Origin: a virus | Length of the DNA stretch: 39,867 bases | Reading direction: 5' to 3' (one strand) | IMG/VR virus record: IMGVR_UViG_3300002835_007162 | Location: 1-39,867 of that record | In this document: piece after piece, positions 1-39,867 of the stretch | How positions within the stretch are numbered: the first letter of the stretch is position 1 | Layout: each line of letters opens with the position of its first letter | Position numbers and translations under genes: made by a program | The notes under the pieces: generated by a model | What the model was told of the DNA's origin: nothing | The model's input: only the letters and a program-made list of their open reading frames with translations | The model's database searches: none

Positions 1-953
1 CCCGGAATATTGATAGAAACTGTATCAACACTCATCAACGGAGTCGCAGCAAACCCCGATCCAGAACTAGGAGATGTTCCAATCGCCGATAGTGAACAAG
101 TTTCAGTACCATTAGCGTAGGTAAGAACTTTCTTATAAGGTCCAATCTCTTGACGTGCTTCTAGTACTAATTCTTCTGCACGTTTACAAGCAGCTTCGAT
201 AGTTCGATAGGCATAGGCCAATGCACGGCCTTGCAATTCCGGACTTACGCCTACACGATCATCTTGTCCTGAAGTGGCAACATATAAGTTAGCAACAGAT
301 CCAAAAGCAGCATTGTCAACATATCGTTTGGTTGCAGCAATCAGTCCATCATAAATTTCGTCATCATCCGGCTCCGGATCACGAGCTAAAATCAACGGAC
401 CAGTCATTCTTCCAGCAGCGGCATTGGTCAATCCAGTTGCCGGGTCTATCGTATTAGTTCCTGCCCGAGAAAGTTTTAGATCTGCATAGTATTTGCTGAC
501 CGCTTCGTGTGAAAATATAGGGTCTAGGGGAATTGATGTAGTTCCTAGATCGATAATTCTATGTTGAGCACCGCCTGACTGTGCGCTTAGATCTCCGCCG
601 AGTTGAGGATTTGGATCATTAACGATCGCAGCGAAATCAGAATTAATGGCGATTTCGTTGGGGTTCGATGTGAAGTCTATGCTAATACCAGTTCCAGGTA
701 TTAGCCGTTTAAAGGCCAACCCGGATTCGGTGTTATTGATAGTAACTATCGGTGTCGAACCGGTAGTCGGGTCGTTTTGTCCCACGTAGGAATTTGGAGC
801 ATCATCTAATCCAATAAATGAAAGATTTTCTCCTAGCCCTAGTGAGCTGTATAATTCTCGGAAGTTGTCGTTTACTTTTCTAAACGAGTCGCGAATACTG
901 TCGCCTGTGCCGTCGTTGCCTACAACTCCGGTGTCAATAATTTTTCTTGCCAT
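1..953 (-). CDS. Virion structural protein of tail-fibre/baseplate type (3' end outside window)
   Basis: The reading frame is open from an ATG at 951-953 down to base 1, giving about 317 visible residues; the C-terminus lies outside the window. The N-terminus (MARKIIDTGVVGNDGTGD, then a segment of the pattern FRKVNDNFRELY) is a module I recognise from virion proteins of T4-like marine phages, where it precedes fibre or baseplate-associated regions. The rest is rich in Gly, Asn, Asp and Thr without transmembrane segments or catalytic motifs, as expected of an extended fibrous protein. An AGGA Shine-Dalgarno lies about 8 bases before the ATG, and an ACTAAATA box stands 31 bases upstream. The structural role is inferred from composition and this N-terminal module; the exact virion position cannot be stated. 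Confidence 0.7.
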   Translation of the reverse strand, partial: MARKIIDTGVVGNDGTGDSIRDSFRKVNDNFRELYSSLGLGENLSFIGLDDAPNSYVGQNDPTTGSTPIVTINNTESGLAFKRLIPGTGISIDFTSNPNEIAINSDFAAIVNDPNPQLGGDLSAQSGGAQHRIIDLGTTSIPLDPIFSHEAVSKYYADLKLSRAGTNTIDPATGLTNAAAGRMTGPLILARDPEPDDDEIYDGLIAATKRYVDNAAFGSVANLYVATSGQDDRVGVSPELQGRALAYAYRTIEAACKRAEELVLEARQEIGPYKKVLTYANGTETCSLSAIGTSPSSGSGFAATPLMSVDTVSINIP

Positions 954-984
954 GTCTTGATCCTAAGATTTATGGTTGCTCTAC

Positions 985-992
985 TATTTAGT
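985..992 (-). promoter_or_regulatory. Candidate late promoter box ACTAAATA
   Basis: On the minus strand ACTAAATA stands 31 bases before the ATG of the structural gene at 953, with a Shine-Dalgarno in between. It is a near match to the T4 late box TATAAATA. The position is right for a late promoter, but the box is not perfect and no -35 element is expected for this class. Confidence 0.35.
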
Positions 993-1024
993 CCAAAGTT
1001 TTATAAGCCGAATGTAAATACAGA

Positions 1025-1312
1025 ATGTTCCTTAAAATAGAAATCCAACTCAATCAATACGTTAGGCTCAGTAAGCTAGGGATTGAACATCACTATACTC
1101 GCAAAAAATCTATAGCGTTGCTACGTTGCGATAACTGTGATGAAGCATTTACGCGAGATCTCAAACACATCGATAGAAAAAGATTGAGCAACAACTATTT
1201 CCATGTCTGTTTAAAATGCGATGCAAAAAGATTTGCCCAGCGTAAAGGAGTGGAGCAGAAGAAAATCTGGGATATGCCAGCCAGTGTCGATTTACCAGTG
1301 GGCAAGTTCTAA
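1025..1312 (+). CDS. Small four-cysteine (zinc-ribbon-like) phage protein
   Basis: 95 residues. Cys35-x2-Cys38 and Cys62-x2-Cys65 form two CxxC knuckles 26 residues apart, the spacing of a small zinc ribbon, in a Lys/Arg-rich chain. The C-terminal stretch from QRKGVEQKKIW to the acidic/proline end resembles small proteins seen in T4-like phages, but I cannot assign a function. It is one of two plus-strand genes in an otherwise minus-strand region and overlaps the 3' end of the convergent oxygenase gene by 4 bases. The sequence TGTAAATA ends 4 bases before the ATG, and no clear Shine-Dalgarno is visible. It could be a nucleic-acid-binding or transcription accessory factor; that is a guess from the zinc ribbon. 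Confidence 0.6.
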   Translation: MFLKIEIQLNQYVRLSKLGIEHHYTRKKSIALLRCDNCDEAFTRDLKHIDRKRLSNNYFHVCLKCDAKRFAQRKGVEQKKIWDMPASVDLPVGKF

Positions 1313-1896
1313 TCTTGGCAACACTCGTAGTACCGCTCATTGAGTTTGCTTTTTAGAATCAGCCTTATTGAATGTACTAATCTTAGAGATCCCGGATCGG
1401 TCAGTCCAGCTTTATGAGCATACAATGAGGGAAAAATTATTAATCGACCGGGTTTGAAATCTACAGATTTCATCGGTTCTACCGAATCAAACGTTCTATA
1501 AAAAAAAGTGGGGCCCGAATCTCCGATCAAATGAAATACGCCAGTCCACGCAAATTGGAAATCGTAATAATCTCGATGTATATTATCTTCTAATAGTTCG
1601 TTGGTTTGGTCTCTGAGCACATAATATGATCCCACGTGCGATTGAATCCTAGCCTTTCTATCTAGGAGTCTAATACAATCTACCATTTTTTTGCACAGCA
1701 TATCCCCTGCAGGCATATTTTTTCCAGAAGGATCTGGCCAACTGTCATAGCCATTTACCCAAGATCTAGATTCCCAATCGACTGCTCCGATAGTCGCCAA
1801 TTCGTTGACATTGACAACATCGTCAAAGACGTAGATCAGCTCCGGATTTGTAATAACAGTATCTAATTTTTTAGGATAGTTTTCTGCGGTAAACAT
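1309..1896 (-). CDS. 2-oxoglutarate/Fe(II)-dependent oxygenase (prolyl-hydroxylase-like)
   Basis: About 195 residues from the chosen ATG at 1894-1896. A longer frame reaches 1962 but would overlap the Fe-S carrier gene by 62 bases; the chosen ATG lies just after that gene's stop. The double-stranded beta-helix signature is visible: His107-x-Asp109 (HRD), distal His161 (within LYAHKAG) and Arg172 as a candidate 2-oxoglutarate anchor, all in the chosen numbering. Such enzymes couple oxidation of 2-oxoglutarate to hydroxylation of a protein, nucleotide or small molecule; the substrate is unknown. T4-like marine phages commonly carry several. It follows iscU and the A-type carrier closely and is probably cotranscribed with them. 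Confidence 0.7.
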   Translation of the reverse strand: MFTAENYPKKLDTVITNPELIYVFDDVVNVNELATIGAVDWESRSWVNGYDSWPDPSGKNMPAGDMLCKKMVDCIRLLDRKARIQSHVGSYYVLRDQTNELLEDNIHRDYYDFQFAWTGVFHLIGDSGPTFFYRTFDSVEPMKSVDFKPGRLIIFPSLYAHKAGLTDPGSLRLVHSIRLILKSKLNERYYECCQD

Positions 1897-1900
1897 TAAT

Positions 1901-2221
1901 CTAAACTCGGAATGATTCTCCGCATCCGCAACGATCGCGTTCTTGTGGGTTCTTAAAGTCAAACCCTTCGTTGAGTCCGTTGCGGACCCAATCCATTTCT
2001 ACACCTTCTATGTAGGCTAGACTTTTTGGATCTACGAATACATGTACCCCGTAGCTGACAAAACTAATATCCACGGTGCTAGGCACATCGACGTATTCTA
2101 TTACATAGGCTAGTCCGGAACAACCTGTAGTTTTTACTCCAACACGAATACCTACACCGTTGCCTCTGCGTTCTAGATTCTTCTTGACTTTTGATGCAGC
2201 AAGTTCAGTTAACGAGATCAT
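1901..2221 (-). CDS. iscA: A-type iron-sulfur carrier protein (IscA/ErpA/SufA family)
   Basis: 106 residues, the usual length for the family. The three conserved cysteines are present: Cys34 in TTGCSGLAY, and Cys98 and Cys100 in the C-terminal CGCGESF motif. These proteins accept a nascent cluster from the IscU scaffold and pass it to target apo-proteins, including 4Fe-4S enzymes. The gene starts inside the 3' end of iscU (17-base overlap), so the two are almost certainly made together. Which host carrier it replaces (IscA, ErpA or SufA) cannot be decided by eye, so the symbol is approximate. Fe-S carriers of this kind are known auxiliary genes in aquatic phages. Confidence 0.88.
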   Translation of the reverse strand: MISLTELAASKVKKNLERRGNGVGIRVGVKTTGCSGLAYVIEYVDVPSTVDISFVSYGVHVFVDPKSLAYIEGVEMDWVRNGLNEGFDFKNPQERDRCGCGESFRV

Positions 2222-2597
2222 ACTTTTCTTTGTAATCCTTTACTGCTGCCTTGATAGCATCTTCTGCTAGGATAGAACAATGTATCTTAACTGGCGGTAA
2301 TGCTAGTTCTGTGGCGATTTCGGAGTTTTTGATTGTGCCTGCTTGGTCAAGGGTTTTTCCTTTGAGCCATTCTGTAACGAGACTCGAACTCGCGATAGCC
2401 GATCCGCAGCCATACGTTTTAAATTTTGCATCTGTAATAATACCTGTATCATCGTCTACCTTTATCTGTAGTTTCATTACATCGCCGCAAGCAGGGGCAC
2501 CAACCATACCGGTGCCCACGCCCACTTCATCCTTAGAAAAGCTACCGACGTTTCGAGGGTTTTCGTAATGATCTATAACTTTATCTGAGTATGCCAT
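2205..2597 (-). CDS. iscU: Iron-sulfur cluster assembly scaffold IscU
   Basis: 130 residues, full length for IscU. The cluster ligands are visible: Cys37 and Asp39 in PACGDVMKLQI, Cys64 in KTYGCGSAIASS, and Cys107 in KIHCSILAEDAI. The LPPVK loop at residues 100-104, the docking site for the HscA chaperone in bacterial IscU, is intact, so the phage protein may use the host HscA/HscB system. No phage IscS, HscA, HscB or ferredoxin is present here, so sulfur must come from a host desulfurase. The start codon lies 1 base after the stop of a 38-residue gene, whose last codons carry the GGAAAG ribosome site. The neighbouring carrier gene and the many Fe-S enzymes downstream give the context. Confidence 0.93.
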   Translation of the reverse strand: MAYSDKVIDHYENPRNVGSFSKDEVGVGTGMVGAPACGDVMKLQIKVDDDTGIITDAKFKTYGCGSAIASSSLVTEWLKGKTLDQAGTIKNSEIATELALPPVKIHCSILAEDAIKAAVKDYKEKYDLVN

Positions 2598-2598
2598 A

Positions 2599-2715
2599 TT
2601 ACTTTCCTTTAAACATGCCTAGTACCTTAGCCTGTATAGTTTTTGCAAACTCAGGCTGCGGAAAATTCCATCCTACAAATGCGCCAAGCGCAAACCAAAA
2701 TAATGTTTCTAACAT
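2599..2715 (-). CDS. 38-residue membrane-associated small protein
   Basis: ATG at 2713-2715, TAA at 2599-2601, with a strong AAGGAG site 8 bases before the start. The product starts MLETLFWFALGAFVGW, a single hydrophobic segment (about residues 4-16), followed by a PQPEFAKTIQ stretch and a basic tail ending FKGK. It sits between sod and iscU in the same strand without gaps. Its pattern (short hydrophobic head, Pro-Gln-Pro, basic tail) matches very small conserved proteins I recall from T4-like cyanophages. Function unknown; a membrane-tethered peptide is likely. Confidence 0.65.
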   Translation of the reverse strand: MLETLFWFALGAFVGWNFPQPEFAKTIQAKVLGMFKGK

Positions 2716-2717
2716 AA

Positions 2718-3287
2718 TTATTGCTCCTTGTTATCAGCGAGTCTAGCATCAACAATATCCCAATTGATGATGCGCCAAATATTGCTGAGGTATTTGGCTT
2801 TGTCTTGTTGATAGTCCAACGCCCAAGCGTGTTCCCACCAGTCTATCAACAATGCAATTTTCATATCTTTCTTATATTCGTGATTTGGAATGGTATGCAG
2901 CTTACCCGCAGTGTCCATATATACCCAACCAGACCCTTGAATAGCCATAGCTTCTTTCTCTACAGCTTCTTTGAATTTGTCAAAATTTTCATACTTGCTG
3001 TCTATTAAAGATTTACTGAGCCCCGAGGGTTTATTAGCAGCTCGCGCCGGGGTCAAGTTTCCGAAAAATAGATTGTGCAACATGCCACCGCCAAAGTTAA
3101 ATTTAGCATCGCCTTCGCCTGCATTGTATCTTTCAAAGTATTTAGAAGCCAGACCGTCGTAGTGATATTTGATAGTTGCTTCACTCATAACAGGATCTAG
3201 TTCGTCTTTGGCAAAAGTAAGTTTGTTCTGTTTGATTTCTCGTCTATCGGCGCTTTCAGTCAAACTTTTAATAAAATGTAGTGTCAT
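2718..3287 (-). CDS. sodB: Iron/manganese superoxide dismutase
   Basis: 189 residues, normal for a Fe/Mn-SOD. The four metal ligands fit the family: His42 (KYHYDG), His71 (GGMLHNLFF), Asp149 and His153 (DWWEHAW). The enzyme disproportionates superoxide to oxygen and peroxide. Iron rather than manganese use is likely but not certain from motifs. The active-site region has GGGMLHNLFF in place of the more common pattern around the second ligand, which suggests a divergent phage form. The gene lies directly upstream of the 38-residue gene, iscU and the Fe-S carrier, so an oxidative-stress/Fe-S protection unit is plausible. The ATG is preceded by GGTAAATACAGC, a weak late-type box 4 bases away. 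Confidence 0.88.
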   Translation of the reverse strand: MTLHFIKSLTESADRREIKQNKLTFAKDELDPVMSEATIKYHYDGLASKYFERYNAGEGDAKFNFGGGMLHNLFFGNLTPARAANKPSGLSKSLIDSKYENFDKFKEAVEKEAMAIQGSGWVYMDTAGKLHTIPNHEYKKDMKIALLIDWWEHAWALDYQQDKAKYLSNIWRIINWDIVDARLADNKEQ

Positions 3288-3328
3288 GCTGTATTTACCG
3301 CTAAATAAATTCCTAAGGAGATTTTAAT

Positions 3329-3583
3329 ATGATCGGTTTATTAAAGAAACTATTTGGTTCTAAGCCAGCAGAACAAACTGCGGAAGTTCCATATAAGGTA
3401 GAAGCAGCGCCTGTGGTTGAAGTCGCAGTACCAACACCGGTGGTCGAAGAAGCAAAGGCACCTGCCGCAAAAGTAGAGCCACAGAAAAAGGCCGCTCCTG
3501 CGAAGAAAGCAGCCCCAAAAAAGCCAGCGACAGCTAAGAAGCCACCTGCTCCTAAAAAACCAAAAGCTAAGCCGGCAGCTTAA
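3329..3583 (+). CDS. Lys/Pro/Ala-rich basic protein (histone H1-tail-like)
   Basis: 84 residues. An N-terminal amphipathic segment (MIGLLKKLFGSK) is followed by a Val/Pro/Glu stretch (about residues 20-45) and a C-terminal tail of repeated KKA(A/P)PAKK and PKKPxA units. Such tails occur in H1-like DNA-binding proteins and in virion-associated linkers. AAGGAG lies 9 bases before the ATG, and GCTAAATA, a weak late-type box, stands at 3300-3307. The gene converges on uvsE and overlaps its 3' end by 17 bases. DNA binding is inferred from composition only; a tail-associated or membrane-anchoring role is possible. Confidence 0.7.
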   Translation: MIGLLKKLFGSKPAEQTAEVPYKVEAAPVVEVAVPTPVVEEAKAPAAKVEPQKKAAPAKKAAPKKPATAKKPPAPKKPKAKPAA

Positions 3584-4592
3584 GACTCTGTTCGTAAAGT
3601 GCAAAGCTGGCTAAGTTCTTAGCCTTGCTCTCGCACATGATATCGAACTGATCTCTAAAACTCAGTGCCCATTCATTTACTGCTGTATTCCAATAGAAGT
3701 TTGAATGAGCCCTGAGTTTTGCCTTCTTGTGTCCGCTTTCGATCAGCGCATCAAGGGAGGGAAAGGTGTCTGTGGCATGGTCAATAACAACGTCTTCCCG
3801 TGAAACACTATAATGTATAACAGGCCTAACACCACGCCAACTATCAATAATCCTTTTAACACGGTCATCATTTGCTTCAATATATTCTCCAGTTTTAATC
3901 CAATGGTGATGAATGTCCATAACCAATGCACAGTCATTGACTAGTTCAATGCTGGAATCGATCCCCCAAGTCATTTCATCGTTTTCGATTGTAAGGGTAT
4001 TTCTTGCTTCCGGAGTCATCCGTGCCAAAGCACTACGGATACCGGCTGGGCCTTGTCGGCCAGCGATATGAACATTGATCTTAAAATCTTGAAACGTTTT
4101 ACCATACCCCATCCAGCGAGCCATGTCCACATGATATTCAAATTCCTCTATTGAACGTTCTACAATACCCGGGTTATCACTAGCCAAGACAGTAAACTGA
4201 CCAGGATGGAAACTAAGCCTAACGTTATTCTTGCGGGCCAGATCGCCCACGGTTCGAAATGCTCTTTCGCAATAGGCTCGGACATCGGGAGTCCGCCAAA
4301 ACCAACTCCAAGTTGGCTCAGTGTACACAGGAAGGATATCGCTGCTGAGTCGTACCATTCTAAGATTTTCATCTAAACTCCCTACTCGTTCTACAAGCAA
4401 GCGGCATGACTCGATATTCTGTTCCATTAAGGACCAGAGTCTTTCAGTGGCCACATCCTTGGTCTGTCTATTTAACCAGGCCACTGTGGTAGATCCTGTG
4501 TTATATTTCTTGCAGTCGTCTTTGATATTAATGCCATTAATTTGGCTAGGACCGTCGATCCACTTACAGGCAAATCCAATACGCTTAATCAT
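3567..4592 (-). CDS. uvsE: UV damage endonuclease (UvsE/UVDE)
   Basis: About 341 residues from an ATG at 4590-4592, which overlaps the stop of the preceding small gene by 8 bases; a longer frame to 4622 would intrude further. The TIM-barrel metal-binding motifs of UVDE are visible in order: RLSFHPGQF, INVHIAGR, LTIENDE, MDIHHHWIKTGE and KLRAHSNF. UVDE nicks DNA 5' to pyrimidine dimers and other lesions, starting an alternative excision pathway, useful to phages in sunlit water. It is the third gene of a unit that begins at the sigma70 promoter 5063-5091, so it is probably expressed early. Family assignment is firm. Confidence 0.93.
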   Translation of the reverse strand: MIKRIGFACKWIDGPSQINGINIKDDCKKYNTGSTTVAWLNRQTKDVATERLWSLMEQNIESCRLLVERVGSLDENLRMVRLSSDILPVYTEPTWSWFWRTPDVRAYCERAFRTVGDLARKNNVRLSFHPGQFTVLASDNPGIVERSIEEFEYHVDMARWMGYGKTFQDFKINVHIAGRQGPAGIRSALARMTPEARNTLTIENDEMTWGIDSSIELVNDCALVMDIHHHWIKTGEYIEANDDRVKRIIDSWRGVRPVIHYSVSREDVVIDHATDTFPSLDALIESGHKKAKLRAHSNFYWNTAVNEWALSFRDQFDIMCESKAKNLASFALYEQSLKLPA

Positions 4593-4770
4593 TCTCGGGT
4601 ACCTCACTAAGGATGTCTTCACACATTTTCAAACCGCGTTCCCAGCGGACCATCATTTCTCGAAAGGCTGCAATGTTAGCACGATTATGGAAAGTGTCCC
4701 CACTCCATACTGCGGCATCAATTTCGTCCATAGGACCGTCTTCGAGTTTTTTATACTGCGATGTTGTCAT
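4585..4770 (-). CDS. 61-residue phage protein of unknown function
   Basis: Acidic, no cysteine cluster and no transmembrane segment; the core reads DAAVWSGDTFHNRANIAAF and ends SEVPEND. It overlaps its upstream neighbour by 20 bases and uvsE by 8, which supports it as a real, translationally coupled gene. I do not recognise a family. Its place between a WYL_2-type protein and uvsE under an apparent early promoter suggests an early takeover or repair-related role, but this is only context. Confidence 0.6.
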   Translation of the reverse strand: MTTSQYKKLEDGPMDEIDAAVWSGDTFHNRANIAAFREMMVRWERGLKMCEDILSEVPEND

Positions 4771-5056
4771 CTTTAGCTTTCGCTGAAATCACATTGGCGA
4801 TGCGGAAGGAGCGCCATTCCTTTTTGTCCAAACACCAAACACTCATTACTTCTGGATTCTGTTTCTTTTCCTTCTTGGGAATCGGAAAGTCGATGGGATT
4901 ATCTGTGTTGGTTTCGTGTACAGGAGGCGGAGGTATCAATGATTCATTGAGTGTACAAGGCATTGTACGTACTTCGCCATTTATTTTGGTAAATTCTACA
5001 ATGCACTCGCCGGTGTGCAGCAGGTCGGATAGTTGTTCACGAGTAGTAATAGTCAT
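4751..5056 (-). CDS. WYL_2 (DUF2693)-type small phage protein
   Basis: 101 residues. The N-terminal half (TREQLSDLLHTGECIVEFTK followed by a VRTMPCTL strand) and the C-terminal strands (SVWCLDKKEWRSFRI) match the small SH3/Sm-like barrel family once called DUF2693, common in T4-like phages. A proline-rich insertion lies at residues 41-65. The family function is unknown; the fold suggests nucleic acid or protein binding. The ATG lies only 6 bases downstream of a perfect -10 element, so the message would begin at or next to the start codon. First gene of a unit with the 61-residue gene and uvsE. Confidence 0.7.
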   Translation of the reverse strand: MTITTREQLSDLLHTGECIVEFTKINGEVRTMPCTLNESLIPPPPVHETNTDNPIDFPIPKKEKKQNPEVMSVWCLDKKEWRSFRIANVISAKAKDDNIAV

Positions 5057-5062
5057 ACAACT

Positions 5063-5091
5063 ATTATAGCATCGTCAGCACCAGTTGTCAA
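5063..5091 (-). promoter_or_regulatory. Perfect sigma70 promoter (TTGACA, 17 bp, TATAAT)
   Basis: Minus strand: -35 TTGACA at 5091-5086, a 17-base spacer, and -10 TATAAT at 5068-5063. It drives 5056-4751, the 61-residue gene and uvsE. The predicted start site, about 7 bases after the -10, falls on the ATG at 5056, so the mRNA may be leaderless. The element lies just inside the 3' end of the upstream glycosyltransferase gene. Confidence 0.85.
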
Positions 5092-5857
5092 CTACAAATT
5101 TATCTTTTACATCCTGCGGTTTTGGATCACCGTGGAATACAGTAACGCAACAATCTGGATGCAGTTGTATGGCATGATCTTCTTGTTTGAACTTTCTCTT
5201 ACCTTCGACCATGGTCAATTCTTCTCGACTGCGGATCTCCCACTTATAACTCTGTATCCACTCCCTAGGCCAAAATCTAATCCTGTCTTTACCTAGCTTC
5301 CAAATCCAATCTTGATCTCCTTGCAGACGCATGGCCTCTTTAGGATTGGATTTAAATTGATCCCAGATGTAATTTTGACTTCCGTGATCCCAGGCCATGA
5401 CTGAACTGTTGAGATATTTCCAATTGGCAAAGAACTTGCGATTGAAATCGTGTATGCCCATGAACTGATCTTTAAACATCATGGCTAACTTATCTATATT
5501 ATCGTGTATGACCACGTCTAGATCAAAGTATAATATTCTACCAGCTAATGGAAGTTTGTGATCGAACATGTGAACTTTATGCCACCAACCTTTAGAATAG
5601 CCGGCATTCTGTTGATAGATTGATCTAACGCCAGGTATTGGATGTTGATCGTCGGTGAGACAGGCAAACTCGTAGGGAATAGTCATGTGTCTAGCTACCA
5701 TATTCCGTAGTCTTTCTACATATTCGCGACCATATCTATTACCAAATCTCACACACAATATGGTAATTTGGGTACCGGTGGTCTGTACTACCAGTCTTTC
5801 TTTTTCCATACGACGCAGAGCTTTTTGTTGCTTACGCTCTTCTTTTGACAATTCCAT
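5075..5857 (-). CDS. Glycosyltransferase with DxD motif
   Basis: 260 residues. After a basic N-terminus (residues 1-22) comes a GT-A-like Rossmann start (ITILCVRFGNRYG, from residue 31), then the metal/nucleotide-sugar motif RILYFDLDVVIH with Asp112-x-Asp114, and later GDQDWIW and VFHGDPKP blocks. This order fits a GT8-like retaining glycosyltransferase. The target could be a phage or host surface glycan, or modified DNA. The gene overlaps kdsA by 26 bases, which favours a link to sugar or lipopolysaccharide synthesis. Donor and acceptor cannot be deduced. Confidence 0.72.
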   Translation of the reverse strand: MELSKEERKQQKALRRMEKERLVVQTTGTQITILCVRFGNRYGREYVERLRNMVARHMTIPYEFACLTDDQHPIPGVRSIYQQNAGYSKGWWHKVHMFDHKLPLAGRILYFDLDVVIHDNIDKLAMMFKDQFMGIHDFNRKFFANWKYLNSSVMAWDHGSQNYIWDQFKSNPKEAMRLQGDQDWIWKLGKDRIRFWPREWIQSYKWEIRSREELTMVEGKRKFKQEDHAIQLHPDCCVTVFHGDPKPQDVKDKFVVDNWC

Positions 5858-6662
5858 CTATGGCCACCAAGTCTTTTAGTATTTCGCTCAAATCGTCTAG
5901 CTTGATCATGTTAGGACCATCGCTAGGTGCATTATCTGGGTCTTCGTGGCATTCCATGAATAACGTAGAAACACATCCAGTGGCTATAGCAGCTCTCGCC
6001 AAGTACGGGACCATGGTCCTATCGCCTCCAGATCTTTCCCCCATTCCGCCAGGTTGTTGTACAGAATGTGTGGCATCAAAGACCACTGGATACCCGGTGC
6101 TTGCCATAATAGGCAAACTACGCATATCCACAACAAGATTATTGTACCCATGAGTGTATCCTCTTTCGCATAGCATGATGCGTTCATTACCAGTCGAAGC
6201 AATCTTTGCCGCAACATTTTTCATATCGTGCGGTGCAAGGAACTGTCCCTTCTTAACATTAATAGCACAGCCAGTTTCGCCTGCGGCCAATAACAGATCA
6301 GTCTGCCGGCATAAAAACGCTGGGATCTGTAGTATGTCTATACCGGCTTCTGCACATTCTTTGGCATGCCATGATTCGTGAATATCGGTTAAAACAGGCA
6401 CACCAAACTGATGTTTGATGCCATTAAGAATTTGTAAGCCTTCCTTGATGCCAACGCCTCGTTTAGTGGTAATACTACTTCGATTGGCTTTGTCAAAACT
6501 GCTTTTATAGATTAAAGGAATACCAAGCAACGCAGTGATAGCAATAAGTCTAGCACAGGTAGCTTCCGCATGTTCTTGACTTTCTATCTGACAAGGACCA
6601 GCTATAAGAACGAACGGAAGGTCATTGCCGATCGTAAGGGAGTTAATGTTAAATGTACGCAT
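5832..6662 (-). CDS. kdsA: 3-deoxy-8-phosphooctulonate (KDO-8-P) synthase
   Basis: 276 residues from ATG at 6660-6662; a TTG 15 bases upstream is a less likely start. The family blocks are intact: IAGPCQIES, YKSSFDKANRSS, PVLTDIHE, NVKKGQFLAP, CERGYTHGYNNLV, VFDATHSVQQPGG and MECHEDPDNAPSDG. The enzyme condenses phosphoenolpyruvate with arabinose-5-phosphate to KDO-8-phosphate, the first committed step to KDO of lipopolysaccharide. Asn in KANRSS fits the metal-independent class, but Cys in IAGPCQ is shared by both classes, so metal dependence is unsettled. kdsB lies 8 kb away; no kdsC, kdsD or KDO transferase is visible. Confidence 0.95.
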   Translation of the reverse strand: MRTFNINSLTIGNDLPFVLIAGPCQIESQEHAEATCARLIAITALLGIPLIYKSSFDKANRSSITTKRGVGIKEGLQILNGIKHQFGVPVLTDIHESWHAKECAEAGIDILQIPAFLCRQTDLLLAAGETGCAINVKKGQFLAPHDMKNVAAKIASTGNERIMLCERGYTHGYNNLVVDMRSLPIMASTGYPVVFDATHSVQQPGGMGERSGGDRTMVPYLARAAIATGCVSTLFMECHEDPDNAPSDGPNMIKLDDLSEILKDLVAIDGIVKRRA

Positions 6663-6670
6663 ATTATTAT

Positions 6671-6829
6671 TTACCAATGTCTGATGACACCAGCGATAAT
6701 AAACAGGTTTGTGATAATATAGATCAGTATGATAACTGTACGAACAAGTGCTACTGAATCAGCTTCTCGATCAGTAGCACCTGATTTTTCACCTAGTGCT
6801 TTAGCCCATAAACGCCAAAGCCTTTTCAT
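6671..6829 (-). CDS. 52-residue single-span membrane protein
   Basis: ATG at 6827-6829, TAA at 6671-6673. The product has a basic aromatic head (MKRLWRLWAKALGEKSG), a short acidic linker and one clear transmembrane segment (about residues 30-48, rich in Ile, Leu and Val), ending IRHW. The start overlaps the stop of the QueD-like gene as TAATG, so translation is coupled. This architecture is one I recall as conserved in T4-like cyanophages. Function unknown. Confidence 0.72.
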   Translation of the reverse strand: MKRLWRLWAKALGEKSGATDREADSVALVRTVIILIYIITNLFIIAGVIRHW

Positions 6830-7353
6830 TAGGCCTCATAAATTGCCGAGTTGCCAGCGTGTTCAAATACTTCAGCACTGCGAAGGTTGACACCTTGACC
6901 AACAGGATAACGTGCTTCAAACACACGACCGTCTGGATGTGTCCAACCTCGACCTTCTTTGTATGCTTCTAGGATTTCGTTCATAGTTCGATAAGCCAAC
7001 TCAGCAAACTTTTCGCAACCTACTGCTTCTACAATACGTAGATCCAGTACACCGCCTTCTGCTTGCTTGCCTAACTTAGCCAGTTCTTTGAACTTTTCTA
7101 GATGAGGATCATCACTGCCCATTACAGTAGTATGATCAAACTGCCACTCTGACCACTCTTTAAACGCTTTGAGGCCGCCGAAATCCATGACCCAATTGCG
7201 GTCGTCTAAGGTTTCTGATTCGAAAATTAATTTGATACCGATTGAGTATCCGTGTAGTAATGAGCAGTGACTATGTGTACTTCTCCACTGTCTAAAACAG
7301 CATGAAAGTCCGCGGTCGTTGCCGTAAGTTTTTGTTGAAAGATATTTTGCCAT
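6829..7353 (-). CDS. 6-pyruvoyl-tetrahydropterin synthase / QueD-like protein
   Basis: 174 residues. Family features in order: CFRQWRSTHSHCSLLHGYS (residues 19-37, zinc and catalytic region with Cys30), VMDFGGLK, WQFDHTTVM, and the C-terminal SAEVFEHAGNS. Family members convert dihydroneopterin triphosphate to 6-pyruvoyl-tetrahydropterin, or to carboxy-tetrahydropterin on the way to queuosine and 7-deazaguanines. The usual second His of the HGH zinc motif appears as HGY (His34-Gly-Tyr36), and nearby His27 and His29 may compensate, so the substrate may differ from classical QueD. Marine phages carry such divergent forms. AAGGAG stands 7 bases before the ATG; a late-type box lies about 110 bases upstream. 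Confidence 0.8.
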   Translation of the reverse strand: MAKYLSTKTYGNDRGLSCCFRQWRSTHSHCSLLHGYSIGIKLIFESETLDDRNWVMDFGGLKAFKEWSEWQFDHTTVMGSDDPHLEKFKELAKLGKQAEGGVLDLRIVEAVGCEKFAELAYRTMNEILEAYKEGRGWTHPDGRVFEARYPVGQGVNLRSAEVFEHAGNSAIYEA

Positions 7354-7463
7354 CTCTAGTCTCCTTTATATAGGTAGCAAGTTTGATGACTGCAGAGTGT
7401 TTAGAGAGGGATGATGCCATAGAGTCCTCTTTGTGTGTGTATTGTAATATTATATTACATTTC

Positions 7464-7471
7464 TATTTATA
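7464..7471 (-). promoter_or_regulatory. T4-type late promoter box TATAAATA
   Basis: Exact TATAAATA on the minus strand, overlapping the stop codon of the 7467-8060 gene and about 110 bases before the QueD-like start. A TATAAT at 7454-7449, with a poor -35 (TTGCAT, 17-base spacer), lies just downstream, so both early and late transcription are possible. The 113-base space 7354-7466 holds this signal and a possible short ORF; no other gene is visible. Confidence 0.6.
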
Positions 7472-8060
7472 ATGCAATGAATTCCACATTATTTTTTCTC
7501 CATTCCGATGGCATTGTCCACCCCTGTCTATTATAGATCACAAACGTGGTATCGGGATAATGTGTGAATACTGATGCAATCTGATAAACCCAATAGCTGG
7601 GATCCACTGCCTGCGATCCAGCTCTGGCATAATTCACAGTGCCTTTGTAGATGTTGTTCACCGCATGATCAATTGGATACAGATCAAAACCAATCATAGT
7701 GACTTCTTGATGACCTAATGCAGCCGCCAATAACACAGCGTATCCACCACTGCCCCAATGTTCAGCTTGGTTGACTTTTGCTTCGCCTGTAGTTGGTACC
7801 TCGGGTAACAGATTGATGTTTTTGTTTTTTCTTATTTTTCTAAAGTAGTGATGCCAATGATCACGTACATAGATTTCTGTGTCTTTGGTATTGGGATTAT
7901 TTACAGCTTCTTCTGCCATTCTACGATCACAACAAATCAAATGATCGACATTGAGATCTCTGTGTATGGCATTGCAGCCTATGAGTATATGTTGAGTGTA
8001 TGTACTAACATCAACATGACGTCTACTTTCGCCATTGCCGATTACCAATGCTTGTGGCAT
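7467..8060 (-). CDS. Rossmann-like protein related to DUF115 / CST-type sialyltransferases
   Basis: 197 residues. It opens with ALVIGNGESRRHVD (nucleotide-binding loop), then ILIGCNAIHRDLNVDHLIC, and later GSGGYAVLLAAALGHQEVTM followed by GFDLYP. This succession (GNGxS loop, cysteine-Asn pair, SGxYAxxLAxxLG helix, GxDxY) is seen in the GT42 sialyltransferases and in the related MptE-like DUF115 proteins. It could transfer a sugar acid or act on a nucleotide-activated sugar; with kdsA and kdsB nearby a nonulosonate/KDO-type acid is conceivable, but this is inference. Its start overlaps the stop of the tail-fibre gene upstream as TAATG. Confidence 0.55.
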   Translation of the reverse strand: MPQALVIGNGESRRHVDVSTYTQHILIGCNAIHRDLNVDHLICCDRRMAEEAVNNPNTKDTEIYVRDHWHHYFRKIRKNKNINLLPEVPTTGEAKVNQAEHWGSGGYAVLLAAALGHQEVTMIGFDLYPIDHAVNNIYKGTVNYARAGSQAVDPSYWVYQIASVFTHYPDTTFVIYNRQGWTMPSEWRKNNVEFIAL

Positions 8061-8902
8061 TATTCAATTCTGCCGAATCCGTTCCATATGCCAGGACTGC
8101 CTGATTTGGTACATACCCAACCCACAAATTTTCCAGGGGTCGGATAATTGTTCCATACTACATCACCTTCGTTGAACCCGCCACTGACAGGCGGTTCGTT
8201 GCCTCCAAGGTGCAGTTTGTCATTGAACTTTAATGCTCCGTTAACATGCAGACTGCTGCGTGGATCAGCACTGCTGACATTGATAGCTAGAGAACCTATG
8301 ATAGCAACTTTAGTATCCCCTGTCGCAGGGTTTCCTATAACTACGTTGCCACCGGCCTTGATAGAAATCCGTGCAGTGTGGTCAGTGCCGATGTCTAAAT
8401 CTGTGTAATTGTAAGTGCCAATCATAGCAGTGTTTGGCGATGATGCACCTATAACAATGTCTACATTTTGATCTATAATGTTAACAGCGGCTTTGGGTTG
8501 ATCTGTGCCTAACCCTAGGCGATCAGTGTTGGAGTCATAGATCAAATACTGATTTACACTAAACCCACCGTCTACTATCAATCCTTTGAGATGTCCAACT
8601 TCTCGGAGACTGCTTTTTGTTACGGTAGCTCCTAGTTCTTTTTCGTCTAGTATTTTGATGTTATTGATAGATAGGTTTTTATTTTTTGCTAAATCGATAC
8701 TTTCGGAAACAAAAAATCTATCAGGGTCGGTGTTAAACAAAAATTGTTTATTATGTCCTTGCCCACTCCACAGTATGCCTTTGCCATTGATATCACCTTT
8801 GATAACTATGTAAGGAAATTCAGCAGAGTTGATGTCTTGACCTTCCTGAAGTACTTCTTGCAACAAGGTTGTTAGGGCATTTAATTTTTCTTGACTTGCC
8901 AT
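8060..8902 (-). CDS. Tail-fibre-like structural protein (paralogue 1)
   Basis: 280 residues from ATG at 8900-8902, 1 base past the upstream stop (a longer frame to 8926 is less likely). An N-terminal helical part is followed by Gly/Asn/Asp-rich beta modules: LREVGHLKGLIVDGGF, RLGLGTDQPKAAVNI, SLHVNGALKFNDKL, and a C-terminal GDVVWNNYPTPGKFVGWVC block ending GFGRIE. The same blocks occur in the same order in the upstream gene 8904-9998, so the two are tandem paralogues. The terminal block with conserved Trp and Cys could be a receptor-binding tip. The role is inferred from this architecture. Confidence 0.7.
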   Translation of the reverse strand: MASQEKLNALTTLLQEVLQEGQDINSAEFPYIVIKGDINGKGILWSGQGHNKQFLFNTDPDRFFVSESIDLAKNKNLSINNIKILDEKELGATVTKSSLREVGHLKGLIVDGGFSVNQYLIYDSNTDRLGLGTDQPKAAVNIIDQNVDIVIGASSPNTAMIGTYNYTDLDIGTDHTARISIKAGGNVVIGNPATGDTKVAIIGSLAINVSSADPRSSLHVNGALKFNDKLHLGGNEPPVSGGFNEGDVVWNNYPTPGKFVGWVCTKSGSPGIWNGFGRIE

Positions 8903-8903
8903 A

Positions 8904-9998
8904 TTATGAATTTCCAATTTTACCAAACGGAGACCACAGACCGGGTGCTCCGGTTTGAATACAAACCCAACCCACGTAGGAGTTCATTCTTGGTTGTATG
9001 TTCCATATGATGTCGCCTTCGTTGTACGATCCAGATGTGGGATACGTACTGTCATATTTTTGCAGTCTGTTGTTGAATCTCACCGCACCGTTGACATGAA
9101 GATCAACTTCTGGATCTGGAGTTGATACTCGCACTGACAGTTTCCCATGCACACTGACCTGAACTGGTGCAATTGTCGGATTGCCTAGTGTTATGTTGCC
9201 GCTAGATGAAATAATTATTCTTGCAGTATTGTCTGTGCCTAATTCTAAATTATTGCTGGCATATGTGCCAATAAATGCTTTTACAGTATCCTTGGCGCCT
9301 AACACTAATTCTACACCATCGTCTACAATGCTCAGAGCGGCATTGGGGTTTTCTGTGCCTAATCCTAATCGACTGGTGTTAGCATCAAACACCATGTACT
9401 GGCCAACATTAAACCCACCGTCTACTATCAAACCCTTTAGACGTCCAACTTCTCTAAGATTACTTTTAGTTATAGTAGGACCTAACTCTAACTCATCTAT
9501 TATTTTAATGTTGTTGACAGAAATCGATTTACCACGTGCTAGATCAATGTGTTCTGATATAAAAAATCTGTCAGGGTTTGAATTGAATATCAGCTGTTTG
9601 GTGTTACCTTGTCCAGCCCACAGCAGTCCTTTGCCATCTAAGGTATCTCCTGAAAACGTGATAGGCACATCTTTTTCAAACTTGATGTCAGCACGTATCT
9701 CATCGACTTCTAGAATCTTGGTTTTTAACGTGCCTGCGACTGTGAGATTATCTATGTTTTCTACAAATAGATTCTTAACAGTTACACCGTCGTTGCTTAC
9801 AGTAAGCTGAGTTTTTACAGCGGTATCTGTGATACCAGTGCTGGCAAAGTTTTGTATTTTGCCTCCGGAAATGTGATCTCCTGAAAGGGATCGAAACGGC
9901 ATTTTCCTTGCGATTTCTTTGACATCTGGGGCAGCGGTTTGTGCGATTGCGTTGATCTCATCGCCTAGTGCGGCTAATAAATTATTGACATTGCTCAT
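8904..9998 (-). CDS. Tail-fibre-like structural protein (paralogue 2)
   Basis: 364 residues from ATG at 9996-9998; the frame extends to a TTG at 10019, but the ATG lies just 7 bases after a GATAAATA box. The N-terminus (residues 1-80) is unique and helical. After that it runs parallel to the next gene, with GLLWAGQGNTKQLIFNS, LREVGRLKGLIVDGGF, RLGLGTENPNAAL, DLHVNGAVRFNNRL and a C-terminal YVGWVCIQTGAPGLW tip. This is typical of a phage fibre made of repeated beta modules. The pair probably forms one fibre or alternative tips. Confidence 0.72.
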   Translation of the reverse strand: MSNVNNLLAALGDEINAIAQTAAPDVKEIARKMPFRSLSGDHISGGKIQNFASTGITDTAVKTQLTVSNDGVTVKNLFVENIDNLTVAGTLKTKILEVDEIRADIKFEKDVPITFSGDTLDGKGLLWAGQGNTKQLIFNSNPDRFFISEHIDLARGKSISVNNIKIIDELELGPTITKSNLREVGRLKGLIVDGGFNVGQYMVFDANTSRLGLGTENPNAALSIVDDGVELVLGAKDTVKAFIGTYASNNLELGTDNTARIIISSSGNITLGNPTIAPVQVSVHGKLSVRVSTPDPEVDLHVNGAVRFNNRLQKYDSTYPTSGSYNEGDIIWNIQPRMNSYVGWVCIQTGAPGLWSPFGKIGNS

Positions 9999-10005
9999 AG
10001 TAATG

Positions 10006-10013
10006 TATTTATC
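10006..10013 (-). promoter_or_regulatory. Late promoter box GATAAATA
   Basis: GATAAATA on the minus strand, 7 bases before the ATG at 9998 of a structural gene and directly downstream of the terminator at 10022-10047. T4 late promoters start about 6 bases after this box, so the transcript would begin 1-2 bases before the ATG, with no room for a ribosome-binding site. Confidence 0.6.
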
Positions 10014-10021
10014 CGCCAACG

Positions 10022-10047
10022 AAAAAGCGGACCGAAGCCCGCTTTTT
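10022..10047 (-). terminator. Intrinsic terminator, probably bidirectional
   Basis: AAAAAGCGG (10022-10030), an 8-base loop, and CCGCTTTTT (10039-10047): a 9-bp stem with A/T runs on both sides. It lies 18 bases past the stop of the 391-residue gene and just before the late box of the fibre genes, so it separates the two transcription units. Confidence 0.85.
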
Positions 10048-10064
10048 ACTGAGAATTTACTTTG

Positions 10065-11240
10065 TTATTGTACTTTGAGTAGCACAGTATCCTCGTTGAT
10101 CCTGCCGTTGAGTTTGATATCCACAGCTTTGATATCGTCTAAGAACTTGCGTAACTGCACTTTGCCAGCTGCTTTGAACTCTTTAAGCTGCTCTTCTGGC
10201 TTGCGCAGGGTTTTCTGAACACTTTTCATTGGATCAGATCCAGTAATTGTGGTGCCTTTAACTCCGAGATCGTTGAATTCCGCAGCCACATACTTGCCCA
10301 ATTTACGTGTCTTAACATTGTAGATCCACAGTTCTTTAGCACCGATGATGTCCTGCGGATTAATAGAAACTAATTTAAGTGTCTCGTCCTGTTTGAGATA
10401 CTTCATCTTGGCCACAACCTTGGCTTTATCAGTAGGCTTCTTGGCACGAGGCTTTTTATTGACCTTGGCTTCTTGAGCCAGCATATCGCAGGCTGAAAGG
10501 ATTTCGCTGTAGAACAGCGTGATCTTTTTCAAGTTGGCCTTGCTCAAATGAGAATACCCTTCTTTTAACTGTTCGTCTTTGGTAGTGGCTGCTTCTACCA
10601 ATTCTTCATAGTTACGGGTGTACAAGTCTTTAATAATACGAGCGTGAGCAGCTTTGGCTTGACGACCACGCAGAAGATTTAACAGTTTAAATGCTTTTGG
10701 ATCAAATGCATCTGGATCTGTTTGGAATGACTCAATGGCATCTTCGATCTCTTCAGTCATGCCCAATGCAACTTCACGAAGTCTCTCTTGAATAGACGGA
10801 GTGTAAACTGCTGGCTTGATTTCTACTGCGCCTTCTTCGGACTCAGTCTCATCATGTTTGCCTTCTTCGATAATTTTAGCAATAGATTTACTCAACCATT
10901 CTGCGGTGTTGCGACCTTCGTTGAAGTCTGCACGAATTGCCGGCATACCACGCAACAGATTAGCAGCAATAGCACCTACGGTTGTGCCACAGCGATTGTC
11001 TTTGGTATCTTTAAACGCTTTAATAACATCTTTTGGATAGTTCTGGCTGCTCATCCAATTAATAACTTTGGGTTTGAGTTCTTTGCCGCTGGTTTCCAAA
11101 CGATAATAACTCATGGCCATCCGGAAGTGTCGACTAAATTCATCAGCAGTCATGGTCTCGTGATCGTCCCATTTTGGACTTAGATCACGCCCTTTGTTTT
11201 GGCGGATCGCAATAGATGCTTTTTTTAGTTTGGTTACCAT
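10065..11240 (-). CDS. Phage protein of unknown function, 391 residues, Lys/Glu-rich
   Basis: A highly charged, mostly helical chain. The N-terminal 130 residues include SYYRLETSGKELKPKVINWM and a glycine-rich turn; residues 250-275 are a basic KKPRAKKPTDKAK linker; the C-terminal third starts VVAKMKYLKQDETLKLVSI. No catalytic motif stands out. AGGAG lies 9 bases before the ATG, and a perfect sigma70 promoter stands 32 bases upstream. The gene is monocistronic between this promoter and the terminator at 10022-10047. Strong early expression of a large, charged, soluble protein fits a DNA-associated or host-takeover role, but I cannot name a family. Confidence 0.75.
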   Translation of the reverse strand: MVTKLKKASIAIRQNKGRDLSPKWDDHETMTADEFSRHFRMAMSYYRLETSGKELKPKVINWMSSQNYPKDVIKAFKDTKDNRCGTTVGAIAANLLRGMPAIRADFNEGRNTAEWLSKSIAKIIEEGKHDETESEEGAVEIKPAVYTPSIQERLREVALGMTEEIEDAIESFQTDPDAFDPKAFKLLNLLRGRQAKAAHARIIKDLYTRNYEELVEAATTKDEQLKEGYSHLSKANLKKITLFYSEILSACDMLAQEAKVNKKPRAKKPTDKAKVVAKMKYLKQDETLKLVSINPQDIIGAKELWIYNVKTRKLGKYVAAEFNDLGVKGTTITGSDPMKSVQKTLRKPEEQLKEFKAAGKVQLRKFLDDIKAVDIKLNGRINEDTVLLKVQ

Positions 11241-11271
11241 TTAGTCACTCCTGTTGTTAAACAATACATAT

Positions 11272-11300
11272 ATTATAGCACCAAACGGCGAGGTTGTCAA
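11272..11300 (-). promoter_or_regulatory. Perfect sigma70 promoter (TTGACA, 17 bp, TATAAT)
   Basis: Minus strand: TTGACA at 11300-11295, a 17-base spacer, TATAAT at 11277-11272. It drives the 391-residue gene, with a leader of about 25 bases holding the AGGAG site. The -35 overlaps the stop codon of the preceding 64-residue gene. Confidence 0.85.
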
Positions 11301-11491
11301 CCATGATTAAATCGTTTGATTTCATGTAGGTCACCGTTTTCATCTTCTTGATAAACCACAGCTTCCATAACACCCAATCCGAGATTAGCTTCTGCTATCT
11401 CCAACGCTTCTTTTCTACTGCTGGTGGTTTCTACCAATTCTTCGTGACCGGCTTCATCCACCGCCCAAACTTCGTATAGTTCAAAGTTCAT
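11297..11491 (-). CDS. 64-residue acidic phage protein of unknown function
   Basis: The sequence begins MNFELYEVWAVDEAGHEELV and continues as an alternating strand-helix pattern with a Ser-Ser-Arg-Lys turn (residues 24-27), suggesting a small alpha/beta fold. No known motif. An AAGGAG overlapping the stop of the upstream gene is 14-15 bases from the ATG, rather far for a ribosome site. Its end coincides with a perfect promoter for the next gene. Confidence 0.6.
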   Translation of the reverse strand: MNFELYEVWAVDEAGHEELVETTSSRKEALEIAEANLGLGVMEAVVYQEDENGDLHEIKRFNHG

Positions 11492-11509
11492 GATACTAAC
11501 ACAATCTCC

Positions 11510-12082
11510 TTAAGTAAATTTTTCCCAATCTCCACCAGGCACTATTGCCCAGCCAAGACGTTGGAGATCATTCCGGATCTCGTCGGTTACTAACCCTTCA
11601 GGAACATACTTAGTACGAGCTTGCCACTCTTCATATGTTTCACTATCCTTGTCATACCCACTAAGCCCGCCCATTCCTGAGCAGTACCAATCAATATAGT
11701 CGCCTTGTTCACGCATGTCTGCAACAATGCCCCCGGCACTGCGCCAGGAAGCTGACCAATAGTCTTTGTTTGGATCTTGTCTAAGGATAGGAATAACTTC
11801 TAATTTGATGAAGTCGTTATTGCACATTGCCGCATACAAATTTTGAGCGTATGATTCTTCAGCACGAACTTTATCTAGAATCCAATCAGTGGTCAGTAGA
11901 TCGTATTCCATATTGTTTATACGGCGTTGCGGGTCATCAAACTTATGCTTGTGTTCGTTGAGAATTTTATCGAACAAGTCGAGATAATCGTCGTTTAACG
12001 GTTCGCCTTTTTCTTCCTGGCGATTAACATATCCTGTTTTTTGAAAGCTGAATCGATCAGGGCTTTTTGAAATTTTTGACAT
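11510..12082 (-). CDS. Phage protein of unknown function, 190 residues
   Basis: A soluble, acidic protein with a basic N-terminus (MSKISKSPDRFSFQKTGYV), a helical middle with LLTTDWILDKVRAEESYAQ, and a Trp/Gly-rich region (SASWRSAGGIVADMREQGDY, then WYCSGMGGLSGYD). The C-terminus reads GWAIVPGGDWEKFT. No catalytic motif recognised. It overlaps its upstream neighbour by 26 bases and precedes the 64-residue gene, so it belongs to one transcript. Similar proteins of unknown function occur in large T4-like phages, as far as I recall. Confidence 0.65.
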   Translation of the reverse strand: MSKISKSPDRFSFQKTGYVNRQEEKGEPLNDDYLDLFDKILNEHKHKFDDPQRRINNMEYDLLTTDWILDKVRAEESYAQNLYAAMCNNDFIKLEVIPILRQDPNKDYWSASWRSAGGIVADMREQGDYIDWYCSGMGGLSGYDKDSETYEEWQARTKYVPEGLVTDEIRNDLQRLGWAIVPGGDWEKFT

Positions 12083-12470
12083 CTTGAATTGCAGATTTGA
12101 GAGTTTCTGCGTAGTTGAGAGTCTGCTGTTCGGTCATGGCGATAGTTGATTCTGTTTTAACATAACCTTGAGTCCACACAGTCCATGTCAACTTGACACG
12201 GCACATAAATCCGTTGATTAGATCTTTCCAGAACCAATCCCATTCTTGCAGCCAAGTATTATCAATATCATATCGTTTCTTAAATGATTCGGACCAATAA
12301 TCAGTTTTGGATACAACATAGGTATTGACATTGATTCCGGTATCAACTGCTTCAACTTCGAAGTCAATGTCGTGATCAGGCTGACCACAACCGCATACAA
12401 CTTTATAAAACTTTGAATCTCCGAACTCGCCGGTTTTCATAATACCTAGTGCTGGAGTTTCACTTTTCAT
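12057..12470 (-). CDS. Phage protein of unknown function, 137 residues
   Basis: The start is taken as ATG 12468-12470, which overlaps the stop of the 54-residue gene by 11 bases; a GTG at 12491 in the same frame is an alternative. The N-terminal part has a CGCGQPDHDIDFEV element (two cysteines, His-Asp), followed by strands rich in Trp and Tyr (WDWFWKDLINGFMCRVKLTW) and a C-terminal helix. It could be a small beta-barrel; the cysteines could bind metal. No family recognised. Confidence 0.62.
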   Translation of the reverse strand: MKSETPALGIMKTGEFGDSKFYKVVCGCGQPDHDIDFEVEAVDTGINVNTYVVSKTDYWSESFKKRYDIDNTWLQEWDWFWKDLINGFMCRVKLTWTVWTQGYVKTESTIAMTEQQTLNYAETLKSAIQDVKNFKKP

Positions 12471-12624
12471 TGTGTTTGTACCTGTATTCACGTTTTAACC
12501 ACCATTTGTATCTATCCCAATATTGTTTTATGGTATAGACACTTTCGTTGTAGATCAGATGTTCTTCACAGTTTTCTCTGTAAATTTCTCCGACCCACAG
12601 TCTAAAAGAAGTTTGCCTTTGCAT
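12460..12624 (-). CDS. 54-residue basic aromatic phage protein
   Basis: ATG at 12622-12624, TGA at 12460-12462. Sequence: MQRQTSFRLWVGEIYRENCE at the N-terminus, then a helical basic-aromatic end containing YWDRYKWWLKREYRYKHN. It is coupled by an 11-base overlap to the next gene. The pattern recalls very small conserved T4-like cyanophage proteins. A TATAAT lies 7 bases before the ATG, so the message may be nearly leaderless. Function unknown. Confidence 0.6.
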   Translation of the reverse strand: MQRQTSFRLWVGEIYRENCEEHLIYNESVYTIKQYWDRYKWWLKREYRYKHNEK

Positions 12625-12631
12625 AGCTCTT

Positions 12632-12660
12632 ATTATATATAAAATATTCCAGATTTACAA
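12632..12660 (-). promoter_or_regulatory. Candidate sigma70 promoter (TTGTAA, 17 bp, TATAAT)
   Basis: Minus strand: -35 TTGTAA (4 of 6) at 12660-12655 inside the 3' end of the SGNH gene, a 17-base spacer, perfect -10 TATAAT at 12637-12632. The expected start site is at or next to the ATG of the 54-residue gene. Confidence 0.5.
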
Positions 12661-13380
12661 TCTCTTTAAGAACCAATCTGCAACATCTTTGTGCCAAATG
12701 GGTCCGGGATGCATCCCGTCTCTAGCTCGATCGATAGTCTCGATTGGTGCGAGATGAATGATATCATCTAATTCTAATAGGTTGACTTGATGTAATCCGC
12801 ACACTGTTCGAACTAATGCAATGTTTTTTTCTTTGTTATATTGATTTGATTCGTTGTCTATCAATCTTAGATAGTCTTTGATCGGAGGTGGAGTGGCTGT
12901 GTTAAAAGAATACTGATAGTCTTCGGTGAATATTTCTCTTCGAGAGTCGTAGGGCCATGCCACCAGCACTGTAAGATTCTGTGAAATCGCTTTGAAGTAG
13001 GGAACGATACAACAAACCATCCTAGCAATAGTATCACAAGACGCACCAGGAATACCAAAATTTAAAACTTCAGTGCCCGATGTTGCTTTTATTATGCTAG
13101 AATAAGTTTGATCTAGTCGTACTCCCAGTCCGGCAGTACTGCTCATACCTAATGACACTATGATTGATGTGTATGCTGTTTGATATTCGTCATCTCGATA
13201 TCCTAATGAGTTGGCCTTAAAACTTATTCTTGGGTCGTTATACAATTCTTTATCAGGCGAATCGCTTGATCCAGGAATAATTTCAGAAATATATTTTATT
13301 TCTTTACCAACCATTGACTTGATTTCGGGTCTCGCCAACCATGCTGGGGGTATATGAGGATGAAAGTATTTTAGGTCCAC
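12655..13380 (-). CDS. SGNH/GDSL-type hydrolase
   Basis: 241 residues from a GTG at 13378-13380 that overlaps the upstream stop by 10 bases; no earlier ATG exists. Family blocks: FKANSLGYRDDE, then SLGMSSTAGLGV with the candidate nucleophile Ser80, NFGIPGASCDT (oxyanion-hole Gly/Ala region), and near the end Asp221-x2-His224 in RDGMHPGPIWHKD. The Asp of the common GDS box is Met here (GMS), which is unusual. SGNH enzymes remove acyl or acetyl groups from glycans and lipids; in a phage it could deacetylate a host surface polysaccharide. It lies between two phage genes of unknown function, so context gives no substrate. Confidence 0.7.
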   Translation of the reverse strand: MDLKYFHPHIPPAWLARPEIKSMVGKEIKYISEIIPGSSDSPDKELYNDPRISFKANSLGYRDDEYQTAYTSIIVSLGMSSTAGLGVRLDQTYSSIIKATSGTEVLNFGIPGASCDTIARMVCCIVPYFKAISQNLTVLVAWPYDSRREIFTEDYQYSFNTATPPPIKDYLRLIDNESNQYNKEKNIALVRTVCGLHQVNLLELDDIIHLAPIETIDRARDGMHPGPIWHKDVADWFLKRL

Positions 13381-14204
13381 AGGCTTTCGCGAATCTTGAT
13401 AAGGCGAATCATCATTTCTTCATCTTCCTTTTCATAGGCTTTTTCAATTTTACTAAGCAGCTTATGAGCCTTGTTGCTGGCTTTGCGATCTTCTGGATCT
13501 TTTGAGTTTAGACTAGAGAAAAAGCTACCTGGGTATTTGACTCGCATGGCTTCACAGTGGGCACTCCATCCACTGGCGTCCATAGGATCTGGCCGGTTGC
13601 GATAAGTGGTGGTCCACCAAGTGTAGAGCTCGATGATTTCTTTTGCAGCTTTGGCCTGATATGTGGGTTCAGCTTTATGCTTTTCACCTTCTTCCAAAAA
13701 CTCTTCGTTGGTTAGGGTGCTGGCCCATTTTAGATATTCCATACCTGCTTCTGGACAGCGCCAGGTGCGCCAACGTAGCCAACCCTTGCGCCACCATGGG
13801 GTTTCAAATTTAGTCTTAGCATCATCACTCCAAATACAGTGATGCCACGCTTGTTCTATTTCAACAAAATCCACAAGCTCGTTAAAGAGACAAGGAAGAA
13901 AGCGATTGCCCACATCACGCCAAGTGCCCGGTTTAATATCTCTGGGATGGGCAGTAAGGGCATGACTGCAAGTAACCCAGCGATTATTAATATAATAGCG
14001 AACGTCATTTAGTTTATCTGGTATGTAGTAGACAAATTTTTGGACATGGTCGAGACCTTCTTCAGCGATCCAATAACGGACAGGATGCGCTTTGGCTGAA
14101 CTGGCATACCAAGCATCCCATTCTTCACTGGTGCCACACTTGAGTTTTGGCGAACCACGAAGCCAATCTGCAAATTTTGAACATGTCCAATAATGACTAC
14201 GCAT
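13371..14204 (-). CDS. Trp-rich phage protein of unknown function, 277 residues
   Basis: Very rich in Trp, with MRSHYWTCSKFADWLRG at the start, TPWWRKGWLRWRTWRCPEAG in the middle and a charged helical C-terminus. No catalytic motif recognised; I recall proteins with the same N-terminus in large T4-like phages, without known role. AAGGA stands 7 bases before the ATG. It is the first gene after a perfect sigma70 promoter, followed by the SGNH and small genes, so it is likely early. Confidence 0.7.
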   Translation of the reverse strand: MRSHYWTCSKFADWLRGSPKLKCGTSEEWDAWYASSAKAHPVRYWIAEEGLDHVQKFVYYIPDKLNDVRYYINNRWVTCSHALTAHPRDIKPGTWRDVGNRFLPCLFNELVDFVEIEQAWHHCIWSDDAKTKFETPWWRKGWLRWRTWRCPEAGMEYLKWASTLTNEEFLEEGEKHKAEPTYQAKAAKEIIELYTWWTTTYRNRPDPMDASGWSAHCEAMRVKYPGSFFSSLNSKDPEDRKASNKAHKLLSKIEKAYEKEDEEMMIRLIKIRESLWT

Positions 14205-14239
14205 TTTTATTCCTTAAGATTATTCTGCTGAACAAGTTA

Positions 14240-14268
14240 ATTATACTATCTTTTAGAAAACCTGTCAA
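14240..14268 (-). promoter_or_regulatory. Perfect sigma70 promoter (TTGACA, 17 bp, TATAAT)
   Basis: Minus strand: TTGACA at 14268-14263, a 17-base spacer, TATAAT at 14245-14240. Start of transcription is expected near 14233, giving a leader of about 30 bases with an AAGGA site before the ATG at 14204. The -35 overlaps the stop codon of kdsB. Confidence 0.87.
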
Positions 14269-14924
14269 TATGTTTGTTTTTTGAACGATTCCAAATCTTC
14301 AGGTGTATTAATTTCAGCAGCCACTCCAGCATCGGTGATGCCTATGGTGTATCCATTTTGTATCCAACGCAGTTGTTCAAGGCTTTCAATTGCCTCTTCT
14401 GGATAAACAGTTAAACTTCTATAGCATTTCAATGCAGGGGTTCGATAGGCATAGATTCCATAATGCCAATCTCCATACTTCAGCGGCGCACGACAGAACC
14501 AATGTGCTTCTCCGTTGCTGGAAATTACCTTAACAGTGTTTGGATCGTGTTGCTGGTCCGGCTGCATTGGGTGTTTAAGTGTAGCAACATCGTGCATGTC
14601 TAACAATGCCGGTAGTTTGAGAACATCTTCTACAGGAACAATAACCATATCACCCTGAACATTGATGATGCAATCATAGTGCGGCATCTGTTTATATGCT
14701 TCTGCAATACGAGCAGTTCCATTTTCACAGTCGTAGGCAAAGATCGCATTGTCTACCTGATCGGCGATTTCTTTGCTGTCTGTGGCCACATAGACATCAA
14801 ATCCTGTTTTCAAACATTGTTCGTATACTCTGCGTATTAGAGTCTGACCTCCAACATCGCACAGCATCTTGTTTGGAAACCGTGAACTATCTAGTCTTGC
14901 TGGGATGACAACAGCAGTTTTCAT
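14265..14924 (-). CDS. kdsB: CMP-KDO synthetase (3-deoxy-manno-octulosonate cytidylyltransferase)
   Basis: 219 residues, about 30 shorter than bacterial KdsB. The nucleotide-binding start is intact (VIPARLDSSRFPNKML, residues 6-21), as are YVATDS, NGTARIAEA and the metal-binding NVQGD with Asp92; the C-terminal LEQLRWIQNGY and IDT-like AEINTPEDL are present. It activates KDO with CTP for transfer to lipid A. NeuA-type cytidylyltransferases are the alternative, but the RLDSSRFPNKML block favours KdsB. It overlaps the 127-residue gene upstream by 4 bases. Together with kdsA it gives synthesis and activation of KDO, though not the phosphatase or transferase. Confidence 0.88.
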   Translation of the reverse strand: MKTAVVIPARLDSSRFPNKMLCDVGGQTLIRRVYEQCLKTGFDVYVATDSKEIADQVDNAIFAYDCENGTARIAEAYKQMPHYDCIINVQGDMVIVPVEDVLKLPALLDMHDVATLKHPMQPDQQHDPNTVKVISSNGEAHWFCRAPLKYGDWHYGIYAYRTPALKCYRSLTVYPEEAIESLEQLRWIQNGYTIGITDAGVAAEINTPEDLESFKKQTY

Positions 14925-15304
14925 ATTTTTCTTTGATACCCTGCAAGGTTCAGCATGATCGAATATTGCTCGTAGGCCTTTTGCACAGCAGCGTTGGTAT
15001 GCCTGTAGTGTGCTTCTTCCCGTTCTTTGTTCATCAAGGTCTCGAACATGTCAATTTCTCCTTGACTATGCCGTTGCCATTTAAAGAAACGACGTTCCAT
15101 TTCTACAAGTGTGCGTAGTCGACCTTCTGGAATTTCTAAGGTAATGACCTGTTCAGTTTCGAACTCCACGATGTCATTGCGAATAATATCAGCTCGGGAT
15201 GGGTCTGTAAAGAAACGTGGAGGGTGATAACGTGCTCTACGTTTTTGGTCGTTAAGCACATTAACTTCGTAGTTGCGACAGAAGTCTTTTATTTCGTCAT
15301 TCAT
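14921..15304 (-). CDS. 127-residue helical phage protein of unknown function
   Basis: Charged and helical; starts MNDEIKDFCRNYEVNVLND and contains LVEMERRFFKWQRHSQGEID. No recognised motif. It overlaps the halogenase gene upstream by 4 bases and kdsB downstream by 4 bases, so it is translated as part of a halogenase-x-kdsB unit. It may be a phage core protein that happens to be co-transcribed. Confidence 0.65.
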   Translation of the reverse strand: MNDEIKDFCRNYEVNVLNDQKRRARYHPPRFFTDPSRADIIRNDIVEFETEQVITLEIPEGRLRTLVEMERRFFKWQRHSQGEIDMFETLMNKEREEAHYRHTNAAVQKAYEQYSIMLNLAGYQRKI

Positions 15305-16806
15305 GTTGTGGATGTTTTTGGTACTACAAAATTATTAAAATAATCTAAAATTTCTTTATGGGAAACAAACTCATTTGTCTGGACATGCTCAGGTGAGGAT
15401 AATATGTGAGGAACATAATACTCTTTCATGATATCATAATACTTAGATAAGTCTACCAGTCTCAACCCATGCAACACCTGCATCCAACTTCTATCAGTGA
15501 ACATACTAAAATCTATTTCGGGAGATTTGCCTTGATGCAGTTGCTCTAAAATTATTGCTAATCGTTCTGGAGGCGGATAATTCTTTTGAAAGTCTCGCCA
15601 AAACTCAGTGTCCTGACGTTTGGTCATGTAATGGAGATACACGAATTCTAATATGTTGGTGTTTCGATCAAGGCATCGCTTGTTGAGGTCTTCTTCAAAC
15701 TTAATATCGGTTGTGTTGAATCCGTCGCAATTTAAAAAATCAATAACATTCAAAGCACTGACCCAGATGTTTGTGGCTTCTAACGGTTCTAAAAATCCCG
15801 CACTCAGCCCGACTGCCATAGAATTTCCTATCTTGGCCTTTTCATAGGTGCCTGCTTCGAACTTAAAAATTTTAGGCACGGTAAGTTTTTGACCAAAAAA
15901 TTCCTCTGCTTCTTCGAGAGCTTCTTGATCTGAACAGAATTTTGAATTGTAAACATATCCGCACCCGTATCTACCGTTTACAGGAATCCGCCATATCCAC
16001 CCGTTCTTCATACAGAATGCATCGGTTACCGGTGAAATGTTGTTGTCGTGTTCGATAAAAAACGGCATGGCTCTATCGAGTCCGCAGCTGTCTGCATAAC
16101 TGTTCCACTTAACTTTGTGATGTTTGCCGATTACAAGTCGAGCAAATCCCGAACAGTCAAACACAAAGTCACATGCTAATTCGATGTCGTCGTCTAGAAC
16201 TATGTGACTGATAATTCTATCACCTCGAAATTCTTTAACCTTCGCATCTATATGATGTATGCCCTTGTTGGCCGCAAACTTTGATAGATAAGTTGCCAGC
16301 AGTCTTGCATCAAAGTGCAAAGAAAACTGGCCGTGATGATTTAAAGGGAGTGCGTCGAGGGAGGAATCTTTATCGGACCAAGTAAATGGCACACGATTTT
16401 CCTTAGACATTTTTTCGTATACTGATAAATCTTGTGAATCACTGTTAGCTATTGACTGTTGCAATGACAGTAACTTGTCAATCAAGTTTTGATGCACAGG
16501 AATAGGATTTTGTACTTCGTCTTTGTATATGAAACTATGGAAATAACTTTTCCCGTCGTTATTCCAATTAGCAAAATTAATTCCTAATTTGAATGTGGCC
16601 TTGCATTCTTTAATTAACTCTGTGATCGGGATGTCTAACATATCGAGGATATTTGTTAAGAACGGTACAGATCCTTCTCCAGCACCCAAAATACCAATTT
16701 CGCCACTTTCTATAAGTGTTATATCGTAATGTGGATAGAATTTTTTAGCAAGCAATGCGGTGAACCATCCAGCTGTTCCACCACCGATTATATAAATTTT
16801 TTTCAT
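15301..16806 (-). CDS. Flavin-dependent (tryptophan-type) halogenase
   Basis: 501 residues, usual length. GGGTAGW at residues 8-14 binds FAD; the catalytic lysine of the PrnA family corresponds to Lys73 in CKATFKLGINF; the halogenase hallmark WxWxIP appears as GWIWRIP at 269-275; and the substrate-side glutamate fits Glu340 in SAGFLEPLEATNIW. Family members use reduced flavin, oxygen and halide to halogenate tryptophan or other aromatic compounds. They need a flavin reductase, not seen here. Cyanophages are known to carry such prnA-like genes, but their substrate is unknown. A TATAAATA lies 5 bases before the ATG. The next gene upstream is a radical SAM enzyme. Confidence 0.88.
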   Translation of the reverse strand: MKKIYIIGGGTAGWFTALLAKKFYPHYDITLIESGEIGILGAGEGSVPFLTNILDMLDIPITELIKECKATFKLGINFANWNNDGKSYFHSFIYKDEVQNPIPVHQNLIDKLLSLQQSIANSDSQDLSVYEKMSKENRVPFTWSDKDSSLDALPLNHHGQFSLHFDARLLATYLSKFAANKGIHHIDAKVKEFRGDRIISHIVLDDDIELACDFVFDCSGFARLVIGKHHKVKWNSYADSCGLDRAMPFFIEHDNNISPVTDAFCMKNGWIWRIPVNGRYGCGYVYNSKFCSDQEALEEAEEFFGQKLTVPKIFKFEAGTYEKAKIGNSMAVGLSAGFLEPLEATNIWVSALNVIDFLNCDGFNTTDIKFEEDLNKRCLDRNTNILEFVYLHYMTKRQDTEFWRDFQKNYPPPERLAIILEQLHQGKSPEIDFSMFTDRSWMQVLHGLRLVDLSKYYDIMKEYYVPHILSSPEHVQTNEFVSHKEILDYFNNFVVPKTSTT

Positions 16807-16811
16807 GCAAA

Positions 16812-16819
16812 TATTTATA
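16812..16819 (-). promoter_or_regulatory. T4-type late box TATAAATA
   Basis: Exact match on the minus strand, 5 bases before the halogenase ATG, in the only gap between this gene and the upstream radical SAM gene. It would start transcription at or inside the start codon, so either the transcript is leaderless or the box is fortuitous in AT-rich DNA. Confidence 0.4.
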
Positions 16820-17897
16820 TGCTGTATTTTTGCATGAGTTTTTTATAACCATCTGCGTCCGCAGCTTTAGGGGCACACAATCCACACCAGCAACTGGACT
16901 TAGCACAGACAATATCGGGTAATGTATTAGTCTCTAGTTTTTGTTTGAGATCTTTTAATAATTCTTCACTGTTTTTTAGATATCCTAACACTCCAACTTC
17001 GCTGTCCAAATTCATTCTACAGTCTTTATTGGTATAAATTTCTCCGGTTGTTTGTCTTATGTACAGAAAGAATCGATTGACCGAGCAGGTCCAACCTTTA
17101 AATCTATTATTTTTAATGTATGTGGTACTGCTATCTACATCAGTACAAAGAATTTCACCACCACAACATGCTCGTCCTTTAGACGACAAATCGATACCGT
17201 TTTTAAAAAAAGATATCACCTTGGTAGTCATTGACACATGTTTAGTCCCGGTTAAGAATTCAGATTGTTCGGGAGTGTAATTGAATTTAAAATTGGTCCA
17301 TCCGTGATCTAATTGGCGTGTGATATATTTCACATCGTTGATTTTACACCATTCAATTTGATCTAAACACACCTGCCATTTTTTAGGATGCATGAGAACA
17401 GACACTTGAAAATTTTTATTGTTGTCTTTTAAATATTTTACATTTTGCCTAAACATATTCTGCTGCTTTACAAGACTTTCGGAATGAAAACTCATAGTAA
17501 AATAATCAACTACATCTGCAATTTTTTTCCAACGATCCGGACTGGTTATGCCATTAGTGATCAACCCAATATTGAGATTCCAATTATCATATAAAGATTT
17601 TTTATTTTTTATATATTGAAGTATTTCTAAAATATGAGGATGGAAAATACTTTCTCCGCCTTGTATATTCAACGTAGCAAATCTAATGTGTTCTGGTCGT
17701 GAACACATATATAAATTTAAATATTCTACGATAAAATCAACAGTACGAAGACTGTCTTCAAGGCTAGGATGATCCTGACTGTTATCATGCCCGTCGCCAC
17801 AATAGCTGCAATCTAAATTGCATTTTAATGTGGATTCCCATGCCACCTGAAATGAATGATGGGAATTAGTTTGATCGATGAAATTGAAGTCAGGCAC
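16815..17897 (-). CDS. Radical SAM enzyme with Cys-rich C-terminal domain (SPASM-like), family 1
   Basis: 360 residues from a GTG at 17895-17897; no ATG precedes the cluster motif. The 4Fe-4S/SAM motif is Cys26-x3-Cys30-x2-Cys33 (CNLDCSYC); NIQGGESIFHP is the GGE-type SAM motif. The C-terminal domain has RACCGGEILC, a GWTCSVNRFFL block, a later Cys, and CWCGLCAPK, enough cysteines for auxiliary clusters. The same block order occurs in 25581-26663, so the two are paralogues. Substrate unknown. It lies between thyX and the halogenase gene, on the same strand. Confidence 0.85.
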   Translation of the reverse strand: MPDFNFIDQTNSHHSFQVAWESTLKCNLDCSYCGDGHDNSQDHPSLEDSLRTVDFIVEYLNLYMCSRPEHIRFATLNIQGGESIFHPHILEILQYIKNKKSLYDNWNLNIGLITNGITSPDRWKKIADVVDYFTMSFHSESLVKQQNMFRQNVKYLKDNNKNFQVSVLMHPKKWQVCLDQIEWCKINDVKYITRQLDHGWTNFKFNYTPEQSEFLTGTKHVSMTTKVISFFKNGIDLSSKGRACCGGEILCTDVDSSTTYIKNNRFKGWTCSVNRFFLYIRQTTGEIYTNKDCRMNLDSEVGVLGYLKNSEELLKDLKQKLETNTLPDIVCAKSSCWCGLCAPKAADADGYKKLMQKYSI

Positions 17898-17911
17898 AAT
17901 GATTGTAAAAG

Positions 17912-18595
17912 TTATTTGGTAACTGTTAAATCGTTAGCCATTGGAAATATTTCCGCAATTACCTTTGCACAGGCCACAGCCACTTCTTGATGCTCTTTTT
18001 GTGTGCCGTTAGCACTTCGTAGCTCAATGAAATGAATCCATGATCGCAAGGTGCCATTCATGTATAAACGACTTTCTGTTAAGCCTTCTGGTAACACAGC
18101 ACGAGCTTGTTCTTTTGCTATGCCTTTAGTAACAGCCCACTCGTATGTTTCTTTTGTGAGTCTAATAATTTCGAGTTGTCTATTTCTCCACTCATCTTGT
18201 AATAATGCATGACCGAGGGTGCCGTCCAGCGGAACACTGTTCTGTCTGTTCTTTGGGTCTTGCAACCGTGCTTCTCTACATACGAACGACAGGTCTTTAG
18301 TAGGGTCAGCATATCGCTGACTGAATTCTTGGAAACTAAAACTTCTGTGTCGCAAGATTTGTCGTGCAATATCTCTTGTGGTTGTGATTTCGATACAGGC
18401 GGAGACCATTTCGAGTGGGCTCCAGTGTTGGTGTTTGACCAAGTATCTGATAAGTTTTTCTGATGTGTCTGTGTTGAGTTGATTGGAGGGATTGCTGACA
18501 CGGGCGCAATACGCAATGAGTTCTTGCGCATCTGTGAGGCCAAGCTCTGCAAATTCCTGTGTGGGCTGACTATAGCTGAGTAATCGAACATTCAT
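17912..18595 (-). CDS. thyX: FAD-dependent thymidylate synthase ThyX
   Basis: 227 residues. The ThyX signature RHRxxSxxxxSxR is present at residues 82-94 (RHRSFSFQEFSQR), with the C-terminal SRLYMNGTLRSWIHFIELR block. The enzyme makes dTMP from dUMP with methylene-tetrahydrofolate and FADH2, supplying phage DNA synthesis. An AAAGGGA site precedes the ATG. It follows a virion-type gene by 2 bases and is common in marine phages. Confidence 0.95.
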   Translation of the reverse strand: MNVRLLSYSQPTQEFAELGLTDAQELIAYCARVSNPSNQLNTDTSEKLIRYLVKHQHWSPLEMVSACIEITTTRDIARQILRHRSFSFQEFSQRYADPTKDLSFVCREARLQDPKNRQNSVPLDGTLGHALLQDEWRNRQLEIIRLTKETYEWAVTKGIAKEQARAVLPEGLTESRLYMNGTLRSWIHFIELRSANGTQKEHQEVAVACAKVIAEIFPMANDLTVTK

Positions 18596-18597
18596 TT

Positions 18598-19125
18598 TTA
18601 TCCCTTTAAAATCTTCATGATTTTCTCTTTTTCGAGAATATCTTTTTCCATTTCCACGTATTGTCTACGCAAATCTTTCAACTTGTCCCAACGCGATTCT
18701 AGTTCGGGATTGGGATGAAGTATGCCCAATCGTTCTTCAATTTTTTCAATAGCTTCTGTTAGACTCTTGCCACCAATTTTAATGTCGGCTCCTTTCTTCA
18801 TGGTCAGGCCATCGGCGTCAATGTGTACAGTGGTACCAGTGTTCCAACTTGTACCGTTAGACCCGGATGTTAAAAACTGTCCAGATGTACCAGTGGTAGT
18901 GTATGTGTACGGAACAGTAGTGCTACCAGTTCCTATAGTATACCCACCGTTAGATATCGTAGTAGATCCAACAGACCATAAAGATGAATCTATGGCAATA
19001 GTATCGGTGCCGTAACCAGAGCTTATAGTATAGCTAGGGGGAACGGCACCGTAACCGAGATCTAAACTACCCATATCCTGTGCAATGATGCCTGCATCAG
19101 GATCGTCGAGATCTTTCTTGCTCAT
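18598..19125 (-). CDS. Virion-type protein with Ser/Thr/Gly-rich region and C-terminal coiled coil
   Basis: 175 residues. An N-terminal acidic stretch is followed by a low-complexity Ser/Thr/Gly/Tyr region (about residues 30-95), then HIDADGLTMKKGADIKIGGK and a heptad-like coiled coil (residues 125-175, LTEAIEKIEERLGIL onward). The GADIKIGGKS(L) module ahead of such a coil is one I associate with structural proteins in T4-like marine phages. Probably a virion or assembly protein; no enzymatic motif. It follows the Hc1-like gene by 2 bases. Confidence 0.65.
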   Translation of the reverse strand: MSKKDLDDPDAGIIAQDMGSLDLGYGAVPPSYTISSGYGTDTIAIDSSLWSVGSTTISNGGYTIGTGSTTVPYTYTTTGTSGQFLTSGSNGTSWNTGTTVHIDADGLTMKKGADIKIGGKSLTEAIEKIEERLGILHPNPELESRWDKLKDLRRQYVEMEKDILEKEKIMKILKG

Positions 19126-19127
19126 GA

Positions 19128-19319
19128 TTACGCCTTGGCTTCTTTGCGAGCGTTCTTTTCTTCTGTGATTTCGTTGCGGCGAGCCTTAACTGCCTTGCCT
19201 ACTTCTTGAAGTGCTTTACGAGCACGAGTACCTGCGGCATTGTTACCTGCGGCAAATTTTGCATCTTCTGCCAAGAATGCTTCCATTGCTGCTTTTAGTT
19301 GTTCTACTGTGTTTGACAT
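19128..19319 (-). CDS. Hc1/histone H1-like basic protein
   Basis: 63 residues from ATG at 19317-19319, chosen over a longer frame to 19382 because AAAGGA precedes it by 8 bases and the longer frame would overlap the desaturase gene. The core (DAKFAAGNNAAGTRARKAL) carries the GNxAAxxRxR pattern of the N-terminal domain of chlamydial-type Hc1 proteins, followed by a helical Lys/Arg/Glu tail. Hc1 condenses DNA in chlamydiae; the phage protein could organise phage or host DNA. It has no long Lys/Ala tail of its own; a separate Lys/Pro/Ala tail protein exists at 3329. Confidence 0.65.
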   Translation of the reverse strand: MSNTVEQLKAAMEAFLAEDAKFAAGNNAAGTRARKALQEVGKAVKARRNEITEEKNARKEAKA

Positions 19320-19347
19320 TTTTTTTCCTTTATGTAAATTTACTGCT

Positions 19348-20118
19348 TCATCCAGTTTTGATATGATTAATAAACCACCCAATTAAATCCCATTCTTTCG
19401 GATTTTTTTGAGTCGTATATTCACCAGCAGCCCCGTGATGATTGTTATGCCAACCTTCTCCTAAACTGACCAGGTTGGCTATCCAGCTGTTAGTGCTGAA
19501 ATCTTTTGTGTCATAGTTGCGATAACCATGACTGTGACCTAAAACATTTACCATACTTGTTGTGTTAAGTGCAATTGTAGCAGGTAAACAATATAAAAAC
19601 AACCCCATTATTGGATTTATCAAAAATAAAATAATTACTGGTATCAGTAACAATTTAAAATAGTTATCGTGAATCCATCTTTGAAATTGATTTCTTGAAA
19701 GATCTTTTACATAGCTGATTGGGATTTTAACTTTCGGAGATCCGTATCCTGTCCACACAGCCACGATATTTCTAAAAGATAATTTCCCATTTCGATAAGA
19801 GCTATGGGGATCGTTTTCTTGATCGGAAAATCCGTGATGGGATCGATGTATAGCTACCCATGCAATCGGAGAACCTACTGTAGCGTATACACTTGTGATA
19901 GATAGAACTTTTTCTATAAACGGAGTTGTTGTAAATGAGCGATGAGTGAGTAATCTATGCAGTCCAGCACTAATGCCAATGGGACACAGGATCACAAACA
20001 TCAGATACGAAAGTATCAGCAGATAGGCCGGACCAGTAGTCAACGCATAATATATCGCAAATACAGACAACAGTAAGTTGATGAATTGTATAGTTCTAAT
20101 TTTTTGATTGGTAGTCAT
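19348..20118 (-). CDS. Membrane acyl-CoA/acyl-lipid delta-9 fatty acid desaturase
   Basis: 256 residues from ATG 20116-20118, which overlaps the upstream stop as ATGA and has GGAGG 5 bases before it. The three His boxes are complete: HRLLTH (54-59), HRSHH (91-95) and HNNHH (224-228), with further His in LGHSHGY. Hydrophobic spans flank them (residues 10-50, 70-90, 155-190). It introduces a double bond into fatty acyl chains with two irons, oxygen and an electron donor from the host. Fatty acid desaturases are occasional auxiliary genes in marine phages; this could adjust host membrane fluidity or make a lipid modification. Its neighbour upstream may be a GNAT-like acyltransferase. Confidence 0.9.
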   Translation of the reverse strand: MTTNQKIRTIQFINLLLSVFAIYYALTTGPAYLLILSYLMFVILCPIGISAGLHRLLTHRSFTTTPFIEKVLSITSVYATVGSPIAWVAIHRSHHGFSDQENDPHSSYRNGKLSFRNIVAVWTGYGSPKVKIPISYVKDLSRNQFQRWIHDNYFKLLLIPVIILFLINPIMGLFLYCLPATIALNTTSMVNVLGHSHGYRNYDTKDFSTNSWIANLVSLGEGWHNNHHGAAGEYTTQKNPKEWDLIGWFINHIKTG

Positions 20119-20729
20119 GGACCCTCCGATAATTCTTGCCATTGATCGTGAGATAATATTGTGGGATTCCATTCATCAAACAATCCTATCCGTTGTTCAT
20201 AATACACAAAATTTTGCCAACATTGCTGCACCATCCACGGGCAGGTTTGTATATATCCGTCTGGTTCAGTCCACATGTTATTGCTGGATTCACGCATCAT
20301 CTTTTTCCAAAGATTCCACCAACCCTTACCACCACGATTGCGATTCTGCATGGTAATAATATACAAGTCGTAATGGTTTATATCCATCAACGGCTTTACA
20401 ATTCTTTCGTGATGCAATTTATAAGACTCGATCATGTTGTGTCTACCGCATCGAAATTCAGGAAACAAATAAAGTCGATTGGCCATCCGGGCAACATTGT
20501 TTGGAAATTTTCCGTTGTTGTACACACCCGCCATTATAATAGGCTTGTCAGTGACCTTTTGGTAAACAACTACGTATCCACTGTGGTCTTTGATAACGAG
20601 ATTTTCTTTCGTATAGTTTTTTCGTAACCAGTTATCTTCTTCCAAGCAGATAGATCTTACTCGTTCGAATTCGTCACAGGTATCATGATAGATAACATGG
20701 TATGTGTTTTCATATGAAAAAACGCTCAA
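20115..20729 (-). CDS. GNAT-like N-acyltransferase candidate
   Basis: 204 residues from a TTG at 20727-20729, with AAGGA 7 bases upstream; no ATG lies nearby. A core of GYVVVYQKVTDKPIIMAGVY followed by NRLYLFPEFR resembles the strand-turn-strand of GNAT acyltransferases (use of an acyl-CoA or acyl-ACP donor); the acetyl-CoA loop is not clear. A Trp/Tyr-rich C-terminus contains GGKGWWNLWKKMM. It is coupled to the desaturase by an ATGA overlap. Identification is tentative. Confidence 0.45.
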   Translation of the reverse strand: MSVFSYENTYHVIYHDTCDEFERVRSICLEEDNWLRKNYTKENLVIKDHSGYVVVYQKVTDKPIIMAGVYNNGKFPNNVARMANRLYLFPEFRCGRHNMIESYKLHHERIVKPLMDINHYDLYIITMQNRNRGGKGWWNLWKKMMRESSNNMWTEPDGYIQTCPWMVQQCWQNFVYYEQRIGLFDEWNPTILSHDQWQELSEGP

Positions 20730-20745
20730 ACTATATTCCTTGTAT

Positions 20746-20854
20746 TGGTGTGGTCGGTAGGATTCGAACCTACAAAGCGATGTCTAAGACGTTGCCCTTG
20801 CCCAAATGCGTTTCACAACGGACCGGAGGTATACCAAGTTCCACTCACGACCAC
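20746..20854 (-). tRNA. tRNA-like RNA with encoded CCA, no standard cloverleaf
   Basis: Minus strand, 109 bases including CCA. The acceptor GTGGTCG pairs with CGACCAC, then discriminator A and CCA; the T-arm GTAGG-TTCGAAT-CCTAC is canonical. A 3-bp D-stem (GAG/CTC) can be drawn. The rest does not give a normal anticodon arm: the best is GTCCG/CGCAT, with a C.C mismatch and an 8-base loop containing GTG, followed by 32 bases before the T-arm that include an 8-bp hairpin with loop TTA. At 106 bases without CCA it is longer than class II tRNAs. It has its own sigma70 promoter. It may be a degenerate tRNA, an intron-bearing tRNA or a tRNA mimic. Confidence 0.55.
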
Positions 20855-20860
20855 ACATAC

Positions 20861-20889
20861 AGTATATAACCGCAAACACAAAAGGTCAA
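20861..20889 (-). promoter_or_regulatory. Near-perfect sigma70 promoter (TTGACC, 17 bp, TATACT) for the tRNA-like RNA
   Basis: Minus strand: -35 TTGACC (5/6) at 20889-20884, a 17-base spacer, -10 TATACT (5/6) at 20866-20861. The start site about 7 bases on falls at the first base of the acceptor stem. The plus-strand space 20855-20917 holds a weak GTTAAATA box (20900-20907) 10 bases before the next ATG and a 7-bp stem hairpin at 20878-20898. Confidence 0.7.
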
Positions 20890-20917
20890 GACTTTTGTAG
20901 TTAAATACTGTCAGAAT

Positions 20918-21946
20918 ATGACGCACGACTTCACCAAGATACCTTTTGATCGCATAGTAAGATTTGGACAACGTACCATGCTGGACAGACCGCTGTTCAG
21001 CATCAGTTGGATTTTGGGACGTTTCTGTAATTATAACTGTTCATACTGCTGGCCCTATGCTCGCAGTGATAGAATTGATTATCAACCATTCGAAGTATAT
21101 ACCAATGCCATAGATGAAATTAAACAGCAGGCACGGGCTAATGGATTTACTGAATTTCATTGGAGTTTCTCGGGTGGCGAGCCTACTGCTTATAAACAGC
21201 TGCCTCAACTCATGCGGTATATGCAAGATGATCTAGAAAGCACTTATCAAAGTATACACATGACCACTAATCTTTCACCTGGATCTAAGTGGTGGAATAC
21301 ATGGTGTGCTAACACAGACATGGTGCAACGTCGAAGTATCACAGCCAGCTTTCATGCAGAGTTTGCCAAGGAGCAGGAGTTTGGAGACAAGTGTCTGCAA
21401 TTGATCTACGAGCGGGTGCATGTCACAATAAATCAAGTCATGGTGCCCGATCAATTTTGGTCTCTGTATGAACGCTGCCAACGATTTCATGCTCGCGGAA
21501 TTAATGTAACACTGAAACCTCAGAGTGATCCCACAGCCAGTGGCATTGTAGATGGATATACCGACGAAATGATACATCTCATGCAGACAGGATTTCCACA
21601 GCAGTCGATAGACGGAGAACTTTATCAAATCGCATTATACGATGACACCGGCACAGAATATCTGTTTGATCAAGCAGAACGATTCAATGCATTTGGGTTT
21701 AATAAATTTCAAGAATGGAGTTGCAATAGTGGGTATCAAAGTGTTATAATAAGAAGTAACGAAGTGAAACGATCTTATAGCTGTCACGATCAACCCTTGG
21801 GAACATTGACTCAGGGATTTAAATTGTTTAGCAGTCCACAAAATTGCGAGACTGCCAATTGTGTGAGTTCAGCAGATTCTAAGATTCCAAAATGGAAAAA
21901 TATACATTTCGCAGAGAACCATGAAAAGAATAAATCTATCCAATGA
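20918..21946 (+). CDS. Radical SAM enzyme, operon A first gene
   Basis: 342 residues. The cluster motif is Cys37-x3-Cys41-x2-Cys44 (CNYNCSYC), preceded by WILGRF as in the family-1 paralogues; SGGEPTAYKQL is the SAM-binding GGEP motif. The C-terminal part carries Cys in EWSCNSG, SYSCHDQP and NCETANC, so extra clusters are possible. It differs from the family-1 paralogues (no RACCGG/CSVN/CGLC order) and is a related but distinct member. First of seven overlapping genes; no clear Shine-Dalgarno precedes the ATG. Substrate unknown. Confidence 0.83.
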   Translation: MTHDFTKIPFDRIVRFGQRTMLDRPLFSISWILGRFCNYNCSYCWPYARSDRIDYQPFEVYTNAIDEIKQQARANGFTEFHWSFSGGEPTAYKQLPQLMRYMQDDLESTYQSIHMTTNLSPGSKWWNTWCANTDMVQRRSITASFHAEFAKEQEFGDKCLQLIYERVHVTINQVMVPDQFWSLYERCQRFHARGINVTLKPQSDPTASGIVDGYTDEMIHLMQTGFPQQSIDGELYQIALYDDTGTEYLFDQAERFNAFGFNKFQEWSCNSGYQSVIIRSNEVKRSYSCHDQPLGTLTQGFKLFSSPQNCETANCVSSADSKIPKWKNIHFAENHEKNKSIQ

Positions 21947-22547
21947 TACTTTTGTAGACATACCAGATGGGCCCATCGGCATCAGCTGTTCTGGTGGAGT
22001 GGATAGTTCTCTGTTGCTGTATATTCTTATGGCAAATTGCACAGACATTATACATATTTTTACTCTTTCAAACGATCGCAAGGGAAGGGCTAATGCAGTT
22101 ATAGTTCCTAAAGTCATTGAACGGTGTATTCAACTCACTGGTAATTTAAATGTTATACAGCATTCGTATTATGCAGCAGATCAAATAGAAAATACCTTGT
22201 TTGATGTTCCACATGAGTATCTAAAAAATAAAACTATCAGTTGTATCTTTTTTGCGATCACCGCTAATCCTCCCGCTGATGTTGTTTTCGCAGCACAGGG
22301 TTCAGAACAGAGTAATAGAGATCCGTTGACAATTAAAAAAGAAATCGAATACGATGGGTTTCTGTATCAACCGTTTGTAAACAAAGATAAAAAAACAATT
22401 GCAGATATTTACAAACAATTAAATTTAATGGAAACTCTGTTTCCTGTAACACGTAGCTGCGAACAAATAGGGAAACTAGAGTACTACGACCATTGTGGCA
22501 AATGTTGGTGGTGTGAAGAAAGACAATGGGGGTTTGGTCGTGTCTGA
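21921..22547 (+). CDS. QueC-like PP-loop ATPase, copy 1
   Basis: 208 residues. The ATP pyrophosphatase loop SGGVDSS is at 24-30; four C-terminal cysteines (Cys180, 192, 195, 198, in CEQIGK and HCGKCWWCEERQW) match the zinc site of QueC. QueC makes preQ0 from carboxy-deazaguanine; related PP-loop enzymes adenylate carboxylates, amides or thiol donors. A paralogue with the same layout lies at 32541. Sequence between motifs differs from QueC as I know it, so preQ0 synthesis should not be assumed. It overlaps the preceding gene by 26 bases and the next by 8. Confidence 0.72.
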   Translation: MKRINLSNDTFVDIPDGPIGISCSGGVDSSLLLYILMANCTDIIHIFTLSNDRKGRANAVIVPKVIERCIQLTGNLNVIQHSYYAADQIENTLFDVPHEYLKNKTISCIFFAITANPPADVVFAAQGSEQSNRDPLTIKKEIEYDGFLYQPFVNKDKKTIADIYKQLNLMETLFPVTRSCEQIGKLEYYDHCGKCWWCEERQWGFGRV

Positions 22548-23925
22548 TAAAGTTAAAAAATTTATTGAAATAGTAGAAAAGAAAACAGGTACCTCTACCT
22601 TTTGTGTCTTGCCATGGATACATGTGGCCACACGTCCCAATGGTGATGCAAGATTGTGCTGCGGGTCTAATGCCAGCCAGGCCACTAACGGTGTTATGGA
22701 TGCAGGGTTAGTGAAAAAAGAAGATGGTATTCCAGCAAACTTTGGTAAAGAGACTCTACAGAGTGCATGGAATAACAAGTATATGCGAACAGTTAGAACT
22801 ACCATGTTGGATGGTAACATACCGTCAAGCTGTTCTAAGTGTTTCGAAGAAGAAGCACAAGGCATTGTTAGCAAACGTGTGTGGGAAACATACTACTGGC
22901 ATGAAGAAGGCACTGACCTTGCACAGTTAGTCAGAGACACAGACACCAACGGTGTGGTTCCGCCGATGATACGATACCTCGATCTACGACTTGGCCATAA
23001 CTGCAACTTAAAATGTGTGATGTGTACTCCACACGACAGCAGCAGATGGACACAAGACTACGACAAACTGATCAATAAAACTCGCAGTCCTATTATTCTA
23101 CAGCAGATCAATTGGGACAAAGACACATTCGATAACCAATGGTATGAAAAGCCAGAGCTTTGGGAAGAGATTTTTCAACAGATACCTAACATTCAACAAT
23201 TATATTTTGCAGGCGGTGAGCCGTTGATGATCAAAGAGCATAGAAAGTTCTTAGAAGAGATCATTCGCAGAGGCCATGCCAGTAATATCACAGTTCGATA
23301 CAATTCAAACGGAGTATTGGTTGATGATGAAATCATCGAAATATGGTCTAAGTTCCGAGAAGTTAGATTTGCTTTCAGTATAGATGCTGTGGGCGATCGT
23401 AATCATTACATTCGATATCCTGTGAGTTGGGCCGAGACTGAAGCAGCGTTGGAAAAACTTGACAACACTCCAGACAACATCAAGGTAGGTATTGCTTGTG
23501 CTGTGCAAATTTTCAATATCAAACATATTATAGATTTTGCCAAATGGAAAATACAGAAAAACTTTAAGAAAATAAACTTCTTTGAAGTATTTGACATCCA
23601 AGCTGGTGGGGGTCTACTAAACATGCATATGCTTTATATTCCTACCTTTCTTTCAGCACGTATTCTTTCCAAAGAAGATAAGATACAGTTGAGAAAAGAT
23701 TTTGAAGAATTTAAACAATGGCTGTGGGACAACTATAGACAGGATGACGATTTCTGGAAACACAACCCCAATGGGTGGAATCGCTGGGAAAGTATTTTAA
23801 AATTTGTAGAAGCAGAAGATCACACACACCTGTTGCCAGATTTCAAGGAATATGTTGATAGTCTGGACAGTATAAGGCAAACAAATGCCAGCGAAGTATT
23901 CCCAGAACTGGCTCACTTATTATGA
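22540..23925 (+). CDS. Twitch-domain radical SAM protein, copy 1
   Basis: 461 residues from a GTG at 22540-22542, chosen because it overlaps the PP-loop stop by 8 bases and a G-rich site precedes it; the longer ATG frame at 22495 would overlap 53 bases. An N-terminal twitch-like Cys domain (Cys22, 40, 41, 98, 101 with FCVLPWIHVATRPNGDARLC) precedes the rSAM core, Cys155-x3-Cys159-x2-Cys162 (CNLKCVMC), and the AGGEPL motif. This N-twitch arrangement matches the NCBI family of twitch domain-containing radical SAM proteins. A paralogue is at 26656. Substrate unknown; the domain order is unusual because the auxiliary cluster domain comes first. Confidence 0.85.
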   Translation: MSDKVKKFIEIVEKKTGTSTFCVLPWIHVATRPNGDARLCCGSNASQATNGVMDAGLVKKEDGIPANFGKETLQSAWNNKYMRTVRTTMLDGNIPSSCSKCFEEEAQGIVSKRVWETYYWHEEGTDLAQLVRDTDTNGVVPPMIRYLDLRLGHNCNLKCVMCTPHDSSRWTQDYDKLINKTRSPIILQQINWDKDTFDNQWYEKPELWEEIFQQIPNIQQLYFAGGEPLMIKEHRKFLEEIIRRGHASNITVRYNSNGVLVDDEIIEIWSKFREVRFAFSIDAVGDRNHYIRYPVSWAETEAALEKLDNTPDNIKVGIACAVQIFNIKHIIDFAKWKIQKNFKKINFFEVFDIQAGGGLLNMHMLYIPTFLSARILSKEDKIQLRKDFEEFKQWLWDNYRQDDDFWKHNPNGWNRWESILKFVEAEDHTHLLPDFKEYVDSLDSIRQTNASEVFPELAHLL

Positions 23926-24515
23926 TGATTGATACAGAACACTTACATTACTGGATGCAGGCCATTAGACAAAGTGATGATCCTATGAGGACCATGGATG
24001 CCTTTTGGTCGGGACAACTTAACAGCAAAGAGTGGTTAATTACAAATCTACGTAAGAATGTCAACAAGTTTGTTAGTATAGACATCCACGGCGGGTGGGT
24101 TGGAGTATTAGCCAGTATGTTATTCCAAAGCGATATCTATGTTAAAAATATTCGTAGTATTGATATCGACCCTACATGCGAACCTATTGCTACAATGATG
24201 AACAAGAAAGAAGAGATAGCAGGTAAGTTTCGTGCAGTGACCGCAGATATGTGTGCTATTCGCAGTGATGCCGATGTTGTTATTAATACCAGCTGCGAAC
24301 ATATAACACAGGACCAATACGATCTTTGGTTAAGTGGAATGCCGTATAACACATTGTTGGTGCTGCAAAGCAACAATTATAATATTCCAGAACATGTAAG
24401 AATCGCAAACGATCTCGACGAGTTTAAAACACAGTCTAAAATTAATGTGGTATGGGCAGGCGAATTAGAATTACCTTTATACAAAAGATTTATGATTATA
24501 GGACGTAATGTTTAA
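23922..24515 (+). CDS. Class I SAM-dependent methyltransferase-like protein
   Basis: 197 residues from ATG 23922, overlapping the upstream TGA; a second ATG follows at once. The Rossmann order is VSIDIHGGWVGVLASMLF (nucleotide loop), SIDIDP (acidic end of strand 2) and VVINTSCEHI (motif IV-like). The glycine loop is altered (DIHGGWVG rather than GxGxG), so SAM use is likely but not certain. It sits between two rSAM genes and may methylate an intermediate of the same pathway; I recall similar small methyltransferase-like proteins in cyanophages. Confidence 0.65.
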   Translation: MMIDTEHLHYWMQAIRQSDDPMRTMDAFWSGQLNSKEWLITNLRKNVNKFVSIDIHGGWVGVLASMLFQSDIYVKNIRSIDIDPTCEPIATMMNKKEEIAGKFRAVTADMCAIRSDADVVINTSCEHITQDQYDLWLSGMPYNTLLVLQSNNYNIPEHVRIANDLDEFKTQSKINVVWAGELELPLYKRFMIIGRNV

Positions 24516-25584
24516 GTTTAACGAATTAAAAACAGTTCATTTAGAGATCAGCACACGCTGTCAAGCAGCCTGTCCTATGTGTCCTCGCAACTATAAAGGC
24601 GGATTAGAAAATCCCAACTTGAAGATAGCCGATTGGACCTATGATGAATTCGTGCAGATTTTTGACAAAGAAACATTGGCACAATTAGAAGGAGTTTACT
24701 TCTGTGGTAACTTCGGAGATCCTATGATGAATAACGATCTCATTCCAATGTGCCAGTATCTCAAGGATCATGCTCCTCATATTGATTTAAGAATTCACAC
24801 CAACGGCGGCGCAAGAAGTGCGATTTGGTGGAATGATTTATATTCCGCGATGCCGGAAAAACATGTTGTGGTATTTGCTCTTGACGGATTAGAAGATACA
24901 CATCACTTGTATCGAGTAGGTACCATGTATGAACGTGTGGTACACAACGCCAAATTATTCATTGATGCCGGTGGCATAGCAGAATGGGTGTTTATTAAAT
25001 TCAAACACAACGAGCATCAAGTAGAGGAAGCAGAATCAAGATCAAAACGATTAGGGTTTCAGCGATTCACGGTTAAGAATACCATTAGATTTATCGGAGA
25101 ATTAAAATTTGCTGTACTGGATAAAGAAGGAGACACACTCTATTATTTAGAGCCACCAACAGCTAATCAAGTAACACTTATAGATGCCGAAACTATCAAG
25201 AACTTTAAAAAATGGTATTCGGAAACTTCGGTTGATTGTTATGCATTGTCTAAAAAAGAAATCTATATAGACGCACACAAGAATGTATTTCCCTGCTGCT
25301 TTCTTGCGTCAGCACCCTATAATCACAGTGGCTCTCAAAGTATTGTAGCTGATATTAAAAAACAGATCTTAGATCAATATTATGAACTTGTAAACGATCT
25401 AGGTGGCATTGAAAGTTTAAATGCAGTAGATCGAGGCATCAGGGGTATTATCAACGACGATAGATGGCAACAGGTATGGGAGCCTTATTGGACTGATAAA
25501 AAATTAATAACCTGTGCTAGAGTCTGCGGAGTAAATGATCTTTCCAAACCCAACGATCAGTTCGTTACGAGAGTTACTAATTGA
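24508..25584 (+). CDS. Radical SAM enzyme, MoaA/SPASM-like, operon A
   Basis: 358 residues; AGGA lies 7 bases before the ATG, which overlaps the methyltransferase stop by 8 bases. The motif is Cys18-x3-Cys22-x2-Cys25 (CQAACPMC), followed by the SAM-binding region FCGNFGDPMM and HTNGGARS. The C-terminal part has DCYALSKKEIYIDAHKNVFP followed by CCF, and late CARVCG, resembling a SPASM domain with auxiliary cluster ligands. SPASM proteins often modify peptides or other macromolecules. No obvious precursor peptide gene is seen near. Confidence 0.82.
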   Translation: MFKFNELKTVHLEISTRCQAACPMCPRNYKGGLENPNLKIADWTYDEFVQIFDKETLAQLEGVYFCGNFGDPMMNNDLIPMCQYLKDHAPHIDLRIHTNGGARSAIWWNDLYSAMPEKHVVVFALDGLEDTHHLYRVGTMYERVVHNAKLFIDAGGIAEWVFIKFKHNEHQVEEAESRSKRLGFQRFTVKNTIRFIGELKFAVLDKEGDTLYYLEPPTANQVTLIDAETIKNFKKWYSETSVDCYALSKKEIYIDAHKNVFPCCFLASAPYNHSGSQSIVADIKKQILDQYYELVNDLGGIESLNAVDRGIRGIINDDRWQQVWEPYWTDKKLITCARVCGVNDLSKPNDQFVTRVTN

Positions 25585-26663
25585 ACAAGATCTTTGCTAT
25601 TACTCCCGTTAACCAAGATCCTTTTATTGTAACTTGGGATTTAGGTAGAAGGTGCAATTACGATTGCAGTTATTGTCCTGCTCATAGACACGACAATTTT
25701 AGTTCACACGCCAGTTTAGAACAATTAAAAGCTACAACAACTTTTTTGTTTGATTACATTCTGTTGGTGTCGCAGCATAGAAAAAACAAAGATTTTCATG
25801 TGAGTTTCACTGGCGGTGAACCCACAGTTAATCCCGTATTCATTGATTTTGCAAAATACATTCGCAAAGAGTATGATGACACATACAAGAATACGTTTAA
25901 TCTCAAGCTCAGTTTAACTACTAACGGAGCCATGAGCGAAAAAACAGCACAGGCTGTGATTGAAAATTTTGACTATGTAACAGTTAGCTATCATGCAGAA
26001 GCCAAAGACTCAGTTAAGGCCAGTGTTATTGATCGAATTAATTTTTTCAACAGCAGCGAAATTGCGGTCAAGGTAAATGTAATGTTTCATGCAGACTACT
26101 TCGATGAATGTAAGACAGTCTGTGAAAGATTATCAACATGGAATATAAAGTTTATCCCTCGACTGATAGGCGACGACCCCGATAGTAAATCCAGTCAAGC
26201 ACACTTATACACAGACGATCATAAACAATGGTTAAAACAAACCTGGAATATCGATATCACTCCTACTTCTAGACCATGTTGTGGCGGCAGAGAGTTTGGA
26301 GTTTGTAGCACAGCCGGTCAAGAAACAGCGAAAGCAGTTGTAGATAGACAATTCAAGGACTGGCACTGTTCGGTAAACTGGTATTTTTTACACATAGAAC
26401 AACAAACAGGATTAGTCTATCATCATCAGACCTGTCAAGCCACACTTGAAAGTAAGCGAGGTAGTATAGGAACATTGATGGAATCAGATACTATTGTTGA
26501 AACTTTACGCAATCACTTGATCAATAAAACAATGCCTGTGATAACATGTCCTAACAATCTCTGCGGCTGTGGCTTATGCACTCCAAAAAGTTCTGATAGG
26601 GAAAAACTAATGTCGTCTATGGACGATGTGTTAATCAGCACAGAGATTTTTCACAATGTCTGA
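25581..26663 (+). CDS. Radical SAM enzyme with Cys-rich C-terminal domain (SPASM-like), family 1
   Basis: 360 residues from a TTG at 25581 that overlaps the preceding stop (TTGA); no ATG lies before the cluster motif, so a coupled TTG start is required. Motif Cys25-x3-Cys29-x2-Cys32 (CNYDCSYC); GGEPTVNPVF is the SAM motif. The C-terminal blocks PCCGGREFGVC, DWHCSVNWYFL and CGCGLCTPKSSD match the enzyme at 16815 in order and spacing, so the two are paralogues 8 kb apart on opposite strands. Substrate unknown. Confidence 0.84.
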   Translation: MNKIFAITPVNQDPFIVTWDLGRRCNYDCSYCPAHRHDNFSSHASLEQLKATTTFLFDYILLVSQHRKNKDFHVSFTGGEPTVNPVFIDFAKYIRKEYDDTYKNTFNLKLSLTTNGAMSEKTAQAVIENFDYVTVSYHAEAKDSVKASVIDRINFFNSSEIAVKVNVMFHADYFDECKTVCERLSTWNIKFIPRLIGDDPDSKSSQAHLYTDDHKQWLKQTWNIDITPTSRPCCGGREFGVCSTAGQETAKAVVDRQFKDWHCSVNWYFLHIEQQTGLVYHHQTCQATLESKRGSIGTLMESDTIVETLRNHLINKTMPVITCPNNLCGCGLCTPKSSDREKLMSSMDDVLISTEIFHNV

Positions 26664-27729
26664 TACGCTGTGTGCATATCCATGGGCCGGTTCAGCAGTA
26701 CGCCCGGATGGTACTATTTTGCCCTGTTGCAAATTTATACACAACAAAGAATTTGGCAGTATCACAGACCAAGATCCCAGAAACTCCAGTGCATGGACTG
26801 AGTTACGCCAGCAGATGTTAGTAGGAAATAAAATTGATAATTGTAAAACTTGTTACAGGGATGAAGCCAGTGGAGTTGAAAGTCTTAGACAACAGAGTTT
26901 AAAATTTTATCAACCAACTGATATTGAGCCCCAGCCTCTCAAACAATTAGAAGTCAGCTTTGATAACTTATGCAATCTTGCCTGTGTGATGTGTTCTGAA
27001 GAATTCAGTACCAAATGGCAGACAGAAAAATTCACACATAGAAATCTCGTAGCGAAAGGTATCACAGCTCATGGATTTGATTATACTTCTTGGGACTTAA
27101 CCGAGGTCACACATCTTAAGATAATAGGTGGTGAACCAATGATGAGTCAAGAAAAATTTATCAAACTTCTTAGACAGTTTGATCTAACACAGCTCGAAGT
27201 TGCAGTGACCACAAACGGTACAATTTTACCAAATACAGATCTTAAGACTCTGTTAGAACGCTGTAAACGTGTATCTTATAAAGTCAGTCTTGACGGTGTA
27301 GGAGATGTTAATGATTGGATTAGATGGCCGAGTAAATTTTCTATCATAGAAAATAACGTCAACACCTTAGAACAATGGTGGGCAGATACTGCAATTAATT
27401 TGCAATTCCACACTGTGATTGGAATATACAATATCAATCATTTACAAAGTTTAGTGGATTTTGTATTGAATAAACCGCAGTGGAGTATTACATGGAACTG
27501 GGTAACTACTCCTGCATGGCAATCGATATCTGTATTAATTGACAAAGAAAATCTGAGAATTCAACTGCAAGAATTAGGATCGAAATATGATCTTGATCCT
27601 AACCCTTTCTATATCAGCATTGACAGACTGTATGACATTCCCCGATCAGATTGGGCTACTGCTGTAAAAGAAACCAATCAACTAATTTCAGAAAGAAATA
27701 TAGTTCCTAAAAATTTTAGTGCAGATTAA
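26656..27729 (+). CDS. Twitch-domain radical SAM protein, copy 2
   Basis: 357 residues. N-terminal twitch cysteines: Cys6, Cys24, Cys25, Cys63 and Cys66 (CAYPWAG, LPCCKF, CKTC). The rSAM core is Cys106-x3-Cys110-x2-Cys113 (CNLACVMC), with IGGEPMMSQEKF. It is a shorter paralogue of 22540-23925. It closes operon A and converges with the tail-fibre gene, overlapping it by 14 bases. The 8-base overlap with the gene before supports coupled translation. Confidence 0.85.
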   Translation: MSDTLCAYPWAGSAVRPDGTILPCCKFIHNKEFGSITDQDPRNSSAWTELRQQMLVGNKIDNCKTCYRDEASGVESLRQQSLKFYQPTDIEPQPLKQLEVSFDNLCNLACVMCSEEFSTKWQTEKFTHRNLVAKGITAHGFDYTSWDLTEVTHLKIIGGEPMMSQEKFIKLLRQFDLTQLEVAVTTNGTILPNTDLKTLLERCKRVSYKVSLDGVGDVNDWIRWPSKFSIIENNVNTLEQWWADTAINLQFHTVIGIYNINHLQSLVDFVLNKPQWSITWNWVTTPAWQSISVLIDKENLRIQLQELGSKYDLDPNPFYISIDRLYDIPRSDWATAVKETNQLISERNIVPKNFSAD

Positions 27730-28987
27730 CCCAAGCAGCACTGTCGTATACCTGTACTTTATTTGTGGCTGCAGGAGAAGTTCCTGCTGTCATAAAAATC
27801 ATCATTCCGGTAGTTGGAGTTGGTACTAAAGCAGTGCGAGCAGTGTCATCAGCTACTACAGGAAGCTTTGGAGGTAATTGAAAATCTGTCGAAGTTGGTC
27901 TAAATTTTATAGTATTCGAAGTGTTTACTAATAAATCCATTCTTGCAGGCGGAGGACTTCCGGGGGTTACTACACCGTCCACTTCAACATTTATAGAAAC
28001 CATTCGTTGAAATTGTGTGCCGTCCCATGCAGTGTATGTAATTGCACCGGTCAAATCACCGTTTTGAACTATTGTTTGAGAAACAATCGAACCTCTTGAT
28101 TTCTGAATAAGTATCGATGGTGCAAAAGTAGCTGAATTAATAAAAGCAGCTACGTTTACAGTAGGAGTTAGTGGATTGGTACCATCATGACTGCTAACAA
28201 AGCTGGTACCTGCATCAGTTAGAAAGAGAGCATTACCAGTTATTGCAGATGCACCAGACAGCGCGATGCCGGTAAGAGCAGCTGTTTTTGCGGTGTTGTC
28301 GATAATAACTGAAGTGTCTGTCGCTAAAACATTACCTGTAACGTTAGCAAATACCGGCGCTACAATACGTCCATCAACTCCATCTACCAACAGGGTAGAA
28401 GAATCTGAAAATACGCTACCAGTGACATCTCCATCTAATCGTCCTACAAAGGATTTATCAATAGCATTAACAAGTAAGCTGGAATCGTCTGCAAAGATTG
28501 ATCCAGTTACGTCGCCGTCGACATTACCGGTTAAGTTTCCAGTGACGTTTCCAGTAACATTACCAGTAATATTGCCAGTAACGTTGCCAGTTAAGTTTCC
28601 AAAAAATCCATTAGAGGCATATATTTTTTCGTCAATGGTATCTATCATGACTGATGAATCATCAGCAAAAATAGAACCCTGTAATGCTGACGCATTAATT
28701 ACACCGTTGTAGTTCGATAAATCCACAGATGCAGACAAACTTGCAGTTGCATCGTTGTATGTAAAGGTTATTCCTGAATGTACTCCATTGCTGAACAGAG
28801 TAGCCGACGCATCCTGAGCATCTTCGTTGGTGTATCCGGTAATTTGTATCCCGCCAAGAGTACTACCGTTGCCGATATATAATCTCTCAGCTCCTGCTGT
28901 CGTAACAAACAGCAGCTCACCTTGTGCAAGCGGCTGGGTCATTGCTAATCTTTCTGCATCAGTGCCTCTGCGAATCTGTAAGGGCAT
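27716..28987 (-). CDS. Tail-fibre protein with tropism-determinant-type head and GNxT repeats
   Basis: 423 residues. The N-terminus (MPLQIRRGTDAERLAM, then QGELLFVTTAGAERLYIGNG) is the widespread phage fibre head seen in many tail fibres. Residues 104-215 hold repeated modules of the type GSIFADDSS(x)LVDxID, and residues 130-161 eight four-residue GN(V/I/L)T units, typical of triple-stranded fibre shafts. The C-terminal region (residues 330-423) is more varied and could bind receptor. A perfect late box at 29021-29028 and a CAGGAG site before the ATG mark it as a late virion gene, inserted between two rSAM operons. Confidence 0.85.
   Translation of the reverse strand: MPLQIRRGTDAERLAMTQPLAQGELLFVTTAGAERLYIGNGSTLGGIQITGYTNEDAQDASATLFSNGVHSGITFTYNDATASLSASVDLSNYNGVINASALQGSIFADDSSVMIDTIDEKIYASNGFFGNLTGNVTGNITGNVTGNVTGNLTGNVDGDVTGSIFADDSSLLVNAIDKSFVGRLDGDVTGSVFSDSSTLLVDGVDGRIVAPVFANVTGNVLATDTSVIIDNTAKTAALTGIALSGASAITGNALFLTDAGTSFVSSHDGTNPLTPTVNVAAFINSATFAPSILIQKSRGSIVSQTIVQNGDLTGAITYTAWDGTQFQRMVSINVEVDGVVTPGSPPPARMDLLVNTSNTIKFRPTSTDFQLPPKLPVVADDTARTALVPTPTTGMMIFMTAGTSPAATNKVQVYDSAAWVNLH
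28505..28600 (-). repeat. Eight 12-bp tandem units encoding GN(V/I/L)T
   Basis: 96 bases, minus-strand coding; units differ mostly at third positions and in the hydrophobic residue. The last two units are GNVD and GDVT. Such tandem units can change copy number by recombination or slippage and set shaft length. Confidence 0.8.
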
Positions 28988-29020
28988 ATTTAACTCCTGG
29001 GTGTCATTGACTTCATAGTA

Positions 29021-29028
29021 TATTTATA
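29021..29028 (-). promoter_or_regulatory. T4-type late promoter TATAAATA for the tail-fibre gene
   Basis: Exact box on the minus strand, 33 bases before the ATG at 28987, with a CAGGAG ribosome site downstream. This is the best-formed late promoter in the window. It serves as a reference for the other boxes. Confidence 0.8.
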
Positions 29029-29088
29029 CCTACTTACACAAACTGCTTTCAAGCAAATTTACGAGTAGCTGAGAAAAGTGCGTATATT

Positions 29089-30546
29089 TTAGTTGGCATC
29101 GGCGAATTTCTGCAATAACGCCTTGTATTCCTGTATCATTTCGGATTTTCTTGAATTATATTTGTTCCAGTCAACATCCTGCCATTTTAATTTTTGTATA
29201 GTATCTGCATCGTCTAGCTGATAACTCAGCATCAAAAAGAGATACCACGAGTTAACCGTGCCAACTCCTATAGAAGCATCGCTGAATCGTTGTGCAGTTT
29301 TCTCGGCGAATTTGCGATCCATAATAGGACTTTTCCAGTACCCCACTTCGTCGCTTAGTTCGTAGCCGTATTTTGCATAGTTCTTGTCTATATCACTCAA
29401 ATAAAAATTGCTAGGGGTAATAGCCAGTGGCATCCATATGGAGTTAATTCCAGAATTCATAAACCAATTAAAGCTCTCTTCGAGCTGATCTGGAGTTTCA
29501 TATGGCAATCCTACTATTAGTGAACAAATAACTGAAATCTCTTGGTTCCACAGATTATAATATAATCTTGGAAGAAATTCTTTTACTTTACTCTCAGCTA
29601 AGCCTTTGCCTATAAACTTAGCTGTGCGGGGATTCATACTCTCAATCCCAAATGCTGCAGATTTTAGCCCCATTTCTTTAAGTAGCGTGATTTGTTCTGG
29701 ATGAGCATACAGCAGATCTAGTCTTAGATATGCTACAAATTGTATACGAAACGGTAAGGTTGTAAAAACTTCATGTAACAATTCTAGTTTATAGGTGGAA
29801 TCATTGAAGGTATCGTCACTGAACATGTAGTTAGTGGTACCAAACTGTTCGTAATTACTGATCAATTCTTGTCTAATTAACTCTGGATCTCTAATGTAAT
29901 CGAACTTCTTTTTACCGTTCAATGGGTAAGAGCAAAATTTACAATTAAAAATACATCCTCTGCTGATTTCAATAGGCAGCGTTTCCTTTGGTAAAATGCA
30001 GTCTCTGGGATCCCAAATGTGTCTCATAGTTGATACTTCGAGTAGCTGTTGATCTCCGTTGATGATTTCTTTATTATGTAATTTTGGATATATCTTTTTT
30101 GGTCCGTATCTTAACCCGTTTAGGTAATCTAACACAACTACTTCACCGTACCCTGTTACTATCACATCGAATATATCGTCGTCTTTATACCAATTAATAT
30201 TTGCACCACCACCTACGATTTTAATTTTTTTATTTTTTGTTTTATAAAAATTTATAACCTTGCGTAAGTTGTCAGAAATAGTTCTTAATTTTTTATATGT
30301 AGAACTGATCATCTCGTCAGATTGTGATTTCAAAAAGGTTGTACTAACGCACAGCGCCAATGTATTGTCACTGGTGAATTTGTCTAATAACATGATTAAA
30401 TTATCGAAATCAAACTCGTCAACGAAATCAATAATCTGAGTTGTATACCCGTGTTGTCTTAAATGGCTTCCTATGCGATAGGCGCCAATCGCTCGCTGAA
30501 ATTCATTGCCGGATATACCGGTGAGGATTATAACATCAACTGACAT
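29089..30546 (-). CDS. B12-binding-domain radical SAM enzyme, copy 1
   Basis: 485 residues. N-terminal Rossmann-like domain (residues 1-150): MSVDVIILTGISGNEFQRAI, IIDFVDEF, IVGGGANINWY and VTGYGEVVVLDYL, as in cobalamin-binding rSAM enzymes, but without the DxHxxG lower ligand, which many class B members also lack. The rSAM core is Cys198-x3-Cys202-x2-Cys205 (RGCIFNCKFCSYP), with SDDTFNDSTYKLE and a LRLDLLYAHPEQ strand. Class B members methylate or rearrange unreactive carbon. It overlaps copy 2 by 11 bases and is very similar to it. Last gene of operon B. Confidence 0.83.
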   Translation of the reverse strand: MSVDVIILTGISGNEFQRAIGAYRIGSHLRQHGYTTQIIDFVDEFDFDNLIMLLDKFTSDNTLALCVSTTFLKSQSDEMISSTYKKLRTISDNLRKVINFYKTKNKKIKIVGGGANINWYKDDDIFDVIVTGYGEVVVLDYLNGLRYGPKKIYPKLHNKEIINGDQQLLEVSTMRHIWDPRDCILPKETLPIEISRGCIFNCKFCSYPLNGKKKFDYIRDPELIRQELISNYEQFGTTNYMFSDDTFNDSTYKLELLHEVFTTLPFRIQFVAYLRLDLLYAHPEQITLLKEMGLKSAAFGIESMNPRTAKFIGKGLAESKVKEFLPRLYYNLWNQEISVICSLIVGLPYETPDQLEESFNWFMNSGINSIWMPLAITPSNFYLSDIDKNYAKYGYELSDEVGYWKSPIMDRKFAEKTAQRFSDASIGVGTVNSWYLFLMLSYQLDDADTIQKLKWQDVDWNKYNSRKSEMIQEYKALLQKFADAN

Positions 30547-31978
30547 TTTTTAATTTGTTTTTATACAATTGCACTTTTGCAATTGCTTTATTTTTTATCT
30601 CCTCTAACGGAAGATTTTTAAGTGAGGTATTTCGAATATAGTTTCTATCATATCCTAAATTAATTAGAGAATTAGTCACACTCATCTCTAATTCTTGATT
30701 AGGAATAGCTTGTGAATTATATCGATACGCCGCAGCATCAGCTTCGTCCTTAGTCATGATATCATGTTCCCAATTAGACTCAGTGACATTTCTGTAACCA
30801 TATTTTTCGTAATTGGTGTCTATATCGCTTTTCCACCATTTGTTAGGATTGATCCAGAGTGGAGACCAATAATTGTTTATTCCGTGATCCATTAACCATT
30901 GAAACGATTTATCTGTGCTTGATATGGGCTCGGTAGGCAGACCCACGATAAACGTACACTGGAAAGAAACTTCGTCTTTCCAGTATTCGTTTTTAAGTTT
31001 TAGAATTAGGTCTTTTACCTTGGTAGGATGCAGAGATTTATTCACAAATTTAGCTGTTGTCAAATCAAAGGTTTCGATGCCCATAAAGGCATAGGCCAAG
31101 CCCATTTCTTTAAGTAAGAGGATTTGCTCTGGATGAGCATGCATAAGGTCTAATCTTAGATATGTAGAAAAATTAATTTTAAATGGGAGATCTCTAACAA
31201 CATTATATAATCCTTCGAGTTTGTATGTTGTGTCGTTGAAGGTATCGTCTCCAAACATGTAGTTAGTAGTACCGAACCGTTCATAATTACTGATCAATTC
31301 TTCTTTGATCAACTCTGGATCTCTAAGATAATCTAAGTGTTTTTTACCGTTGTACGGATAATTACAAAATTTACATTTAAAAATACACCCTCTACTAATT
31401 TCAATAGGTAACACTTCTCCTTGAAATATGTGATCATTATCAGCCCATTCATATTTCAATGTTCGAACATCAAACGGATATAATTCTCCATCTATAATAT
31501 CAGTGCCATTCTTTGTTGGCCATAACCGTTTTCTATTTTGACGTAATTCTTTAACATATTCAAGGAATGCATTTTCACTGTAATTGTGGAATACAGCTGA
31601 AAAGAGACCATCGAACTGATATTTCCTAGAATTGCCTCCTCCTAAGATATATTCGATTGTTGGATGTTTTTCTTTAATATTTTTTATAGTGTCGACGATG
31701 TTATCTGTAAGAAACGAGAGCTGAGTTCTACCGGTGTTGACACCTTCAATCATTTGACCTTCATAGAAAGTAGAACTCACCCCTATCGCTAATGTATTCT
31801 CACCTATAAATTGTTCAGTTATTTCAACTAATTCTTCACAGGTGAAATAGTCAGTGAAATCTATAATCTGTACAGAAATACCATGACTTCTTAGATGACC
31901 TGCTAATTGATATGCACCGATTGCTCGCTGGCAAGGAAAGTCTGCAACATTGGTGTAGATGATGATATCGTAGGTCAT
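30536..31978 (-). CDS. B12-binding-domain radical SAM enzyme, copy 2
   Basis: 480 residues, close paralogue of 29089-30546: same cluster position Cys198-x3-Cys202-x2-Cys205 (RGCIFKCKFCNYP), same GGGNSRKYQFDGLF and GDDTFNDTTYKLE blocks, same RAIGAYQLAGHLR start. The conserved N-terminal SAM/B12-type domain lacks DxHxxG. The gene overlaps the hydroxylase-like gene by 4 bases. Duplication with divergence suggests two similar steps on related positions or substrates. Confidence 0.83.
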   Translation of the reverse strand: MTYDIIIYTNVADFPCQRAIGAYQLAGHLRSHGISVQIIDFTDYFTCEELVEITEQFIGENTLAIGVSSTFYEGQMIEGVNTGRTQLSFLTDNIVDTIKNIKEKHPTIEYILGGGNSRKYQFDGLFSAVFHNYSENAFLEYVKELRQNRKRLWPTKNGTDIIDGELYPFDVRTLKYEWADNDHIFQGEVLPIEISRGCIFKCKFCNYPYNGKKHLDYLRDPELIKEELISNYERFGTTNYMFGDDTFNDTTYKLEGLYNVVRDLPFKINFSTYLRLDLMHAHPEQILLLKEMGLAYAFMGIETFDLTTAKFVNKSLHPTKVKDLILKLKNEYWKDEVSFQCTFIVGLPTEPISSTDKSFQWLMDHGINNYWSPLWINPNKWWKSDIDTNYEKYGYRNVTESNWEHDIMTKDEADAAAYRYNSQAIPNQELEMSVTNSLINLGYDRNYIRNTSLKNLPLEEIKNKAIAKVQLYKNKLKNVS

Positions 31979-32544
31979 TCTGCTTCACAAATAACTAAAT
32001 GAATTCTCGGTTCCCAACCACCATTATAAACAAAGTGGTCTTTGGTTGTATCTACTTTATAAAAGTAACCGTCTGCAGGAATATGGTAACATTTTGCAGA
32101 AACGTCACTGTCCACGTGTTCGCCAAAGTAGGCATACTTATTAGTGTCTATAGCAAGATGATATCTATAATTAAAATCACGGTGAACGCTTAATCCAGTC
32201 TTCGGCATCAGTCGCATGAATCTAATTCTGCCAAACGAGGTGCCCTCGTGTGCTGCAAGTTCTTCTATGATCTGTTTGGTATAAGATGGAGTATCCACAT
32301 TCCATTCCGTAAAATCACTTTCTTTGCCTCTGAACTGTTTTGTCTCTGCATCGTAAAGACTGCCTGAAGAATCCAGAATTATATCCGAAGCATCGGGCCT
32401 ATGTGTGATCCCTAATTGATTCCCAGGTAATTTTTTCTCAAAATTAATTTCGGGCCATGGATGCACAGATAACAGCTCTCTGAGATCTGTTTGTATCTGT
32501 GAGAGATTAATATGGTAGGAAGTTTTAGTTATAAAATTATTCAT
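31975..32544 (-). CDS. Aspartyl/asparaginyl beta-hydroxylase-like oxygenase
   Basis: 189 residues. IRFMRLMPKTGLSVHRDFNY places the iron ligands His121 and Asp123; distal His170 lies in TKDHFVYNGG, and Arg180 in EPRIHLVI is the 2-oxoglutarate anchor. This resembles the Asp_Arg_Hydrox family (PF05118). Unlike the TIGR02466-type oxygenases nearby (33221 and 38119), it has the HxD triad. It would hydroxylate an amino-acid side chain or a small molecule using oxygen. It is coupled to both neighbours by 4-base overlaps. Confidence 0.75.
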   Translation of the reverse strand: MNNFITKTSYHINLSQIQTDLRELLSVHPWPEINFEKKLPGNQLGITHRPDASDIILDSSGSLYDAETKQFRGKESDFTEWNVDTPSYTKQIIEELAAHEGTSFGRIRFMRLMPKTGLSVHRDFNYRYHLAIDTNKYAYFGEHVDSDVSAKCYHIPADGYFYKVDTTKDHFVYNGGWEPRIHLVICEAE

Positions 32545-33224
32545 AGTGTATTAAATGCCCAATGACGTTCTTCGCACCACCAACACTCGCCGCAGTGACC
32601 TACGACTGTGCCTATTTTTTCGCAGCTGCGAGTTAACGGGAATAGTGTTTGCAATAGTTCTTTTTCTCGGTACACACCAGCGATATCCTGTTTATTTAAA
32701 TTGAAGAAAGGTTTGATCTCAAAAAATTCATATTCATCTTGTGTGAAATATCTTGTAGTTTCTTTGGGCACTGTACTGCCTCTTTTTATTTCCACATCTT
32801 TTAAAACGCCCCAATTAAATTTATGCTGTACATCTTCGGGAGGATTTGTGGTTATTCCAGAAAACAACAATTGAAATTTGTTTGCAATAATATTTTCCTT
32901 GTTCCGTAAATGAAATTGATTTGACAATTCTTCAGGACTCCAGTCAACATCACTTGGCGGATTGTACACTATAGGAGTAAGAAATACATGCTCGGCCTGC
33001 AACAACTCTTGCACTTTGAGAACAACATTGCCAGCAATAAATTGAAAAGGTCTTTTATAGTCTATGGTCAGAGGTTGTATTTTTACAGATAAGTTTTGTG
33101 TTTTAATTTTTTCTGCAAGTAGATAACACAGTAAGGCACTGTCAGCACCACCGCTGATCCATACACCGACAGTGTTGATTTTTTTGCCTGACGGGGTAAT
33201 TTCTGGTATCTCTACAATGCTCAT
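32541..33224 (-). CDS. QueC-like PP-loop ATPase, copy 2
   Basis: 227 residues. SGGADSA at 24-30 is the PP-loop; the zinc-site cysteines are Cys201, 211, 214, 217 (SCEKIG, HCGECWWCEERHW). The phrases LFP(L/V)TRSCE and CWWCEER are shared with copy 1 at 21921, so the two form a distinct subfamily. Each copy lies next to an rSAM operon, which suggests that this ATPase recurs as a partner of the rSAM chemistry, perhaps activating a carboxylate or amide. The gene overlaps its neighbours by 4 bases on both sides. Confidence 0.72.
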   Translation of the reverse strand: MSIVEIPEITPSGKKINTVGVWISGGADSALLCYLLAEKIKTQNLSVKIQPLTIDYKRPFQFIAGNVVLKVQELLQAEHVFLTPIVYNPPSDVDWSPEELSNQFHLRNKENIIANKFQLLFSGITTNPPEDVQHKFNWGVLKDVEIKRGSTVPKETTRYFTQDEYEFFEIKPFFNLNKQDIAGVYREKELLQTLFPLTRSCEKIGTVVGHCGECWWCEERHWAFNTL

Positions 33225-33850
33225 ACTATTCTATACATGAGCCCTGCATTTAACCCTATTACTACCCTAGCTTCATCACTGGGATTTTTTTGTGTTTTAT
33301 GATAGAGCCATCCAGGAAACAATACCAGTTTACCGGGCTTGGGTTCAACTATATGATCAAAAAAGAATCTTCCTTGTTTGCTTTCGTCTGAGTCATAATA
33401 CGGCAGTCTGCCTCTGATCATTTCGTTAGGGTCTACTAATACTAAACTGCCACGATCAGGAGAAGCATCTACATAAAACGAACCAGCTATTTCATACGGG
33501 CTGTGATTATGTTGGATAATGTTTCCGCCCTTGGGTGTTAAGTTTGCCCACATATGCACTATTTCAGGAGTGACGAACCTGCTGTAATGCAACTCCTTCC
33601 AGTAGGTTTCTACATGAAGTTGAATCCAATCTATCAATTCTTTATGCTGCAATTTCTTGTGTAGGTCTCGATACATACCCTCTTGGGTTCCCTCAAGACT
33701 ATAGGATTGATTAAACAATCTATGTTTAGAATATAACTCTAAGTTTTGATTGAATAATGTCATGATGTCTGATAATAAGACATCCTTGATTACATCGTAA
33801 TCTGGATAATCGACTTCGTAAATTTGTATAGGAAATATATCTTTTAACAT
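33221..33850 (-). CDS. 2OG-Fe(II) oxygenase, TIGR02466 type
   Basis: 209 residues. The ligand region is GGNIIQHNHSPYEIAGSFYV (His114/His116), followed by PGKLVLFPGWLYHKT with distal His184 and Arg195 in EARVVIGLNAG. These are the marks of the putative 2OG-oxygenase family often annotated as TIGR02466/2OG-FeII_Oxy_5, frequent in marine phages. Its N-terminal FPIQIYEVDYPD also fits. Substrate unknown; it is coupled to the PP-loop gene (4 bases) and the first rSAM of operon B (7 bases). A homologue is at 38119. Confidence 0.77.
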   Translation of the reverse strand: MLKDIFPIQIYEVDYPDYDVIKDVLLSDIMTLFNQNLELYSKHRLFNQSYSLEGTQEGMYRDLHKKLQHKELIDWIQLHVETYWKELHYSRFVTPEIVHMWANLTPKGGNIIQHNHSPYEIAGSFYVDASPDRGSLVLVDPNEMIRGRLPYYDSDESKQGRFFFDHIVEPKPGKLVLFPGWLYHKTQKNPSDEARVVIGLNAGLMYRIV

Positions 33851-35016
33851 TTGATCAAAGGAATAATAGATTTAGGTTTGGTTGTTTTTAACCAGTCTTC
33901 TTGAATATCAAAATTAAATGTTGTAAATTCTTCAGGACCATTCCAGTGATGCCTCCAATGGTCATGGTTAAATTCTTCATTAATTTGTCTATACCTGTAT
34001 CGATCAGGAACGGTGTCTTTAGCAGGGATATTCATATTTGTATAAGCATCTCTGGTTATTACCTGATGCACAAAATTTGTTATAGGGCCGTCGTAGAAAT
34101 TGCACCACGGTCCGGTTCGCAGTTCTTCCATGTCAATATTGGTAACGTCCGGCCACTGGATTAGTCGTAACCGGATATCCCCCCATTCCATCATGACATG
34201 ATAGGGGTTATCATCATATGTTCCGTATTGCACTTCGTCACCTAACAGAGACTTTACTTTTTTTACAAGGTTACTCAAATAGCTGCGTTGCTTGTCTAAA
34301 CTGCGACCAATGAAACTACCACACCGTATTCTGTAATGACTAATTTTGTTGGTGTTGATTGTTTGTATTTCTTTTAATATGTCTTCTACATCGTCTAAAC
34401 TTTCTATGGTATATCCCACGTACCCGATTTCATATCCAACATCTAACATATTCTGTAAACCAGATAGTTGTTTTTGATGTATAGTTTCGCCTTGATATGA
34501 ATGGTGATTTAAACCAAGACACAATTGTCGAAGCCCTGCATCATAAGAATTTTGTGTAAACTCTTTGTCTGCAAATTTAATACCGTTGGTTAGCAGACTG
34601 AATTCTTCAAATTCTAAATCGTTGATGCGACTGCACATCTCTATGAAATCTTTTCTAAGAGTAGCTTCAGCACCTGCAAACATAGGCATGCACTCTTTAG
34701 GAAAAGATTTCACTTGATCTACTATGAGATCTAATGCTCGGTCCGTTACCTTATTATCTGGTAAATGATAACAATGAGGACAACTAAGCTGACACCGATC
34801 AGTGACTTCAAATATTACTTGATTGAATGTTGTAAAATCTTTCTTGTGTTCGAGCCCGTAATAAAATTCTGTATCGACTTCCACTACACTGTCTATAACT
34901 CCGTGTTCTGGACAATTTTTCTTCATTAGGATTTGATTGTTATCTTCGTAGACAACAGCAGGTATATGTCTGTAACAATGATCACAGAGACTGATAGTTT
35001 TGTGTATGAGCAGCAT
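33844..35016 (-). CDS. Zinc-headed radical SAM enzyme (Tes/MJ0619-like)
   Basis: 390 residues. A rubredoxin-like zinc head (Cys11-x2-Cys14, Cys35-x2-His38: CDHC and KKNCPEHG) precedes the rSAM core Cys75-x3-Cys79-x2-Cys82 (CQLSCPHC), with FAGAEATLRKDF as the SAM motif. This head-plus-core layout matches the family that includes the archaeal tetraether lipid synthase Tes and the methanopterin methylase MJ0619. Those act on unactivated carbon in lipids or cofactors. Only the family layout is claimed here, not the substrate. First gene of operon B, with a late-type box 8 bases before the ATG. Confidence 0.8.
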   Translation of the reverse strand: MLLIHKTISLCDHCYRHIPAVVYEDNNQILMKKNCPEHGVIDSVVEVDTEFYYGLEHKKDFTTFNQVIFEVTDRCQLSCPHCYHLPDNKVTDRALDLIVDQVKSFPKECMPMFAGAEATLRKDFIEMCSRINDLEFEEFSLLTNGIKFADKEFTQNSYDAGLRQLCLGLNHHSYQGETIHQKQLSGLQNMLDVGYEIGYVGYTIESLDDVEDILKEIQTINTNKISHYRIRCGSFIGRSLDKQRSYLSNLVKKVKSLLGDEVQYGTYDDNPYHVMMEWGDIRLRLIQWPDVTNIDMEELRTGPWCNFYDGPITNFVHQVITRDAYTNMNIPAKDTVPDRYRYRQINEEFNHDHWRHHWNGPEEFTTFNFDIQEDWLKTTKPKSIIPLIKC

Positions 35017-35024
35017 TTGTCAGA

Positions 35025-35032
35025 TATTTATT
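35025..35032 (-). promoter_or_regulatory. Late-type box AATAAATA for operon B
   Basis: Minus-strand AATAAATA, 8 bases before the ATG at 35016. It faces the opposite box at 35050-35057. Only about 2 bases would remain between the predicted start site and the ATG. Confidence 0.55.
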
Positions 35033-35049
35033 AAAAGGTCAGAGACCCC

Positions 35050-35057
35050 TATAAATA
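35050..35057 (+). promoter_or_regulatory. T4-type late box TATAAATA for operon C
   Basis: Exact plus-strand box, 7 bases before the ATG at 35065, with no Shine-Dalgarno between. Together with the box at 35025-35032 it makes the 48-base space 35017-35064 a divergent late promoter. Confidence 0.65.
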
Positions 35058-35064
35058 TTCCATC

Positions 35065-36534
35065 ATGAGTACTTTCGATGTTATATTACTAACTGACACT
35101 TCAGACTACCCATTTTGGTACAGAGGCACAGGAGCACACAGGCAAGCCAACCATTTAAGAATCAACGGATATTCTTGTTTAGTCATTGACTTTTCTAGTG
35201 CGCTGTCGTTTGAAGATTGGAGTTCTATCTGTGAGTTAGCTGTTGGAGACAATACTAAAATTATAGGATTATCGACAACGTGGTGGCCTTACAGATCAAC
35301 AGTTAATAAAACCTCTATTGTTAATCTCAATGAATTTGGAAAAGACCCCAAAGATTTCAAGCACACATATCTACAAACAGGGTTAACGCAAAGTTCAGTA
35401 GAAGGAAATTTAGAGCATTGGATACACCAAGCCAAACAGATCAACCCAAACATAAAAGTATTAGTAGGCGGGCCAAAAATTGATTTTTATAGAGATATAC
35501 CTGCTGATCATTTTATAGTTGGGTTTGGCGAAACACAAATTTTAGATTTTTTAAGAGACACCAGACGCATATGGCCCAAATTCATTGACCATGATAAAAC
35601 TGCCAGTAACCATGATTTTGATTTCAAAACCAGTCAAATACTTTATACCGATCGAGATTTTATTCACCCTAGCGATATATTGACTATCGAATTCACTCGG
35701 GGGTGTAAATTTAAATGTAGTTTCTGTTCTTATCCGTTGATTGGTCGCAAAAATGTTGTCGAAGAAAGTCTTAAGAAATCAGATGTTATCTACTCAGAGT
35801 TCATGGATAATTTTGATAGATGGGGAACAACCAAGTATTGGGTCGCCGATGACACATTTAACGACAGTACTGAAAAATTAGAAATAATAGAAAAGGTAGT
35901 GTCTCGATTACCGTTCAGACCTAAATTTAGAGCATACACAAGATTGGATGTAATGAACAACAATCTAATACAAGCAGAACTATTGAAGAATATCGGGTTA
36001 GTCGACACTTGGATAGGAGTAGATAGTATGCATCCTATAGCGTCGAAAGTTATTGGTAAAGGCATGAACGCTGAAAAGAAAAAAGATTTAATTTATAAAA
36101 TAGGTGATATCTGGAAAGACGTAGTTAATATCAAGGTAGGTTATATTCTTGGACTTCCTGGAGAGGACAGTGAGTTTGCAACAGAAACTGTGGATTGGTT
36201 TTTAAAAGACGGCAATCCAGTTAATCAATTAGTTTTAAATCCGTTGAGAATACTTCCTCCCCTTGATGCCCTCAAACACACCAGCCGTAGTGACATTGAT
36301 TTAAATTACGAAAAATACGGATATCAGATTCCAGACCTCAATAAGTTTTGGGAGTGGACAAAAGACGACGGAACTGACTTGACTTCTTTTACTAAAACAG
36401 CAAATCTTTGTTTTGATTTAACAGAAAAGATCAAAAAGAGGTTGCCTCTAATGTCAGAGTATTTCAGCGAAACTGGTATAACAGATCCAAAAACTCAATA
36501 TTTCAACCCATTAATTGAATCTTTAAAAAAATGA
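35065..36534 (+). CDS. B12-binding-domain radical SAM enzyme, copy 3
   Basis: 489 residues. N-terminal domain with DVILLTDTSDYPFWYRGTGA, IDFSSALSFEDW, VLVGGPKIDFY and VGFGETQILDFL; no DxHxxG. The rSAM core is Cys214-x3-Cys218-x2-Cys221 (RGCKFKCSFCSYP), followed by ADDTFNDSTEKLE, the same block as in copies 1 and 2. It diverges more than they do from each other, mainly in the N-terminal 180 residues. First gene of operon C; its stop overlaps the dehydrogenase gene by 4 bases. Confidence 0.83.
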   Translation: MSTFDVILLTDTSDYPFWYRGTGAHRQANHLRINGYSCLVIDFSSALSFEDWSSICELAVGDNTKIIGLSTTWWPYRSTVNKTSIVNLNEFGKDPKDFKHTYLQTGLTQSSVEGNLEHWIHQAKQINPNIKVLVGGPKIDFYRDIPADHFIVGFGETQILDFLRDTRRIWPKFIDHDKTASNHDFDFKTSQILYTDRDFIHPSDILTIEFTRGCKFKCSFCSYPLIGRKNVVEESLKKSDVIYSEFMDNFDRWGTTKYWVADDTFNDSTEKLEIIEKVVSRLPFRPKFRAYTRLDVMNNNLIQAELLKNIGLVDTWIGVDSMHPIASKVIGKGMNAEKKKDLIYKIGDIWKDVVNIKVGYILGLPGEDSEFATETVDWFLKDGNPVNQLVLNPLRILPPLDALKHTSRSDIDLNYEKYGYQIPDLNKFWEWTKDDGTDLTSFTKTANLCFDLTEKIKKRLPLMSEYFSETGITDPKTQYFNPLIESLKK

Positions 36535-37097
36535 AAAAAGTGGCTATAACCGGGCATACCAGCGGAATAGGTCTCAACCTATTTGAGATATTCAATGCCA
36601 ACGGTTACGAGGTAACAGGATACAGCAGAAGCAACGGTTCGGATATTGAAGACAGCGATGTACGTAAACGCATCATAGAAGAAACTGCAGACTTCGACAT
36701 CTTTATCAATAATGCCTATTCCCTAAATGGGCAAACTATGCTGCTAAAAGAATTATCGTCTCGATGGGATGGTCAGCCAAAAAAAATAATAAATGTCAGC
36801 AGCAAATTGAGTTTTTTTGAGTTGGGTAAAATCAGTGTCCTTGACCAGTATATCAACCAGAAATCAGAACAGAATGAAATCATTCAACGGAGATTTAGTA
36901 CAGCATATCCTCAAATAATGAATGTAATCATCGGGTTAGTTGACACTCCGATGTCTGCAATATTTCAAAGCCCAAAACTTAATCCCCACACACTGTCAGA
37001 ATTCATATACAAAATGTCCACAATCGATGACTTGTACATACAACAAATAATTGTCGATGTTCCTGGCCTAGATTGGAAGAATATAAAAGGCCTCTAA
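36531..37097 (+). CDS. Short-chain dehydrogenase/reductase (short form)
   Basis: 188 residues, about 60 shorter than usual. TGHTSGIG (7-14) is the nucleotide-binding loop, NNAY (60-63) the NNAG-type strand motif, Ser90/Ser91 the catalytic serine region, and Tyr107-x3-Lys111 the active-site pair. It would oxidise or reduce a carbonyl or alcohol with NAD(P)(H). The C-terminal substrate lid is short. It is coupled by 4 bases to the rSAM gene before, so it may act on the same intermediate. Confidence 0.78.
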   Translation: MKKVAITGHTSGIGLNLFEIFNANGYEVTGYSRSNGSDIEDSDVRKRIIEETADFDIFINNAYSLNGQTMLLKELSSRWDGQPKKIINVSSKLSFFELGKISVLDQYINQKSEQNEIIQRRFSTAYPQIMNVIIGLVDTPMSAIFQSPKLNPHTLSEFIYKMSTIDDLYIQQIIVDVPGLDWKNIKGL

Positions 37098-37103
37098 AGC
37101 TCA

Positions 37104-37111
37104 CATAAATA
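37104..37111 (+). promoter_or_regulatory. Late-type box CATAAATA
   Basis: Plus strand, 20 bases before the chosen ATG (37132) of the first cupin-like gene; a GGAAAA site lies between. It allows separate late transcription of the second half of operon C. Confidence 0.55.
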
Positions 37112-37131
37112 TGTACACTATGGAAAATACT

Positions 37132-37641
37132 ATGTGGGAAACGTTAGAAGAATTTGTAGAATGGTATAAAAACCAAGGATTCCCAATCCGTCCTCCTTTT
37201 GAGGATCCTGTGTATGTCACAGATATCAGTTACAGTTACGTTCTGTTTAGAGAAGGTCAGTATCAGGCAGAATTGTATCTTGTAAGACCTAACACCAGCA
37301 GTCCTGATCACAATCATCCTGGGGTTGAAAACATCGTTATGATATGGGGCGGTGACATTCACACTAGACAAAACGGAAAATATTTAGATCTTACTAAAGA
37401 ATATCAAGAAGCATCGGATACTGGTACCAACCGCCTATTCGGTGTATGCGGAGAAAAATTAGACGATCGAGGCACCCATGCATTGATTGTTGGAGACAAG
37501 GGCGGTGCGTTTTTAAGTTTAGAAAAATGGCCAGAGGGAGTAACTCCTAACAGTGTTACCATAAACTGGAGCGGTGATCCGGTAGATCCTGGTCATTTAA
37601 AAATCATACAACCATTGGAAACAAAACATGAATTGGAATAA
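37132..37641 (+). CDS. Cupin-like protein, tandem copy 1
   Basis: 169 residues from ATG 37132, picked over two upstream ATGs (37111, 37120) by alignment with copy 2 and by a GGAAAA site upstream. It begins MWETLEEFVEWYK, then IRPPFEDPVYVTD, YQAELYLVRPNTSSPDH followed by HPGV (His60, His62, cupin-like metal site), and ends in a GGAFLSLEKWPEGV block. Cupins bind metal or a small sugar/ligand and often sense or oxidise substrates. A 14-base overlap joins it to copy 2, which shares all its blocks. Function unknown. Confidence 0.65.
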   Translation: MWETLEEFVEWYKNQGFPIRPPFEDPVYVTDISYSYVLFREGQYQAELYLVRPNTSSPDHNHPGVENIVMIWGGDIHTRQNGKYLDLTKEYQEASDTGTNRLFGVCGEKLDDRGTHALIVGDKGGAFLSLEKWPEGVTPNSVTINWSGDPVDPGHLKIIQPLETKHELE

Positions 37642-38119
37642 CTTAGACGAATTTACAGCCTGGTATAAAGCCAGCGGATACCCGATTAGACCGCCAACCA
37701 AAGATCCTATATATGTGACCGACCACACCTATAGCGCCATCGTCTATCGAGAAGGAAGATACCAAGCCGAGATGTATCTGTTAGCACCAAATTGGGAAAC
37801 ACCACAACACGGCCACCCAGGCGTTGATGCAAGGATAATTTTTTTAAACGGTACACTGTCAGGATCATGCAACGGAGTTAGACTGTTAGATTCTACACCA
37901 ATATGTGATGTGGCTAAAGAAGATGGAACCAATGTGTACATGGGGGCCGAACATCCGTTCAATGGCACTGATGTGCATTCCGTCTGGGCTGGCCATAAAG
38001 GTGCTATGGTTATTATCACACAGCACTGGGCAGAAGGATTGGAAATGACCAGCCAAAGCGTTCACTACATAGGCGATGCAATTGGACCTGTACACGCTGA
38101 CAGGTTGGGGCAAGTTTAA
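37628..38119 (+). CDS. Cupin-like protein, tandem copy 2
   Basis: 163 residues. It repeats the blocks of copy 1: MNWNNLDEFTAWYKASGYPI, DPIYVTDHTYS, REGRYQAEMYLLAPN, HGHPGV, a GTN turn, and a GAMVIITQHWAEGL block. The His pair of the metal site is kept (HGHPGV). Tandem duplication followed by divergence suggests a heterodimer or two ligands. It overlaps copy 1 by 14 bases and the next gene as TAATG. Confidence 0.65.
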   Translation: MNWNNLDEFTAWYKASGYPIRPPTKDPIYVTDHTYSAIVYREGRYQAEMYLLAPNWETPQHGHPGVDARIIFLNGTLSGSCNGVRLLDSTPICDVAKEDGTNVYMGAEHPFNGTDVHSVWAGHKGAMVIITQHWAEGLEMTSQSVHYIGDAIGPVHADRLGQV

Positions 38120-38763
38120 TGGCAGAAGCGTTAGAAATATTTCCTACTACGATATACAAAGATTTTTATCCTGAATTTCATGAATTAAAAAATAATTTGT
38201 TTTCTAAACTGGAAAAAGTTTTTCAAGATACCGCAGACAATAACAATGCATTCATGCGTGATGGAACACTTTGTAGTTACAATACCAATTCGTACTTGCA
38301 CAGAGATTTTCCTGACGACACACAAGATGTAGTAAATTTTGTGCAACAGGCTGCAAAACAATTTTGGAAAATTTGTAATTATCACGATGAACTAGAACCG
38401 TATGTATTTCAGGTGTGGGCCAACAGCACTCCTGAAGGTGGCTGGGTACACAGTCACTTGCACGGAAGCATGCCGTTCACCGCAGTGCTGTATGTTGACG
38501 CATCGCCAGAACAGGGAAATTTAATTATAGAAAATCCAATGGATATGGTACTAATGACACAGCCTATCAGTCCAACGGTAAATTATCCCATGGTCAAAGA
38601 AATGCCTGTACAATCAGGCGATCTAATCATGTTTCCTGGGTATCTTAAACACAGTGTTCGACCAAACACTGTTGATAAGAACAGACTTATTTTAGGATTC
38701 AATATAGGATGCAAAGGAAAATACTGGAACGGCCAATGGAATCACAATCATGAAAAAAATTAA
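38119..38763 (+). CDS. 2OG-Fe(II) oxygenase, TIGR02466 type, second copy
   Basis: 214 residues. GGWVHSHLHGSMPFTAVLYV holds the His-x-His ligands (His111/His113), LIMFPGYLKHSV the distal His178, and Arg189 lies in KNRLILGFNIG. Same layout as 33221-33850 (FP.TIYK start, VWANSTPEGG, YVDASPEQG). Each of operons B and C thus has one of these oxygenases. The start overlaps the cupin stop; the end overlaps the next rSAM by 14 bases. Confidence 0.77.
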   Translation: MAEALEIFPTTIYKDFYPEFHELKNNLFSKLEKVFQDTADNNNAFMRDGTLCSYNTNSYLHRDFPDDTQDVVNFVQQAAKQFWKICNYHDELEPYVFQVWANSTPEGGWVHSHLHGSMPFTAVLYVDASPEQGNLIIENPMDMVLMTQPISPTVNYPMVKEMPVQSGDLIMFPGYLKHSVRPNTVDKNRLILGFNIGCKGKYWNGQWNHNHEKN

Positions 38764-39867
38764 AGTTTTTAGTTCAAACTGTTTAAGTGTTTGGTCTCAG
38801 CAGGTATGCTATGTTACACCTATCAACTGGATTTTAAAGTTACATCATGTAAAATTCTCTCTGTCTAAAAATGAATATACATGGACTGATCCTTATTTTT
38901 TAATAGGACCGGAGTACTATGATCTAGAAGCTGCATACAATATGATAGTTGAAGAAAATATCGATATAGTTGTATTCAGCATTTATATTTGGAACAAACA
39001 CGAATTTTTAAAGATGGCAAAGTTTTTCAAGGAAAGAAATCCTAACCTCATAATCATAGCAGGTGGGCCAGAATTAGATGCCCATAGAGACGTTGAGTTT
39101 TTTGCTAAACACAGCTTTTTAGATTATGTAATTTACGGCGAAGGTGAGATTGCTTTTTCAAGACTGTTAGACCATATTGCTGGGCATGAAGTTGAACTAC
39201 TTAATGTAGTATCAGCAGCAGGCGGTGTGAGCAATCACGAACCAGTGAATAAAAAAGATGAAATACTGAAGTATAGTATATACATGGAATTTGAAGAAGA
39301 GATCGCTGCTTTTTTTAATACCTTCGTTGAAAAGAAGATTTTTTATGCTTTGGCTTGGGAAACTACTAAAGGCTGTCCGTATCTTTGTACCTTCTGTGAC
39401 TGGAGCTCTGGGCTACACCATAAAGTTCGAATATGGGGTAAAGATGAATTAATACCACCATGGAAAAAAGAACTCGACATGTTCAGTAGGTTAGGGGTGC
39501 CAAGTATATATTGGACCAACCCTAACGTAGGGTTATCTCATCAAGACACAGAAATTGTGGATTATATCTGTGATTTAAAACAGACTGGTAAACACACTCC
39601 TATCTTCATCAGCACACAGTTTTCTAAGACCAAGAAAGAACATTCATATGGTCTGTTAGACAAAATGTTAACGTATCAGGTCACAGCAGGTTTGAAATTT
39701 GATTTGCAAGATCTAGATCCAGTAGTATTAGATCTAATAGACCGGCCTGAGATAGAATGGAATTATCATAAGACTCTGATTAGAAAAATCTTGGACAAGC
39801 ACAGTAAAGTAAAAGTGTGGGGCGAAAGAACAAACCCAGTCTGGTGTAATTTTATTTGGGGCCTACC
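38750..39867 (+). CDS. B12-binding-domain radical SAM enzyme, copy 4 (3' end outside window)
   Basis: ATG at 38750; open to the window end, 372 residues visible. The N-terminal domain has IIIAGGPELDAHRD and DYVIYGEGEIAFSRLL, as in cobalamin-binding rSAM proteins, without DxHxxG. The cluster is Cys209-x3-Cys213-x2-Cys216 (GCPYLCTFCDWS). It is more distant from copies 1-3 (no DDTFNDST block), nearer to generic B12 rSAM enzymes. The gene before overlaps it by 14 bases, so it is part of operon C. Confidence 0.8.
   Translation, partial: MKKIKVFSSNCLSVWSQQVCYVTPINWILKLHHVKFSLSKNEYTWTDPYFLIGPEYYDLEAAYNMIVEENIDIVVFSIYIWNKHEFLKMAKFFKERNPNLIIIAGGPELDAHRDVEFFAKHSFLDYVIYGEGEIAFSRLLDHIAGHEVELLNVVSAAGGVSNHEPVNKKDEILKYSIYMEFEEEIAAFFNTFVEKKIFYALAWETTKGCPYLCTFCDWSSGLHHKVRIWGKDELIPPWKKELDMFSRLGVPSIYWTNPNVGLSHQDTEIVDYICDLKQTGKHTPIFISTQFSKTKKEHSYGLLDKMLTYQVTAGLKFDLQDLDPVVLDLIDRPEIEWNYHKTLIRKILDKHSKVKVWGERTNPVWCNFIWGL

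Follow-up and report, generated by a model that had tools for sequence, protein, structure and literature searches.

The window, the whole stretch of DNA analyzed here, is IMG/VR virus record IMGVR_UViG_3300002835_007162 (39,867 nt). Operon A occupies positions 20918-27729 and consists of seven overlapping ORFs on the plus strand. Five of these code for radical SAM (rSAM) proteins: A1 (20918-21946), which has further C-terminal cysteines; A3 (22495-23925), an N-terminal-twitch rSAM protein; A5 (24508-25584), with C-terminal auxiliary-cluster cysteines; A6 (25581-26663), a SPASM-type protein with a TTG start codon; and A7 (26656-27729), also of the N-terminal-twitch type. The other two are A2 (21921-22547), a PP-loop ATPase with a QueC-like zinc motif, and A4 (23922-24515), which has a class I SAM-dependent methyltransferase fold and belongs to no described family. 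Positions, strand and enzyme classes agree with the preliminary description of this DNA. The longest frame of A3 begins with a GTG at 22495 and overlaps A2 by 53 nt. The likely start is, however, a GTG at 22540; with this start, the overlaps from A1 to A7 are 26, 8, 4, 8, 4 and 8 nt, as had been claimed.

Overlapping genes are common among the relatives. Across 176 non-redundant loci, 85% of 653 adjacent pairs of cluster genes overlap, compared to 55% of 943 other pairs. Within operon A, neither promoter-like signals (35 versus 25.9 in shuffled sequence, sd 5.6) nor terminator-like signals (7 versus 5.2, sd 2.4) are clearly above expectation. As the same order recurs in other contigs, the seven-gene arrangement is not due to chance. 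The view that the genes form one operon and serve one pathway is thus supported by the near-universal overlaps, the order recurring in near relatives and the signal scan. The fixed stoichiometry that had been proposed along with it sits badly with the turnover of A7, PP-loop and other rSAM genes among relatives. We favor an assignment of operon A as the main transcription unit of an exchangeable phage biosynthesis island.

All 11 rSAM proteins of the window, including the five from operon A, have the CxxxCxxC cluster motif. The Pfam cut-off for PF04055 (29.5 bits) is exceeded by A1 (39.8 bits), A3 and A6 (46.9 bits). A5 (26.5 bits, E = 8e-6) and A7 (22.6 bits, E = 1e-4) score below it, but A7 passes NCBIfam NF033640 (224.3 bits; curated cut-off 170), as does A3 (387.6 bits). 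NF033640 describes an N-terminal-twitch rSAM subfamily by its domain architecture and assigns no function to it; several copies per island occur in this class. In A3, the SPASM/twitch domain (37-116) precedes the rSAM domain (166-323), and the cysteines are invariant among relatives. Relatives of A7 are restricted to near relatives of the window and some marine islands. In A1, residues C37/C41/C44, C269, C289, C310 and C315 are invariant among 21 relatives, as is an SSADSKxPK tail, and the C-terminal cysteines probably ligate a twitch-like auxiliary cluster. Relatives of A5 are encoded by Campylobacter phage CP220 and by Pelagibacter phage Mosig; residues C18/C22/C25, C244, C263, C336 and C340 of A5 are invariant, CP220 gp083 included. 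The extra cysteines of A6 are also invariant among relatives. The AlphaFold2 model of A6 has an rSAM fold, nearest to BlsE (Z 17.1), followed by SkfB and anSME (both about 15.6) and MoaA (15.2). Peptide maturases and small-molecule enzymes are both among these nearest folds. When GenBank phages were searched by tblastn, distant matches were obtained for A3, A5 and A7, and none for A1, A4 and A6.

The C-terminal part of A2 is matched by PF06508 (the QueC/Cap9/QatC family). SGGxDS is found in 86 of 90 members of the A2 family and the C-terminal QueC-type zinc motif in 88, both being shared with QueC, Cap9 and QatC. A2 is, however, a short form, and rSAM genes adjoin it; among the relatives, 59 of 90 PP-loop genes are adjacent to a gene for an rSAM protein. 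The three QueC substrate motifs YxQxHxxE, VPxRN and YPDC (as defined in PMC13329287) are each absent from all 90 sequences. Cap9 is a QueC-fold ligase able to modify a protein N-terminus (PMC13279940); its variant of the first motif, Y/FxQ(x)5E, is likewise found in 0/90 and YxDC in 1/90, so that A2 does not classify as a Cap9-type protein. Judged from sequence, A2 may catalyze ATP-dependent acyl activation or ligation.

A4 has no match in Pfam, PHROG or NCBIfam. Its AlphaFold2 model (pLDDT 95.4) has the Rossmann-like fold of class I SAM-dependent methyltransferases, and many of these align to it over about 170 residues (VIA-align, Z 16-17.6). The top Foldseek match is nicotianamine synthase and, for this reason, aminocarboxypropyl rather than methyl transfer might be the activity. 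That enzyme is outside the VIA-align top 50, where many ordinary methyltransferases have tied Z values. The earlier expectation of ATP activation, methyl transfer and rSAM proteins with auxiliary clusters fits these assignments, while "peptide, nucleobase or sugar" as its target was too open.

Operon A does not stand alone: the record (39.9 kb) has 11 rSAM domains in all and also codes for a halogenase, 2-oxoglutarate (2OG) oxygenases, an A-type Fe-S carrier and IscU. The A-type carrier (1901-2221) and the IscU-like scaffold (2205-2597), both on the minus strand and named from sequence reading, may supply clusters to the rSAM proteins. IscU-type genes occur in 5 of 17 relatives. Upstream of operon A are a QueD-like gene (6829-7353), ThyX (17912-18595) and a desaturase-like gene (19348-20172); tail-fibre-like genes lie nearby on both sides (8904-10019 and 27716-28987). 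The flavin-dependent (tryptophan-type) halogenase (15301-16806, minus strand; PF04820, 329.7 bits) has viral VirX1 (6qgm) and RebH among its PDB relatives. Its gene is adjoined by gene D (16815-17897, minus strand), coding for an rSAM paralog of A6 (PF04055, 37.5 bits) from the same sequence cluster. Downstream, the minus strand codes for two B12-dependent-type rSAM proteins (29089-30546 and 30536-31978; PF04055, 62.4 and 65.1 bits), only the first having a (weak) B12-binding match. These are followed by an Asp_Arg_Hydrox 2OG oxygenase (PF05118), a second PP-loop/QueC-like protein (PF06508) and a 2OG-Fe(II) oxygenase (PF13759) at 31975-33850, and by an rSAM protein with an HMPTM zinc ribbon, a pterin-methyltransferase-like N-terminus (33844-35016; PF23545, 56.2 bits; PF04055, 39.0 bits).

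Relatives of A6 and A4 are encoded on at least 585 and at least 591 IMG/VR viral stretches, respectively. Among 18 records, the number of rSAM domains ranges from 3 to 22. The full order A1 to A7 is restricted to near relatives. One of these, L010, has operon A proteins with about 85-95% sequence identity but lacks the two B12-type rSAM genes (29089-31978) of the window. Farther from the window, insertions, losses and changes of order affect the rSAM and PP-loop genes, and with growing distance the only genes to remain together are A1 and A4, often followed by A5. Because of this turnover, which includes A7, the gene order is informative only for near relatives, and the preliminary description, which had called it informative, holds to that extent. 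Homologs split without order, which it had named as contrary evidence, are encountered to some degree in distant relatives. In 50 of 59 loci fetched with the A4 query alone, A1 precedes A4 at a distance of at most three genes; as island genes served as bait for the loci, co-occurrence rates are biased upward. The A1-A4 distance correlation is r = 0.86 (83 loci), which partly reflects shared phage ancestry, versus 0.10 for A4-A6, where the choice of paralog lowers the value, as it does for the multi-copy families A3, A5 and A6 in general. The stable core of the island class is A1 plus A4. A scan of a genome collection revealed four full-length A6 relatives, one of them on a 161 kb MAG contig with T4 gp23. 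As far as seen, the island class is restricted to phages. T4 gp23 is encoded in 7 of 17 relatives and is absent from the window fragment. Operon A, from an uncultured T4-type phage, is part of a class of islands from aquatic T4-type phages that is very widespread, undergoes constant reshuffling and has no explained function.

Our literature searches on multi-rSAM phage clusters retrieved nothing beyond the reports cited here. Campylobacter phages CP220 and CPt10 have an interchangeable module of five rSAM genes (PMC2853527). The islands described here resemble it: about five contiguous, overlapping rSAM genes in T4-related phages, exchanged between relatives and coding for homologous enzymes. 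CP220 gp080, gp083 and gp084 are relatives of A5, and gp081 is A6/D-like. Sequence identity is, however, only about 25%, and CP220 codes for an amidinotransferase and putative glycosyltransferases, while A1, A4 and a PP-loop gene were not recognized in the stretch compared. No amidinotransferase was recognized among the window proteins; a relative of the CP220 enzyme (gp086) is encoded in island L112. An annotated tail fibre gene lies some 10 kb away from the CP220 module, which also has a QueD-like gene in its neighborhood. TARA_ERS488813_N000010 is a T4-like environmental genome that codes for an A-type Fe-S carrier and has 12 rSAM genes; ATC/IscU are reported together with many rSAMs in T4-like marine genomes. 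The likeness is one of description, as the text read gives a gene count rather than an operon, core pair or pathway (PMC5332604). In pelagimyophages, rSAM cassettes are located in the host-recognition cluster (PMC7029224). In Pelagibacter phage Mosig EXVC030M (MT647606), rSAM genes are likewise in or next to a tail-fibre region, with tail fibre genes on one side of the island. Mosig_00090 is a relative of A4 and Mosig_00084 of A5, and many accessory families recur in marine rSAM islands, among them those of desaturase, hydroxylase, dioxygenase and aminotransferase. The Mosig island differs by a carbamoyltransferase and by an aminotransferase annotated as sugar-type, and relatives of A1, A3 or A6 were not recognized in the stretch compared. 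Interchangeable multi-rSAM phage modules are thus of an already known, still unexplained kind (CP220/CPt10), of which operon A is a variant.

SPASM/twitch rSAM proteins are typical peptide maturases, and a mix of B12-type rSAM proteins, hydroxylase and methyltransferase recalls the proteusins. The SPASM/twitch and B12-type rSAM proteins, 2OG oxygenases and halogenase might thus act on a peptide or a phage structural protein in a RiPP-like manner, which would be consistent with the match of the A6 model to SkfB and anSME and with the precedent of Cap9. We consider this rather unlikely. Operon A has no gaps and therefore no room for a precursor gene; among the 1315 internal gaps of 136 islands, just 81 are longer than 75 nt, and no precursor-peptide gene or widespread small-ORF family was found in these beyond fragments of large genes. 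A PqqD-type recognition domain is found in none of 17 relatives, although some RiPP systems have none. The missing PqqD domain and the lack of room for a precursor lower the probability of a leader-guided RiPP; a target peptide or protein encoded in trans is possible.

QueC-fold, QueD-like and rSAM proteins occurring together bring 7-deazaguanine DNA to mind. A modified nucleobase would protect phage DNA from restriction, and ThyX in the window and the QueD-like gene near the CP220 module would fit. It is the least probable of the alternatives, given the absence of all three QueC substrate motifs and of any TGT/DpdA match from 18 related records, which are up to 364 kb long and possibly fragments; a divergent DpdA may escape PF01702, and both results concern deazaguanine bases. 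A diffusible metabolite or a modified membrane (amino)lipid, by which the infected host is reprogrammed or protected, would account for the desaturase-like gene, for the nearby Asp_Arg_Hydrox oxygenase and halogenase, and for the families shared between Mosig and marine islands. A metabolic benefit to infected hosts was proposed by the authors who described the CP220/CPt10 module (PMC2853527). This explanation is also on the improbable side, as no transporter or lipid-specific gene was recognized in operon A and no acyl-carrier, NRPS or PKS genes were seen.

We favor, with a probability of roughly one in three, an exchangeable pathway for the synthesis and attachment of an unusual decoration, its most likely site being the virion (fibres) or the envelope of the host. 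The link to a surface is drawn from the tail-fibre-like neighbors, the pelagimyophage cassettes, the CP220 and Mosig contexts and a NodU/CmcH-type carbamoyltransferase in a relative island. A surface or virion decoration is more likely than a DNA modification or a leader-guided RiPP. A1 and A4 would build or prime a common scaffold, to which A3, A5, A6, A7 and the neighboring B12-type rSAM proteins would add position-specific radical modifications. A2, with a presumably altered substrate pocket, may adenylate a pathway carboxylate and join it to an amine, by amide or ligation chemistry like that of QueC and Cap9 with CDG. Halogenase, 2OG oxygenases and methyltransferases could tailor the product, with phage IscU and A-type carrier helping to load Fe-S clusters. 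Transfer of the finished moiety to the virion or envelope is the weakest part of this proposal. Rapid swapping of the modifying enzymes might represent arms-race diversification, as in O-antigen clusters. It is tempting to speculate that this is a phage-restricted combinatorial system, in which a fixed A1-A4 core is combined with changing modules, namely paralogous rSAM proteins and QueC-fold ligases, and the ligase joins an acid other than a deazaguanine to an amine, yielding a lineage-specific, undescribed decoration or metabolite; such a specific version is tentative.

Operon A codes for no glycosyltransferase. Family 7, often upstream of A4, had been considered as one because of a DxD-like stretch noticed by eye; this was dropped, as it has no Pfam match and an hhalign probability below 1% against two candidate glycosyltransferase families with few sequences. 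Of 17 relatives, only 2 have Peptidase_S74 fibre domains; these lie at a large distance from the islands and are uninformative on proximity.

Radical SAM enzymes are sensitive to oxygen and costly. Even so, one group of phages keeps as many as 22 rSAM domains in a single record, with fast exchange. Should these enzymes serve one pathway, phages would be rich in new radical chemistry that has yet to be tapped, and might also provide a new type of surface modification, of the phage or of its host. Concrete first targets are the stable pair of A1 and A4 and a QueC-fold ligase without the QueC pocket. With these, and with two laboratory systems, Campylobacter phage CP220 and the cultured Pelagibacter phage Mosig, a puzzle from 2010 (PMC2853527) is now testable.

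The window ends with a third operon (35065-39867, plus strand), coding for a B12-type rSAM protein, an SDR-like protein, two paralogous proteins of unknown function, a 2OG oxygenase and another B12-type rSAM protein, which is cut by the contig end. Most of its gene order is shared with L010, L042, L045 and L047.

Operon A comprises seven ORFs, A1 to A7, on the plus strand of the window (20918 to 27729), with length as the criterion for calling ORFs. Taking the GTG at 22540 as the start of A3, successive overlaps are 26, 8, 4, 8, 4 and 8 nt; in its longest form A3 would begin at 22495 and share 53 nt with A2. Family searches identify A1, A3, A5, A6 and A7 as radical SAM (rSAM) proteins, A3 and A7 belonging to the N-terminal-twitch subfamily NF033640 (NCBIfam search), and A2 as a PP-loop protein whose C-terminus resembles that of QueC. 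A4 has no family match in Pfam, PHROG or NCBIfam. Its AlphaFold2 model (pLDDT 95.4) has a predicted class I SAM-methyltransferase fold, and structure comparison aligns it with many such enzymes at Z 16-17.6.

The order A1-PP-A3-A4-A5-A6-A7, with PP for the A2-type gene, is unbroken in the related loci L009, L010 and L011 and is kept in the portions present on the shorter contigs L012, L013, L015 and L016. The window and L010 differ in the presence of two B12-type rSAM genes. Relatives at ~55-75% identity show A1-(PP)-A3-(r9)-A4-A5-A6, where genes in parentheses are not always present; in farther-off islands (rSAM-rich phage gene clusters related to operon A) the gene types are rearranged and multi-copy. 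A1 and A4 form the core. A1 lies at most three genes upstream of A4 in 50 of the 59 non-redundant loci retrieved with A4 as the only query, and the A1-A4 distance correlation is 0.86 (83 loci), with shared phage ancestry biasing all such values upwards. Lower values were obtained for A1-A6 (0.63), A1-A3 (0.46), A4-A5 (0.28) and A4-A6 (0.10), paralogue choice lowering those of multi-copy families. Despite the effect of ancestry, a flanking phage gene family gave low correlations (0.17 and 0.27). Across the island loci, which were gathered with island genes as bait and their genes clustered into families by BLAST and simple MCL, 85% of adjacent island gene pairs overlap versus 55% of other pairs there. 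A short search of the open-access literature found no published description of the A1-A4 core.

An rSAM gene adjoins the PP-loop gene in 59 of 90 cases. Family members were searched for QueC and Cap9 signatures (PMC13329287). SGGxDS is kept in 86/90 and the QueC-type zinc motif in 88/90; YxQxHxxE, VPxRN and YPDC are each found in 0/90, as is the Cap9 variant of YxQxHxxE. This makes A2 a relative of QueC in fold and ATP chemistry, but the name QueC is unwarranted; we reject this assignment, as all 90 members lack the three QueC substrate motifs. By analogy with QueC and Cap9 (PMC13279940), A2 would most likely activate a carboxylate and then transfer it to an amine. A similarly short open-access search yielded no published description of rSAM-linked QueC-fold proteins.

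Relatives of A6 (single-protein scan) and A4 (alignment scan) are encoded in at least 585 and at least 591 viral-contig stretches, respectively; A1, A4 and A6 have no tblastn match in GenBank phages. An A6 profile scan of a bacterial and archaeal genome collection found four full-length relatives. One is on L118 (PAAV01000055.1, 161 kb), labelled a Chloroflexi MAG. This contig carries T4 gp23 together with a multi-rSAM island and is therefore of phage origin, despite having been binned as part of a bacterial MAG. T4-type gp23 occurs in 7 of 17 related records, including all five of at least 280 kb. rSAM domains number 3 to 22 per record among 18 related records, and 11 in the window, an IMG/VR virus record of 39,867 bases and a fragment. 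The maximum of 22 is that of the 117 kb virus record G010 (locus L083), where the domains are scattered between ~49 and 105 kb.

Multi-rSAM modules have precedents. In the Campylobacter phages CP220 and CPt10, Timms et al. (2010) reported an interchangeable module of five rSAM genes (PMC2853527), and a 2017 paper reported 12 rSAM genes together with genes for Fe-S assembly in a T4-like genome (PMC5332604). Three CP220 proteins, gp080, gp083 and gp084, are related to A5, whose invariant cysteines are kept in gp083; a fourth, gp081, is related to A6 and its window paralogue D. The island of the cultured Pelagibacter phage Mosig encodes relatives of A4 (Mosig_00090) and A5 (Mosig_00084) and shares many accessory families with the marine rSAM islands.

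We tentatively assign the island product a role at the cell surface or in the virion (probability about 0.35). Tail-fibre-like genes neighbour operon A, the CP220 module holds putative glycosyltransferases, one relative island has a carbamoyltransferase gene, and pelagimyophages carry rSAM cassettes in host-recognition clusters (PMC7029224); the rapid exchange of island genes also supports this role. The modelled A6 structure is closest to BlsE (Z 17.1), SkfB and anSME (15.6) and MoaA (15.2), predicted neighbours covering both small-molecule and peptide enzymes. Against a leader-guided RiPP, PqqD is absent (0/17 relatives), and in 136 islands just 81 of 1315 internal gaps exceed 75 nt and no widespread small-ORF family occurs in the gaps. 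DNA modification by 7-deazaguanine is disfavoured by the missing QueC motifs of the A2 family and by the absence of TGT-family genes (0/18 relatives).

Gaps of some islands contain a recurrent small ORF (~40-65 aa, motif IQQQNVVLYKKL...FF; L113 near 14881, L166 near 14707, L169 near 15155, L218 near 3956), absent from the window, possibly a small partner or precursor peptide.

Around operon A are also a second PP-loop protein, 2OG oxygenases and two neighbouring operons with B12-type rSAMs. A flavin-dependent halogenase gene (15301-16806), related to RebH and to viral VirX1 (among its PDB relatives), adjoins a further A6-like rSAM gene, and the two enzymes may target a common product. Clustered IscU-like, A-type Fe-S carrier (both named from sequence) and Fe/Mn superoxide-dismutase-like genes (1901-3287) possibly form a phage set for Fe-S supply and protection of oxygen-sensitive rSAM enzymes. 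KdsA-like (5832-6677) and KdsB-like (14265-14924) genes of the CMP-Kdo pathway and a glycosyltransferase gene (5075-5857, phrog_1962) could provide sugar nucleotides. The rSAM with an HMPTM zinc ribbon (33844-35016) may be pterin-related; a QueD-like gene lies at 6829-7353.
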